This document shows positions 1-64,000 of a DNA stretch of 64,000 bases, piece by piece. Position 1 is the stretch's first letter. Each line of letters begins with the position of its first letter. Origin of the DNA: Pseudoips prasinana (taxonomy: Eukaryota; Arthropoda; Insecta; Lepidoptera; Nolidae); NCBI GenBank assembly GCA_951640165.1, contig OX621264.1, positions 253,001 to 317,000 on the forward strand, in the 5' to 3' direction. Made by a program: the position numbers and the translations under genes. The notes below the pieces were generated by a model that did no database searches, was not told the origin of the DNA, and saw only the letters and a program-made list of their open reading frames with translations.

Positions 1-1203
1 TGGGGCGCTGTCAACGCTGCTTCCCAATCTGGGGGGCCCGAGCGCAGCCTGTAGGCGGCTCTACGTGGGGATCGTGCGATCGATGGCCCTGTACGGGGCC
101 CCGATCTGGGCGGCTGACCTGACGGCCGGTAGCATCGCTGTTTTGCGGAGACCGCAGAGAGCTATGGCCGTCAGAGTTATCAGGGGGTATCGCACGGTCT
201 CCTACGAGGCGGCTTGTGTACTGGCCGGATCCCCGCCCTGGGACCTCGAGGCGAAAGTACTCGCGTCACTGTACCGGTGGCGCGAGGAGATGCTGGCGCA
301 AGGCGAGGGACCGATGCAGCAACACATGGGGCTGCGTCGGTCCCAGCTTCGCGAGGCCCTGGTGGCGGAATGGCGGGACAGGCTATCGCGCCCAACCGCC
401 GGCCTCGTCACTATCGAGGCGGTCCGGCCGGTACTCGAGCGTTGGCTCGGGAGGAGGCACGGCTCCCTGACGTTTCGGGTGACGCAGGTACTCTCGGGGC
501 ATGGCTGCTTCGGGAAGTACCTGTGTCGCATAAGCAGGGAGCCGGACGCCCGGTGTCACCACTGCGTCGACTGTCGGGAGGACACGGCGCTGCATACGCT
601 GGCAGAGTGTGCCGCTTGGGAGGAGCAGCGCCGTGCCCTCATTTTTGGAGTAGGCAGTGACTTGTCGCTGCCGGCCGTCGTGAACTCGATGGTTGGCAGC
701 GAGGAGTCCTGGGACGCGGTGGTTTCCTTCTGCGAGACAGTCATCTCGCGGAAGGAAGCTGCGGAGCGGGAGAGGGAGATTACATCCTCTCATCCGGCCC
801 GCAGCAGACGCACCGGGCGTCGGCGGAGGGCGGACAATGCCCTCTTCCAGCCCCCCTAAATGGGTCCAGGGGCGACGGACTCGGGGGCGTCCGTCGCCCA
901 CTACACATCTGGACCCGAGGCGGCGGCGCGACGTGTTCCACGCGCGCCCCTCTTAGACGTTGCGGGGGGAGTTTAACACCTCACTCCCCCCGCTAATGCG
1001 AGGAGGCCCGCAGGCATGGGCCAGCACCAGCTGGGGTTGCGGAAGTATCATTCGTTCCCGCGACCCCCGGCGCAGGTGTGAGATGGAACACCGGGGTGGT
1101 TTTTAGTCAGTAGGAGTCTGACAGACCCCTCCGCCTCCCCCAAGGCGGAGGACATCCATGCAGGATTTTCCACCCGGCAAAAAAAAAAAAAAAAAAAAAA
1201 AAA
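1..1203 (+). mobile_element. R1-like non-LTR retrotransposon, 3' end (copy 1)
   Basis: The 5' part lies outside the window. It contains the C-terminal part of the reverse-transcriptase ORF (to 859), a GC-rich 3' UTR (860-1179) and a run of about 24 A at 1180-1203, which marks the 3' end. GC content falls abruptly after the A-run. Three related 3' ends occur at 3857-5148, 15850-16470 and 52435-52870 (minus). R1-clade assignment rests on the C-terminal Cys/His motif and its surroundings. Confidence 0.85.
2..859 (+). CDS. R1-like LINE ORF2 C-terminal fragment (partial at 5' end)
   Basis: The frame is open from base 2 to the TAA at 857-859. It corresponds to the post-RT (thumb/C-terminal) part of a LINE ORF2. 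A Cys/His cluster near residues 180-205 (CHHC, then HTLAEC) matches the zinc-knuckle-like motif found at the C-terminus of R1/I-type ORF2 proteins. The tail is basic. Homologous to 3859-4785 (the GHG-FG-YLCRI segment is shared). No stop interrupts the visible part, but catalytic RT residues lie upstream of the window, so activity cannot be judged. Confidence 0.8.
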   Translation, partial: GALSTLLPNLGGPSAACRRLYVGIVRSMALYGAPIWAADLTAGSIAVLRRPQRAMAVRVIRGYRTVSYEAACVLAGSPPWDLEAKVLASLYRWREEMLAQGEGPMQQHMGLRRSQLREALVAEWRDRLSRPTAGLVTIEAVRPVLERWLGRRHGSLTFRVTQVLSGHGCFGKYLCRISREPDARCHHCVDCREDTALHTLAECAAWEEQRRALIFGVGSDLSLPAVVNSMVGSEESWDAVVSFCETVISRKEAAEREREITSSHPARSRRTGRRRRADNALFQPP

Positions 1204-1435
1204 GGCAAAGCCTATATGGCATATACTCAGCAACCAGACAACTGATAAACATATTTCTAAACACATACGTTTTATAGATAATTTAAACTCAGGCGCAGAA
1301 AAAATAATCGTGCTCATCACACAAAGATTTGTCGGGGAATGGATCGAAGCCACTGCCTCTAGCTTACGACTCAGAGTCAGTCAGTCACTAATCACAAGAC
1401 CAAAACAACCCAGTTATAATATAATAACACGAGCT
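1204..1435 (-). repeat. tRNA-derived SINE, family S2, minus orientation
   Basis: The reverse complement matches the plus-strand SINE at 56965-57310: a head with GTTCGATCCATTCC, then TGTGTGATGAGCACGAT, then TATGTGTTTAGAAATATGTT. It directly abuts the poly(A) of the R1-like copy. Together with the promoter that follows, it reproduces the order seen at 57.1-56.8 kb in opposite orientation, so it appears to have been duplicated with the gene promoter. Confidence 0.75.
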
Positions 1436-1680
1436 TTTAAACTGGAGGTTTTAAAGGTATTTTGAGTTGAAACATATATAGTTAAATCTTTGTTAATAAT
1501 TTTCTAATATATATAGTCTAATCTTTGTTAATAATTTTCCTCGTTCACTGGCTATATAAACGGCTCGCTTGGATTGATCCCGCACTAGTACTCAGCGCTG
1601 CTTAGAGCCACTACTAGTACTACGCTCTCACCAACTCGCCATGTACAGACACATGTTACTTATGTATTGGCTTAAGTAAG
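1436..1680 (+). pseudogene. Duplicated promoter and truncated exon 1 of the serine protease homolog
   Basis: Near-identical in inverted orientation to 56789-56960. A TATA box (TATATAA, 1554-1560) is followed by the same leader (GCACTAGTACTCAGCGCTGC) and an ATG at 1641. The coding part resembles the functional signal peptide for about ten codons (M-Y/F-R-H-M-L-L-x-Y-W), then breaks after 1672 into unrelated GTAAGTAAGT repeat sequence and reaches a stop at 1677-1679. No signal-peptide cleavage region or matching donor remains. An exon-2-like segment on the same strand lies at 17206-17690. Confidence 0.8.
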
Positions 1681-1830
1681 TAAGTAACTCTTTATTGTAC
1701 ACCAAAAAATAATACATAAAAAGAACTATGAGTATGTTAAGATTGTACAAATGGCGGCCTTATCGCTAAGTGCGATCTCTTCCAGGCAACCGTTGAATGG
1801 ACCAGGAGTAAAGAAAAGGCATTTGGGTAT
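1681..1830. repeat. Interspersed repeat shared with 57375-57525
   Basis: CTTTATTGTACACCAAAA followed by an AT-rich stretch and GGCGGCCTTATC...TTCCAGGCAACC is repeated at 57.38-57.52 kb in the same orientation. It resembles a LINE 3' UTR read in antisense. From 1830 to 2040 only AT-rich sequence with TACATA-type microsatellite is seen. Confidence 0.6.
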
Positions 1831-2044
1831 TTGTTGGCATAATTAGCAGAAGGGATTTTTTTTTATTTACTTTTTTACCATGTGTACTTTTTAACAATAA
1901 ATACATACATATATACATACATATATATAAGTCAGGTCATAGGATAATAAGATATACAGTAATTTAACGTTAAAGAGAAAGATAATAACTCTTCACCATT
2001 TTCTTAAAAATGTCCAGTGACTGAGCACCTCTCTTAACTTACAT

Positions 2045-2230
2045 GTAAGTAAGTAATGGAATCAGGCGTTACTTTGCGGAAATCCATAACAAATGAAAAT
2101 ACAAAATCAATATTTAGTGTTAATTCCGCTAATTGTCAGTTTAATCATGCTGGGATGCAATTTGCACCGCCCTCCCGCCCGCAAAAATGTGCACATGCAA
2201 GAAGGACAATATAAAAAGCAAATTACATGC
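2045..2230 (-). pseudogene. Paralogous fragment of the intron 2/exon 3 boundary of the protease homolog
   Basis: On the minus strand, 2045-2090 resembles the acceptor and first codons of exon 3 (CGTACAG/TAACTCCCGA at 49168), here CGCAAAG/TAACGCCTGA. The AG is kept but the pyrimidine tract is weak. Sequence further along (2100-2215) matches 49803-49890. Orientation is opposite to the exon-1 copy at 1641, so more than one rearrangement is needed. Confidence 0.55.
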
Positions 2231-2354
2231 GCCAGTACGATACCCAACACGTGTTTCGGTCCTCCACGGACCATTCTCAAGGGCTGCTAACTCGTCGAGT
2301 GCTCGAAGGAGACACTCCTTCGAGCACTGATATATTGATTTTGTATTTTCATTT
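2091..2354. repeat. Short element with perfect 23-bp terminal inverted repeats
   Basis: Bases 2091-2113 and 2332-2354 are perfect inverted copies (starting AAATGAAAATACAAAATCAA). The interior has a 14-bp stem with a 3-nt loop at 2298-2328 (core GTGCTCGAAGGAG). Size and structure suggest a MITE, but no clean target duplication is visible and the left part also resembles intron 2 of the host gene, so the boundary is uncertain. Confidence 0.5.
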
Positions 2355-2365
2355 ACATGTAAGTC

Positions 2366-2750
2366 CTTCCTGGACTTAAATGTAACAATGTTTAAAAAAA
2401 GACTACGGGACCTGTTAGTTTCTAAAGCGTACTTTTTTAATGAGAATGATTTGTAAATTTCATTTTATTTGAAATTAGTATTGTAATTATTGACTTTGTG
2501 AAACTTATTTGATTTATTGCGCGTTTTTAATTTACTGAAATTGTATTAATTATTTAATTTATTGACACTGTAATACTTATATTATTTATTGACATTGAGA
2601 TTTCCTATTACCTACTTATTGTTATTTTATAAAAGGCATATTGAAATTATATGTAAATTTGTTTTATATATAACGCACAATTGCTAGCAATTATTGTATG
2701 TTAAGTTTTTGCATGCCAGCGAAGTAATAAGTAAGTAAAGTATGGCTGAA
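2366..2750 (+). mobile_element. LINE 3' tail (ORF2 last codons plus UTR)
   Basis: A short frame ending at 2456 reads MFKKRLRDLLVSKAYF-NEN and stops. This matches the last codons of the LINE family seen at 32500-32625, 35520-35667 and 19427-19711 (KFK..L..L..KCYY..NEF). The rest is AT-rich 3' UTR. From 2750 to 2966 nothing is recognised. Confidence 0.55.
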
Positions 2751-2966
2751 CCTTTACTTTTATTCAATAACATGCACTATGTACCCATACTTGCGAAATA
2801 AAATATCTTTATTACTTTAGAGCCAACATTTATTAAAAATGATCACTTCTTAGCATTTATGAATTCTATATTGTTTGACGTCTGCCAAGCTCCAGTTGTG
2901 CTTCTGGGGGTCTCGGCTAATAAATAAAACTAATCTCCGATATATAAAAACTGTATTGTATCTGAT

Positions 2967-3170
2967 TCAATTATAGTAAGTAGCCGCGTTGCTTGCGCTG
3001 AGTGTTGAGAGCGAATCCCCGCCGCTGTAGCTCGACGGCCGGTTAGCGAGGTGGGGGAGCACGTTGAAGGTCAGCGGACCGGTCGGAGGCGCGAGCGCAG
3101 CGCCGCCTGGTGTGATGTCCGGAACAATATTGGAGAGAGTTTTAAAATTGTCAATTTGACAATTATGCAC
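2967..3170 (-). other. Unassigned GC-rich open frame (67 codons)
   Basis: A GC-rich island on the minus strand with a proline/serine-rich predicted product (ITPGGAALAPPTGP). It starts with ATG and ends in a stop at the SINE-free side. No family is recognised and no splice context is obvious. It may be a fragment of a transposon ORF or a chance frame. GC content contrasts with the AT-rich flanks. Confidence 0.2.
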
Positions 3171-3178
3171 ATTATACA

Positions 3179-3392
3179 GATCCCGGTAAGTGCAAATATT
3201 TGTGTGATGAGCACGAATATTTGTTTCTGAGTCATGGGTGTTTTCTATGTATTTAAGTATTTATCTATCTATATAAGTATGTATATCGTCGCCTGGTACC
3301 CATAGTACAAGCTTTACTTAGTTTGGGGCTAGGATGATCTGTGTGACATTGTCCCTATATATATTATTATTATTATTATAATAAAACTAAGC
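3179..3392 (+). repeat. SINE family S1, 5' truncated
   Basis: Starts at ATCCCGGTAAGTGCAAATAT (the B-box side of the tRNA-like head) and runs through the common body (GATGAGCACGAATATTTGTT, TCTATCTATATAAGTATG, GGTACCCATAGTACAAGCTT) to an (ATT)n tail near 3365-3390. The A-box part of the head is missing. Same family as the copies at 16577, 24459 and 52975 (plus) and 15207, 22230 and 54415 (minus). Confidence 0.85.
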
Positions 3393-3582
3393 ATTAAGTT
3401 AAAGGTATTCTAAATATTATTCCCAAAAACTGGCAGCATTACCACGCTATATGGCAATACCTATTTGTTGGGCGAAATATAAGCCAGCATTCTGGGAACG
3501 TGTCGCCTCAACAAGGCGTGCAGCTATTTCTTTATACATAATTTTGACCCTTAGTCCCCACGGCCCTAATGTTTGAATGGAA

Positions 3583-3856
3583 ATGAAATGAAATTTATTC
3601 AGCACTTGGGTATTAACATACAGTTGTACTTGTCAAGCTCACAATGCAGTACATAAACATAGTGGATAGTAAAAAGGAACCTGCCCTAGCTAGGCTGCGG
3701 CTTTCTCTAGCTACCTAGGTGGACGACCCGGAGAAGAAAGCCACAAAGAAACTCCGGGCTTGCTTTTTTCGTCTTCTTTTGCTTTCAGTTTACGATTTTT
3801 TTTAAATGTCATGTATTTTACTTACATTGTGATTGGTTGTTATGTAGGCTAATGCA
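3583..3856 (+). repeat. Interspersed repeat A, left half (interrupted)
   Basis: Matches 12661-13078: TTTATTCAGCACTTGG, CTTGTCAAGCTCACAATGCA and GCCACAAAGAAACTCCG. An R1-like insertion interrupts it at 3857. The other half resumes at 5149. The last ten bases (GGCTAATGCA, 3847-3856) are the target duplication. A reverse-orientation piece occurs at 52880-52955. Confidence 0.8.
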
Positions 3857-5148
3857 CGCTGAAGTACCTGGGCCTCACCCTAGACAGCCGATGGGGCTTC
3901 GAGGAGCATTTCGAGCGTCTGGCCCCCCGAGTGCGCCGGGTAACCGGTGCGTTACACCGGCTTTTGCCGAACCTCGGGGGTCCCAGGGAAGAAGTTCGCC
4001 GCCTCTACGGAGGGGTCGTGCGATCCATGGTCCTTTATGGGGCGCCCGTCTGGTCTGAACACCTGACGGGCACCTCCCGCTGCAGGGCTATTTTGAATAG
4101 CCTGCAGCGAGTGGTGGCCATACGGATCGCACGAGGATACCGGACGGTATCCTTTGAGGCGGCGACACTCCTGGCGCGCTTCCCGCCGTTTGATCTCCTG
4201 GCGGCAGTCGACGCGACGGTTTACACCGAGATCCGCGTCCGCCGGGAGAGCGGTGAGGGGCCAGAGCAGACGCTCATTGCCTATAGGCGGGATGCACACC
4301 GGCGCGTACTTACACAGTGGCGCGCACGGCTGGAGTTGCGCCTGAACGCGCGCCAACGTGCCGTCGGTGCTATCCTGCCTCACCTCGAGGCCTGGGTGAG
4401 AAGGAAGGGCAGTTACGTCACCTACAGACTGACACAGATACTCACCGGACACGGGTATTTCGGTGAGTATCTGTGCCGGATCGGCCGAGAAGCGACGACA
4501 CATTGTCACCATTGTGGGAGCGACCTAGACTCTGCCCAGCATACGCTGGAGGAGTGCCTGGCCTGGGAGGCCGAGAGACGAGTCTTGGTCGCTGAGATCG
4601 GACGGGATCTTTCGCCGCCAGCAGTCGTGTATGCGATGCTGGCTGGCGACTCCACCAAATGGGACGCCGTGGTTTCCTTCTGTGAGGCAGTTTTGCTGCA
4701 GAAGGAGGCCGCCGAACGGGATCGGGAACGAGCCGATCCCGCTCGTAGGCGGAGGAGGCGTCGGGGTGGCGGCGGCAGCCGTTAGCCCAACTCCCCTCGG
4801 GGCTGCGGTGGCAGTATGAGAAGTGTCCTCAACTGCCGCCACGTGCAAGCAGCCCCGGGCAGACAGCGAACTGTTTGTGGCGCAGTCGCTGTGCCGTACT
4901 GGCAGGAGTCGGCAAATGGGGAGGGCAACCCAAAGTCCTCCCCGGGTGAGTGTCCCGACCATCTGGGACACGGCGCAAAAGGGGGGCACCGGAGCAGCAT
5001 ACCCGCGTTCCCGGGGCTCCCCCTATCAGGCGCCAGAAGAAGTCCACGGCAGGTTAGGTTTAGTCGGTGCGAGTCCGACATACCCACCCGCAAATACTTT
5101 TTGCGGGTGGCATGCGTAGGCATTCCCCCTGCCTAATCAAAAAAAAAA
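3857..5148 (+). mobile_element. R1-like LINE, 5'-truncated insertion (copy 2)
   Basis: 1292 bp, ending in A10 (5139-5148), flanked by the duplicated target GGCTAATGCA (3847-3856 and 5149-5158). 5' truncation, a poly(A) tail and a short target duplication are the hallmarks of target-primed reverse transcription. The uninterrupted homologous site is at about 13070-13085 (GGTAATGCACACACAGAACC). Confidence 0.9.
3859..4785 (+). CDS. R1-like LINE ORF2 C-terminal fragment
   Basis: The frame begins inside the element at LKYLGLTLDSRW (3859), the segment following the RT palm in LINE ORF2, and is open to TAG at 4783-4785. The C-terminal Cys/His motif is CHHC followed by HTLEEC. The last residues are Arg/Gly-rich. 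About 309 codons, with no internal stop, so this is a recent insertion. It lacks the endonuclease and the catalytic RT motifs because of 5' truncation. Confidence 0.85.
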   Translation: MKYLGLTLDSRWGFEEHFERLAPRVRRVTGALHRLLPNLGGPREEVRRLYGGVVRSMVLYGAPVWSEHLTGTSRCRAILNSLQRVVAIRIARGYRTVSFEAATLLARFPPFDLLAAVDATVYTEIRVRRESGEGPEQTLIAYRRDAHRRVLTQWRARLELRLNARQRAVGAILPHLEAWVRRKGSYVTYRLTQILTGHGYFGEYLCRIGREATTHCHHCGSDLDSAQHTLEECLAWEAERRVLVAEIGRDLSPPAVVYAMLAGDSTKWDAVVSFCEAVLLQKEAAERDRERADPARRRRRRRGGGGSR

Positions 5149-5318
5149 GGCTAATGCATGCACAGAGCCGTTGTCATCCAGTGAATCATAATAAAATAAA
5201 TAAGCAATAGCATTCAATTTCACTCAAGCACTTAGAATAACCTCTTGCTAGACGAAAAAACGGTGGGTGCATCCGCGTACATTTACAATATTAACAAGTC
5301 GCACGAAGTCTACCAGAG
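5149..5318 (+). repeat. Interspersed repeat A, right half
   Basis: GCACAGAGCCGTTGTCATCC, AACCTCTTGC.AGACG and GTGGGTGCATCCGCGTACAT match 13078-13255. It ends near the A-run at 5322. From 5330 to 5485 nothing is recognised. Confidence 0.75.
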
Positions 5319-5488
5319 GCGAAAAAAAAAATATGAGTACCCCAACAGCAGTTCGACCAGTTACCGCAAGCAGCACCCGTTCACGAGTATGATGTGTGGG
5401 CCAGCCATCGCCTCCCAAAAGGCACAAATATGTAACCGCTATCAAGTGTACTATATTTGCGCCCCTTGATTCAGCCGCCGCGCCAGCT

Positions 5489-5821
5489 TTATTTTGGGAA
5501 CCGAGAAGATGAGACGGTGCAAGGAATGAGAGTCATCCCGTCAGGCCTCTTACCATCATCACGCATTAAACCAATGGGTTCTAAATTAGTGGTGGTAAAA
5601 GCACGCTGGATAATGTTGTTTAAATTAGCGTGGCGGGGAATACGACCAGCACTTTTTAAACAGGATAAGCCGTGGTGACCAAGCCGGCCAACGGCATCGC
5701 CACACTGGCAGCGGTGAGGTGCGCAGCACGGTGCACCCAGGCGAAGAAACACCGCGATACGGAAACTCGATGAATCCTTCAATGTTCCCGTATTAGGTGA
5801 TGGGAGGGCTTGTAACAACAA
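5489..5821 (-). CDS. Transposon ORF fragment with CxC...H...C and RPDG motifs
   Basis: 110 codons on the minus strand. The visible pattern is a CQCG...GHHGLSC cluster followed about 35 residues later by DDGKRPDGMTL. This Cys/His cluster plus RPDG arrangement resembles the C-terminal module of RT-bearing elements with a restriction-like endonuclease (R2-type proteins have a Cys/His cluster then RPD). The fragment has no RT. I infer a dead piece of such an element. The exact clade is not resolved. Confidence 0.5.
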   Translation of the reverse strand: MLLQALPSPNTGTLKDSSSFRIAVFLRLGAPCCAPHRCQCGDAVGRLGHHGLSCLKSAGRIPRHANLNNIIQRAFTTTNLEPIGLMRDDGKRPDGMTLIPCTVSSSRFPK

Positions 5822-5997
5822 ACCCGATTCCCACTCTGCAACAGCTAAGACAATTATTAATTCTTAGTTCTTGTGGGGGAATGTGGTGGTCAGCAACTTC
5901 TTGCGTTAAAACGACTGTAGATATTTTGACTATTTTATTGTAGATAATGATGATCAGGTACAAAGTTGAAAAACTTATGAAAATAGGGAGGAGTGTC

Positions 5998-6368
5998 TGT
6001 AACCTGGTAGCAGGTCACAGAAAGAAATGAGTAGGGTTCGAATAATGAGAACAATCTGATAAAGTAAAATAATTTATTGTTCAGTCCACTTCCCAACGCA
6101 CTCGATTATAATAATATAATGTAGGTAGAAGTAGGTATTTAGAGGGAACTGGCCTGACAGAGCGTTGTCTTGAATGGGTGGTCTTCTGGAGATAATGCCT
6201 TCTCCTCTGGTATTTCGCAGGTTCTCACAGCGGACTCAAGTGTCAGCCAACTCACAAAAATCAATCAGCAGTAGGGGGGTTCCTGGAACGTAACCAACAC
6301 TGGTTTTAGGGAAGCTTACGATGGCAGCAAATAGCAAATGGCGCCTACTTTTTGTGTGCGACGTGACA
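5998..6368 (-). repeat. 3' LTR of the Ty3 element, internally deleted
   Basis: Matches the right LTR over its first about 345 bases (TGTAACCTGGTAGCAGGTCA onward) and last about 27 bases (GCGCCTACTTTTTGTGTGCG). About 400 bases between AAATAG and GCGCCTAC are missing. The G-rich GCGGCGGGGTAC just inside (minus strand, near 6369-6380) is the likely polypurine tract. Confidence 0.9.
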
Positions 6369-6430
6369 GTACCCCGCCGCAAAGAGAAGGATTTTACGTT
6401 GAGCAGCTAGTGAAATCCATCTTCTAGTGA

Positions 6431-9400
6431 CTATTCCTTATAGTTTATAAGCTTCAAATCTTTAATGTGCCAACTGCCTAAAGAATTATCTGCCATATCT
6501 GCCAATTCATACACAAGTGGAGACTTCTTAGCGATAACCTTGCATTTTATAAATTTAGGTGCTAACTTTTTGTTAAAATATTTATCCTTATCACTTTGAT
6601 AAAACGTCTTTTTCCAAACTATGTCACCAACATCGAATTCGGCCACTCGACGGCGTAAATTATATGAATGACAATTCTTACTATGTGCTTGCAATAAATT
6701 AAAATGTACTTTGTCAAATATGTTAGATAGATAGCCCAAATTATCAGCATATGAATCACGAGGTTGATAAATTATTTCCTCCGACTCAGCATCAATGTAA
6801 TGTGAACCACAAGAAACCAATTCCCGTCCGTATACAAGGAAGGAAGGAGTATAACCAGTTACCTCATTAACTGCACTATTAATGGCAAATTGTATCTGCG
6901 GTAATAATCTATCCCACACTCTATGATCATTTTCGATAAAAGTTGATACAGCTGTCATTATTGTCTTGTTATATCTTTCAACTGTGTTAACATGTGGCGA
7001 GTATTTAGGTGTGTAATGTAAGTTAGGGACTTTATATTTAGAAAGCATATTCTTTAGAGTAGAACTAATAAACTGTTTACCATTATCTAAAACAACAGTA
7101 GAAGGAATACCGTGTACTAGAAATACTTTTTCTTCGAGTATACTGGTAATGACTTCAGCGGTGGCCCGTTTTATTGGAAATAAAAGACAGTACTTACTAA
7201 AACAGCACGTTATGACAAATATATAAACATTTTGCGTCCTAGTTGGAGGAAGAGGTCCAACCAGATCCACACTAATTGTTTGAAATGGTCTAGAACATAT
7301 CTTAGGGCGACCCATTTCACCTAACGGCGCATGGTTTGGATGTTTGTGAGATACGCAACTGTCACATGCTGAAATAAATTTAACAACAGCTCTATGCATA
7401 CCCGGCCAGTAATACCGTAAAGCTACTCGTTTGTATGTTTTAAAGACTCCAAAATGTCCAGCTGTGGGTTCCGAATGATTTTCCGCAATTATATTAGTTC
7501 GTAATTCAGCAGGTATAACTTCTTTCCACTCGAATTCTTTACGCAAGGAACATTTGGCCTTCATAAGCCGGTAAAGTTTTCCATCTTTTATAAAATAATT
7601 AGGAAAGGAAGCAGCAGAAGTTTGACACCCATTATATATATTTAAGAACCATGGATCAGTAGTTTGCGAAGCAGTTAAATCACTGTCAATGGCAGAAATA
7701 GGACATGCTCGAGAAAGTGCATCGGGAATAATATTGTCAGCACCACGACGATGTTTCACGTCAAAATTAAATGCTGACAAGCGCACTCCCCACCGAGCCA
7801 GTCGACCAGTAGGGTTGCTAAGATTAAGGAACCACTTCAATGCTGAGTGATCAGTGTAAACTGTAAACTTTAGCCCGTTGTCAAGGTAACAACGCCAATG
7901 TTCTATTGCTGCCAGAACAGCCAAAGCTTCCCGTTCAGTAATGCTATAGTTGCGTTCTTGTGCAGATAGAGATTTGCTCATATAAGCAATAGGAAGCTCC
8001 ACACCATCAACTGTTTGAGTGAGAAGGGCACCTATACCATAATCACTCGCATCTGTGTGGACTTCAAATGGCTTATTATAATCTGGGCAAGATAAAATTG
8101 GAGCGGAAATTAGACAATCTTTTAATTTAATAAATGCATCGTTAGCTTCTTTGGACCAAGTGAAGGAGGCAGCTTTTTTACTAGTGGATGTTAATTTGTT
8201 AAGTGGGTCAGCGATGGAACTAAAATTAGGAACGAACCTTCGGTACCATGAAGCAGTACCAAGAAATCTTTTTACTTCTTTCTTGTTCGTTGGTGTAGGA
8301 AAATTCATAATTGCCTCAAGCTTGCTAGGGTCTACATGTAGGCCTTTAGAGTTTACTATGTAGCCTAAATATTTCAGTTCATTACGAAAAAACATGGATT
8401 TTTCAAAGTTAATTGTTAGGTTAGCAGACTTCAATTTCTCGTATACTTTTGTTAGCAAGGTGATGTGACTTTGATAGTTAGGTGAAATTAAAATAATGTC
8501 ATCTAGGAATACAAAAACTGAGTTTTCAAAATCCGGTCCACTAAAAATTTGATCAACCAATCTTTGCTGCGTAGCTGGAGCATTGGTTAAACCAAAAGGC
8601 ATCGTAACAAACCGGAAGGTACCACGGGTTGGAACATAGAAAGCAGTCTTGTCGCGGTCAACTTCTGCTATGGGAGTCTGCCAAAATGCCTTTGATAGAT
8701 AGATGCTGCTCAAATATCTAGCATCTCTGAGATTGTCCAGTATTTCAGAGACATATGGTAACTTGTAAGCGTCTTTACGTGTAACCATATTTAATTTACG
8801 GCTATCTAAACAGAACCTCATTTTGCCATCTTTTTTAGGAGTGAGTAGTATAGGTGAAGACCATGGACTCTCACAAGGTTCTACCACGCCAAGCTTAAGC
8901 ATATCATCTAATTCCTCAATGATGATACGTAGCTTTGCAGGCGGCAATCTATAATAACGTTGACGGATGGGCGGCGAATTGCCAGTATCAATTCTGTGTT
9001 CGACAAGATGCGTGCGGCCTAGACCTACCTTTTCAGAAGATATACATTCAAATCTAGCAATTATATTATTTGCCGACTCTCTCTCAATCTCGTCCAATTC
9101 ATTGTAAGAATGCAAAGTAGTAGCTGTTTGAGTAATGGATAAAATGGACTGATCTTTATACGAACCCAGTGAGATCGACCCGAAAAATTTTGGTAGTAGT
9201 TGAAACTTTTTCCAGAAGTCTACTCCTAATATGAGTGAAGAAGTAACTGTTGGCACAATATATGCCCTTAAGATGTGGCACTGGTTCTCAAAAGTTATAG
9301 GTAGATTGATATAACCCGTGGCCGATAATTTGTGACCACCAGCTGAAACAAATGACTGCAAGGGATCACAACTATTTACTGACAAACCCGAGGAGGAAAG

Positions 9401-9682
9401 TAAACTTAAATGTGAATTATTTCCCAATATAGTCACTGCAGAACCCGAATCTAATAGGCCGTAGAGTGACAGATCTCCTACATTAATTGTAACATAAGGT
9501 CTAATATCAGAATCAGGTTTTTTGTCGAAGATTGTTGCAATAGAATACGTAGAAAAATAAATGTTAATAGTATTCAGCCAATTACGCCAATCTTTTATAT
9601 CAAAGTTGGTAGATTTTTTTATAAAAGATGAAGTGCAACAACCTTCGCCAACTAGTTTTTTTGACCAGGACCTGATTGACAC
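6431..9682 (-). CDS. pol: Ty3 element Pol polyprotein (PR-RT-RNaseH-IN)
   Basis: 1083 codons. Aspartic protease motif LLDSGSAVT (near residue 77). RT: PWSSPILLTPKKDGK, then SSIYLSKAFWQ, MPFGLTNAPAT and FLDDIILIS. RNase H: VHTDASDYGIGALL and TDHSALKW. Integrase: His/Cys zinc region, D in SVDLVGP, D in VVLDNGKQF, E in NTVERYNK. It overlaps gag by 31 nt in the -1 frame, as expected for programmed frameshifting. The first RT catalytic Asp (usually IDL-KAF) is Tyr here (TAT at 8699-8701), so RT should be inactive although the frame is intact. Confidence 0.95.
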   Translation of the reverse strand: MSIRSWSKKLVGEGCCTSSFIKKSTNFDIKDWRNWLNTINIYFSTYSIATIFDKKPDSDIRPYVTINVGDLSLYGLLDSGSAVTILGNNSHLSLLSSSGLSVNSCDPLQSFVSAGGHKLSATGYINLPITFENQCHILRAYIVPTVTSSLILGVDFWKKFQLLPKFFGSISLGSYKDQSILSITQTATTLHSYNELDEIERESANNIIARFECISSEKVGLGRTHLVEHRIDTGNSPPIRQRYYRLPPAKLRIIIEELDDMLKLGVVEPCESPWSSPILLTPKKDGKMRFCLDSRKLNMVTRKDAYKLPYVSEILDNLRDARYLSSIYLSKAFWQTPIAEVDRDKTAFYVPTRGTFRFVTMPFGLTNAPATQQRLVDQIFSGPDFENSVFVFLDDIILISPNYQSHITLLTKVYEKLKSANLTINFEKSMFFRNELKYLGYIVNSKGLHVDPSKLEAIMNFPTPTNKKEVKRFLGTASWYRRFVPNFSSIADPLNKLTSTSKKAASFTWSKEANDAFIKLKDCLISAPILSCPDYNKPFEVHTDASDYGIGALLTQTVDGVELPIAYMSKSLSAQERNYSITEREALAVLAAIEHWRCYLDNGLKFTVYTDHSALKWFLNLSNPTGRLARWGVRLSAFNFDVKHRRGADNIIPDALSRACPISAIDSDLTASQTTDPWFLNIYNGCQTSAASFPNYFIKDGKLYRLMKAKCSLRKEFEWKEVIPAELRTNIIAENHSEPTAGHFGVFKTYKRVALRYYWPGMHRAVVKFISACDSCVSHKHPNHAPLGEMGRPKICSRPFQTISVDLVGPLPPTRTQNVYIFVITCCFSKYCLLFPIKRATAEVITSILEEKVFLVHGIPSTVVLDNGKQFISSTLKNMLSKYKVPNLHYTPKYSPHVNTVERYNKTIMTAVSTFIENDHRVWDRLLPQIQFAINSAVNEVTGYTPSFLVYGRELVSCGSHYIDAESEEIIYQPRDSYADNLGYLSNIFDKVHFNLLQAHSKNCHSYNLRRRVAEFDVGDIVWKKTFYQSDKDKYFNKKLAPKFIKCKVIAKKSPLVYELADMADNSLGSWHIKDLKLINYKE

Positions 9683-11007
9683 TTAGGGCAGTCCGGGTAT
9701 ATAACATTTTTAAGCCCACATTTAAAACAAACCGGATACTGTCTTAGCGAATGCTCATTAGTGCGACAGCGCGGACAAAAAACGTACCTAACTGTAGAGG
9801 AACTAGGTTGAGAATTAATTGCATCTATTGGTCCACTCGAACCATATTTATAATCTTTGTGGCAAATATAATTATTATTATTAGGCATGTTATAATTGTT
9901 TTTGAAGTTATTATAATTAGATCTAGAAAAAGTAGGCTTCGATTCAGCCTTTACGTAAGCTAAATCAGGATAAGTATTATGAGATGGCTTGGGAGGTTCG
10001 TGGAACTGAGAAGAAAGAAACTGTACTTTTTCATAATTGAGACACAAGGCACGAAGTGTCGCAATTGAGTCCACCTCAATGATGCAGGATGCCAAAACAC
10101 TCATATAGCATGGCCGTATGTTATGCATTAAAATATTTAATTTTTCCTTCTCCGTGATGTCAGCAGATAATCGAGAGAAAAGTTCCGACATTATGGCTAA
10201 GTATATAATAATACTCTCAGATTCTCCCTGTGTCCTATTACGTATTTCAGACAAAAGTTTATATTCGTAGTCAAAAGGACTGAAGTCTACTTTTAATTGT
10301 TGAATCAGTGCATCCCAAGTAGTAACGGTATCCCGCACACTACGGAACCAATGAAGTGCATTACCAGTAAATATCTCCGAAGCGCATATTAATAATCTTT
10401 CTGGGGGTAGGTTCCTAGCGGTCCTATACTCGTGTATGCGCTGTATGAACGCGCGCACGCAGCCCGTGCCGTCGTATTTAACCGGACACAATTCCTTTGT
10501 GTACGAGTGATCGCACTGCACTGATAAGACAGATGCGCCGTCGAGTGAAGAAGACGACTGTGCACAATTAGTACGCACGGATGTGGCAGTTTGAGCAGAG
10601 TCGGGTTTCTTTATTGTTAATAGTTTGGCAGATAGCTGCTCAAATTCTTTCACTAAATTGTTTATTTTAGTAACAAATGCTGTATCAGACCTATCAACAC
10701 GTCGTAACCGATGGTAAATGTGATTATGCAAAGCGGTAGTGCGCTGAAATAAGTCATACTCATATTTCAGCGACATGGAACTAATACGCGTAGTCAGCTC
10801 AGTTAAAGAATTTAAAATTCCTTCACAATCAATAGCAGGTTCGAGTCCTGATTCAAAAAGATCATCGTCCGGTATTAATGTTATTATTTTAGGTATTTGC
10901 TTACGCAAAGATATCACACTAGAAGCCGGTTCTCCACCTCTAATTAGCACCTCGTACGTCAGTTCATTCTTATTAAGCAGATAATATTTTATGGGGTGAG
11001 ATTCCAT
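9652..11007 (-). CDS. gag: Ty3 element Gag
   Basis: 451 codons from ATG at 11007. Capsid-like helical centre (IHEYRTARNLPPERLLIC, then LHWFRSV, as in retrotransposon gag capsid). The C-terminus carries two Cys-rich clusters (CPRC...C, then CFKCGLKN...CPKC) in place of a canonical CCHC knuckle. The last residues overlap pol in another frame. It assembles the element's particles and binds its RNA. Confidence 0.9.
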   Translation of the reverse strand: MESHPIKYYLLNKNELTYEVLIRGGEPASSVISLRKQIPKIITLIPDDDLFESGLEPAIDCEGILNSLTELTTRISSMSLKYEYDLFQRTTALHNHIYHRLRRVDRSDTAFVTKINNLVKEFEQLSAKLLTIKKPDSAQTATSVRTNCAQSSSSLDGASVLSVQCDHSYTKELCPVKYDGTGCVRAFIQRIHEYRTARNLPPERLLICASEIFTGNALHWFRSVRDTVTTWDALIQQLKVDFSPFDYEYKLLSEIRNRTQGESESIIIYLAIMSELFSRLSADITEKEKLNILMHNIRPCYMSVLASCIIEVDSIATLRALCLNYEKVQFLSSQFHEPPKPSHNTYPDLAYVKAESKPTFSRSNYNNFKNNYNMPNNNNYICHKDYKYGSSGPIDAINSQPSSSTVRYVFCPRCRTNEHSLRQYPVCFKCGLKNVIYPDCPKCQSGPGQKN

Positions 11008-11503
11008 CTTATGATTACTAAAGAAACAACAAAATTAACTAGGTACAAGGTAGAACAATATACCGCATCCAAACACTATCAGTCTGTTCTTTACAAGATT
11101 TCTTATTCCTAACTACGATTCGGTGTAATAATCACAACAATATTCTAAACCAAGTAGGTAAACAGAACTATGATTAGGTACTTACGTTTCCGATGAAAAT
11201 TAGCAGTAATGTTGATTTTAGGTCTAACGCGAACTGTTACGTATTTAACTTACATTTAACAATTTACTTATGATTTACTAATTAACAACTAAAATTATAC
11301 TCGCCTACACATCACAGAGTAGGTAAGCAAAGTATTTACTTTAAAAAAATACGTAACAATTAACATACATGTAGTAGAAAGTATTAGAATAATATAAAAC
11401 GTACCAGTTCGCTGATGTGAAAAAACACCTCCTCGTTCACAATAATTACTATGTAGTTGTAAGCTGCAAAGCAAAATTATAATCGAAGCGATTGGCAGTA
11501 AGA

Positions 11504-11521
11504 CAAAGACCGTGGGCGCCA
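11504..11521 (-). promoter_or_regulatory. Primer-binding site of the Ty3 element
   Basis: Immediately inside the 5' LTR on the minus strand the sequence reads TGGCGCCCACGGTCTTTG, starting one base after the LTR. TGGCGCC is a common opening of retroelement primer-binding sites. The priming tRNA was not determined. The leader 11008-11503 has no gene. Confidence 0.6.
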
Positions 11522-11522
11522 C

Positions 11523-12290
11523 TGTAACCTGGTAGCAGGTCACAGAAAGAAATGAGTAGGGTTCGAATAATGAGAACAATCTGATAAAGTAAAATAATTT
11601 ATTGTTCAGTCCACTTCCCAACGCACTCGATTAAAATAATATAATGTAGGTAGAAGTAGGTATTTAGAGGGAACTGGCCTGACAGAGCGTTGTCTTGAAT
11701 GGGTGGTCTTCTGGAGATAATGCCTTCTCCTCTGGTATTTCGCAGGTTCTCACAGCGGACTCAAGTGTCAGCCAACTCACAAAAATCAATCAGCAGTAGG
11801 GGGGTTCCTGGAACGTAACCAACACTGGTTTTAGGGAAGCTTACGATGCCAGAAAATAGCCCTAGTCTAGCACAGTAACCCTTCTAATACCCTTCATATG
11901 CTAAGCAGCCCCAACAGAAAATATAACGCTTCTATACGTGTACTTAAGAGAGAACAACTGACAACTACTTAGACAAATAAAATATATAACTCACCCCAGC
12001 GGGAACAATACACAATACAAGTAATTATCTTCACGTATTCAGTACGTGAGCACTTAATAGTTGTAATAAAAATCTTAGCAGAACTAGTAACCAACAATCT
12101 CACGGTGACCTCCGTAATGAATACGATTCGCAAATCATCGCTCATGAACGATCGAACAAGGAGCTAATTAGAGTGAATGGAGTTATAATCTAATCGTACC
12201 ACTTAGGGATTTCTAATAGAATTTAAAAACTGGCGGCAGCTGTTACTGTTTAATTTGGTCAGGCGCCTACTTTTTGTGTGCGACGTGACA
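11523..12290 (-). repeat. 5' LTR of the Ty3 element (full length)
   Basis: 768 bp, flanked on the right by the target duplication TGTC. Shared parts are nearly identical to the left LTR, which suggests recent insertion. One visible difference is GATGCCAGAAAATAG here versus GATGGCAGCAAATAG on the left. Confidence 0.9.
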
Positions 12291-12294
12291 TGTC

Positions 12295-12660
12295 GTCAGT
12301 GGCTTCTTGCGGTAGAATACTTCTTGTGGTGAAGGGAACCTCAGATTGCACATACTGTTGTATAGATGGCGCCATATGCACCAACAGTCCTAATGTTTGT
12401 TGTTTCCAAAATAAAGTTGCATTAATGATCAACTCTCAGACATAGCAAACTGATCCATCGATAATGAATGAAATAATATGATTCAGTTGCTCTAAATCAA
12501 CACACATGATTGTAATTAATTTTAAGTATATTTTATTTTAAAAAAGGATTTCTATTGAGTTTTCTGGCAGTGTTTCTCAGTAGCTGTAGCAGTAGGGTAA
12601 AAAAATTACGATTCCAGATAAATGTAGTTTTTCTACGGAAAATTATTTTTGACTTTGACT
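12295..12660. repeat. Interspersed repeat fragment
   Basis: TTTCCAAAATAAAGTT...CAGACATAGCAAACTGATC (12400-12460) is an inverted copy of 53240-53305. No gene is seen in this stretch. Confidence 0.5.
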
Positions 12661-13262
12661 TCTTTGAAATTTATTCAGCACTTGGATACTAACATATAGT
12701 TACTTGTACTTGTCAAGCTCACAATGCAGTGCATAAACATAGTCAAATACAGTAACACAAAAAAAAACAGCTTAATATAAAGGAATAATACCTCAGGGCA
12801 CCCTTATGGGGTTTGGGCTACAGCTCAGGGTGTCGCTGAAGTGAAAAGATGGAGTTCTAAATGAGGGTGCGATCACTTGCACTGGATCACCGATCACGTG
12901 TTAAGGGGACAACGCGATCCTCGCCGCCGAAGAACCTACCCCAGCTAACCTGCGGACCCAAAGAAGAGAGCCACAAAGAAACTCCGCGCTTGCATTTTTG
13001 TCTTCTTTAGCTTTTTTTTTGTATAATTAAATAAGTTTCACGATCTATACATTGTGATTTGCTGGTATGTGGTAATGCACACACAGAACCGTTGTCATCT
13101 AGTTCATCAAGTCACCAGTGAGGTAGTAAACAATAACATTCAATTTCATTCAAGCAATTAGAATAACCTCTTGCAAGACGGCCAAACGGTGGGTGCATCC
13201 GCGTACATTTACAAAATTAACAAGTCACACGAAGTCAACCAGAGGCGATGACTTTATGAAAA
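12661..13262 (+). repeat. Interspersed repeat A, uninterrupted copy
   Basis: Carries both halves that are split at 3583-3856 and 5149-5318, and so gives the empty site for the R1-like insertion (GGTAATGCACACACAGAACC, near 13070). An extra about 150-bp segment (12760-12955) is absent from the other copy. Confidence 0.8.
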
Positions 13263-13264
13263 TA

Positions 13265-13858
13265 AAAAAACCGGCCAAGTGCGAGTCGGACTCGCACATG
13301 AAGGGTTCCATAGCAGCAAGTATTTCAGTTGATTAAATGAATGCAAATTGCGGTTTATGACGTATTAAAAAAAACTACTTGCTAGATCTCGTTCAAACTA
13401 ATTTTCGTTGTTAGTTTATATGGTAATGTACATCATATATTTTTTTTAGTTTTATCATTCTCTTATTTTAGAAGTTAGAGGGGGGGACACCCATTTTACC
13501 ACTTTGCAAGTGTCTCTCGCGCAAACTATTCAGTTTAGAAAAAAATGATATTATAAGCTCAATGTAATTTTTAAAGACGTATCCATAGACACCCCACATG
13601 TATGGGTACGATGAAAAAAAAATGTAGAGTTTCAGTTCTACGTATGGTGACCCCCCTAAATAATTGTTATTTTTCTATTTTTGTGTAAAAATCTTAATGC
13701 GGTTCACAGAATACATCTACTTACCAAGTTTCAGTAGTACAGATAGTTTCGGAAAAAAGTGGCTGTGACATACGGACGGACAGACGGACAGACAGACATG
13801 ACGAATCTATAAGGGTTCCGTTTTTTGCCATTTGTCTACGGAACCCTAAAAATGAGAT
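13265..13858. repeat. Lepidopteran-type interspersed repeat (CCGGCCAAGTGCGAGTC type)
   Basis: Opens with CCGGCCAAGTGCGAGTCGGA and ends with TACGGAACCCTAAAAA, the end motifs of a repeat I associate with lepidopteran genomes. It includes a GGACGGACAGACGGACAGAC stretch. No ORF. A related segment in opposite orientation is at 53330-53720. At 13970-14003 there is a short (TATG)n microsatellite. Confidence 0.65.
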
Positions 13859-14057
13859 ATTAAAAGATATCAAATGTAATGTATCATGACAGTAATCGAG
13901 GCAAAAGAGGTGTGCAAGGATCGTGACAAATGGAAGTCCGTTGTCTCTGCCTACCCCTCTGGGAGACAGGCGTGAGTCTATGTATGTATGTATGTATGTA
14001 TGTAAAAGATATCAAATTGTGAACTGGTAGTCGGGTTTCACTTTAAGATGTGATTTG

Positions 14058-14275
14058 ACTGCGCGTCATGGCGCAGCGGTTAAGGTTGTGGCCTCCCTAT
14101 TTGCTCAGTGCCTTTGTGTTTTGTGTTCGAGTCCCGCACCGGACAACAAGTTTTGTGACCCATAACATGTTCTTCCGAGTGTAGATGTGCTGTGTCCGTG
14201 AATTGCATGTTTGTAAAGCTCCGTGCGGTAAGGGACATAATTTTCTAGAGTTTAAAAAAATAAATAAATCTATAC
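14058..14275 (+). repeat. tRNA-derived SINE, family S3
   Basis: The head GCGCAGCGGTTAAGGTTGTG has an A-box shape, GTGTTCGAGTCCCGCAC is a B-box, and the AT-rich tail is (AAATAAAT). Internal pol III promoter boxes without a cloverleaf-length gene mark this as a SINE, not a tRNA gene. Single copy in the window. Confidence 0.7.
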
Positions 14276-14389
14276 ATCTATACAAATAAATAAAATTGGA
14301 GTGTCTGTTTGTAATATTGAAAAAGCCGGTTTTTACTACATAAATATGAATATATATACGGTACATACACCAAAATAACATTTTTTACA

Positions 14390-14590
14390 ATTTTTGTCTG
14401 TCTGTCTGTCTGTTTGTTCCGGCTAATCTCTGAAATGGCTGGACCGATTTTGACGGGACTTTTATTGGCAGGTAGCTGATGTAATAAGGAGTAACATAGA
14501 CTATATTTATTATAGAAAAAGTATTTTATTTTACTAAAAAACGAAATAAACTAATTAACACGCGGACGAAGTCGCGGGCACAGTTAGTAC
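14390..14590. repeat. Lepidopteran-type interspersed repeat (TCTG tract to GCGGACGAAGTCGCGGGC)
   Basis: A (TCTG)n tract followed by GGCTGGACCGATTTTGACGG and ending GCGGACGAAGTCGCGGGCAC. No ORF. A shorter relative is at 25595-25690 (CTAGCTGTGCCCCGCGG). Confidence 0.6.
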
Positions 14591-14639
14591 AAAATAAATT
14601 AGAAAAGACCCAGATTTCGGGCCACTATAATAATTTTAT

Positions 14640-14835
14640 AAAATATGTATAGTCTCATAAATGGGAAATCATAAATTTAATCGTCCGGCGGGTCTCGAAC
14701 CTGCACCATCTACCAATCCGGGGTAGGCGCTCTACGTTAAGCTACGAACGATACACGCTGGCAGATAAAATTTACGATTCCCTTGCTAACACCCTTCTGG
14801 AGGATGTAGGTATTATCTATCGGCTTTGTTTTCTA
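14640..14835 (-). repeat. SINE family S4, minus copy
   Basis: Inverted relative to 15570-15775. The tRNA-like head carries the B-box GGTTCGAGACCCGCCGG and the A-box-side CGTAGCTTAACGTAGAGCGC. A second partial head lies immediately downstream in plus orientation (14836-14935), making a head-to-head pair. Confidence 0.65.
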
Positions 14836-14935
14836 GAAACATGGCCGACCCCGGATTGGTAGATGGTGCAGGTTCGAGACCCGCCGGCTGATTAAATTTA
14901 TGATTTCCCATTTTTGAGATTAGATAAACGCTTTG
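14836..14935 (+). repeat. SINE family S4, partial plus copy
   Basis: CCCCGGATTGGTAGATGGTG followed by CAGGTTCGAGACCCGCCGG and ATTTATGATTTCCCATTTTT. Forms an inverted pair with the preceding copy. Confidence 0.6.
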
Positions 14936-15089
14936 CATTGCCAATAATGCTATACAATTAAAATTTAATAATATGTATAGTGTTATTTAGATTTGAATTA
15001 CATTTACTTGTCTAGAACACACAACTCACTTAGACTTTACAAAAGCGCATGTTTGACTAGTCAGAACATGGTGTGTTATAATGTAGCTT

Positions 15090-15205
15090 TGGTTGTGAGA
15101 TTAGACATGGTCAATGCCTTCAACTCCGTCCGCTGGCGGGCGATACTGGCACTGGTCCACCATACTGACTATTCCACGCAGATAGGGAGGCACCTACCTG
15201 CGTGC
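15090..15205 (+). pseudogene. LINE reverse transcriptase fragment
   Basis: The frame reads VRLDMVNAFNSVRWRAILALV, matching LINE RT motif A (LD.KNAFNS..W) with the catalytic Asp. Only about 35 codons remain before SINE sequence. Upstream, 15037-15088 resembles the repeat F units (see 54943). Confidence 0.6.
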
Positions 15206-15206
15206 A

Positions 15207-15467
15207 ATAATAATAATAATAATATCTAGGGACAATGATACACAGATCATCCTAGCCCCAAACTAAGCAAAGCTTGTACTATGGGTACCAGGCGACGATA
15301 TACATACTTATATAGATAGATAAATACTTATATACATAGAAAACATCCATGACTCAGAAACAAATATTCGTGCTCATCACACAAATATTTGCACTTACCG
15401 GGATTCGAACCGAGGACCACCAGCTTTGTAGGCAGGAGCACTACCTACTTGGCTACGGTGACCGTCA
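15207..15467 (-). repeat. SINE family S1, minus copy
   Basis: Full-length relative of 16577-16848: head B-box (CGGGATTCGAACC.AGG read in antisense) at 15405-15425, common body, and (AAT)n tail at 15207-15225. Confidence 0.85.
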
Positions 15468-15569
15468 AGATAAACGCTTTGCATTGCGAATAATGCTATA
15501 TAATTCCAATTTAATAATTTGGAAGGTATTATCAATATAATAGGATCTTTCACATGCAACTGTGAACAT

Positions 15570-15775
15570 ATCAGTCGGCCATGTTCCTAGAAAACAAAGC
15601 CGATAGATAATACCTACATCCTCCGGAAGGGTGTTAGCAAGGGAATCCTAAATTTGATCTGCCAGCGTGAATCGTTCGTAGCTTAACGCAGAGCGCCTAC
15701 CCCGGACTGGTAGATGGTGCAGCTTCGAGACCCGCCGGACGATTAAATTTATGATTTCCCATTTTTGAGATCCAG
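15570..15775 (+). repeat. SINE family S4, plus copy
   Basis: Inverted counterpart of 14640-14835, separated by about 730 bases that include a LINE fragment and an S1 SINE. Confidence 0.65.
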
Positions 15776-15849
15776 AGGGAGGTCTCACGCGGGGTTCCAC
15801 AGGGAACTCAGAGACAGAACCTTCGGGTAGCTGTAGGATGCTGGCGGAT

Positions 15850-16470
15850 GACTCCACCAAATGGGTCGCCGTAGTCTTCTTCTGTAAGCAGTCAAGCTCC
15901 AGAAGGAGGCCACCGAGCGGGATCGGGAATGAGCCTACTGTAGTGTGTATTTAGATATAAAGGTATGAATGTGTGTGTGTTTGATATATATGTAACCCAA
16001 TTTAATATTAATACAGTCAGATTTGAGCATCCAATTTATATAGTTTCATTTACATCATCACTGAACCTTATACCACTCCGCTCACAGACGATGGAGGCGT
16101 CGGGGCGGTGGCGGTAGCCGGTAGCCCAACTCCCCTCGGGGCTGCGGTGGCAGTATGAGATTACTGCCGCCAGGTGCAAGTAGCCCCGGGAAGACAGCGA
16201 TCTGATTGTAGCACAGTCGCAGTGCCGGACAAGTAGGAGTGGGCTATACGGGAGGGTAATCCAGAGCCCTCCCAGGTTACGTGACCCGTCCATCTGGGAC
16301 ATGGCCCAAAAGCAGGGCATCGGAACAGCATACCCGCGTTCCCGGAGCTTCTCCCATCAGGTGCCAAGAGCAGTCCACGGCACGTTAGGTTTGGTCGGTA
16401 CAAGTGCGACATACCCCACCGCAGACACTTTTTGCAGGTGGCATGCGTGGGCAATGCCTAGACAAAAAGA
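15850..16470 (+). mobile_element. R1-like LINE 3' end (copy 3), interrupted
   Basis: Starts near GATGACTCCACCAAATGGG (the codons before the C-terminal end in copy 2) and ends at GCGTGGGCAATGCCTAGAC. The coding part is broken by a roughly 145-bp insertion (15940-16083) that includes a (TG)n stretch. It shares its insertion site flank with copy 4, so copies 3 and 4 are one insertion that was duplicated. Confidence 0.75.
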
Positions 16471-16576
16471 AATAGATATATTTCATCACATCTTATCGTG
16501 GTGGTTCTGTCTAAATTGAGGTAAGAATTCAATTTTATTATGGCGCACTTTGTGTTTATTATGACGGTCGCGCTTT

Positions 16577-16848
16577 AATGACGGTCACCGTAGCTTAGTT
16601 GGTAGTGTTCCTGCCTACGAAGCTGGTGGTCCTGGGTTCGAATCCCGGTAAGTGCAAATATTTGTGTGATGAGCACGAATATTTGTTTCTGAGTCATGGA
16701 TGTTTTCTATGTATTTAAGTATTTATCTATCTATATAAGTATGTATATCGTCGCCTGTTACCCATAGTACAAGCTTTGCTTAGTTTGGGGCTAGGATGAT
16801 CTGTGTGACATTGTCCCTAGATATTATTATTATTATTATATAATGCTA
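16577..16848 (+). repeat. SINE family S1, full copy
   Basis: Complete head (GTAGCTTAGTTGGTAG A-box side, GGGTTCGAATCCCGGTAAG B-box), body and (ATT)n tail. It interrupts arm 1 of the inverted duplication. Arm 2 lacks it at the equivalent place (52305-52345). Confidence 0.9.
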
Positions 16849-17205
16849 CCTCCAGATCTAATGCGCCCCAACTGAGAAGACCTAGCGGAACAAACTCAGT
16901 AGGTATCTCTACTACCGCTTCCAACAATTTTTCATACGCTATTTATTTTGGTACACATATCAAATACATTAAAAATATACAAATGTAAAACAGCTGCATA
17001 CCCGTACACCTGAAAACCAAATATATGTGGAGTCAGCGTTCCGTTACTACTCCGGTACTGACCCGAATATAGCCTTTGTTGAACCAAAAAGAGTATTAGA
17101 GCAATAAATTAGCTGATACTAATTCTCAGCTAAAGTGTTTATTATAGACTCCCAATACAGCGTGCTGTTATCATTGCTAACTTAAATATAATTTTTCTCC
17201 TACAG

Positions 17206-17690
17206 AGAATACCAAAGTTTCATCATTTACTAAGGAAATACGACTTTTGCGAAAAGAAATGCGAGAACAACGAAAAGAATTTGCATCTCTACATGCCTCC
17301 GTGACGCAGTTACTGCAACACGTAAACACCACAATGGATAATGGATGAATGCAATTGTAATAATAATGGTGTAATAATGATAATGTAATAATAATAATGT
17401 AATAATGATAATGTAATAATAATAATGATAATTTAATAACAATATATTTATAATAATGATAATATTTGCATGTCAATAAATTGGCTGAAGTTGTAAGGAC
17501 CTGTAATAGTTATAAGACCAATTAAATGTACCAACTTTACTGCAAATAAAGAATATGAATATGATAATAACTACGTCAACAACGCGTGTTTACCGGTCAC
17601 AAATCTAACGGAGATTGTGAGGCACACGGTGAAGATCTTGCAACAACTCGGACTGTTTGGAAGTCGACCGAGCGCAGTCACCGGCAACAA
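17206..17690 (+). pseudogene. Degraded copy of protease-homolog exon 2
   Basis: The acceptor TTTTTCTCCTACAG is kept (17205), followed by a frame resembling functional exon 2 (TKEIRLLRKEMREQRKEF). Relative to exon 2 it lacks about 30 internal codons, then a roughly 220-bp TAATAA-rich insertion (17341-17563) brings a stop. The last part (AACTACGTCAACAACGCGTG onward) still matches. The donor is replaced by ATCAATCAATC repeat DNA. With 1641 it forms a partial plus-strand paralog. Confidence 0.75.
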
Positions 17691-18599
17691 TCAATCAATC
17701 AATATTATTTATTTCTCTCCACAATATTATAACAAGGAAGCCTCAAGCCACATATTAAGAAGTTTGTGCAGAGTAATGACATGCTGGTCCTTCTACAACA
17801 ACGCTATTCGCTGCACCATACTCACTGCCCAGTTACTCTGAAAGGGAAGACAAATATAATACAAAACACATATCTCGAATCTTACAATTTAAGCATAGGT
17901 AGTAACTACTAGTTAGTGGTAGGTAGGTAAAGTTGATGTACTGCACTGCACATACTCTCCTGCACTGCTCAGACTCGAAGCTTCCTTATTTAGGTTAAAA
18001 TATTACTCTTAATGTCTACACATTTAGAGTAATATTTTAACCTAAATAATGCAGGAGACGTTAAGCACTCAATTAATGTTTACAACATCTCCAACATCTG
18101 ACGCAGTAATTCAATTCAATTTCTTTCTCTGTTGTTTGAAATACAAATATAATTTATATATTCAATACATTTTTATGTATTTTGCCTACGCTTGATGTAG
18201 CAGTTGATCAGTTTCGAGGGTAATTCAGACTCAACTGCCTCACGTCACTATTATGTCACACGTTGTATAAAGCTTGCAATAAGTTGGCAACCCCACAGGC
18301 GATGTGTCAAAGTCTAGATATTAATTAAGTGCATGATTCAAAATCATGTACTCTGGTATTGATCACCCAATATGGAACTGTCACTTACATGCTGTTGAGG
18401 CACTTACTATGTCTACAGCCGGACAGAGGAAAGTGAAGGATACGTTCATGGGGTGGGAAGATCCGGGAATTCTTTTAGAGGAGCTTTAATATCAATTTAA
18501 TATTAACATGTATTTTTTGCCAGAGATAAGTGTGACCCAGCAGAGAGGCCTTAACTACACCCAGCGGGCTGTAGGGCTTTCCTGTAAAAAGCACCATGC

Positions 18600-19140
18600 A
18601 TGGTAAGCTTTTGATGTAGTTTAAATAAATTAAAATCTGTCATATTATATTATTTCCATTTAATTTCAATTCAATTCAATGTTTTTTGTTTTCATGTAAT
18701 TTTGCGATAATTTTTGGTATTTATGCTTTATCCTTCCACTATTATTTTATTGTATGTTATTTTTTATATATAGCTATTAATGTTAATAATTGTGTATGTT
18801 CTGTAGTTTAATATTTGTCCGTGTTCTGCTTTTCATGTTACTTTTTGTCTCGTTTCGATGTTTATTGTTTATGGCTGGTTTTTGTAATTAGTGCAAGTTT
18901 TTAATTAATGTAATTAATTTATTGTAATTAACTTTAATAATGCAAAATTTTAATGCTGTGGTCTTCTTTAAGTGTTGCAGCACTATTATTTTTAAGTACG
19001 AGTATGTACGTGTCCTATAACTGCATGAGTGTATGTAACGTTGACGATCCTTAAATAAATAAATGCATGTGCTTAACAGTGCTAAGATGCTTTTCTGATT
19101 CTCACAAAACTCAATACAACCAAACACGTAGAGACAAAAC
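18600..19140. other. AT-rich stretch without recognised gene
   Basis: Low-complexity AT-rich DNA with LINE-3'-UTR-like composition (repeated GTATTTATTTTATTGT-type runs, AAATAAATAAATG near 19055). No frame of interest. Confidence 0.5.
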
Positions 19141-19330
19141 CACTACGCACCCGTCAGATCATTTAATAGCAAGGCTAATGAGCCACTGGGTCACCTGATG
19201 GTAAGTGATCACCGTCGCCCATGGACACTTACTAGAGCGGCTGCAAGTACGCAACCGGCTTTTAAGGAAGAAATAGGTTCGCTTCTTGAAGGTATGTCAT
19301 ACCGGATCGGAAATACTTCCACAGATAATT
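19140..19330 (-). repeat. Interspersed repeat shared with 49980-50160
   Basis: GATCACCGTCGCCC, CTAGAGCGGCTGCAAGTACG and CGGCTTTTAAGGAAG recur in opposite orientation at 50000-50140. No coding function inferred. Confidence 0.6.
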
Positions 19331-19409
19331 GATTCAACATATTCGTAATTTGCAGTTAAAAGTGGGAGCAGTGCCTAGGGGTGGCACCAGTGTTCCATCA
19401 TCTTCGAAA

Positions 19410-19880
19410 AAGACAAAAAGGCTGAAATGAAAAGAAAAATTGTACGCAAACCATTAGTAGCACCACGAAGTAGGCTAAAAATATGTGATAAGAACAGCTA
19501 TAATATGGGTGTTAAGGTATATAATAAACTTCCAGAAAAACTTAGACACCTACCTGACAAAGAAAAAGGACGCTCTTTAAGTGGCTATGTGACAGATGTT
19601 TTTATTCAATTGATGACTACATTACATATAAATTCACATAAATATGTAATTAGCATAAATATTTTTTTAAATCTTATTTTTACTAATTGTTTGGATTCAA
19701 TCATGCATTAACTACTATCAACAAATTAAATAATTACTAACTATTACAATGTAAAAAATCTAAAATTTTAATGTATCTACCTATTACTTTAAATATTTGC
19801 ACGACGTATTCTGTCGAATATAGTGAAACGAAAATATAATACCATCAAATGTAACCTGTATTCTCGCAAATAAAGAGTTC
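19410..19880 (+). mobile_element. LINE ORF2 C-terminal fragment and 3' UTR
   Basis: The frame 19427-19711 reads MKRKIVRKPLVAPRSRLK and later VKVYNKLPEKLRHL, the conserved KVYNKLP motif at the end of Jockey/CR1-type ORF2. It then drifts into a different ending. AT-rich UTR follows. Confidence 0.65.
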
Positions 19881-20130
19881 ATTCAGACGTCCACTGCTGG
19901 ACAAAGGCCTCCCCCAAGTATCTCTATAATGCCGGTCTTGCGCTGCCTGCATTCATCAGCTTATCACGACCCTTGTCAGATCGTCGGTCGTCCTTTTAGG
20001 ATGATGTTTCATCATCATCATATCAGCCGAAAGACGTCCGCTGCTGGATAAAGGCTTCCCCCAAAGAGCTCCACAATTGCCGGTCTTGTGTTATCCGCAT
20101 CCAGCGATAGATGATGATGATGATGATGTT
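19880..20130. repeat. Two tandem copies of a lepidopteran-type repeat
   Basis: GACGTCCACTGCTGGACAAAGGCCTCCCCC-type units at about 19888 and 20033, each followed by CACAATTGCCGGTCTTG-type sequence. Both end in (ATG)n/(ATC)n runs (20005-20020, 20110-20130). No ORF. Confidence 0.65.
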
Positions 20131-20226
20131 TGCATGTTAATAATTGTCCTTCTATATCTTTAGATTGTGCATATTGCATCCCAGCTTAATGAAACTGACA
20201 ATTAGCAAAATTAAAACTATATAATA

Positions 20227-21508
20227 GGTCTTTACCTATGAAATTGCCGTTTTGTATGAAAAAATTTAAACGAATTTTTTTCATGAATTTTTTTATTTGT
20301 ATTAATCGAAGTAATCACCCATGCAATCAATGCATCTTTGCCATCGCAGTGGCAGTTTATTGATGCCCTTCTTAAAGAAATCAGCTGGACGGGAGGCAAC
20401 AAATTCTTCAAAGGCATTTTGTACTGCCTCTCGGGTATTGAATTTTTTTCCCGCCAAGAAGTTATCCAAATTCTGGAAAAAGTAGTAGTCTGTAGGCGCA
20501 AGGTCTGGTGAGTAGGGCGGATGACGGAGAGCTTCCAACCCCAGTTCTTGCAACTTGGAGACCGTCTGCTGTGCAGTATGAGGTCGCGCGTTGTCGTGCA
20601 GGAGCAGCGGAGACGAGCGATTGACCAATGCTGGTTGGAGATGCGCCAGCTTCTCCATCATTGTGCTCAGTTCTTCACAGTACACATCTGCAGTAATGCT
20701 CACCCCGTTTGGTAAGAAGCTGTGATGAATCACACCGGCGCTAGACCACCAAACAGTGACCATCACTTTTCTAGGGGTAAGTTTTCGTTTAGGGCATTGT
20801 TTAGGTGCTGAACCAGGATCCAACCAACTTGCTGAGCGCTTGCGGTTATCAAACAGAATCCATTTTTCATCGCAGGTAACAATGCGGTTCAAAATTCCTT
20901 CATTTGTGTGTCTGTTGAGCAGTGCAAGGCACGTCTCGACGCGTACTTCGCGCTGGCGATCATTGAGTTCGTGGGGCACCCATTTGTCAAGCTTTTTTAC
21001 CTTGCCAATTTGACGCAAATGGACCAATATTGTTTTGACGCTAACGTCGAAAGCTGCTGCTAATTCAGCCGTAGATTGTGTATCATCAGCTTCCACAACC
21101 GCCTTTAATTCGTCATTGTCGACCAAAGTCTTCGGACGACCGCGAGGTTCATTTTTCAGGTCGAAATTTCCAGAACGGAAGCGAGCAAACCAATAACAGG
21201 TGGTGCGTTGGTTTGTAGTGTTAGCTCCGTAAACGTCGTTGATGTTGCGTGCCGCTTGTGCCGCGTTGCTGCCACGACGGTACTCATATTCCATAATTAC
21301 TCGAATTTTTAACGTATCCATGATGACGAAAAAGATTGAAATGCGATGAAAATGTAACACTAATCAATAAAGAAATGACTACTTTTGGAAAAAAGAATCC
21401 ATGTTTTTAAAATAAAATTAATTTGAAATTAGAATTCTTAGCCAAACAAAAATTATTTTGATTTGAAATGGCCAGTACTGCAGAACGGCAATTTCATAGG
21501 TAAAGACC
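20227..21508 (-). mobile_element. Full-length mariner-family DNA transposon
   Basis: 1282 bp with terminal inverted repeats starting GGTCTTTACCTATGAAATTG at both ends (25 bases perfect), flanked by TA (20225-20226, 21509-21510). It holds one uninterrupted transposase ORF. It lies downstream of the 3' end of the protease-homolog gene, next to an RTE-like fragment (21522-21775). Confidence 0.95.
20302..21321 (-). CDS. Mariner transposase (DD34D), intact
   Basis: 339 codons from the ATG at 21321 (MDTLKIRVIMEYEYRRG); an upstream in-frame extension to 21360 starts within the leader and is less likely. An N-terminal helix-turn-helix pair and RGRPKT linker lie near residues 75-85. The catalytic triad is TCDEKW, LLLHDNARPH and, after 34 intervening residues, YSPDLAPTDYYFF. 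WVPHEL is the usual inter-domain motif. It would cut and paste the element at TA. No stop or frameshift is visible, so it may be active. Confidence 0.95.
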   Translation of the reverse strand: MDTLKIRVIMEYEYRRGSNAAQAARNINDVYGANTTNQRTTCYWFARFRSGNFDLKNEPRGRPKTLVDNDELKAVVEADDTQSTAELAAAFDVSVKTILVHLRQIGKVKKLDKWVPHELNDRQREVRVETCLALLNRHTNEGILNRIVTCDEKWILFDNRKRSASWLDPGSAPKQCPKRKLTPRKVMVTVWWSSAGVIHHSFLPNGVSITADVYCEELSTMMEKLAHLQPALVNRSSPLLLHDNARPHTAQQTVSKLQELGLEALRHPPYSPDLAPTDYYFFQNLDNFLAGKKFNTREAVQNAFEEFVASRPADFFKKGINKLPLRWQRCIDCMGDYFD

Positions 21509-21521
21509 TAATATTAACTTA

Positions 21522-21775
21522 ACCCAAAGAGCAATGGAGAGGGTTATGCTCGGAGTTTCCCTGCGGAATCGAATCAGAAATGTCGAAGTCCGCAGGCGAA
21601 CCAAAGTCACCGACATAGCCCGAAGAATTGCAAAACTAAAGTGGCAGTGGGCGGGCCACATAGCTCGTAGAACCGATGGCCGTTGGGGCAGAAAGGTTCT
21701 TGAGTGGCGACCACGAACCGGAAGACGCAGCGTGGCGCCGAACCCAATACTCTCAACTCGGGGAACAAAGGTGAA
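21522..21775 (+). pseudogene. RTE-like LINE ORF2 C-terminal fragment
   Basis: The frame reads RAMERVMLGVSLRNRIRN, later KWQWAGHIARRTDGRW and VLEWRPRTGRRS. These are the signature end motifs of RTE-type ORF2 (AMER.MLG.SLRDRI, WAGH.AR..D.RW). About 75 codons, 5' truncated next to the mariner. It ends about 50 bp from the 3' end of the host gene on the other strand. Confidence 0.75.
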
Positions 21776-21827
21776 AAAAAATCATATTATAATTGTAAAA
21801 CATATTTAATAAGAACGTCATGTACAT

Positions 21828-22007
21828 TCAGTTGTGCACTCGCGTCGCTTCCGGCCACACGACGCTCTCCACCCACGGCACGTAGGCGGCCAGCCTGGCG
21901 TACAGGTCGGGGTATGAGCAACCTGCATAATATGCTAGAAGGCCGACCACGGTAGACACGCAGGCGGAGTCATGGCTGCGCATCACGGCGGGGTCGCCGG
22001 AGTAACT
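21828..22007 (-). CDS. Protease homolog exon 7 (last coding exon)
   Basis: Acceptor TGCCCACAG before AGTTACTCCGG (22007). Encodes [26 protein letters not shown] and [12 protein letters not shown], the C-terminal strand and helix of trypsin-like domains (normally G..C....PGVYTRV..YV.WI). Stop TGA at 21828-21830. An ATTAAA signal lies about 18 nt after the stop (21805-21810, minus). Confidence 0.9.
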   Translation of the reverse strand, partial: SYSGDPAVMRSHDSACVSTVVGLLAYYAGCSYPDLYARLAAYVPWVESVVWPEATRVHN

Positions 22008-25000
22008 CTGTGGGCAACACAAGACATAAGTTACTACAGAGCGCCTGGTGGTGGACGCCTGTTGCCACCTCGTCGGGCACACCACCCACTAAGCTCTCCG
22101 GCTTACTATTGGGAATCCCTCTCACTTCTTCGTGTTACCGAGTTGGTAAACAAGCATGAAGGCCTCGTGAAGTGAAACAGCTTGGCGCTGCGATGTATCT
22201 TACTACCTAAGTGCTGGGATTTTTTTTTTTTTTTAGATCATCCTAGCCCCAAACTAAGCAAAGCTTGTACTATGGGTACCAGGCGACGATATACATACTT
22301 ATATAGATAGATAAATACTTAAATACATAGAAAACATCCATGGCTCAGAAACAAATATTCGTGCTCATCACACAAATATTTGCACTTACCGGGATTCGAA
22401 CCCAGGACCACCAACTTCGTAGGCAGGAGCACTACCAACTAGGCTACGGTGATCGTCGTTTAGTTTTCTTACACATCTCGTTACACTTTCCAGTTTGTGG
22501 AGCGGACTGAACATAGCACTCCGTCATAGCGCGCTGAAAATAAACGTGTGTTGTAAAAGACAACAGAACTAAGTATGCTTGGTGATAAGATCTCACCTGA
22601 CTGAACCATTAATATTAAATATGCCTAGGAAATTAAAGATATAAATATGTAATTCTCTGATAAAAAAAAAACTATGGTTTATTTACAGGGGCAAAACTGT
22701 GAACTGACATTGATGTATAACATTTTACAATAGCACAAAAATTTTGAATAATAAGTGTTCATATGTATATCTAGTAACTGACAAGTAAATAATATAGAGT
22801 CGGTTTCTAAGCGAGAGGCGATTTTAACCCTAAAAGTGGCCTGGCCTGCCTGGGGAAGTAATGCCACCCCACTGAATACACCTGCAAATGCTCAGGCGTT
22901 GTCATTAAGACTTGTGAGGTGAGTATTCATACCTTACTCACCTCACAAGTCTTAATGACAACGCCTGAGCATTTGAACCACAAATACAAATATTTATTGC
23001 GATCATGAGTGTTACATAGGTGTTACAGAATGTAGAGGTACATACATGATACCCTGTTAGGGCGCAGCAATACAATTTTAATATAAAATGACTTACAAAC
23101 TATTTAATTAATCTTAGGTTATATATTTATTTATATATATTATTACTATGTTATATACCTTTATTATTATGTTATCATCATATTTATACTATTTACTTTA
23201 ACCTATTGTAATTTAATTATTTTTTATATTGTACACTGTCTTACTGTTTAGTTCTGTCCTCGAAAAACTCTTTTAAACTGTAATAACATTTTTGAATTAA
23301 GTATTTTTTTTAATTTATTCTTGAATATATTGAAGTTGGATGTTTCTTTTAGTTGTTGTGGTATTTTGTTATATATCTTAATGCACATTACAGAGGGCCC
23401 AGAATGAAATATAGTGTTATGAAGTACTCAATAGCCGCGCAACGGTTATGACGTAGCTGCTATGTTATAATAATATCACACACTATGATTATTTATTTGA
23501 TTAGTGATTATCATTTTATTAATTACTGTAATAATTCTTTAATAATTTTACATCTTAAAATATTAATAATCGATATTATACTTTCAAATGGTTGTCACTG
23601 ATAAAAGTATAAATAGGGTAGGAGAATTATTAAGGAGGCATTCTTTGTACGACGGTAGATAAGAACGTTACTCTGTTCGATTAAATATTGTGTGTGGAAA
23701 ATATCTCGGAGTTTTAATGTGCAGAACCTACGAGTGCGTAACAATAGATAGCTTTGATGTCGGTAGAGCTAGTGAATTTTTATTTCTTAAGTTACGAGGT
23801 TGTGAGTAATGATCTTTCTTTAAGGAAAATAAGTTAATATGTTTTTTGTTTTGAACCACCGATATGGCATGCGTCCACAGGCTACGGGAACTCCTAACGA
23901 CAAAGCGGGCCGTATGCTTGTCTGACTTGATAACAGTTCTCATGTGAGACCGCTGCCAAACAGCCTGTTTCAAGCTATAGTACAAGTTAGCTATTTGCTA
24001 TTTGTATACAAGTTAGCACTAGAGCTTACTATGCACCTAATGGTAGGTTGGCTGGTAGTTACTTAGCGTTCAGGTACTTTGATAGCTGGAGTACTTGTTG
24101 ACAAGTCCGTTAATACCTCTAAGGTGAGGTAGAAATAGAACCTAATGGCCTCTCCTCTCCACAAGCTACGAGTTGCTTCAAGAGAACCGTCAGATCACGA
24201 CTTACATAGCAAGAGGCCTGAAGATCCTTGCGATGTCCCAAGCACACCTGCGCAGTGCGGTTGTATGCTCTATAACTCGCGGAACATTGGTCGTCGGTGT
24301 ATTGCTGCACCGTCACCTGGAAGAACAAGAAATTGGGAAATAGTTAATTGCAGTAATATTGTCTTAGTACGAGCTCTCTGCGCGGCACATGCTAATGAGC
24401 CCAAGAGTGTGTGCCGATACATGTGCACTCTATCTATCTATCTAGACGTCTATCTAGACGATCACCGTAGCCTAGTTGGTAGTGCTCCTGCCTACGAAGC
24501 TAGTGGTCCTGGGTTCGAATCCCGGTAAGTGCAAATATTTGGGTGATGAGAACGAATATTAGTTTCTGAGTCATGGATGTTTTCTATGTATTTAAGTATT
24601 TATCTATCTATATAAGTATGTATATTGTTTTCTGGTACCCATAGTACAAGCTTTGCTTAGTTTAGGGCTAGGATGATCTGTGTGACATTGTCCCTAGATA
24701 TTATATTATATTATATATATATGTTCTCATACTCCGATGTGACGAGTTAGCAAACACGACCGAAGGTAAGCATATTACCGCCGTGTTCGCAAGTGCTTGC
24801 TCCAACTGAGAATATTTGATATGTGATTGGAGAAAAAATATATGAATGCTCTCCGCCAGATGCTCTATCTAGACTGAGTCGAAGGTATTCAAAAAAAAAA
24901 AAAAGGTTTTTATTCACGAAGACTTTAAAAAAGCGCTTGTAAATAGTCAGAACATGTTTGTAGTATTATAGTTGTATACATTATTATTTCTAGTAAGTTT

Positions 25001-28000
25001 AAGTCTAATATTTTTACTACATATTGTCAATGGTTCTGTCTATATTAAGGTGTTATTATTATGACGGACCTTGTGTTAATAACGACATTGTATAGCAAAG
25101 TCTCCTCTGTGTACACAATGCGCTCCCCGTTGGGGCGGGATAGGAAACCGTGCTTTCTCACCGTACTTGGACAGCAAATGACAACACCAGCACGCTCTGC
25201 GCGTGTTGGTGTAGTGGCCAGTGACCCCGACTGTAAGCCAGTGGTTGGGGTTCGAACCCCACCCAAGACATATCGTTGTGTGATGAGCACGATTATTTGT
25301 TCTATGTCTGGGTTTATTAATAATAATAATAATATGTTTATTCACATCTCACAAGGAATTTAAAAATAAATATATCTAGTTAACAATTTTCGTTGCTATA
25401 AATCGGTCCTTGTGAGAGTCTTGTGAGAGTAATCGGTCCTTGTGTGTGTGTGTGCGTGTGTGTGTGTGTGTGTGTGTCTGTGTGTGTGTTTGTGCGTGTG
25501 TGTGTGTGTATGTCTGTGTGTGTCTTTATTTGATGTGTAATATGTATGTATATAGAAATACATTAGGTTGGGGAAAAAGTCTTTTCGCATTATAGTATGT
25601 ACTAGCTGTGCCCCGCGGTTTTACCCGCGTTAATCTTTATAAATTATCCCAGCTCCTCGCCCGTAGGTGATAGCGTGATAACATGTAGCCTATATGTTTA
25701 CCCGACCTCTTAGTAATATACCATACCAAAGATGTGAATTAGAGTTGAATTATTCATACAATAGCTTTCAACTAGAAAATGTCAAAGAATTTAAATTATT
25801 AGGACTTGTAATAGATACAAATTTAAACTGGAAAGCCCATATCGAAGACATTACTTCAAAATTATTGAGATTTGTGTATGCCTTATATGAATTAAAGAAA
25901 AGTACTGATTTAAAAACTGCTATGTCAGCTTACTATGCCTATGCTCACTCACGGCTGAACTATGGTATTATTTTGTGGGCTAATAGTGTTGAGGCTGGGA
26001 AATTATTTATTTTACAAAAAAATTGTCAGAATCTTAGCAAATATAGATTCCATGAGTAGGTAGTAATTGGGGTTCCTGGATCAAAATAGATCCAGAAACA
26101 CCCAATTACTCCCATTATTCAGTATATTCAAATTCAAAAGTCTTGTTCTAATAAATGTATAAATCTATTTCTTAGAATAACTAAATTGTCGTGATGGCCT
26201 TTTTACACAAACTAAAATTTGTTGCTAGCATTTGTTTCTTATATATTTGTATGAGGAAATATACTCATTATTCAGTCTATTCAAGATAGATCTAATTCAA
26301 AAATTATTATCGAATAATTCTATATAATTTTACGGAATATTCCTCTTGCCTGCAGCATTTTCAATAGCAATATCTCTCGTAATAGATTTAGATTTCTTCT
26401 ATTAGGTCTAAAAGACTGTTATCAATTCTTATTATTCGAGCCCATAACGTGAACCCCTCATAGTGAATTCTGGGGTATACACCATCTCCTCGTTTGCAGG
26501 GTAATAATATACCACTATATTGTTCATGATTTATAATATTTACAATATGAAGTCCACACAGTCGCTTTTCTACTATTATTATCTGCACCCGGTCTCCAAT
26601 ATTCAATGTCATGGTAACTAACTAGCACAGTACATTTATTTTATTTGTTCCTCATATTTATACTGACTGACTGAGACTTCTGAGTTAGATGAAATGGGGG
26701 AAGGAAATATGAAAAATAAAAAAGGGGATATTTATTTAAAAAATTTATTATCATAGCACCATTTCTTTAAACACAAAACATTTTTTAAAGCACATATTGA
26801 ATCATGATACATGCAGCTGTACAAATCATCAGAATTTAAATAGCGATCATATAGACTTAACAAATTAGGACAATTTTTATCTTCTAAATTAATTACATTA
26901 TTAGACCTTAAAATACCTTTCAACCTAATTCACATAAATACATTTGACCTTTATGATGTGAGATTTGACATCTGACTAGACGCATTAGATTTTTTATCAA
27001 ACAATAATGACCTTTGTTGTCGGTTTCAAAATACAGCAAGTTTACGTGGTCCATCCTCTTAGTACTAGTAACATATAGAGGACCAGTAACTTTATGGTGC
27101 CTGTCTAATCCATAAACATTTACACTTATTCCACAATTTTTTTTTTCAAACAACTCAATATCTTTATATGAGGGTGGAAATGACATCCCCTCAATATTAA
27201 ATATTGAGTTTAAATTCGGATATGAGCTTGGTCTACAGACATTATTTTTCTTGGGGAATAATGCTGCAGCTATACTCCACAAAAAACAATAATTATCATT
27301 ATTCTGTATATTTATGCAACTTTTTGTATTCTTAATTTTCTCAGGTAAGTCGATATAAGATCCTCCCCGCATGGGAGAGTACTTATTAATATTTATTTCC
27401 AAGTGACAAAAAGACATCAATGACCATCCAGATTGACAATGCTCGAATTCCGTCAATTTCATTTTATATGTCTCCTTTACACGGGAAAACAATTCATCAT
27501 AATCAGTATTTTGGTATACGGTTTCATATTTAGTATTAAATGACTTCAATTGCTTTTCACCTGTTGCGGGTAGCATAAAATAGGCAAACAACTCGAAGTT
27601 CACTTTAATACTGATATGTTTCAGTATAGTTAATTCAATTAGTTTTAATATATCGACTCGCTTTCCATCTAAGAACGCCTCTATAAAAAGGTACTCGTCT
27701 TCTTGAGATGGATGTAAGCGATATGTCATGATTCTGTTTTTGAATGCTGTGGCAACAATATCAACATTTTCAAACTTTGTCTTTATTAAACTATTTGATT
27801 TATGAATATTAGTTCTCTTATGATATCTGTATTCATGTTCTGGAATCTCAATATTGCATTTATCACAATTAATATAAGTGCTTGATTGTGAATTAGAAGA
27901 CGGTTGAACTGCAAAGGAAAAATGCGATTGAATGGCTTTGAATATTTATTTAGAAAGATTAAACAATGGATAACATAAGTATATTAAATTATATAATGAT

Positions 28001-29950
28001 TATAATTTTAATATTACCGATTAATAGAAATAAATTTTACAACTGTTTGTAGTATAATGACAGTTATAATAATATTTATTATTATTGATAGGAGCTAATA
28101 AATGTAGGAGGGCAGTTCAAAAACTCTTTTTTAACGCACTTAATATACGTATTTAAATGACTCCAAGACTCGGATTCTGTTTCACACTTATTTTTTATAG
28201 TAATAATCGAGTGCCGCCATCTATTAACCGGTGGCACTCGTTCAATATCTTTACAATTATAGATTTTCATCTCAACATAAAAACCGCCTTTCTTATTATC
28301 ATAAACTTGTCTGGAAAAACCGTTCGCAAGTCTACGAGTAACATATGAAGAGATCGGGTGATGTTTTTTACCAGTTGCCTCCAGTTGTTCGTCTCCAGAG
28401 TCACTTCCAAACAAGTCACTGCACGTTGGTCGCGTCGCTGACTTCAATCTTTTGCTGGTGGAGGGCTGACACTCAGTGCTTCTCTGCGGGGACTTGCGCT
28501 TCCTTTTTTCTGTCTTGGTTTTTATTGAAGTTTCTGGTCCTGATTCATCTTCAGACGGGAAAAGTTGGTCTGCATTATGTTTGGACCTAAAGACAAAAAA
28601 AAACATATTTAGTATATTATCTTAAAAATTATTAGAAAACTGGATAGTTCCCAATTTATAATTATTAAAAACACATTAAAATAGCTACATAATATTCAAT
28701 TCAATAATAAAAATAAAGTGAAAACTTTGATGGATTGAAATGAAAGATAGAAACGAATGACTAAACAGGTGAATTATCGAATAGTTTGAATAATAAATGG
28801 AAAGTGTAAACTTTGAACAGGTGAGTAATTAAAATGAATAATTGAAACGAATGATTAAATAATTGAATTATTCAATAGTCGAATAACAAAAAGAAAGTGA
28901 GAATTTTTAAACAGTTGAATGATTGAAATTAATGAAAAAAAATAATAAATCAAAAAAAAAACAAAAAAAAATCAAAAAAATTGGATATACTTACATTTTT
29001 ATGTTTGTAGATTGCTGCTGTGAAGATCTGGTATACTTTTTGTGAACTTGTAGGATGATCTCGCTGGCTCTCCAAGAAGTGATTTGTGGTCGAACTTTCG
29101 CATCCCGGCTTTTAAATAGCTCAAAATACACGTCATATTATCCCGAATATGGAATAGGACACGTGTAAGATGTTAAAACGCTGAGTAGATTGCACCACAC
29201 ACACACATAAATTGTACATTGTCAGCAATATTGAAATATGTATCTACATTGCACTAGTACATTATAATATGCGACTGTGTCAAACAAAAGAGGATAATGT
29301 GTTTTTTAACTTTATAGATGAAAGTTTTTTCGAAATATTCTGGTAGTATTATTTATTTTACAATCATGTCAATATTATAATAGTGAAAATTTGTATGTTT
29401 GTTACTCATGTACGCAAAACTGCGCAATATGAATGAAATTGAGCTCACACATAAGTTATCTATCTAATCTGTATTAACCTAGGGATACGTATTATCCCCC
29501 TCTTTAATAGACAGGCAAAGCCGTAGTAACTATTTTTTGTGTAATTACAAGTTTATATATGTCTATGTCTTTAGAAGTTAAGTGGATGGAAAGAAAAAAA
29601 ACATTATTTGAAATGAAGCATAAATAGCAGGCTAAAACCGGGTGCATAAACTAGTACGTTAATTCTGTCTATCTTAATGTCACTCCTAATAAAGAATTAC
29701 TTGCGTTGCAGATTTATTCTCAATCATACACTAGTTACATGCAATGACGTTGCTTGTTGAATATTTTTAATAATACACATACAATGAACAAATGAAGTAG
29801 TTTTAATTTTATGTAGCTAATATTATAAATATGAATGTTCGTATGTTTAGATGCTAGAATGTTTGTTATTAATCATAGCTGAAATAGTTTTGAATTAATT
29901 TGATCAATCAAATAATTAAAAACATGGCTTAGCATATAGGAATAAAAAAA

Positions 29951-29998
<48 letters not shown>

Positions 29999-32900
29999 TA
30001 CATACAGATATATCATGCATAGACACATGTATAATTGAATAAAATCCATTATTTTAATAATTTTTAAATAATGCATAAATAGAAGGCTGAAGCCGGGTGT
30101 ATAAACTAGTATGTCAATATACCTCTTTGTTTTGATTGTCTCCTTATAAAGAATTACTTAAGTTGCAAAAATATCCTCAATGATATACTAGTTACATACA
30201 ATGACTTCACTTGTCAATCTTCTCAATAAAATGTATGAACAATTTTACAATGAACAAATGCACAGTAATATTTATTTTATTCATAATGATTATAGTAAAC
30301 AATAAAGTCTTCGGCACCAGTCTGTCGCGATTATCAGGTTTCAATTTCTTTCACGCATACCTTACCATATTTGTTCTTAGCAACGTGTAACTAAAAAATA
30401 TGTTTTGGATTTTGAACTCTATAGATTTAAAAAAAAAATATATAAAAGGGGAACAGTAATATCTAAAAATTCATTATTTTTCTTGCATTTGAGGCTCATA
30501 CGAGGTAGATCGTTAATCACATTATGTCGGTAAGTCTTAACACCTTGTTATTAAAATACATTTTATTTAATAATTTTATATATTTATTTTAATTGATAAT
30601 ATAGGATATAATTTAGCAAGTAAATAACTAAATATCTGATGTTTCTATTTTATCTATTATACTTAATTATATGTTTTATCTAAAATATATAAATAGGAAA
30701 AAAAATGGTGTATTAATTTGTAATTATTTTACTTTTTCTAGGACGTGGAAGAACAACTATTTAATTTCATACCTATGGAAGACCCAATAGCTCAAAAAAA
30801 ACCTGGACAGAAGTCGCTTGGTCTTTCTCGTAAGAGGCAGAGAACCGATCAAACATTTTTCCAATATATAAAGAAACCGGTCACCCGAGGAACAAAAATA
30901 ATAAAAATCGAAATATATGATGCAGAAAATTTTCCCAAATCCGAACAGCCGATGTGCAATTGTGAAGCTGATGTCTGTGTTCAGCATGTTGTTAAAGCAA
31001 TATTATTCGATGATATATACTCCACCACAAGAGAATTAATAGCAAAAATTCAAGATGACATCGAACCAAAAGCATAGGAATTATATTAAGCTTCGTGTGG
31101 TTATTTCAATTTTGTATTTTTGTTTTCCTTTATTTCTTTTGTTTTGTATGTATATATTTACCATAAGTTTTTTTTTTATTTTTTATTTTCACTAATATAA
31201 TATTTAAGTTAGTAGATATAGATATAGATAGTTTATGTGTACTGAGCTACTACATTCATTAATATTAATAAATTAAATAAATAATAATTCGATGAATTAC
31301 TTTTAATTCTGTAGAAGTAATTCTAACCTAAACAGCGTTATTCTGCCTGATAATAATGTACATTTTCGTTTACTACTGAAAAAAAATACACTTCGCATTG
31401 CTGTTCTAAGATTATCACCGTATTACCAGTAACGCCTCTACCTACACCATCGAGGTAAAAATGTGAGTTTGTGTATTTAATATTCATAGTTAGTACAGTG
31501 GACTCTCATTATAGCGCTCTTCATTTTATCAAAACTCCGATTCGATTGGTGTTACTGAAAATTGAATTTTATTATTATTATATCGAGTAACATTATATTA
31601 CTTAAATATAGTTTTATAATAAATACATGACATTCAGTAAATAATGTTTATTTAGAAAATGTTACTATATCGGGCACTCACTGTATAATGTACGAAATCC
31701 CCTGCACTATAAATGTAACGCAGCGGTGAGCACAAATGCATTCCTTTATCATCAGGTTACCAGGTTGAATAGATTGTATCTAATTATATTCAATTGTACC
31801 TACTCATTAGTATTTGAATAGTTGAATGATAAAAATTACATGAGAGATGAAGATACTCATTTATACTGAACACTGAAATGAATAAGAAATAAATAAAAAG
31901 CTAAAGTTTGTGTGAAGATTCAATCCGATAATTCAATCATTCTAAGAAAAGGTTCAAATAATTAAAAACATGGCTTAGCATATAGTTTCATGTAATATAG
32001 TTAGTTTAATACAGAACAAGAATGTGAATAGGCTAAATAATGAGAGTAATTGAGTGTTTCTGGATCTACTTAGATCCTTTACCTTACATAAATATATAAG
32101 AAAGAAATGTTAGCAGCCAACTTCAGATTGTATGAAGGTACAGCACGACAATTCAATCACTCTAAGACAAACTTTAAAATATTTTAGAACATACATTTTG
32201 AATAGACTGAATAATGGGAGTAATTGGGTGTTTCTGGATCTCTTTTGATCCAGGAACCCCAATTACCACCTACTTCCATGGAAAGCTGTCGACCGTATTT
32301 TGTTAAACTCAACATCCTTACACTCACATGTATGTATATATTGGAAACGTGTAAATTTGTAAAAAGCCACCCATCATTATTCCCCCTGGCGAGTAGCCAA
32401 CGACCGCATCAACGCAGCTGTAGGGATCCAAACAAACTAGCTATACCCGCCTCAAAATTTGCCATGTTTCATTCTGGCCCCTATGCCATGAGCGTAAAAA
32501 TATATAATAAATTACCAGACAAAATAAAAAATATTGATTTTGAAACTAAATTTAAACATGAACTGCAAAAATATTTAATACAAAAATGTTATTATAACCT
32601 AAATGAATTCTTACAAAATAGATAGATAATTAAAATAATACCGACGCGTTAACGTAAATATAATCTCAATAACTTTTCCTTCCTACTGTCTCACAATATT
32701 ATTAGAATCGAAATACCATAAATTTAAATAAATTGACGAACATATATTTGTATTATTATTAATTTATCGTACCTTATATTGCTATGACTACTTATTTACT
32801 TTTATCACTTATTGAAATATGTACTTATAATGTTAACTAGAATTACGATCTGACCTTAGAAATAACTATTTATATTGTGTTGTGTTGCTGTGCCCTAACA

Positions 32901-35900
32901 GGGTTCATGTTGGAAACAAATATACCTGTAACAAAGATTCAAAGATTTTTATTGCGGACTAAGTGTTACAGAGGGTCTTAAAATTACGGTCAAACTTATA
33001 ACTTAGTCGCCTTATCAGGCATAGCAACAACACATTCTAAATAACATTTGTGTACTTATATTATGATGTCATTTTACAATAAATATTTTATGCTATAGAT
33101 TATACACTATTACTAAAACATGTCGGTCACATAATATTATTAAATTACAAAATTATTTAATTAAATTATTACATTAAACTTAATAATTACCTACTTTAAA
33201 TTATTACATTGATATTACATTTGATACATTTAGCATATGAATTCATTGACTGTATAGAAGCATTTCTCTGTTAACCATTTTTTTAACGTCACTTTAAATT
33301 TCGTTTCAGTCAGCTCTCGTATATGCTTAGGAATTCTGTTAAATATTTTTATTATCATACAGATACGATTTCTTTCAAATAATGTAGTTGACATTTTTGG
33401 CAGCAGTAGTTTAGTTTTGTCCCTAGACAAATATTTTTTATTTGTGCTCACTTCTTCAAACAAATTTTGGTGCTTTTTTACGAACATGCCAATTTCTAGA
33501 ATGTATAGAGAAGTCAGTGTCAATACTTTTAATTTTCTAAATAAGGGTTTACATGAGTCTAGTGGACCAGCACCACATATTGCCCTAATGCATTTTTTTT
33601 GTGAGATAAAGCTTTATTTATTTCCGTTGAATTACCCCATAGAAGTAAACCATATCTCAGGATAGATCCCACGTAGCCATGATAGGCAACTAGAGCTGTA
33701 TTTTCGCATGTTATTTTCCTGACATTTTTCAGTGCAAATATAAACCGATTTATCCGTGCACATACTGATTTGACATGGGGTTTCCAATTACAATGATTGT
33801 CTAATACTATACCTAAAAATTTTATTTCATTAATTTCTTCTATTTCTTTATCATTATATTTTAGATTAATCTTACGAGGTATACTATTATAATTTCTAAA
33901 TTGTATATATTTCGTCTTATCTACGTTAACGGTTAAATTATTTTCGCTAAGCCATTCTGTAACTGTTTTGACTGTATCGTTTAAGATATATTCATATGTT
34001 TCTGGGCTATAAATTTCGGGTACTGTTATCGAAATATCATCGGCAAAGAGAGTACATTTATGTGGTATAATTTTCGGTATATCGTTTATATAAAGTAGAA
34101 AGAGTAGTGGCCCCAATATACTTCCCTGGGGAACACCAACTTCATTCAACTTGTGAACCGATTTATATGTAGATAAGGTCTGGTTTTCATCAATCCGAGA
34201 AATTTGTACATATTGATTGATTGATTGATGAACACCTATTGTAAACCCATGAAAATAGCAATAAATAAATAAATAAATATCCATGCAGTACTTTTTAAGT
34301 TTAGCCCGGACATACATGCAGACAAACAGACACACAGACAAAAATTCTAAAAACTATATTATTGGCTTCGATATCGATTGTAGATCACGCCCCAAGTATC
34401 CTTTAAAAAAAATATTCAATGTACAGTTTTGACTTTCCTACGATTTTATTATATGTATAGATGAACTTGTTATAAAATCTCTCTGGCTATACTATTTGTA
34501 TCTGGCTGGTTTTGGTATCATTGAAAGTTTGAATTTTAAAGAACATTCCAAATTCAAATTAGGAAAATGTGTGATTTTCATTTGTTTTTCGTACTTTTAA
34601 GATGAGTGTATCTAATGACAATTCGATACATTTTAAGGTTTTATAATAAAATAGGTATCAATGCAACGCAAGCCGCGAATAATTTTTGCGCGGCTTAACT
34701 CGCAACAAGGTGATGCTGTGTGTGTGGTGGGATTGGAAGGGCATTATTCATTATGAGCTGTTACCACCAGGCAGGACCACTTCTGATTCTGAACTCTACT
34801 GCGAACACTTATGAGATTAAAGCAAGAACTTGAGAGAAAGCGGCCGGAATCAATCAACAGAAGGGGTGTGGTTTTTCATAATGATAACGCTAGACCTCAA
34901 CACATCTTAAGAGGCCTATTACAGTCCACTAGCGCCGCCAATCGAAAAAATGTCATAACTAGTAAATAGAATCAATAATACAAAATGTGGTCTATTATTA
35001 CTGTAGAAAAGGCAATAACGTAATTTTATAACACATTGTCAACACTTGAAATATAGCTGTTTAGCTAAATCGTGCATTTGTAACAAAAACGGCCGTTTAT
35101 GTTTTGAATGCACGATTTAGCTAAACAGCTATATTTCAAGTGTTGATAAGGTGTTATACAATTAATTGCCTTTTCCACAGTAATAATAGAACATATTTTG
35201 TATTTTTGATTCTATTTACGAGTTATGACATTTTTTCGATTGGCGGCGCTAGTGGACTGTAAAAGGTCCCTTAAACCACTCAGCAGAATATATAGTCCTG
35301 ACCTTGCACCTTCAGATTTCCACCTGTTTCGGTCTCTTCAGTATTCTTTAGGCAGTGTCAGGTTAACATCACGAGAGGACTGCCAAAACCACTTGTCGCG
35401 GTATTTTGATCAGAAGTCCCAAAATTTCTATAGCAAAGGTATCATGTCCCTACCTTCAAGACAGCAAAAAGTTATCGAACCAAATGGTACCTACAGTGGG
35501 ACATGTCGTCAAACATGCCTCAACAGTACAATCAGTAAAAATGTACAATAAATTGCCTGTACAATTAAAAAATTCCATGACTCCAAACGATTTTAAGGGA
35601 AAATTGAAGTCACTGTTGTTGAGGAAATGTTATTACAGCATAGAAGAATTTCTCAAAGATAAGCTCTAGCCTCTAGACACAAAAAGTACTGTCTACAGTC
35701 AAGTTCTGCAATTAAATTGTATTTTATAATTATGTTACTTTTTAGTGAATTTAATTGATTATTATTTATTGATCTGACCAGAAATTTTATAATTGTTATT
35801 TTAACTAACTCATGACTACTCTTTCTAATTTAACTGTAATTAACATTTTTATAGAATTATTTAAATTTGTGTGTAATTTTTTAATAAATGATGACATTAT

Positions 35901-38900
35901 TTTTAAATTATTTGTATTGTAAATTTTAATTGTGTATTTTATTTATGTGTGCAAATTCAGATACAAATTATTTTGTTTTTGAATAAATGACTAAACGTCA
36001 GTCATGTCAATTGACAAGGATCTTTATGAACGTGACTGACATTTGTGGGAGGGCGACACTGTGAGATCAAGGGTTGCTTTTAAGAAAATTCCCAAATATT
36101 ATGGGAAAATTTAAAAATGGCAATGACTGTATCCATTCTATTTTGTATCAATTCAAAAACCAGTTAGGCCAACTGGCCCGTCTAAGTTATACTTTGAAGG
36201 GCCAGATGGCCTAACTGGTTTTTTTTATCCTACTCAGGACAGATATTTGTGTGAACGTATATGTTTGTTTGTCCTGTAACTGGGTGTTTATCTATATAAG
36301 TATGTATTTACTAAAGTAGTATTTGTAGTATATCAGCTATCTAGTTTCCATAGTACAAGCTTTACTTAGTTTAGGATCAGATGGCCCTGTGTGAATAATG
36401 TCCCAGGAATATCCAACTCTTAAAAGATTATTAAGTACTTCATATATTATCGATTGATTGTAATAAATAATTTGATAGCACAAGAGAAGAAAAGAGTCAT
36501 TTTTATCTGTATAGATAAAGGTCATTGGGCGAAATCTGACCCAGTTAACGATAGTTTTCCTACAAAAACCAAATTAGTTTTAAATTGTTAAGTATTAACC
36601 TACATTAAAATTTAGATAGTTTTTTTTTTAACCATGGGAATAAAATGTTAAAGATTAATAAAAAATAGGTAATAAATGTATTGGTAAAACAATTCCAGTG
36701 AAGCATTCTGTTAAATAAATAAACAAAATAAACGTTTGCGCGCTATAAGAGTTAGTGATGTTCAAATCTGCTATAAACTATAAACGTGCTATAGACTATT
36801 GAATATATTTTTATAGCATGCTATTTTATATGCTATAATTATAGCACGCTATAACAAACGCGATAGTCAACTGAACGTGGAGATGTCATCATTTTATTTT
36901 TAAAATCATGTTTACTATCAAAAAACCAATAAAAATTTACTAAACCTTGTTATAATAAACCTTATTATTGTATTTTTATTTTTTAGATATATGTTTTTTT
37001 CCCGTTGTCTGCGTTAATGCGACATATATATTCGTAAACTAGAGACGTTTATCTAAACATACTACCAATTTTTTTGTCTGTAGGCCGTGGGTATAGGTTC
37101 CATACTTAGTTGCCCAATGACCTTTATTTCTAATTTAATATTTCATTCGCAATACTGAATACTACATTAACGTAAGAAAAATTTATACACGGATGCGACT
37201 TAAAAATCAAGCATGGCAACTCGCTCGTTAACTTCTTCAAATGGACTTATCGGGCCTACATTTAATTTTCCTTCATGATAAACTCCTTAACCTTTAGGAC
37301 TGTTTCCCTGACATCGCTATAAATAATACAATAATAAACGTAGAAACAACAATCGGCAAAGCAAGCTGTGGCAGAACTGTCAAAGAGACACTTTGGAAGA
37401 TGGTGGCGTTAGTTCCACTTTCAGCCACGTTCATAAAGATCCTTGACGCACTATACATATATTAATTAAATGTAAATAAACTATATAAAAAAGTTTTGAA
37501 TTTTCTCCCTCTGCCTTAGATTAGTACTGTAATATAGTTTATGCTTACTAAGGGATAAACTTCTTAGAATTGTTTTTATGCAGATACAGCCGTCTCTGCT
37601 TCGCCGGATGTATCTGCCCGCTACTTTTATATTCCATTATTAAATCACCTCCAAATCGGTGTAGACGTATTATTTTATTTTAATTAATTTTAAATTTTAG
37701 TTTTTAAAAATCCTTTTTTACGTTCCCAAACCAAAAGTGGCGCAGCCCGTACCGGATAATTCTAATAACTTCGGCGAGTTAACATATTTTCTTTAGAAAA
37801 CCATAAAATTCGTGCGAATAGGGAATATCCGGCGAACCAAATAAATATCTTTTGTGATCAAGAAACGAAGAATATGGGAGTGGCAGTCGGTTGGTGAGTA
37901 CAACTTTTCGCCAATCCTTCTTTCCTTAACCTCCTATATTCCATAATAGGGTTTTTAAATGTATTTAATTGTTACAAATGAGATAAGACTTCGCTCAGTG
38001 TAACTTGTCGGTTGTCGCAGTATCAATTTCTACTGAGATAACGTTTGTTCTGAGAATTGAACTAAACCATAGATGTAAGAAAATACTAGAAGAGAGATTA
38101 TTTTATATTACTTTATATAAAAAATAAATATAATAACTTAATTGATCTTAAAATCGATCATAATTTAATATAAATTCATTTAATGTAAATTAATTAATAA
38201 AGGAATTTTCGTAAATTTCCTAACATTTTCAAAAATATATTATACTTTAATGTTCTATTTTATTTAATACTGTGTAATTAATGTTTGTTATATACTTGTG
38301 TTATATGTATGTGATAAACTTTTCATATAATTAGAATAAGCGTGTAACAGTTGCCTTCTCTGATTTATTTCGTACTCTTTGACCATGACATCTTTACAAT
38401 TGATCCCTAGAGAAATTATTCAATTAGTACCATTGTTTAATGGGGATAAAAGGCAATTAAACCTATATCTTCGAAAATGTGAATATATAATCGAAAGATA
38501 TAATTCGAAGGATAATGAAGAACAAAATTTATATATATACAATGTGTTAACTAGCAGACTTACAGAGAACGCAGCTGCCCTCTTATCAGAACGTGAAGAT
38601 ATTGTTACGTGGACTAGTTTAAAAGAATTACTTATCCAACATTTTGGCGACCCTCGTAGTGAAGTGTGTATTAACATAGAATTAGAATCATTAAAAATAA
38701 AATCCGGAGAGAGTTTCCTAGAATTTTGTAATAGAATCCAAAGTGTTCGGTCATTATTAATATCGAAAGTGAACTCTATCGAAGATAGCGACTTAAAGCG
38801 TGCCAAATTAATTATATATAATAATACTGCTCTAAATGTTTTTTTATACAATCTACCGTAAAACATGGTACGGATAGTGAGATTGAAGGCTCCTGCGGAC

Positions 38901-41900
38901 TTAGAAAGCGCGTTAAGTGTTGTACTTGAGGAAGTTCATTTCCAAGAACAATACTCGATGCGGAATCGCATACACGGTAACACGTCCCACATTAATTCCA
39001 GTGCAAAGCAAAGTTTTACACAACCCTCTAGTTTTAGACCCATGATACCAAATAATAGCGCAACCCCTAAATTTAATTTCGGTACCCCACAAAATATGGA
39101 CACGGTTCGACCACAAATGTTCGGATCGAAACCTCAACTGGGTTTTCAGCCGAAACAACTAAGTAGTCCTCAGACCCCACAGTTCGGATACAGACCCCCT
39201 CAACAGTTTGGATATAGACCCCCTCAACAGTTCAGATATAGACCCCCTCAACAATTCGGATATAAACCACCCCAGCAGTTTGGTTATAAACCACCCCAAC
39301 AGTTTGGCTATAAGCCACCCCAACAATTTGGAATGCAACAAGTAAGTAAGTAACCGACGTTTCAATGCGGACAGTCGCGCCTAAGCCAAATATTCAGCAA
39401 GGTTTTAAATTAAATTAAATTACTACAGACGATTTCGACTATTCTTATAATGACAATAGTTATTACTACGACCCTTACACTTACGATGCAGATGGATTAG
39501 ACCCTTATACTACATGCGAAAATAATATGGAATTACGATACGATGATGACTCTGAACAGACTGACGTACCCGAAATTACGGATTTTCCCGAAACAGCCTC
39601 TATAGACAAGAAGTCCTAGAACTAAATTGTGATCCAAATTTAAAACTTCCACACATTTACTTAGAGGAAATAGACGGTAAAATGATGATTGACACCGGAA
39701 GCATGCGGTCATTCATTAGTCCCCAAAAAGCCTACCAGTATTTTGGACAATTTATTCGAAAAGAACCTTTCCAAGTTATTAGCACCCACGCATCGAGTAG
39801 ACATGCGAAGTTATGGACATACCTCTCTTGCCTACTTTCGTTAGTGACGATTTTCATAAATTTTATTTATATGACGTTGATATAAACTATGATGGACTGA
39901 TCGGAAATGACCTCTTGCAACAACTAGGCGCAGTTATTGACTTGAAGAACAAAATTTTAAAGACAAATACAACTAGCATACCCATAATTAATAATAATTT
40001 AAACTACATTATCGATATACCTGCACGTTCGGAACAACGCGTTATTGTCCGTATTGCCCACCGATCAACACTCAGGTCAAGCTATCCTTGACTATCAAGA
40101 ATTTGCACCAGGCCTCAGAATGCCTAGTGCCATAGTAAATTGTACAAACGGCTATGCTTTAACAGTTATCCAAAACACCTTAGATGAACCAAAACGATTA
40201 ACCATTACGCAACCTTTTTCAGTTACTGAATTCCATAATACCGAAATTCCGATTAACTTTACAAAATCTGAAACTGACATAGACACGGATAGACTTCTTG
40301 ACGAAAATTTATCTAAACTACGACTCGACCACACCAGTGACGAAGAACACTAAAAAATATTACAGCTCTGTCGCGAGTATAAAGACATATTTTACTGCGA
40401 TCAAATTCCTTTATCTTTTACAAATCAAGTTAAACACCGCATACGTACTCAGAACGAAGATCCCATATATGTAAAACCATACAGACAATCTCCATTTATA
40501 CAAGGTGAAATTAATAAACAGGTTGAAAAACTATTAAAAGACAATGTAATCCGAGAATCCCATTCACCATGGAGCGCACCTGTGCATCTCGTGCCTAAAA
40601 AGACAGATGCATCTGGTGAAGTGAAGTACAGAATGGTAATAGACTACAGACGACTAAACGACATAACGATTGATGACAAATACCCTTTACCCAACATTAC
40701 TGACCTATTTGACAAACTTGGAAAAAGTACTTACTTTAGCACACTTGACTTGGCTAGTGGATATTATCAGATAGAAGTAGAAGAACAGGAAAGACAGAAG
40801 ACTGCTTTTAGCACACAAAATGGACATTTTGAATTTTTAAGAATGCCATTCGGTTTAAAAACAGCGCCCGCAACGTTTCAGAGAACAATAGACAACGTTT
40901 TACGCGGACTCCAAGGAATCCATTGTATAGTATACTTAGACGACATTATTATCTACTCTAACAGCTTAGAAGAACACATATATAAGCTACGAACTATCTT
41001 TGACAGAATTAGAGAGACTAACCTATTAGAATTAGAATCATTAAAAATAAATATAAATACAACTTGACAAATCCGAATTTCTCAGGAAAGAAGTGCTTTA
41101 CCTTGGACACACTATTACTAAAGACGGACTTAGACCTAATGACGACAAAATAAATGCTGTACTGAGATACCCTTTACCCAAAACTACGACGGAGATAAAG
41201 AGTTTTCTTGGACTTATTGGCTATTATAGACGTTTTATTAAAGACTTCGCAAAGGTAACACAACCGTTAACAGCCTGCTTAAAGAAACGTAATCGCATTG
41301 TAATTGACCAAAATTACATTAACTCTTTTGAAAAATGCAAAGAACTTTTAACACACGCCCCTCTGTTACAATACCCTGACTTTGACAAAACTTTTTATAC
41401 TGACCACTGACGCATCAAACGTAGCGCTAGGCGCAGTACTTTCTCAGGGACAGATTGGTAACGACAAACCTGTGGCATATGCCAGCCGTACATTAAGTGA
41501 TACCGAATCACGGTATAGTACAATCGAGCGAGAATTACTTGCCATCATTTGGGTGGTTAAACACTTCAGGCCCTATCTGTATGGTCGGAAATTTACTATT
41601 TATACCGACCATCGTCCATTGACATGGTTACAATCATTAAAAGACCCCAGTAGCAAGCTTACGCGATGGAGATTGCGTTTGCAAGATTATAATTTTGAAA
41701 TTATTAACAAAAATGGAAAACAAACTACCAATGCGGATGCCTTATCTAGAATTAAAGTAAATGCCTTAAGTTCAGACGACGAGGATCAGTCTATGGTAGT
41801 AAACATCGACGAAAAAGACCAAAAGCTAAAGAAACATTTAGACGACGTAGTTACAGAAATAGAAATGTTAACATCAGAAAAAAGAGCAAAACGAAATGAC

Positions 41901-44900
41901 TCATCAACGATAACAATATCAGACTCTAGTGAAACGTTAACAGCTAGTCCTATGCTGGAAAACTTGTCTAGTCCCAATTACCCCGTTAGATCAGAATCCA
42001 GTAGGTCACAGACAATACATTCAGCTCAAGATTTAGAATCAACAGGAATACCAATTTTACACGAAGCAATTGATACAAAGCCTAACCAGATTATAGTATA
42101 CTCATGGTTTAAAAATGATATGCAAGTTAAAAATCTATCAAGAGAAAAACAAAAGGTATTAGAAGTTTTCTTACCCACAAATAATCCCGATTTAGTAAAA
42201 GAATTTTTAAAGCAATACGTAAGACCCAAGGTTAAATACTTTATCTATTTTGAAGAAAAAGAGCATCGAAAATTATTTAGCAATTTAGTTATAGAACTTT
42301 TCAAAAAGAATATGGTCCAATTATTTGAGTGCACTGAAAGAGTAATTTTTATTGAGGATGAGAAAGAACAAAAAGCAGTAATAGAAAAATATCATAAAGG
42401 TAAGACATGCCACAGAGGTATTAAGGAAACATTAGTTAGAATTCGTAGAAGTTACTATTGGGATAGAATGCAAGAAACAATTACAGCAATTATAAACGCG
42501 TGTGAAGCATGCCAGAAGATGAAATACGACAGAAAACCTATTAAACCCGTTTTACAGTTAACACAGACACAACATGCCCCATTTCAAGAGATTTTTATAG
42601 ATACTTTTAGTATAGAAGGGAAAACTTATTTGACCCTTATTGACGCATTTAGCAAATTAGGACAGGCAATAGAGATACAAGGAAAATCAACTCCAGAGGT
42701 AATAAGAGCCTTACTAAAATATTTTTCGTGCTACGGTATTCCTAGAAAAATTAGTTCGGATCCGGGAACCGAATTTAACAATGAACTCATTAAAGAATTT
42801 TTTAAATTTCCATAAAGTAGAACTTCATATCGGTACACCGAATAATCCAAACTCAATGGGTCTTATTGAGCGGTTCCATTCCACAATCATTGAAATTTAC
42901 AGGTTAGCCAAATATGAAAAGCGATGTACCGATGCGGCATCGGTCATGACATATTCAGTTATGGCATATAATCATTCTATTCATTCTGTTACTGAACTTA
43001 CTCCATTTGACTTCCACTGTCTGTGTGTCCGAATACAATTGTATTCGGACACACAGACAGTGGAAGTCCATATAACGTAGAATTTGAAAAACGTTATTTC
43101 CAAAAACTAGTTAAAGATCATGCAAAACGGACGAAAATTTTATATGAGAATTTAACGGAAAAGATGATAGGCACTAAAGAAAAGATTCGCGAAAAGAGAG
43201 GTGGTGAAGTAATATTTGATTTTCCCGAAGGAAAAACTATATTTGCCAAAGACACAAACAAACGTAAGAGCAAGGACAAGGCCAGATATATAAAATCAAA
43301 AGTAGTAGGTGAAACAGATAGAAATATTATACCCATACAGATAGGAGACAGGATAACAAAAGTCCCTCTTAAAAACGTCAAACGTCCTCCACAGGTGGTG
43401 CAGCATACTGCTGGTAGCGATCCCGGCGCTGGCCCTTCGTCTGCAAAACCTTGACGGAAATCCGGGGATACTACCGGTAAAAGAAGGTGAAGCTTACATA
43501 CAGACTGACCAATGGACTATAATCAAGATTAAAAATTAGAAAACATTTATAATCATTTAAAAGATGTTTCAGCTAATTATGAGCATTTATGTAAATTAAT
43601 TAACTGGAATGAATCGTATTCACATGACATCAAAAACTTAAAACTACATACAGAATTAATCCAAGATATTACAAAAGACAAATACCGCCAACTTGTACCC
43701 CAACAGCGTTTTAGAAGAGGCATTTTAATTCCTTTGGGTTCTCTTATTAAAGTTGTCACCGGGAACCTTGATCATGATGATGCGATAAGATTTGATAGAC
43801 TCATCTCAAAATTAAATAATAATCAAATTATGATGTCAAAAAAACTAACATTGGTATCTAAAATGTTTGATAGCTTTATAAATACGTCGGAAACTATTAA
43901 TCAGAATACTATACAATTAGATAACCGCATACAAAAACTTGAATTAATATTAAGAAATTTAAGTGCTAAACAAGATAATTGGATTTTTATAACATGTATT
44001 TTTGGATTGTTCAATATTCTCATAAGTAGTTTTCGTACAATATTTATTAGACTAAGTGAACTTGAAACTACCTTAGCATTAAGTAGGGTGTCCATATTAC
44101 ACCAGTCTGTTGTAAACTCCACAGAATTATTATATTTCTAAATCAGAGAACTTATTGTATGCTCCAACCGAGAGTAATTAAATTAAATTAGAAGAAACTA
44201 TTTGTGTAAAATCATATATTAAAGATAATCAGATTGTATTCATAATGGAAGTACCATTAATAGATAACTTTACATATGATTATTTTAAAATGTATTCATT
44301 ACCAATTTTCCATGAATCCCAAAACAAAACCCTATCTATTTTCCCTAAATATCCCTACCTTTTTGCGAAAGGTGAAAACTACTTACCGATTGTCAAGCCG
44401 TGTCGCCTGTTATCCGCTGGTTCCAGCTTCTTATGTAATGAAGACAGTCGAGCGTTATACTATGAACGTACTTGTATAGAACAACTGATGAAGTTTGAGG
44501 ATGACCTCACCTACTGCACGCAGCACCTAATACTACTCGAAGAGGTCAAGGTGCAAAGAATCAACTCTGACAGTTGGATCCTATATAGCAGATAAAGACT
44601 ACACTGACAAAATATTGTGGCAACGAAATCCGGAAACAGCCCATTTTTGGCACATATCTCATGACTATCGACGAGCCATGTGATGTTGAAATCAATGGAA
44701 TTCGGATGGGACACCGTGTGATTGAAGAATCAGACGAGGTGGAAAACATCCCTTTGATAACTCTACCGCAGTTACCAATGAACATCAATATATCAAGTGC
44801 ACGCGCACTTAACATGCAAGGAATCAACCTAGATGAGTTGAAGTATATGGAACATTCGTTAAAAAATAGTGCAGTGCTTGAAAGTGTTTTAGACGAAAGA

Positions 44901-47900
44901 AATGATTACAGTTTAAGTGAAAATTTAGGATATGTGTCTGTAGTTTTAGTCATTTGTATTTTTCTTATCTTTTTACTGTATGTGTTTCGTTTAAAATTAC
45001 TGAAATTTGTTTGTGTTAAGCAAAATTATCAGAATAAATCTAAAATCGATTCAACCGATAATTTTACTCTTAAGGAGTAAGAGTTATGGATACACCTCGC
45101 CCCTCTGCCTTAGATTAGTACTGTAATATAGTTTATGCCTACTAAGGGATAAACTTCTTAGAATTGTTTTTATGCAGATACAGCCGTCTCTGCTTCGCCG
45201 GATGTATCTGCCCGCTACTTTTATATTCCATTATTAAATCACCTCCAAATCGGTGTAGACGTATTATTTTATTTTAATTAATTTTAAATTTTAGTTTTTA
45301 AAAGCCCTTTTTTACGTTCCCAAACCAAAAGTATGTGTAAGTTGTCCCAATATATTTATTTATTTACCTTTTTATGGAAAAGGGTAAATAAATTAATATA
45401 TGTGCCAAGCATTCACTGTGTTCTGTCGGGAGACGCTCGAAAGAGACAGAGCTTTTAAATGGGAGGCAATCTTTTATTGTTATGAATATTCCAATTCTTA
45501 TTCTGCAAATAATAAATTTATACCATTGACAGTGACAGTCGATCGATCAGTCCAGTAATTGCGTAATACTAATAGATGAAGTCCACTTTTCCCGTAGATT
45601 TTTCTTGGAAGAGAATCGTAGATTCCTATGGTTTAAATTTATTATTCTCTGACTAAAATTTGATGTCATAATATTTTTACAAATTATTGCACTATCCAAC
45701 ACAACTTCATTATCAATAAAGCAGTAGTAGAAGCAATTCACACATATACACACAATTTTTTTTCTATTGAGTGGTATATACTAACAGTGCGAACAGGTCC
45801 GTGCAAGCCACTTTTTTTCAGAAAAGTGTTGAGCAGAATGTCTGGCTGCGCGTCCAGGTCTCCGCGCGCCGGGAGGCAGGCCGGCTGCACTCTGTCGCTG
45901 AACTGGATACTGGAACACACAACGACTCGAGGGTGATGTTGGTCGAAATGCGGCGCTCATCGTGCAACACGAGTTGTATGCTGAGCGCCGCCCCTGGGAT
46001 TATCGGCGGTTGGAGATGTGGAGCTCCCACTGCCATAAAACGGCGATCCCGGGAAGAACCTGCTGTAGCCGCGTATTGCGTGTTGGGGTAGCTAATCACC
46101 CCTGGGTAGAGCCTTGAAAAGGCAAAAACGCTATAGTGGTGGCTCTGGTGGTGATCGTTATGAGTTCCTTGAGTCACCACTCCATGCGTTGTGAAGCTGT
46201 CTGCCATGGTGGTTTTAGTGAGTATCCCGGGTGACTAGCGCGTCGAGTCCAACATAACCCGTCGCTTCCCCAAGCTGCGGGTATGCATAAAGCATTTCCA
46301 CCATGTAAAAAAAATGGTATCTAGTTCATGCTACCCACCAGACTAGGCAGGGGCTCCACCGGCTAAGTCGCCGAACATCGTTTTCGTGAATGGTGTTCAA
46401 ATAAATAAAGGTTAAAATGACTTAATCAATCGTTAAATTGGCTTCATGTGGCCACATGTGGTCATGGAAGCCGATTTAAGGATTGATTAAGTAATTTTTA
46501 ACATTTATTTATTTGAACGCCATTTACGAAAACGATGTTCGGCGACTTAGCTGGTAGAGCCCCTGAAGCGTCTAAGAAAATAAAGCGTAAACTTTACTTA
46601 CGGTGTATCTGTCTTCAACAGTGCGAGGTTGTGGTGGGGTTCACTGTACACGTACTCGGGGTGTACCGTGTTCTGTATGATCTCGTGTACTCTCCAATCT
46701 GCTTGAGGGTATCTAATGTCTTCCACACCCAGCGCGACGCGCGTTACATTGGGGCTAAACACAATAATATTATTAAAGTTGCTACCCAAGCATAGCCAGA
46801 GGAAAGTGCAAGTATGCACTCGCTTCAATAACACAAGCGCTGTTGCCTAACTGCTGACACCGCGCAACGTGCCGAAGACGACACCGGCATCGTGGTTCCC
46901 AGCATTATGTGAGAACGACTCACTTCTTGGTCGATCGCCGACATAGCTAGGTTATTGTTAGTAATAAGTACTTTTACATTGTAACTTTTATTCAGTTTAT
47001 ATTAAATTTAATTCGAACATAATTGGTTTTTTTAGAACCGCTGTAGCCAGGTTTCGTAAGTAAGTTAATTAAGAATAGAGGGTGTGTTAGCATAAATCCC
47101 ACTAATGCGTGCCGTATAACGAAGCTGCTACTTCGTTGTATGCTACGTCACGCACTGCACGGTAGGGCTAAAAATTGACGATCCCACACAAATGTAATAT
47201 TGTAACGGAATAAATGAATTACTGAATTGTTTGCCCAACTTCGCTATAAAGTCCCCCATGATCACAATGACATTAGTATTAAAGGTATGTATGGCTCTAG
47301 ATGCATTACGCCGGTGGCAGGCGTATGCATTCCCCCGCCTATAAATATACTATTGTAACGATTTTCAGGATCGCTGAAGTGTCACGTGGGACTTTGCCTA
47401 TATATATGGCGAGTCGACCGGTGCCTTTCTCTTTTGGGACCAGACATCGACGAGGGCGAAGCTCTGCTGGTTTACGTATCGATTAATCTTCAGTGTAATG
47501 TGCAGTGATTACCGTGTTTGTCGTTCGTGTATCTCAAGCTGTAGGCATGTGAGGGCAATAATAGAAAAGGAGGAGTTATGTGATGAGTTTTGGCGAATAG
47601 CTATAGGGATATAACTGGATTTGTTAACATTCATGATAAGGAGGTTTGAGTTGAGCCAATTTATCATGTGTCTTAAAGCTTATGCGCTATTTTGAACACT
47701 ATTCGGCACCCAATGCGGCCCGTGAACGGACAGTGCAGTGTCATCTGCGTATGAGAAGATGTTTGCATTGGGGAGCTTCATATGACATACGTCATTGTCA
47801 TAGATCTGGAAAAGAATTGGTGTCTGTATGCTTCCCTGAGGCACTTAATAGTTTATGTGTTCTTCGTCACTTAAATGTTGTTTTTTTACTCGTTGGCTAC

Positions 47901-50900
47901 GGTTACATAAGTAGTTTTTGAAAATTTCTAAAGCGATGCCTCTAATCCCTACGTGTTCCAGTTTTGATATGAGGTTAGGAACGGAAACTGTGTCGAACGC
48001 CTTTGAGAGATCTAATAGACATTTTTTTCTAATGTCAAGATTCCTTACAACCGCTTGAATCAAATGAAGAATTGCATCTTCTGTCGACAAACCTGTGCGG
48101 AAGCCTATAGATGCCTGATGATTATAGTCTTGCGTTTATCTAGAAAATTCTTCACACAAGCCAATTATCCTCTCGAAGATCTTAGAGAGTGCGGGTAAGA
48201 CCAATATTGATCTATAGTTGTTGACACAGTTTCGGTTCCCTCGCTTATGGATTGGATGAATTATCGCTTGTATCAAGTTAAAAAACTTGAGAGGTGTCAA
48301 GGGAGACCCGGATGGAACGAAGTTATTTCTTATTATTTATTATGTACAAAAATCCTGTATACACTTAACAAAAATAATCATCGCGACACCACACTGTTCA
48401 ATGCGAAATAGAAATGAAAATATCTGGCTTGGTTTCTATAAAAGAGAGAGAGAGAGACAGACAGAGAAACATGCGCACGCCGCACAGCTGCAAAAAGTGG
48501 CGTGACAACTTTCGTAAGAATTTTTTCTGTCTAGCCCCCTTTTACAACGCGCGATAAGGAACTTCGTTCCCAAAAATAAAAAAAGTATTGGCAATGTATC
48601 ATGAATTTAAAATATTACCTAAGCCAATCAAGCTCACTTGGGCCAGACAACCATCCAGGTATGTGATTGGTGAGGTTAAGCAAGGTTAGGCTCGCGGTCA
48701 GTCCATAGATGGGTACAATCAATCAATCAAATTATTTATTTGCCAGAATATGGTACAAAAGATTTTACATTATACGATTCCGCATATTCTGCCACTTATG
48801 GCGTGCAAATACATTATTCATAATTTTATTTAATACAGTACTGAGCGTCTCTGTGCTTCGAAGGGCACGTTACGCTGTCGGTTCCGGTTATAGTCATTAG
48901 AATGCAGTCTTCAAGCCATGTCAGAGACCTACTGGGCGGCTTGAACAACTCTGACCTAGTGTCAGAGTTGTTCAAGCCGCTCAGTAACCATTGCCCATAC
49001 AATAAGAAGCAAGTACTTACCGTATAGTTACGAAGCCACTCGTGAGGATGTATCTGTCACTAATGATGACGCCTGCATATGCGTTCCAATCGGTCTCACT
49101 TCGGTACTCGCCGAACCCCAGCGCAGCCTGGATTGACATCAACCAGTTTAGTAAAAGATCGGGAGTTACTGTACGGAAATTCATAACATTCAAAATACAA
49201 AGTTAATACATATATACCGGAAAGCTCATATTCTTTCCTTGCTTTATAACATTCTCTTTAGTCCAGCTAATCCCATATATTTAAAAGAACGCTTCGAGTT
49301 CCTTTGTGACACGCATTTGCGATCCTTAAGATCATCAGAAAACGTAAAACTTCGTATCCCAGAGCACAAATCTATATTTATGGGAAACTCTTTAAGTGTA
49401 CAGGCAGCCCGACTTTGGAATGCCTTGCCTATTGTAATTAGACGTGCTCAGACAATAGCAACTTTCAAAAAGCTTATCAGAGAACACTATTTGAGTGTAT
49501 AATTGATGGTTTCTTAAGTAAAGTATCTATTCTCTTCTTATTTGCTTATTTAATTTTGTCGTTTTCATATTTTAACAGTAAATTCACTAAAAATAGTTTT
49601 ATTTATGGATATACCATAATTTTGGTATATCTCTTGTTGCACACCTACTGCTAGCTACAAGTTATTGTTCAGCTCCTATCCATCCTAAGGTTGTCTGGAA
49701 GAGATCGTTTTATGCGATAAGACCGCCCTTTGTACAACTTGTCTATGTAATATCTCATGTTGTATTTATTTTTATGGTGTACAATAAAGAGTATTCTATT
49801 CTACATAGTTATAATTTCGCTAATTGTTAGTTTAATTAAGCCGGGATGTAATATGCACAATTAGATGAAAGAAGGACAATATTAACATGCAAACATCATC
49901 CTACAAGGTGGACCGACGATCTGACGAGGGTCGCGGGAAGCCGCTGGGTGCAGGCAGCTCAAGACCGGCCATTGTAGAGATCCTTGGGGGGAGGTCTTAT
50001 ACTATACTAAATAAATTATCTGCGGAGGTATTTCCGATCCAGTACGACATAGGAACCTTCAAGAAGCGAACCTATTCCTTCCTTAAAAGCCGTTTGCGCA
50101 CTTGCAGCCGCTCTATTAAGTGTCCAAGGGCGACGGTGATCAATTGTCTGAGGGGAGGTTAGTGGTTTTATCTCTAACAACTCTCTAACTTTGTCTGAAA
50201 CAGAAGCATTTGCTTGAATGTACAAGCTGTCATCTTACCAAAGTTAAGCAAATCAAAATCTTACCATATATGGTGTTTTTGTACAGGAAAGCCCTACAGC
50301 CCGCTGGGTGTAGTTAAGACATTTCTGCTGGGTCACACTTATCTCTGGAAAAAAATCAGTTTAATATTAAATTGATATTAAAGCTTCTCTAAAAAGAATT
50401 CCCGAATTTTTCCACTCAATGAACGTATCTCTCACTTTCCTCTAGCCGGCTGTAGACATAGTAAAGGCCTCAATAGCATGTAAGCGACAGTTCTACATTG
50501 GGTGATGAAGACGAGAATAAATGATTTTGAATCATGCAGTTAATTAATCTCTAGGTATGAGACATCGCCTGTGAGGTTGCCAGCTTATTGCAAGCTCTAT
50601 ACAACGCGCGACAAAGTGATTTCATGTTAACTACTCGGCAGTGTAGTCTAAATTACCCTCGAAACTGACCAACTGGAACATCAAGCGTTGGCAAAATTCA
50701 TCAAAAATGTATTGATGAAAACATAGAAATTATATTTGTATTTCAAACAATAGAGAAAGAAATTGAATTGAATTGTATAAGTGCTTCAGCTGGTGGAGAT
50801 GTTAAAATTAATTGAGCACTTAAAGTCTCCTGCATTATTTAGGTTAAAATATTACTCTTAATGTCTACCTGTTATCGGTGGCTGCACTCGGTCGACTTCT

Positions 50901-53900
50901 AAACAGTCCGAGTTGTTGCAGGTCAAGATCTTCACCATGTGCGTCACAATCTCCGTTAAATTTGTGACCGGTATACACGTGTTATTCACGTAGTTATTAT
51001 CCATTGTGGTATTTAGATGTTGCAGTATCTGCGTCACGGAGTCGTGCAGAGTAACTAACTCCATATCTTGTTGTTGGACTACTTTTATGAAATCTGCTAT
51101 TTTCTCGTTCAATATGTTAGTTAATTTGGAGTCAAATTCTTTTCGTATATCTCGAATTTCTTTTCGCAAAAGTCGTATATCGTTAGTAAGTGATGAAACT
51201 TCGGTATCCGCTGTAGGAGTAAAATTCTATTTAAGTTAGCAATAACAACAGCACGCTGTATTGGGAGTCAATAAAGGTACTATTGCTGTGAATTGTTATT
51301 ATTAATATTGTGTCAGCTCATTTATTGGTCTAATACTCTTTTTTGTTGAACAATTCCGGTCAGTACCGGAGTAGTAACGGAACGCTGACCTCACATATGT
51401 TTGGTAATATAAATACAGCGGTATCGACATTTGTTATATTTTTAATGTATTTGATATGTGCACCAAAATAATTAGATTTACTCATGCGCATGAAGAATTG
51501 CTGCAAGCGGTATTAGAAAGAAATAATTTTATTTTCATAACAAACACGGAAAATCGATTCAATTGTGGTATACATTTTAAATATTTTTAATTTATCCGTA
51601 CTGGTATGAAAAATGGCCTTATCTCAGCTAGTACTGCATTTCTGCAGTGCTGATCTTCCGATAGGGCCAGTAGGTACTGGAAGCGTGATACTAGACGAAT
51701 TTACATTAACATACAAGCTAAGAAAAAAAAATGCTGGATTGATATAACATTATACTTATGTACACATTAAAATTATTATTATGATAAAAAGTAGACCATA
51801 AAAATTAACACAACAATACAGAAAGAAAAATTATTAATAACAAAAAATATAAATGACAATTAATGCTCATAATCGCTATTCATCGGATCACATTATTCTT
51901 AATGTCCCTTGTCTTGCCTTTATGCGTTTCCGAACTGCAACTTTCATGTCGTCATTGATAAAAGACGCTGCGGGGTTCGCATGCCTAACTTTATATTTAT
52001 TTGATATGTCTGTCAGTGTACAGTGTTATGTGTATCAAATCCTAATACCTATTAGTTATGCTTAATTCAAAATTGGTATTTATCACAAGTGCTACAGTGC
52101 AATACAAATAAAAAGTTCGAATATACATCTAGCAATCAGCGGAAATAGAGTGACGAACATAGGAAGAGATGAGATAAAAGTCTAGAAACAGGTTTAAAGT
52201 AAACTTATGGAAATACCAATACGAAAAAACCTAGGGAGTGTAAAGTAAACTGTGGCAAGGGAAAACACTATGCGGGTATTACAGGCACCTGCTGAGTTTA
52301 TTCGTTCCGGAGGTAGCATTATAACGCGACCGTCGTTATAAACACAAGGTGCGGTATAATAATATTGAATTCTTACCTCAATATAGACATAACCACTAAG
52401 ATAAGACGTGATGAAATATATCTAATTATTTTTGCAAAAAGTGTCTGCGGGTGGGTATGTCGGACTTGCACCGACTAAACCTAACTTGCCGTGGTCTTCT
52501 CTTGGCATCTGATGGGAGGAGCCCCTGAAACGCGGGTATGCTGCTCCGGAGCCCCTTTTTTGCGCCATGTCGCAGATGGTCGAGTCAAGTAACCTGGGAG
52601 GACTCTGGATTGCCCTCCTCTATGACAACTGCCGACTGCTACCTGTTCGGAACTGCGACTGCGCTACAATCAGAACGCTGTCTTCCCGAGTCTGCTTGCA
52701 CATGGTGGCAGTAGAGGACACTTCTCATAGTGCCACCACAGCCTCCAAGGGAGTTGGACTACCGGCTACTGCCACTGTCTCGACGCCTCCACCGTCTGCC
52801 AGCGGAACGGGCTCATTCCCGAATCCGCCCGGCGGCCTCTTTCTAGAGCATGACTGCTCTCAGAAGAAGACCACGGCACTATGTTTATGTACTGCATTGT
52901 GAGCTTGACAAGTACAAATGTATGTTAATATCCAAGTGCTGAATACATTTCATTATTATTACATTCATTATTTGACGGCCACCACAGCCTAGTTGGTAGC
53001 GCTCCTGCCTACGAAGCTGGTGGTCCTGGGTTCGAATCCCGGTAAGTGCAAATATTTGTGTGATGAGCACGAATATTTGTTTCTGAGTCATGGATGTTTT
53101 CTATGTATTTATGTATTTATCTATCTATATAAGTATATATATCGTCGCCTGGTACCCATAGTACAAGCTTTGCTTAGTTTGGGGCTAGGATGAACGGTGT
53201 GACATTGTCCCCAGATATTATTATTATATTATTATCGATTGATCTGTTTGCTACGTCTGAGGGTACAACATGACTGTAACTTTATTTTGGAAACATCAAA
53301 CATTAGGTGTAAGTATTAAAAATAATAGTTTTTTAGGATTCCGTACCCAAAGGGTAAAACGGGACCCTGTTACTAAGACTTCGCTGTCTGTATGCCTGTC
53401 TGTCTGTCACCAGGCTATATCACATGAACCGTGACAGTTAGACAGTTGACAAAAAATTTTAGCAGTATGGAGACACAGTTTACTATTGTCAAGTCTATTT
53501 CTAGGCTACGTCAACTTTACGTTCAAAAAGTTTCTTATTTTACTTCACAAATATGTTCTGAAATGTACCGGCATGGTAAAGTCAAAATTATATATGTACT
53601 ATATAAAAATAAGTCGGGTTTACCTTCCTGACGCTATAACTCCAGAACGCACGAACCGATTTCCACTGCTTTGCATTCGTTGGAAAGGTCTCGGGCTCCG
53701 TGAGGTTTATAGCAAAGAAAATTTTTTTATATTTGACAATAACTTGATACGAGCTAGCTAAATATCATTTCTGTAATAAAATAAATTTTATAAATGTTTT
53801 CATACAATGTGTACCTAAATATCTATGTTACTAGAAATAATATCTAATGTATACAACTATATTACTACAAACATGTTCTGACTATTTACAAGCGCTTTTT

Positions 53901-56789
53901 TAAAGTCTACGTGAATAAAAACCTTTTTTATTTTATTTTATTTATTTTATTTTGTTTAAACGCTGTTTCTTTTTCCGTTGAGTTGACTCAACTAATTTTT
54001 AATTCATTTTTTATTTAAAACTTAGCACAACGGTGTACAAGACCGATTTAATATACTCAACAAATCATAATAACACCTTGAAAGTAGGGCTTCTAAAACG
54101 GCCTATGAAGGTGGCAATTCCATGTTGTTGAAAATTGGAATGCAAATCGGAATATTCTGTATTCACCGATCCCCTAGTTTTGCTAAATTAAGAGATTAAT
54201 CTAGAATTGTTGTTGTGTTACTGAATTAAATTCATTATCCGCATCAAAATACAGATAAAAACAAAAATAAATTTGCAAAGCTTGGAGTGTCGTAGTGGTT
54301 GGTAGCTTATAAACACGGCTACATATCAAGCTATACATTTCCAGTATAAGCTGCCCTTTCATTGTATGGAAATAATATACAACGCGGGATCAGCTTATAC
54401 TGGAAATGTACCAATATATAGGGGACAATGTCACACAGATCATCCTAGCCCCAAACTAACCAAAGCTTGTACTATGGGTACCAGGCGACGATATACATAC
54501 TTATATAGATAGATAAATACATATATACCTAGAAAACATCCATGACTCAGAAACAAATATTCGTGCTCATCACACAAATATTTGCACTTACCGGGATTCA
54601 AACCCAGGACCACCAGCTTCGTAGACAGGAGCACAAACAACTAGGCTACGGTGACCGTACTAAAGTACACTGCGAACGCGGAAGTAACGGATATTTTGTT
54701 GGAAACGTTATGTAAAATATCGAGTACCATAATTTATACATATCGTAATAATAATATTAATTTATTAATGAAGACAAACAATACACCAGTTAGCATAACA
54801 AAAACACCTCACACTAGGCGGGGCCTGTTTTATGAGGAGTTTCCTTATCCTTTATTAAATACATTTTGGAATATGTAGTGTGTGGTACCATGCTTAACAT
54901 AATAAAATTATCCTCTAAGTAAATATATGTAAATTAAATGAAATAAAACAGCTTTTTATTCACGTAGACTTTAAAAAAGCGCTTGTAAATAGTCAGAACA
55001 TGTTTGTAGTAATATAGTTATTTATAAATTATTATTTCTAGCTACATAAATATTTAGGTACACGGATTGTATGAAAATATTTATAAAATGCATTTTATAA
55101 TAGCAATGATATTTAGCTAGCTTGTGTTAAGGTATTGTCAAAGAGATTATGTTTAAGTTTCATTATCAAAATTTATAGTTTCAGCTATATTTATACTACA
55201 TATTGTCTGAATGGTTCCGTCTATATTATGGTATTATTATTATGGCGGACTTTGTGTTAATAACGACGGTCGCGGTTTTATGCTACAACCGGATCCAATG
55301 CGCCCCAACTAAGAAGACCCCAGCGAAACAAACTCAGTGGATTCATCTACTTCCACGTTTCAACACGACCCAGTAGAGACGATCCGGCGAAACATACTCA
55401 AGCGGGCATGAACACTTTTTTTAGTAGGCAAACACAATCTGCTCGATCGGTTGTCTGAATGCTTATTATTTTAGATTATATTTAGGTATACAAAAGAAAA
55501 ACTTCGAAACAATAACATTATTTATTTTGAGACAGAGTCAATAATTTTAAATTAAGTATATGATAGCAATCATATTACAGATAGTTCACGTAACTCAGCA
55601 GATCAGTCATGTCTACCAGCCACAGCCAGACGTCTTTTTTCAACGATGTACTCTTTAGTGGTGTAATAACCCCTAGCCATAAGTACACGTTTAATATGTG
55701 TCTTAAAACTTGTGTCAGGCCGATCAGTAATATGAATAGGAAGCTTGTTATAAAACCTAATACAATTTTTACTCTAAAGCCTGGCATGGCTATTTTGTTT
55801 TTGGAACGAAGTTCCTAATCGCGCGTTGTGAAAGGGGGCTAGACGGAAAAAAATCTTACGAAAAGTTGTCACGACACTTTTTGCAGCTGTGCGGCATGTG
55901 CATGTTTCTCTGTCTGTCTCTATCTCTCTTTCTCTTTTATAGAAAGCATTTTTGTTGAGTGTACCTATACAGATTTTTTGTACATAATAAATAATAAGAA
56001 ATAACTTCGTTCCATCCGGGTGTACCTTGACACCTCTCAAGTTTTATTATTCCTAGTTTTATATAATGCAGTTCGTTTTTCTTTTTATATTTATCAATAT
56101 TTTTTCTAACAAAAATTATATTCTAATATATATATATTCCGATGGCACAGTAAGTATATTTATTTCTTTAAACAAAGTTCGCAAAGAATCGCAACTGCCT
56201 AAACCATAAATGGCTCTGACTGCTCTTTTCTGCAATACTAAAATAGTACTTATTTTGTCAGTTACCGAACCCCACAGCAGAATGCCATACGACAAAATGC
56301 TATGAAAGTAAGCGAAATATACTAATCTAGCAGTTTGTTCATCTGACAATTGTCTTATTTTCCAGACCGCATAGGACGCCGAACTTAATTTACCTGCTAA
56401 CTTTTCAATCTGAGGACCCCATTGCAATTTTGAATTAAATGTCAATCCTAAAAATACTACGGCTAGTTCTGGTGATTAACAATTTTCAAGAAGTCTTCCG
56501 TGTGTTGATACGAATAGTGCAGCAAATTTTCTTTGCCTCAGTATGTGACAGATAGTATGTGATCGTATGTCGCAAGTCATGGCTTTAGTGTGATGAGGCC
56601 TAATATTATACTTCATTAAGGTAAGTTTAGTGATACAATGTTTATTTATTGGTACGGAACAAATGACTTTATTAAAAGGCAGATAAGCAATAAATGGAAC
56701 ATACCTTTATCCTTGATTTGCTGAGCTCGCGCCGGAGCCAGCGTGCCGACACACAGTAACCAATACAGAAGTAACATGTGTCTGAACAT
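21828..56789 (-). CDS. Secreted serine protease homolog (seven-exon host gene, 380 aa)
   Basis: Joined CDS: 56789-56705, 51210-50869, 49168-49021, 46754-46602, 45909-45786, 24316-24206, 22007-21828 (1143 nt). Every junction is GT/AG and every phase agrees. Residues 1-23 are a signal peptide ([15 protein letters not shown]...ARA). About 30-80 is a charged helical segment. From about 142 it is trypsin-like: ITG, then [11 protein letters not shown] where ISxRYxLTAAHC is expected (His57 position F, Cys58 position V), HHNLALLK where DIALL is expected (Asp102 position N), VQPACLP, and [10 protein letters not shown] for CQGDSGGPL (Ser195 kept, Asp194 lost). It is therefore a non-catalytic homolog, probably a secreted cofactor or binding protein as known for insect serine protease homologs. 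Expression is not shown. Confidence 0.9.
22230..22460 (-). repeat. SINE family S1, minus copy in intron 6
   Basis: Body and head as in the other S1 copies. The tail is a T-run at 22216-22235 in window orientation (poly-A on the SINE strand). From 22460 to 22880 the intron has no recognised gene. Confidence 0.85.
22885..22975. repeat. Perfect long inverted repeat (39-bp arms, 13-nt spacer)
   Basis: Left arm 22885-22923 and right arm 22937-22975 are exact reverse complements (start CAAATGCTCAGGCGTTGTCA). Two more pairs extend into the spacer. It lies in intron 6 of the host gene at the edge of a LINE 3' tail. Confidence 0.9.
22976..23400 (-). mobile_element. LINE 3' tail (minus)
   Basis: On the minus strand a short frame contains [17 protein letters not shown], the IKIYNKLP motif of the same LINE family as 33230-34210. 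It is frameshifted near its end and followed by UTR with GGGCACAGCAA-like sequence shared with 32880-33010. From 23400 to 24110 nothing certain is recognised; a minus ORF at 23728-23985 has no known match. Confidence 0.6.
24206..24316 (-). CDS. Protease homolog exon 6
   Basis: Acceptor TTGTTCTTCCAG, donor GTAAGTCG. 37 codons, phase 0 at both ends: [19 protein letters not shown]...[15 protein letters not shown]. Matches the V.V....C...Y....(Q)(I/V)CAG....DSC segment before the active-site serine loop. It contains three of the domain's disulfide cysteines. Confidence 0.92.
24459..24715 (+). repeat. SINE family S1, full copy in intron 5
   Basis: Head GTAGCCTAGTTGGTAG and GGGTTCGAATCCCGGTAAG, body, and a TATATT-rich tail. 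It lies about 140 nt upstream (in gene sense) of exon 6, antisense to the gene. A (TCTA)n run precedes it. Confidence 0.9.
24885..25085 (+). repeat. Repeat F, partial copy
   Basis: A14 followed by GGTTTTTATTCACGAAGACT, AAAAAAGCGCTTGTAAATAG and CAGAACATGTTTGTAGTA. Matches 54943-55290 (plus) and 53745-53945 (minus). Confidence 0.7.
25190..25332 (+). repeat. Truncated SINE with S2-like body
   Basis: GTTGGTGTAGTGGCCAGTGA and GGGGTTCGAACCCCACCCAA are the tRNA-like boxes, then GTGTGATGAGCACGATTATT and an (AAT)n tail. Confidence 0.65.
25439..25530. repeat. (TG)n microsatellite
   Basis: About 90 bases of TGTG repeats with CG, TC and TT interruptions. Open frames through it are artefacts. Confidence 0.9.
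25694..26054 (+). mobile_element. LINE ORF2 fragment, left part (split by the 6.2 kb element)
   Basis: The frame matches LINE sequence after the RT palm ([20 protein letters not shown], then [13 protein letters not shown]). A frameshift in an A-run near 26018 precedes the junction. The reading frame continues on the other side of the inserted element at 32274 once one copy of TTCCATG is counted, so this is one LINE interrupted. Confidence 0.85.
26055..26295 (+). repeat. Left terminal inverted repeat with internal hairpin
   Basis: Bases 26063-26082 pair with 26089-26109 (stem GTAATTGGGGTTCCTGGATC, one bulge and one mismatch, 6-nt loop AAAATA). The outer 75 bases match the right end almost exactly. 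Similarity then falls but can be followed to about 26290 (CTCATTATTCAGTCTATTCA). Confidence 0.85.
26388..26612 (-). CDS. Small ORF of the 6.2 kb element, unknown function
   Basis: 74 codons from ATG ([20 protein letters not shown]) to TAA. Rich in Ile and Arg with no transmembrane run. GDRVQI...GDGV..R resembles short beta-barrel (SH3-like) sequences only in general character. It lies between the left terminus and the PolB-related gene, on the same strand. No family recognised. Confidence 0.5.
   Translation of the reverse strand: MTLNIGDRVQIIIVEKRLCGLHIVNIINHEQYSGILLPCKRGDGVYPRIHYEGFTLWARIIRIDNSLLDLIEEI
26732..26920 (-). other. Short open frame downstream of the PolB-related gene
   Basis: Follows the stop of the preceding gene in another frame (about 60 codons, [19 protein letters not shown]). 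It contains five Cys. It could be a continuation displaced by a frameshift or a separate small product. No match recognised. Confidence 0.3.
26920..27908 (-). CDS. PolB-associated N-terminal domain protein (no polymerase)
   Basis: Acceptor TTCCTTTGCAG at 27909, then a C2H2-type finger ([20 protein letters not shown]). Later blocks: [71 protein letters not shown] and [11 protein letters not shown]. From knowledge of arthropod Polinton-like proteins, this block order precedes the exonuclease and polymerase domains of type-B DNA polymerases. Here the frame ends at TGA 26920-26922, just after that block, and no polymerase follows. The intron is phase 1 and its 5' exon is not identified. The role of this domain is unknown. 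Confidence 0.7.
28082..28586 (-). CDS. Spliced basic/acidic protein of the 6.2 kb element (exon 2)
   Basis: 168 codons when joined to 28996-28995. The acceptor is TTTGTCTTTAG. The start codon is split: AT ends exon 1 and G opens exon 2. N-terminal third: acidic SEDESGPE, then nuclear-localisation-like KTEKRKRK and TSKRLKS. The C-terminal half (residues about 80-168) is compact, with [13 protein letters not shown] and [16 protein letters not shown] at 28082-28084. Function unknown; composition suggests a nuclear DNA-binding protein, which is inference. Confidence 0.6.
28995..29118 (-). promoter_or_regulatory. Promoter and leader exon of the minus-strand gene
   Basis: TATTTAAAAG (29118-29109) is followed by a leader that ends ACATAAAAAT before GTAAGTATA (donor at 28994). 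The final AT supplies two bases of the start codon completed at 28586. From 28620 to 28980 the intron holds AT-rich GAATGATTGAAA-type repeats and A-runs. Confidence 0.6.
29618..30265 (+). repeat. Two direct repeats of about 190 bp in the central region of the element
   Basis: 29618-29800 and 30073-30265 share GCATAAATAG.AGGCT, ATAAACTAGTA, AAAGAATTACTT.CGTTGCA-type, CTAGTTACAT.CAATGAC and ACAATGAACAAATG. Between them is a (CA)n run (29955-29996). A separate exact 31-bp duplicate (core ACATGGCTTAGCATATAG) lies at 29909-29939 and 31955-31985. Confidence 0.75.
30439..30448 (+). promoter_or_regulatory. TATA box of the plus-strand gene
   Basis: TATATAAAAG 76 bases upstream of the ATG at 30524, in an otherwise AT-rich but gene-free stretch. 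Spacing allows a TSS near 30475. It mirrors the TATTTAAAAG box of the divergent minus gene. Confidence 0.55.
30524..31077 (+). CDS. Two-exon gene of the 6.2 kb element, unknown function
   Basis: Exon 1 is only ATG TCG (30524-30529) followed by donor GTAAGT. The acceptor TTTTTCTAG precedes exon 2 at 30742. 113 codons to TAG at 31075-31077. An N-terminal acidic/aromatic patch (FNFIPMEDP), a basic RKRQR near residue 35, and a C-terminal part with [11 protein letters not shown] (four Cys and one His, possible metal site). The tiny first exon echoes the split start codon of the divergent gene. No family recognised. Confidence 0.6.
31080..32030. other. AT-rich non-coding region of the 6.2 kb element
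   Basis: No frame of interest. Contains AATAAA-like motifs near 31265, GATATAGATATAGATA (31217-31232) and the 31-bp duplicate at 31955-31985. Confidence 0.5.
32030..32274 (-). repeat. Right terminal inverted repeat with internal hairpin
   Basis: Bases 32220-32240 pair with 32247-32266 (6-nt loop TCTTTT), mirroring the left end. A degenerate third copy of the hairpin half lies inside at 32046-32085 (AGTAATTGAGTGTTTCTGGATC-like). Confidence 0.85.
32274..32760 (+). mobile_element. LINE ORF2 fragment, right part, and 3' UTR
   Basis: Continues the LINE at 25694-26054: ATGGAAAGCTGTCGACCGTA encodes MESCRPYF, then [17 protein letters not shown] and [15 protein letters not shown]. The stop is near 32625. 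AT-rich UTR follows. Confidence 0.85.
32935..34216 (-). mobile_element. LINE (Jockey/CR1-type) 3' half
   Basis: Minus strand. The UTR 32935-33229 and ORF2 C-terminal frame 33230-33590 ([20 protein letters not shown], then [16 protein letters not shown]) join, through one frameshift near 33590, the RT core at 33600-34216: [27 protein letters not shown] (catalytic Asp pair) and [15 protein letters not shown]. The 5' end is truncated. Same family as 25694/32274 and 22976. It lies in intron 5 of the host gene, same strand. Confidence 0.85.
34700..35490 (+). pseudogene. Mariner transposase fragment, split by a MITE
   Basis: 34725-34918 encodes [20 protein letters not shown] and [12 protein letters not shown]. 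After the MITE, 35270-35490 encodes [17 protein letters not shown] and [13 protein letters not shown]. Stops and small shifts are present and the N-terminal half is missing. It is a different mariner family from 20227-21508. Downstream it joins a LINE tail at about 35490. Confidence 0.8.
34922..35259. mobile_element. Palindromic MITE (Tc1/mariner-type)
   Basis: 338 bp flanked by TA (34920-34921, 35260-35261). The terminal repeats CAGTCCACTAGCGCCGCCAA extend, with some mismatches, nearly to the centre (ACACTTGAAATATAGCTGTT at 35044 and its complement near 35140). The whole unit could fold into one hairpin with a loop of roughly 25-30 nt near 35085-35105. No ORF. Confidence 0.9.
35490..35990 (+). 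mobile_element. LINE ORF2 C-terminal fragment and 3' UTR
   Basis: A frame ending at 35669 reads [18 protein letters not shown] and [18 protein letters not shown], the end of the same LINE type. AT-rich UTR to about 35990. Confidence 0.75.
36017..37452. mobile_element. Candidate non-autonomous DNA transposon with about 20-bp terminal inverted repeats
   Basis: CAAGGATCTTTATGAACGTG near 36017 and its complement ending near 37449 face each other, followed by partial similarity (RCTGA). The interior has no ORF. A 25-bp inverted repeat with 19-nt spacer lies at 36155-36223 (AACCAGTTAGGCCAACTGGC), and a short patch of ATAGCATGCTAT-type inverted motifs is at 36770-36860. No clear target duplication was found, so class is open. 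Confidence 0.45.
37507..37737 (+). repeat. 5' LTR of the endogenous retrovirus
   Basis: From CCCTCTGCCTTAG to CCAAAAG. Same as 45101-45331 except for TGCTTA/TGCCTA and AAAAATCC/AAAAGCCC. Contains CGTCTCTGCTTCGCCGGATG. Confidence 0.9.
37738..38378 (+). promoter_or_regulatory. Primer-binding site and leader of the endogenous retrovirus
   Basis: TGGCGCAGCCCGTACC starts directly after the LTR. TGGCGCAG is the typical errantivirus primer-binding opening. No gene in the AT-rich leader. Confidence 0.65.
38379..39353 (+). pseudogene. gag: Endogenous retrovirus gag, one in-frame stop
   Basis: A single frame interrupted by TAA at 38859-38861. The helical capsid-like part is before the stop ([32 protein letters not shown]). 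After it the product is Pro/Gln-rich with about six tandem 8-residue units (FGYRPPQQ or FGYKPPQQ, 24-bp DNA repeats at about 39180-39330). No CCHC knuckle, as is usual for errantivirus Gag. Confidence 0.85.
39600..43440 (+). pseudogene. pol: Endogenous retrovirus pol, multiply broken
   Basis: Protease DTG motif near 39690. A frameshift follows (39813-40091 is another frame) and an in-frame TAA lies at 40351-40353. RT core 40582-41067 with [10 protein letters not shown] 25-base patch copied from gag disrupts 41026-41066. RNase H begins near 41400 ([14 protein letters not shown]). Integrase with CEAC zinc half and D, D residues is at 42400-42815, then a shift and the palindrome 43009-43068. Usual order for Ty3/errantivirus pol. 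Confidence 0.9.
43009..43068. repeat. Perfect 60-bp palindrome in the retroviral pol
   Basis: GAC...GTC with no spacer; the centre is at 43038/43039 (ATACAA/TTGTAT). The right half is the expected coding sequence and the left half is its inverted copy, which breaks the frame. Confidence 0.95.
43504..45080 (+). pseudogene. env: Endogenous retrovirus envelope-like gene, broken
   Basis: The third ORF after pol. An open segment to 44141 contains a furin-type basic site (about 43712-43723) followed by a hydrophobic segment, the layout of baculovirus-F-like errantivirus envelope proteins. The frame breaks after 44141 and again near 44595. The last piece (44661-45080) has a membrane segment of about 20 hydrophobic residues (44935-45000) and a short basic tail. 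Not functional as written. Confidence 0.75.
45101..45331 (+). repeat. 3' LTR of the endogenous retrovirus
   Basis: See the 5' LTR. The env stop lies 20 bases upstream (45078-45080). From 45332 to 45785 the host intron has no recognised gene. Confidence 0.9.
45786..45909 (-). CDS. Protease homolog exon 5
   Basis: Acceptor TGTGTGTTCCAG (45910). After completing a Pro codon it encodes [20 protein letters not shown], the F(S)..V.P.CLP signature of trypsin-like proteases, then [19 protein letters not shown] where a GWG motif is expected. The donor is taken as ACT/GTTAGTAT because it restores phase 0 with exon 6; this donor is the weakest junction in the model. Confidence 0.8.
46083..46349. repeat. 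LINE-3'-UTR-like segment in intron 4
   Basis: GGTAGAGCCTTGAAAAGGC, GTATCCCGGGTGACTAGCGC and an A-run before GGTATC (46302-46315). No ORF supported. Confidence 0.4.
46350..46565. repeat. Long imperfect palindrome built from two head-to-head SINE-like heads
   Basis: Arms of about 100 bases (46350-46449, 46462-46565) with a roughly 12-nt centre. Each arm ends in CTTAGC.GGTAGAGCCCC-type tRNA-like sequence plus CGAACATCGTTTTCGT. It ends 36 bases from the exon 4 donor. Confidence 0.85.
46602..46754 (-). CDS. Protease homolog exon 4
   Basis: Acceptor TTATTGTGTTTAG, donor GTAAGTAAAG. 50 codons plus split codons: [33 protein letters not shown] and [14 protein letters not shown]......(D)IALL is the segment carrying catalytic Asp102; here the position is Asn. 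Phase 2 at both ends. Confidence 0.92.
46802..47540. other. Intron 3 sequence without recognised gene
   Basis: Contains AACGAAGCTGCTACTTCGTT (47119-47138, short inverted repeat) and a TATATATA with GTGTCACGTGGGA upstream (47380-47410), but no supported ORF. Confidence 0.4.
47540..48290 (-). mobile_element. LINE reverse transcriptase fragment
   Basis: Minus strand: [15 protein letters not shown] then [20 protein letters not shown] (RT motif A) and, further on, [12 protein letters not shown] (catalytic pair) near 47720. Frameshifts separate them. It lies in intron 3. Confidence 0.75.
48290..48580 (+). repeat. Repeat G, copy 1
   Basis: GAGAGGTGTCAAGGGAGACC, CGGATGGAACGAAGTTATTT, AGAGAGAGAGACAGACAGAG and GAACTTCGTTCC. 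Inverted copy at 55794-56046. Confidence 0.7.
48930..48986. repeat. Near-perfect inverted repeat (26-bp arms, 5-nt loop)
   Basis: 48930-48955 (TACTGGGCGGCTTGAACAAC...) pairs with 48961-48986 with one mismatch. In the pre-mRNA it starts about 34 nt after the exon 3 donor. Confidence 0.9.
49021..49168 (-). CDS. Protease homolog exon 3
   Basis: Acceptor TTTCCGTACAG, donor GTAAGTACTT. Encodes [27 protein letters not shown] and [16 protein letters not shown]. Equivalent of PW.V.LG....W.CGGSLIS.RYVLTAAHC: the Cys42 and Cys58 positions and His57 are all replaced. It joins exon 2 in phase 1 and exon 4 in phase 2. Confidence 0.9.
49216..49800 (+). mobile_element. LINE ORF2 C-terminal fragment and 3' UTR
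   Basis: The frame 49239-49502 contains [20 protein letters not shown] and [20 protein letters not shown], the (F/L)[12 protein letters not shown] end motif of a Jockey/CR1-type family. The UTR ends near ACAATAAAGAGTATTCTATT (49785-49800). Inserted in intron 2. Confidence 0.75.
49980..50165 (+). repeat. Interspersed repeat shared with 19140-19330
   Basis: GGTATTTCCGATCCAGTACG, CAAGAAGCGAACCTATTCCT and CTTGCAGCCGCTCTATTAAG in opposite orientation to 19.2 kb. Confidence 0.6.
50869..51210 (-). CDS. Protease homolog exon 2
   Basis: Acceptor TTTTACTCCTACAG, donor ACAG/GTAGACATT. 113 codons plus split codons. First half strongly charged and heptad-like ([33 protein letters not shown]), predicted coiled coil. 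Second half: Asn-rich [23 protein letters not shown], ending VQPPITG at the start of the protease-like domain. The residue before I in ITG is Pro where trypsin-like zymogens have Arg or Lys. Confidence 0.85.
52435..52870 (-). mobile_element. R1-like LINE 3' end (copy 4)
   Basis: The reverse complement matches 4690-5130 of copy 2 (GAGGACACTTCTCATAGTGC in antisense, ACCTAACTTGCCGTGG). The coding tail is degraded. Same insertion as copy 3, duplicated. It is followed at 52880-52955 by an inverted piece of repeat A. Confidence 0.8.
52975..53235 (+). repeat. SINE family S1, full copy in intron 1
   Basis: Complete head, body and (ATT)n tail, as at 16577. It follows a fragment of repeat A. Confidence 0.9.
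53330..53720. repeat. Relative of the CCGGCC...GGAACCC repeat, inverted
   Basis: Opens with TTTTAGGATTCCGTACCCAA, AAACGGGACCCTGTTACTAA and (TCTG)n. Matches the terminal and CTGTCTGTCTG parts of 13265-13858 in reverse. Confidence 0.55.
53745..53945 (-). repeat. Repeat F, minus copy
   Basis: Inverse of 54945-55140 (GCTAGCTAAATATCATT, TACTACAAACATGTTCTGAC, AGCGCTTTTTTAAAGTCTAC). Ends in a T-rich (TTTTATTTTATT) tract. Confidence 0.75.
54334..54410. repeat. Inverted repeat (perfect 20-bp arms, 37-nt spacer)
   Basis: TACATTTCCAGTATAAGCTG at 54334-54353 and its complement at 54391-54410. Confidence 0.85.
54415..54660 (-). repeat. SINE family S1, minus copy
   Basis: Body and head in antisense. The B-box region reads CGGGATTCAAACCCAGGA at 54592-54609. 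Confidence 0.85.
54943..55290 (+). repeat. Repeat F, longest copy
   Basis: CTTTTTATTCACGTAGACTT to TAATAACGACGGTCGCGG. Its end (55240-55350) also matches the GCGCCCCAACT...CAAACTCAG part of the inverted duplication, giving a third, partial copy. From 55350 to 55780 no gene is recognised. Confidence 0.7.
55794..56046 (-). repeat. Repeat G, copy 2 (inverted)
   Basis: Reverse complement of 48290-48580. Confidence 0.7.
56110..56478 (-). mobile_element. LINE ORF2 C-terminal fragment
   Basis: Minus frame: [20 protein letters not shown], then [19 protein letters not shown] and [18 protein letters not shown]. This is the post-palm region of a Jockey/CR1-type ORF2. It sits in intron 1. Confidence 0.75.
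56705..56789 (-). CDS. Protease homolog exon 1 (signal peptide)
   Basis: ATG at 56789-56787, 28 codons plus one base, donor AAAG/GTATGT. Encodes a typical signal peptide ([20 protein letters not shown], then RA, cleavage likely before QQ). Phase 1 with exon 2. Confidence 0.9.
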
Positions 56790-56960
56790 GGCGAGTTGGT
56801 GAGAGCGTTGTACTAGTAGTGGCTCTAAGCAGCGCTGAGTACTAGTGCGGGATCAATCCAAGCCGGCCGTTTATATAGTCAGGGAACGAGGAAAATGATT
56901 AACAAAGATTAGACTATATATGTATGTTACAAAACAAAATAGCTTTAAAACTACAATGGT
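56790..56960 (-). promoter_or_regulatory. Promoter of the protease homolog
   Basis: TATATAA at 56877-56871, 80 bases before the ATG. The leader contains ACTAGTACTCAGCGCTGC and a second ACTAGTAC. Upstream AATCTTTGTTAATCATTTTC is conserved in the duplicated copy at 1500-1550. Confidence 0.7.
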
Positions 56961-56964
56961 TATT

Positions 56965-57310
56965 ATAATATTATGACTGGGTTTTTAGTCTAGTGGTTAG
57001 TGGATCTGACTGCTAAGTCGGAGGTCGGGAGTTCGATCCATTCCATGAAAAATCTTGGTGTGATGAGCACGATAATTTTTGGGTCTAAGTTTAATTTATC
57101 TATAAAATGTATGTGTTTAGAAATATGTTTATCAGTTGTCTGTACAATTTTTAGGTACGTTATTGTATTCTATGTATATAAGTATTTATCTATCTATATA
57201 AGTATGTATATCGTCGCCTGGTACCCATAGTACAAGCTTTGCTTAGTTTGGGGCTAGGATGATTTGTGTGACATTGTCCCGAGATATTATTATTATTATA
57301 ATGAATATGG
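56965..57310 (+). repeat. SINE family S2 with S1-type tail
   Basis: Head GTCTAGTGGTTAGTGGATCT and GGGAGTTCGATCCATTCC, then the S2 body and the common CGTCGCCTGGTACCCATAGT tail with (ATT)n. It lies directly upstream of the host gene promoter, divergent from it. Confidence 0.8.
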
Positions 57311-57374
57311 ATGTTTGTTATCTTAGCAGCAGAGCGTGACCTTCGTTATATACACAAGTTCCGTTATAATAATA

Positions 57375-57525
57375 ATAATAAGATAAGATTACGCTTTATT
57401 GTACACCAAAACTTTGCAGGATATAGGAATACAATAACATACATTAAAAAATTGTACAATTGGCGGCCTTATCACTAAATGTGGTCCCTTCCAGGCAACC
57501 TAGGCAGGGATTGGAGTATGGAGTA
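57375..57525. repeat. Interspersed repeat shared with 1681-1830
   Basis: CTTTATTGTACACCAAAA and GGCGGCCTTATCACTAA...TTCCAGGCAACC. Confidence 0.6.
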
Positions 57526-57639
57526 ACATAGATAGGGTAGTTGTCAGTGTACACAAGTAAAGAAACCGTACGCACTGGTATCATTACAAAAAAAAACAGA
57601 GAGCTTTTTACGTCATATTCTGTACTATTGCTGTGCGTG

Positions 57640-58610
57640 CCGCGATTTTTAGACCTATCAAAGGCGTTTGACCTGGTTAATTATAACATCTTATGGTCTA
57701 AATTGAGGGAGAAAGCCGTACCTATTCAGCTAATTACCCTACTCAAACACTGGTACGATCAACAAATTAACCAGGTCAGATGGGTAGGTGCCCTATCGGG
57801 GTCACATAGGCTGGAGCATGGAGTGACGCAGGGAGGTTTGACTTCTCCGGCGCTCTTTAGGCTGTATATCAACGATTTGATCGAGGGGCTCAGTGGCACA
57901 GGCTTTGGATGCTCTATTGATGGGAATATCTTAAATAGTATCACATATGCAGATGACGTCGCATTGTTGGCCCCCTCGGTCTTTGCCCTCAGGCAATTAC
58001 TTGCTGTGTTCGAGAGTTATGCTGCCACACATGGGCTCAAGTACAATGTGCGTATAGGTGTTACGATGGTTTTCCGTGTTGGTGCTAAGAAACCCAGAAC
58101 TGTCCCTCCTGTACATCTCTATGGAGAGGCATTAAGTAGAATGTCTCTTTTAGTACTTGCCACTGTACCACCTCAGCTACATATAGACATATAGGACTTA
58201 AATGATGACAATGATATTGAGAAGGAGCGAAGAGCGTTATCGGTTCGTTATAACATGCTGGCTCGTAGGTTTGCACGCTACACGAAAGATGTGAAAATTA
58301 GTCTTTTCAAAGCATACGGCCAAACATTCTTCACGTGCAGCCTATGGTTCATACATACGCAGAGGGCCTATAGTGTTCTTCGTGTCCAGTACAATAATGC
58401 CTTCCGTGTGTTGTTGGGGCTGCCACGATTTTGTAGCGCGTCGGTCGGGGATGTTTATTAAATCGCACACAGATAGTTTTGAAGCCATCATGCGAAAAAT
58501 AACACCATCCCTGCTACGCAGAATTTGTGGGAGCACCAATAGCATTCTTAAGGTTATTTTCTGTCAAGTTGGACAGCCCTTTCCTGGTGCACTGGACCCG
58601 TATGCATAGT
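57640..58610 (+). mobile_element. LINE reverse transcriptase, 3' half (family L)
   Basis: RT motif [53 protein letters not shown], then after a break ALSVRYNMLARRFARYTKDV and HTQRAYSVLRVQYNNAFRVL. Two frameshifts (about 58170 and 58455). Catalytic Asp residues are present, but the ORF is broken. Confidence 0.85.
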
Positions 58611-59009
58611 GGCGTTCTTAAATTAATTTTTATAATCATTGTTACTAACATAATCATAATCATTTATTTGCGATAAGTGTTGGTACAATGAATGAATTAT
58701 TTATTTTTAATTACAACCCATGGAAATTACAAAAATAAAAATTACGATAAAAAATAAATAATAAAATGTTAGTATTACACAACTTATAAATTAGATTAAT
58801 AACTTAATTTAACTATTACATTGAATGTCCTCTCTCAGCAGGTAAACACATAAAAATACGGTTGACACAATCTTATTGTTCGTTGTACTCAATCGAGTGT
58901 GGAACGACGTTCTTAATTTCTGAAAGAGTGCACAGAATTCGGTAACTTTGTTCTCCGTCTAACGTGTACCAGTCGCACTACACCGCCAGGGCTACTTCAG
59001 CATGGCCCG
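58611..59009. other. AT-rich stretch without recognised gene
   Basis: UTR-like and repeat-like sequence, with GAGTGTTATATGCACTCTTCG (59035-59056) just beyond it forming a small inverted repeat. Confidence 0.4.
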
Positions 59010-59290
59010 GAATCCATTGTTATATTGTACGCGAAGAGTGTTATATGCACTCTTCGTGTATTTGTACCATAGTTGGCTCGTGTAGAACGACTGGCAGTAG
59101 GCCTTGAACAAGGTTATTTTGACTTGTTTCGAGCATTGGTAGAAGCGTCTGTGTTACTCCTACACGCAATGCTTTGTCTCTGTCTTTCTTCGTCAGATAA
59201 GTTGTCTGTAATTATATGGCCAAGGTATTTAAACTTATTTACAACTTTTAAAGGCGTTCCGTATAAGTAAATCGGCAAGAAGTTATCGGG
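59010..59290 (-). pseudogene. LINE family L, ORF2 fragment (minus)
   Basis: Minus frame: LPIYLYGTPLKVVNKFKYLG and HIITDNLSDEE, the segment that follows the RT palm in the family at 57640 (YLGH.(I/V)T..L.D). Directly downstream of ORF1 below, so the endonuclease and RT core are deleted between them. Confidence 0.65.
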
Positions 59291-59293
59291 TAC

Positions 59294-60391
59294 TTATTCA
59301 CGAAATGTATGATTTTCTGTATTTTCTTCATGTCGTATGTATGGGGCCTCATTCTGGGTTTGAGTTATGTCACAGTATTCTTCTCTAGTACTGTCATTGG
59401 TGCTTGTGTAGAGTTTGCCGTTTATGTAGAGTTGGTTGTTTTTTATTATTGCGTGTTTGCCGTTTTGTCTTGCAGTTTGGAGATGCTTTCGCAGCTCGTA
59501 TCGTTGTTGTAGAGTTTTTTTGTCCATAAATGTTCCGACTGCTAATCCAGTGTCTTTGAAGCTTCTTGCGTTGTTCATAATGTATTTAGCCATTCGCTTA
59601 CTAATTAACTCCAGCATCAAAGGTCTTCTGTTTCCTGTTCTTCCTATACGCTTTATATCTTCAATATAGGGGTTAATGTCGATATTCATCATGTCATAAA
59701 ATGCGGCTGAGATGCGATCGTAAAGATCCTGTTCCGTTTCGTAGCGTTCTTCATTTAATCTGTAGAGTATTATTTTGTTTTCGCTATTCATCGTGTGTAT
59801 TTGCTGCTCAATATATTGTATTTTAGTGTCAATTTTGTTGATTTTCTCCTCTAGAATTTTCTGTTCTTTTGAGGGATTTGTGTTAATATCCAGATCTTTT
59901 TGTAGGTTTTTCATGGAACTCTCTACTTCTGTTTTTATGGTGATTTTTAGTTCGTTTAGTAAGGATGTCTTAATTTTTTCCAGTTTTAAATCGAGTAGAT
60001 GACTAAATCTATCTATTGTTATTGTCTCACTTTCAATTGTTTTCTGGCTGGAAGCAAGCAAGCAGGTTTCATCGGAAGCAATATTCGATAAAGTGTCGCC
60101 GGTTATGCCATCAACAGATAGATCGATTTCGTATGCGATATTGGTTGATTTCTTCCTCATTGTGACATTCAGTGTATCTGAGTCTTTTCGATCAGTTTCC
60201 AGTTGGTTTAGCCGAATTGGAGTATTATTATTATTTCCTTTGGGAGCTTTACAGATACAAGTTTGGCATTTCCATGTCAGTCTATTTTCCGTTGACATTG
60301 TACGTAGCTGTTTCTCTGTTATGTTACTGCATTGTAAGTCATAGATCATGCTACATAAAGAGCATTTTAAATTTTCGACAAGGTCTGGCAC
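59294..60391 (-). CDS. LINE ORF1 protein (zinc finger, coiled coil, RRM-like)
   Basis: 365 codons, intact. N-terminus: PHD-like Cys cluster (CSLCSMIYDLQC, then WKCQTCICK). Middle (about 120-215): long coiled coil (LEEKINKIDTKIQYIEQQIH). C-terminal third (about 215-335): LYRLNEERYETEQDLYDRIS, IKRIGRTGNRRPLMLELIS and AIIKNNQLYINGKLYT, the RRM/C-terminal layout of LINE ORF1 RNA-binding chaperones. Its ORF2 is deleted down to 59010-59290. Confidence 0.8.
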   Translation of the reverse strand: MPDLVENLKCSLCSMIYDLQCSNITEKQLRTMSTENRLTWKCQTCICKAPKGNNNNTPIRLNQLETDRKDSDTLNVTMRKKSTNIAYEIDLSVDGITGDTLSNIASDETCLLASSQKTIESETITIDRFSHLLDLKLEKIKTSLLNELKITIKTEVESSMKNLQKDLDINTNPSKEQKILEEKINKIDTKIQYIEQQIHTMNSENKIILYRLNEERYETEQDLYDRISAAFYDMMNIDINPYIEDIKRIGRTGNRRPLMLELISKRMAKYIMNNARSFKDTGLAVGTFMDKKTLQQRYELRKHLQTARQNGKHAIIKNNQLYINGKLYTSTNDSTREEYCDITQTQNEAPYIRHEENTENHTFRE

Positions 60392-60417
60392 AACGGCTTA
60401 TTATATAAGCTGTTTCA

Positions 60418-61443
60418 ACTGAAAGTGCCGGATCGTCTCGTACACATCTTACGAGGCTACTTTCGGGGCGAACGTTTTGTTATCGCATCGAGGGAACATT
60501 CTCCACTCCCCCTCCGGTTCACGCATGAGTTCCCCAAGGTTCCGTCCTTGCCCCGCTCCTGTTCTCACTCTACACAAGTGATATCCCCAAACCCAAAAAG
60601 GGCCAGCTAGCCCTCTTCGCCGACGACAAAGCTCTCTACTACTCCGGTAGGAGCCCGTCCGCCATTCACAAAGAACTCCAATCTTCCGCCAACGCCCTAG
60701 GCGAATGGTTCAGGAAATGGAGAATCGAAGTCAACCCGACCAAGAGTGCAGCCGTGCTCTTCTCGAGGTTAAATTCCATTCCCACCATCGATCCCGTCCA
60801 AATTTTTGGCGAACGAATTCCTTGGGAGAGGAAAGCGAAGTATTTGGGGGTCATCCTCGATCGAAAGCTAAGCTTCAGTGAGCATCTACGGTACGTTCGT
60901 CACCGTGCCGTATTCGCTCTTAGCCGATTACACTGCCTCCTGAATGCAAGCAGTAAAATGTCCCTTGCCAACAAGGTGAGAATTCACAAGACTTGCATTC
61001 GACCCATGATGACCTATGCGAGCCCGGTCTTCGCTCACACCAAAGATAGGTTCATCCATCTCATCCAAGTAGTCGAGAATAGATTCATGCGACGAGCCGC
61101 GGGCGCACCATGGTTCGTCCGCAACAAAAGCCTCAATGCCGACCTCCAATTGCCTACCATCAAGCATTGGATGAAGCAATCGTGCAAACGGTACTTTGAC
61201 TCTGCCACTCACCATCCAAGTCCTTTGGTGGTACAGGCGGTCAATTACACCCCTCGCCGACTCTCAATTAAGCACCGTCGTCCCAGGCACGTCTTAGACG
61301 ACCCGGACGATGAGATCACTGTTTACCTCAATCAGATCAAGTCAATCAGATACTCTCGCAACAGTGCACTGTACTTCGTACTCGCCGTACAAGAGTACGA
61401 CCGCAAACGCGTCGCGACCACCAGCGTCCTCCATGACCCTTAG
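60418..61443 (+). mobile_element. Jockey-type LINE reverse transcriptase, 5'-truncated
   Basis: PDRLVHILRGYFRGERFVIA, then GVPQGSVLAPLLFSLYTSDI (in a shifted frame, 60530-60600), LFADDKALYYSG, and the open frame 60754-61443 with KAKYLGVILDRKLSFSEHL, RPMMTYASPVFAH and a C-terminal HVLDDPDDEITVYL. One frameshift near 60525. The stop is at 61441-61443. Reads outward next to the ORF1 on the other strand. Confidence 0.85.
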
Positions 61444-61990
61444 TTTGCATTCGATTCGATGAAATGCCCTCTCTGGACCTAACCCGGAAGAGCGGCCCGC
61501 GTCGCGTATTAACGTAGAGCGAAAATTGCACAAAACATCCCTAAACGATACGCCCTCTTGCATCTCCCCGCCAGTATATATTACCCACCGCCTCTATATA
61601 TTATCATCGTGTTGTTCTCTGTCGAGTCGACGTTGGCCTCCCCTGGTGCTACCCTGTACCAGCTTCGAACCCACCCGGCGCTGGATCTGCAGTCCGATTC
61701 CTGAGTTGGAAGGGTGCCAGCCCATTGTTTCTGCGTGTACGGTTAACTGTAACCGGGGAACCGTACACGTATGTTGGGCCCTTCAAAGGAAAAGGATAAG
61801 CAGGAATCAGTAGCACATTTTTCCACAACACACATTAGTGGACCGTTCAATCGATCCACTATAATCTTACTTACATAAAGTTCGTTTTGTGTTTTATTTA
61901 AGAAAGGAAACTGTAGGTCTGCGACTTAAAAATTGTTTAAAAATTTGAGAAAATTTGTAAAACTGTTTGTTTCTTAATAAAATAAATAAA
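61444..61990 (+). repeat. 3' UTR of the Jockey-type LINE
   Basis: Includes GTGTACGGTTAACTG...GGGGAACCGTACAC (61734-61770, inverted repeat) and ends near an AATAAAATAAATAAAAATAA tract (61976-61996). Confidence 0.55.
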
Positions 61991-62326
61991 AATAAAATGT
62001 ATCCACACATGCAATAGCAGTTTTTTTATATAGGGTAGTTCTTGGTATATTAGGTAGAACTATTCTGTTAGGATTTCTAGTATTACGTGGAAATTTATCT
62101 TTCACTCTAACGAATAGGTCAGGGTGTTGACGAGTAACTTTGGCACACTCAAAAATATACATACTAGGTGGGGTCAATATTTTTAGGTTACGAAATAATG
62201 GTTTGCAAGACTCCCATGGTGGAATATCTCAAATTGCTCTTATACATTTCTTTTGTGCTAAAAATGCTTTATATACTTCTGTTGAATTGCCCTACAATAT
62301 AAGTCCGTATTGTAAGGTAGATGCAA
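61990..62326 (-). pseudogene. LINE ORF2 C-terminal fragment (minus)
   Basis: Minus frames: [32 protein letters not shown] and FECAKVTRQHPDLFVRV, matching the segment [17 protein letters not shown] of the 25.7/32.3 kb LINE type. Stops present. Confidence 0.65.
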
Positions 62327-62446
62327 AATAAAACTACGAATAAAAAGCCCACCCAAAAGGTGGAGTCACTCGATGTCCTGCCTGATAACTACAAACGAGG
62401 GAAGCCGTGACAAGGCAGCTCCAGCAGTCAGAGCGTACCACCCCGT

Positions 62447-63481
62447 ATGTCACCCACACCGGGCACATCGGCGTGCGGCTCTGACGGTGGGATAGCTTCC
62501 AAGCGACCGGCACCAGGGGGCGCGCTTAGGGGGAAAAGGAAGCTCAGCGGCGCTCAAAAACGCCGTAAAGCTATAGAGAGGCAAGATGCAGCTCAAGGGG
62601 GAACTCCATCAGGAGGGCCTCAAAAGAGAGAGAGGGAAATCAGTGACGAGAGCCCGGGCATACCGAAGAGGGCAAAAACCCAGGGGTCTTACAAAGACGC
62701 CCTAACTGGGACCCGGATGGTAATCGTTAATGCGAACTACCCGGAGGAGAAGCTGGATCCCAAAACCTTGGATCCTCTAAAAGTCCTATTATGGGACCTT
62801 TTAGAGGAGACACCTGACCCCACGCCGAGATTCTCCGTGGGCAACATGATTGCTGGAACCGTTCACATTATATGTGATGGACCTGAGGCAGTGCAGTGGC
62901 TTAAGTGCGTCAACGGAAAGACTGTTGACGGCACTCCACTTAAAGTCATTGACGCCAAGGATCTTCTTAAGCCAATCAGGATGGCATGGAGGTCCAAAAC
63001 TGTAAGCAGTGTCACCTCAGAGTGGCTGCTCAAGATGACACAGCGAATGAACCCATCCCTTTGTACTGACGAATGAAAAGTGGTACATGCGAATGTCGAG
63101 GCAATGTACACTCGACGCATTGTCCTGATGGACAAAGCCTCGGCAGAGCACATAAAGGCAGCGGGATATAAGCTGCACACAGGGCTGGGAGACAGCTACT
63201 TTAAACTCCTAGATGACGGGGAGAAAAAGGAACATGAGACGAGAGTCGACAATAGTGCGACCCCAGGGGAAGCAACGACGTCGTCTCAAAAGGATCCCAT
63301 CGTAGGCGAACCGGGTGGCTCCGACTAGAAAGAGTCAGCCAACACTGAGGCATACCGCGAGACCGAGGGTACCCTATCACCAGCCACCTCAATGGGTGGC
63401 CTCAGTGATCTGGACGGGCTCCGACTGGACGGAGACACCCTCACCTACGAGGAAATGGAAGGGTCTGAAGAGGACCACTAA
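62447..63481 (+). pseudogene. LINE ORF1 with two in-frame stops
   Basis: One frame from ATG 62447 to TAA 63479-63481, interrupted only by TGA (63074-63076) and TAG (63326-63328). Basic N-terminus (KRKLSGAQKRRKAIERQ), Pro/Gly-rich linker, then a folded domain from about residue 80 (GTRMVIVNANYPEEKLDPKT, RFSVGNMIAGTVHIICDGPE, VMDKASA...KAAGYKLHTG). Acidic C-terminus (YEEMEGSEEDH). No CCHC knuckle seen. Typical placement just upstream of the endonuclease ORF. Confidence 0.75.
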
Positions 63482-63506
63482 GACTAGACCAACTGAAACG
63501 GCTAGC

Positions 63507-64000
63507 ATAAGGTTTTTTCAGATCAATCTACAACATAATAAGGCTGCGACTGCCCTTCTGGCACGCGAACTTATAATGGACAAATATTATGTAGCAATAA
63601 AACAGGAACCCTACTTATACAAGGGCCAAATAAAAGGACTAAGCGGGACGGGAGGTATAATATATCAACACCGTTCTGATAATAATGTGAGGGCATGCAT
63701 CTACGTCAAAAATGACTTAGATACAATACCCTTACACAATTTCTGTTACAGAGACCTGACAGCTGTCAAAATCATACTAAAAGAGGGGGTAGGTCGGAGG
63801 ACTATTTGTATAGCCTCTGCCTACCTACCCTATGAAGCAGAAGAACCAACTTCTCCGAAGTTAAGGGAACTCGTGAACTATTGCAATGCAAATGATGTAG
63901 ATCTCATAATCGGCTGCGACGCGAATGCACACCACATCATTTGGGGCAGCACAAATATAAACAAGAGAGGAGAGAAACTACTGGACTATCTGGTAAGCTC
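63507..64000 (+). CDS. LINE ORF2 N-terminus, AP-type endonuclease (partial, runs off window)
   Basis: Open from about 63483 to the window end. RFFQINLQHNKAATALLARE, then AIKQEPYLYKGQIKGL (catalytic QEPY), CIASAYLPYEAEEP, and IIGCDANAHHIIWGSTNINK RGE (D.N.HH..WGS..N.RG). These are the landmarks of R1/Jockey-type endonucleases that nick target DNA. The expected first codon ATG is ATA (63507-63509), so initiation is unclear. Confidence 0.85.
   Translation, partial: MRFFQINLQHNKAATALLARELIMDKYYVAIKQEPYLYKGQIKGLSGTGGIIYQHRSDNNVRACIYVKNDLDTIPLHNFCYRDLTAVKIILKEGVGRRTICIASAYLPYEAEEPTSPKLRELVNYCNANDVDLIIGCDANAHHIIWGSTNINKRGEKLLDYLVS

Follow-up and report, generated by a model that had tools for sequence, protein, structure and literature searches.

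Does the 6.2-kb insertion that interrupts a LINE in the genome of Pseudoips prasinana represent an undescribed lineage of small mobile elements, as the original prediction held, or a shortened copy of an element of a known kind? All coordinates given here are positions in a 64,000-nt window of contig OX621264.1, which is the whole stretch of DNA that was analysed. We find that the insertion is the product of a one-off deletion within an element of a known kind, and no new type of mobile element, because its ends and tested interior match longer copies and its deletion junction is found in the window only among the 40 of 176 candidates scored. Specifically, we put at about 95% the probability that the insertion belongs to a young, virus-like Polinton/Maverick family, as one copy that has lost part of its interior (Table 1).

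The element is bounded by inverted repeats over 205 and 196 nt, whose local alignment score of 200 compares with no more than 40 for any of 200 shuffled pairs; the inverted termini proposed earlier are therefore present, with a length of ~205 bp and not ~240 bp. Complementarity reaches 96% in the outer 78 nt and 73–78% in the inner stretches. Hairpin-forming termini had also been proposed, and in the window copy, which is the one that was folded, both 66-nt tips do form DNA hairpins, with none of 200 shuffles equally stable at either end (z-scores in Table 1). Folding 150 nt per end gives z-scores of −4.4, with no equally stable fold among 200 shuffles, and −3.2, with one in 200. The target duplication, read earlier as TTCCATG (6–7 bp), is the 6-bp TCCATG, the seventh base being the last base of the element.

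As suggested by the LINE frame that resumes across the element, in silico deletion of the element and one TCCATG leaves a single LINE frame spanning the restored empty site. The restored frame aligns on both sides of the rejoined site to a neighbouring LINE (33233–34353, minus strand; score 253). The left LINE flank proper aligns in a different frame (score 220), which points to an older frameshift just upstream of the insertion.

Table 1. Features of the element and its insertion site (positions in the 64,000-nt window)
Feature	Position	Strand	Basis or remark
Whole element, 6,220 bp	26055..32274		5'-AGTAGGT ends
Target duplication TCCATG, left copy	26049..26054		6 bp
Target duplication TCCATG, right copy	32275..32280		6 bp
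LINE coding sequence left of insertion	25682..26054	+	Frame alignment
LINE coding sequence right of insertion	32281..32622	+	Frame alignment
Left terminal inverted repeat (TIR), ~205 bp	26055..26259	+	Alignment of termini
Right TIR, ~196 bp	32079..32274	-	Alignment of termini
Tip hairpin, left	26059..26112		Fold z -6.5
Tip hairpin, right	32217..32270		Fold z -5.2
Inner second copy of part of TIR, right end	32020..32077	-	Starts at TIR base 24, near hairpin apex
74-aa ORF, left end	26391..26612	-	ORF, function not assigned; TATA-like box 26655-26662
C-terminal remainder (~63 residues) of 165-aa frame	26735..26925	-	Cut by deletion; near Sf Maverick ORF8 size
Deletion junction	26925..26926		871 bp left end + 5,349 bp right part; ~8.8 kb missing
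PolB gene front	26920..27908	-	Stops one residue beyond junction, before exonuclease and polymerase parts
Predicted 168-aa gene, main exon	28082..28586	-	Predicted intron 28587-28994; TATA-like box, splice sites
Predicted 113-aa two-exon gene	30524..31077	+	Predicted intron 30530-30741; TATA-like box, splice sites

Both searches proposed with the original prediction, for further copies with the same ends in the source genome and for longer relatives, were productive: multiple copies are present, including ones with integrase and polymerase-type frames. DNA searches of the genome scored 40 of 162–176 candidates. Among 40 scored candidates, the left 246 bp have 25 difference-free matches (window included), and 32030–32274 has at least 40 full-length matches at 100%. 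The left 871 bp are 99.2–100% identical in 17 of 20 fetched copies, and all matches end at window base 26925; the remaining three have altered left ends and match 26078–26925 at 99.8%. On the other side of the junction, the right part, from 26926 to at most 29447, is 99.0–99.9% identical in all 29 copies compared (29448–31397 was compared via the 111-aa frame only), with 2–10 mismatches between the window copy and each of 29 others.

The arrangement of these copies reveals what the window copy has lost. Among 40 left ends, 37 are followed inwards by a PolB front within 25 kb, at 9.6–9.95 kb in 26 cases and at 868 bp in the window alone. Copies with paired ends measure 15.0–15.3 kb in 16 of 27 cases and exceed 15.3 kb in nine. 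The 6-bp target duplication is found in 10 of the 11 copies tested (the window and 9 of 10 others), with 5'-AG ends; the exception, C24, has no target duplication. The most interesting detail of the family is that six copies bear a right-type end in place of the left end.

A junction query against the genome matches across in the window alone, i.e. in 1 of the 40 scored among 176 candidates, and the junction is blunt, with no microhomology. The idea of an undescribed lineage of small elements thus gives way to a blunt internal deletion of a ~15-kb form. What survives of the original prediction is that the element is non-autonomous, is of Polinton type, and has accessory genes plus a portion of a polymerase gene; it matches longer Polinton copies.

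On sequence comparison, the 341-aa frame corresponds to the front of the polymerase gene of the longer copies, in line with the proposal that one gene is the block preceding PolB: in other copies, its residues 1–340 form part of longer open frames that reach 1,190 aa. PolB fronts of at least 95% identity occur at 58 genome places including the window, and at 36 of these the front belongs to an open frame of 1,190 aa. These 58 near-identical fronts, the 36 full frames and the very low divergence point to a recent Polinton burst in this genome. In one copy, the 1,190-aa frame shows motifs, read by eye, that we take to be polymerase-like. The polymerase part of the frame has no match in Pfam, NCBIfam or PDB sequences, and a polymerase-type frame gives a weak endonuclease VII match. 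The name polymerase is provisional, and draws on these motifs, the endonuclease VII match and gene sizes and order that agree with those of Sf Mavericks.

By analogy with the literature, the PolB front would comprise a zinc-finger-like motif and terminal-protein-like and vOTU-like regions, domain names that we take from PMC11071308. C220 and H313 are invariant in all six aligned PolB-front sequences (one per subfamily), and motif context together with the same source suggests that they may be the catalytic pair of a vOTU-type cysteine protease (D2 domain). Searches of Pfam and PDB with the PolB front give no match to OTU; with the six-sequence alignment as query, they give a single match at E = 0.44 and four weak matches, none to OTU. 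A single-sequence structure model of the 341-aa frame is too poor for use (mean pLDDT 34).

A longer copy, L010, carries matches to genes that the window copy lacks. Its Pfam matches include a DJR capsid (PF21738, E = 1.8e-119) and an rve integrase (PF00665, E = 2.3e-11), and it also has PLA2-like (E = 3e-14) and A32-type ATPase (PF04665, E = 7.9e-06) matches, while its 137-aa frame, a candidate for the adenovirus-type cysteine protease, gives weak, below-cut-off matches (PF02902, E = 0.017; PF00770, E = 0.044). The integrase, which falls within the deleted stretch, is missing from the window copy, as are capsid, ATPase, protease and the part of PolB that holds the polymerase, so this copy could move only by using proteins from longer copies.

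As for the genes that are left, both strands have predicted TATA-like boxes and splice sites that fit the consensus, as stated originally, and a predicted splice acceptor precedes the 341-aa frame. The main exon of the 113-aa gene (111-aa frame) is found full-length at 57 genome places at 99–100% (window included), along with diverged homologues. The 74-aa ORF has no Pfam match, and the 179-aa frame enclosing the 168-aa gene exon has no convincing family match in Pfam or PHROGs. PHROGs returns weak matches alone, to families of unassigned or unrelated function. No relative turned up among viral contigs, whether the query was one of three frames or the six-sequence alignment.

Given these results, could the element still be a propagating, non-autonomous short Polinton lineage with its own gene set? 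Its two ends and target duplication are intact, and its remaining genes have plausible predicted promoters and splice sites. However, the junction was seen just once among the 40 of 176 candidates scored, the other shortened copies are unlike it in length and make-up (11.5 kb, 14.3 kb and a rearranged copy in L014), and the PolB frame runs into the junction with no natural end, so we consider such a lineage very unlikely. An assembly artefact, i.e. a full-length copy wrongly shortened, is just as improbable: many near-identical copies make misassembly possible, but the element is flanked by LINE sequence, its target duplication is clean, and it differs from every copy compared.

Still less credible is a separate small integrated virus or provirus, bidnavirus- or densovirus-like, of ~6 kb with hairpin ends. 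Its size, tip hairpins and PolB-type front region fit, and bidnavirus PolB is thought to be Polinton-derived (PMC4061559). Yet there is no Pfam match to a parvovirus-type capsid or superfamily 3 helicase in the four frames scanned (the 341-, 179- and 111-aa frames, which are all those above 94 aa, and the 77-aa stretch), and the same source reports bidnavirus termini without hairpins. This reading is refuted by the match of both junction sides to longer Polinton copies.

The finding is settled as an ordinary deletion derivative, and it is the parent family that is noteworthy, with its apparent recent burst and with end variants that bear on how Polintons replicate. Judging from the 5'-AG ends and 6-bp duplication, the parent would have integrated through a retrovirus-type integrase, and it may copy itself by protein-primed synthesis with its own PolB. 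The tip hairpins, the doubled right TIR and the six end-swapped copies might record strand switching from one end to the other in a replication intermediate of single-stranded or panhandle form, with the changed ends remaining integration-competent. We regard this reading as rather doubtful; if true, it would provide genomic evidence for a protein-primed cycle that has up to now been deduced for Polintons.

Among known systems, the bidnaviruses (e.g. Bombyx mori bidensovirus) have a PolB of Polinton origin that includes a terminal-protein part and an inactivated vOTU-like part (PMC11071308), and their genome segments of 6–6.5 kb are near the window element in size (PMC4061559). They have a parvovirus-type capsid protein, a helicase and hairpin-free termini (PMC4061559), whereas the window element is a Polinton piece without these genes.

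By gene order and sizes, the closest known relatives of the family in kind are Sf Maverick 1 and 2 of Spodoptera frugiperda, which have the gene order common to the longer copies, with similar sizes (PMC5803895). In Sf Maverick and here, respectively, the lengths (aa) are 305 and 321 for ORF2, 310 and 314 for the integrase with chromodomain, 258 and 292 for the PLA2-like CAP, 133 and 137 for the protease (putative here), 148 and 145 for ORF6, 404 and 402 for ORF7, 158 and 165 for ORF8, and 1162 and 1190 for PolB (an open frame here); the counterpart of the 228-aa ATPase is incomplete at the end of the fetched stretch. The 113-aa gene beyond PolB is absent from the nine Sf Maverick ORFs in Table 2 of PMC5803895, and the window copy is without ATPase to ORF7, most of PolB and ORF8. 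More broadly, in a group where Eupolintoviridae is the name for the former Adintoviridae (PMC12451622), the window copy and its relatives have the 5'-AG ends, 6-bp target duplication and inverted repeats of Polinton/Maverick elements. The longer copies also encode integrase, DJR capsid, packaging ATPase and a PolB-type frame; the first three are absent from the window copy, which, by deletion, measures 6.2 kb and not ~15 kb.

The source genome explains the element: it is an internal-deletion derivative of a Polinton, in which a left part of 871 bp is joined to a right part of 5,349 bp (junction 26925/26926). Its limits agree with the original prediction and are listed below. The inverted termini it had described are recovered by local alignment (score 200; the best of 200 shuffled pairs reaches 40), but over 205 and 196 nt and not about 240 bp; complementarity is 96% in the outer 78 nt and 73–78% in the inner stretches. 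Similarly, the target duplication stands as the 6-bp TCCATG, but the 7-bp version TTCCATG does not. When the flanks are joined with one TCCATG, the LINE reading frame does cross the junction as had been proposed, and it can be aligned on either side with the LINE at 33233-34353 (minus strand). The interrupted LINE carries an older frameshift just upstream of the insertion junction. Both 66-nt tips form hairpins when folded as single-stranded DNA (0 of 200 shuffles equal either), with weaker folding over 150 nt per end (z -4.4, 0 of 200 shuffles; z -3.2, 1 of 200), and the right end holds a second, inner partial repeat copy, which begins close to the hairpin apex at base 24.

Elsewhere, the window contains two long overlapping open frames of 1,083 and 460 aa, possibly a retroelement, a frame series that is retroelement-like by eye, and a tRNA match (Rfam RF00005, 37.5 bits) that may mark a SINE head or a tRNA gene.

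Coordinates of features in the window and of copies with altered left ends in the source genome
Feature	Location	Coordinates	Strand	Length	Basis
Element	window	26055-32274		6,220 bp	inverted-repeat ends and 6-bp target duplication
PolB front	window	26920-27908	-		
113-aa gene	window	TATA-like box 30441-30449; ATG 30524; predicted intron 30530-30741	+	113 aa	sequence prediction
Two overlapping open frames	window	6434-11034	-		
Frame series	window	38364-45077	+		by eye
tRNA match	window	14680-14751	-		Rfam
Altered left end	C10	28433316-28433735			
Altered left end	C7	4814452-4814871			
Altered left end	C6	21806941-21807360			
Altered left end	C6	2024878-2025297			
Altered left end	C4	38624086-38624505			
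Altered left end	C2	32332470-32332889			

A search for further copies with the same ends, as the original prediction had advised, finds many in the source genome (1.125 Gb, 56 contigs). Specifically, the left 246 bp has at least 47 matches, at least 25 of which (window included) are full-length without difference (40 of 162 candidates scored), and the right 245 bp has at least 40 full-length matches at 100% (40 of 163 scored). The 341-aa frame, the front of the PolB gene, has 135 matches, including 58 (with the window) at ≥95% identity, and by hand count from the table 36 of these 58 are enclosed by 1,190-aa open frames. The remaining matches form groups at about 77, 60, 57, 53, and 50% identity. 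Among 27 paired copies, 16 measure 15.0–15.3 kb, 9 exceed this length (16.0–25.6 kb), and 2 fall below it (at 11.5 and 14.3 kb). A perfect 6-bp target duplication flanks 9 of the 10 other copies for which both ends were available, or 10 of 11 with the window, the sole exception being C24 (16.3 kb), which has none, and no 6-base sequence is common to any two tested sites. Four PolB copies of the 57% group lie on one 9.3 Mb contig (C32, at 4259240, 4497411, 5066518, and 6264822) with identical score and one TAA stop apiece, as if amplified after inactivation.

The left end was compared in 20 regions fetched from the genome. In 17 of these the match covers 26055-26925 and ends there (99.2–100% identity), while in the other 3, which have altered left ends, it covers 26078-26925 at 99.8%. 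From 26926 on, the window matches sequence within the PolB frame of other copies, about 8.8 kb further in, with no shared base across the breakpoints (one left and three right copies compared). Forty left ends (34 ordinary, 6 altered) were set against the PolB-front and right-end places listed. Inwards of 37 of them lies a PolB front within 25 kb, at a distance of 9.6–9.95 kb in 26 cases; the window element is the only copy with one at 868 bp, and C29, which has a different rearrangement (L014), has one at 4.8 kb. Among the matches listed for a 121-bp junction query (40 of 176 candidates scored), the window alone covers the full query, the other 39 stopping at the breakpoint, so the short form is a single event as far as the junction search reaches. 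The right side was compared against 29 copies from 26926 to at most 29447, in one rearranged copy over 31398-32029, and in 40 places over 32030-32274; 29448-31397 was compared only via a 111-aa frame (30742-31074), in 57 places. The undescribed small lineage of the original prediction is made unlikely by the family ends, the longer copies, and a junction found only in the window among the matches listed.

Against 29 copies, the right part of the element shows 165 substitutions over 70,846 aligned bases (0.23%; 101 gap openings uncounted). These copies are best-scoring matches, a choice that favours similarity, and the divergence between them is 0.067% across the 1,020-bp PolB front; the two values are only roughly comparable because the stretches differ. 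No substitution separates 192 of 406 pairs in the PolB front. We read this low divergence as suggesting a recent burst of the family.

Six copies have a left end that opens with the right-type repeat and then continues into the left repeat at its base 24. Three of them were fetched (L024-L026): their first 221 nt are identical to the right end of the element in the window, left-type sequence follows, and each has a perfect target duplication. The simplest reading would be that strand switching, within the inner segment common to both ends, copied the right end once onto the left, after which the altered element multiplied; ordinary gene conversion would yield the same pattern.

According to PMC11071308, the catalytic part of polinton polymerases is preceded by a terminal-protein domain and a cysteine protease domain of vOTU-like type. 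C220 and H313 of the 341-aa frame are kept in 6 of 6 sequences, one per group of copies, which fits such a protease domain. The structure model has a mean pLDDT of 34, and profile searches of Pfam and PDB with the six-sequence alignment give no supporting fold match. The window frame terminates one residue beyond the junction and therefore would encode the PolB front region only, for which any function is speculation.

The main exon of the 113-aa gene is full-length in 57 places including the window (48 at 100%, 9 at 99%; 126 of 126 candidates scored). Diverged homologues, mostly at 32–48% identity, occur elsewhere, several within about 5 kb of the PolB fronts of other groups. The same by-eye comparison of neighbours finds none near the 77% group, where the gene may be missing or may have diverged too far. 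For the 168-aa gene and the 74-aa ORF, no family match is convincing.

Two stretches from longer copies, L010 and L017, share the same frames within the left 6.8 kb. A Pfam scan, run on L010 only, matches a double jelly-roll capsid (PF21738, E 1.8e-119), a PLA2-like protein (3e-14), an rve integrase (2.3e-11; its chromodomain match, 4.6e-05, stays below the cut-off), and an A32-type ATPase (7.9e-06) in a frame cut by the locus end. Ulp1/adenain-type protease matches are weak and below cut-off (0.017 and 0.044), and four frames have no useful Pfam match. The PolB frame of the L010 copy has only 504 aa, and this copy is therefore not intact. In another copy (L074:3-1403), the polymerase part contains, read by eye, motifs that we take to be typical of type-B polymerases; it has no match in Pfam (at E 0.1), NCBIfam, or PDB, and a weak endonuclease VII match in PHROGs (0.0017). 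The nearest known systems, Sf Maverick 1 and 2 of Spodoptera frugiperda (PMC5803895), agree with the longer copies in gene order and sizes.
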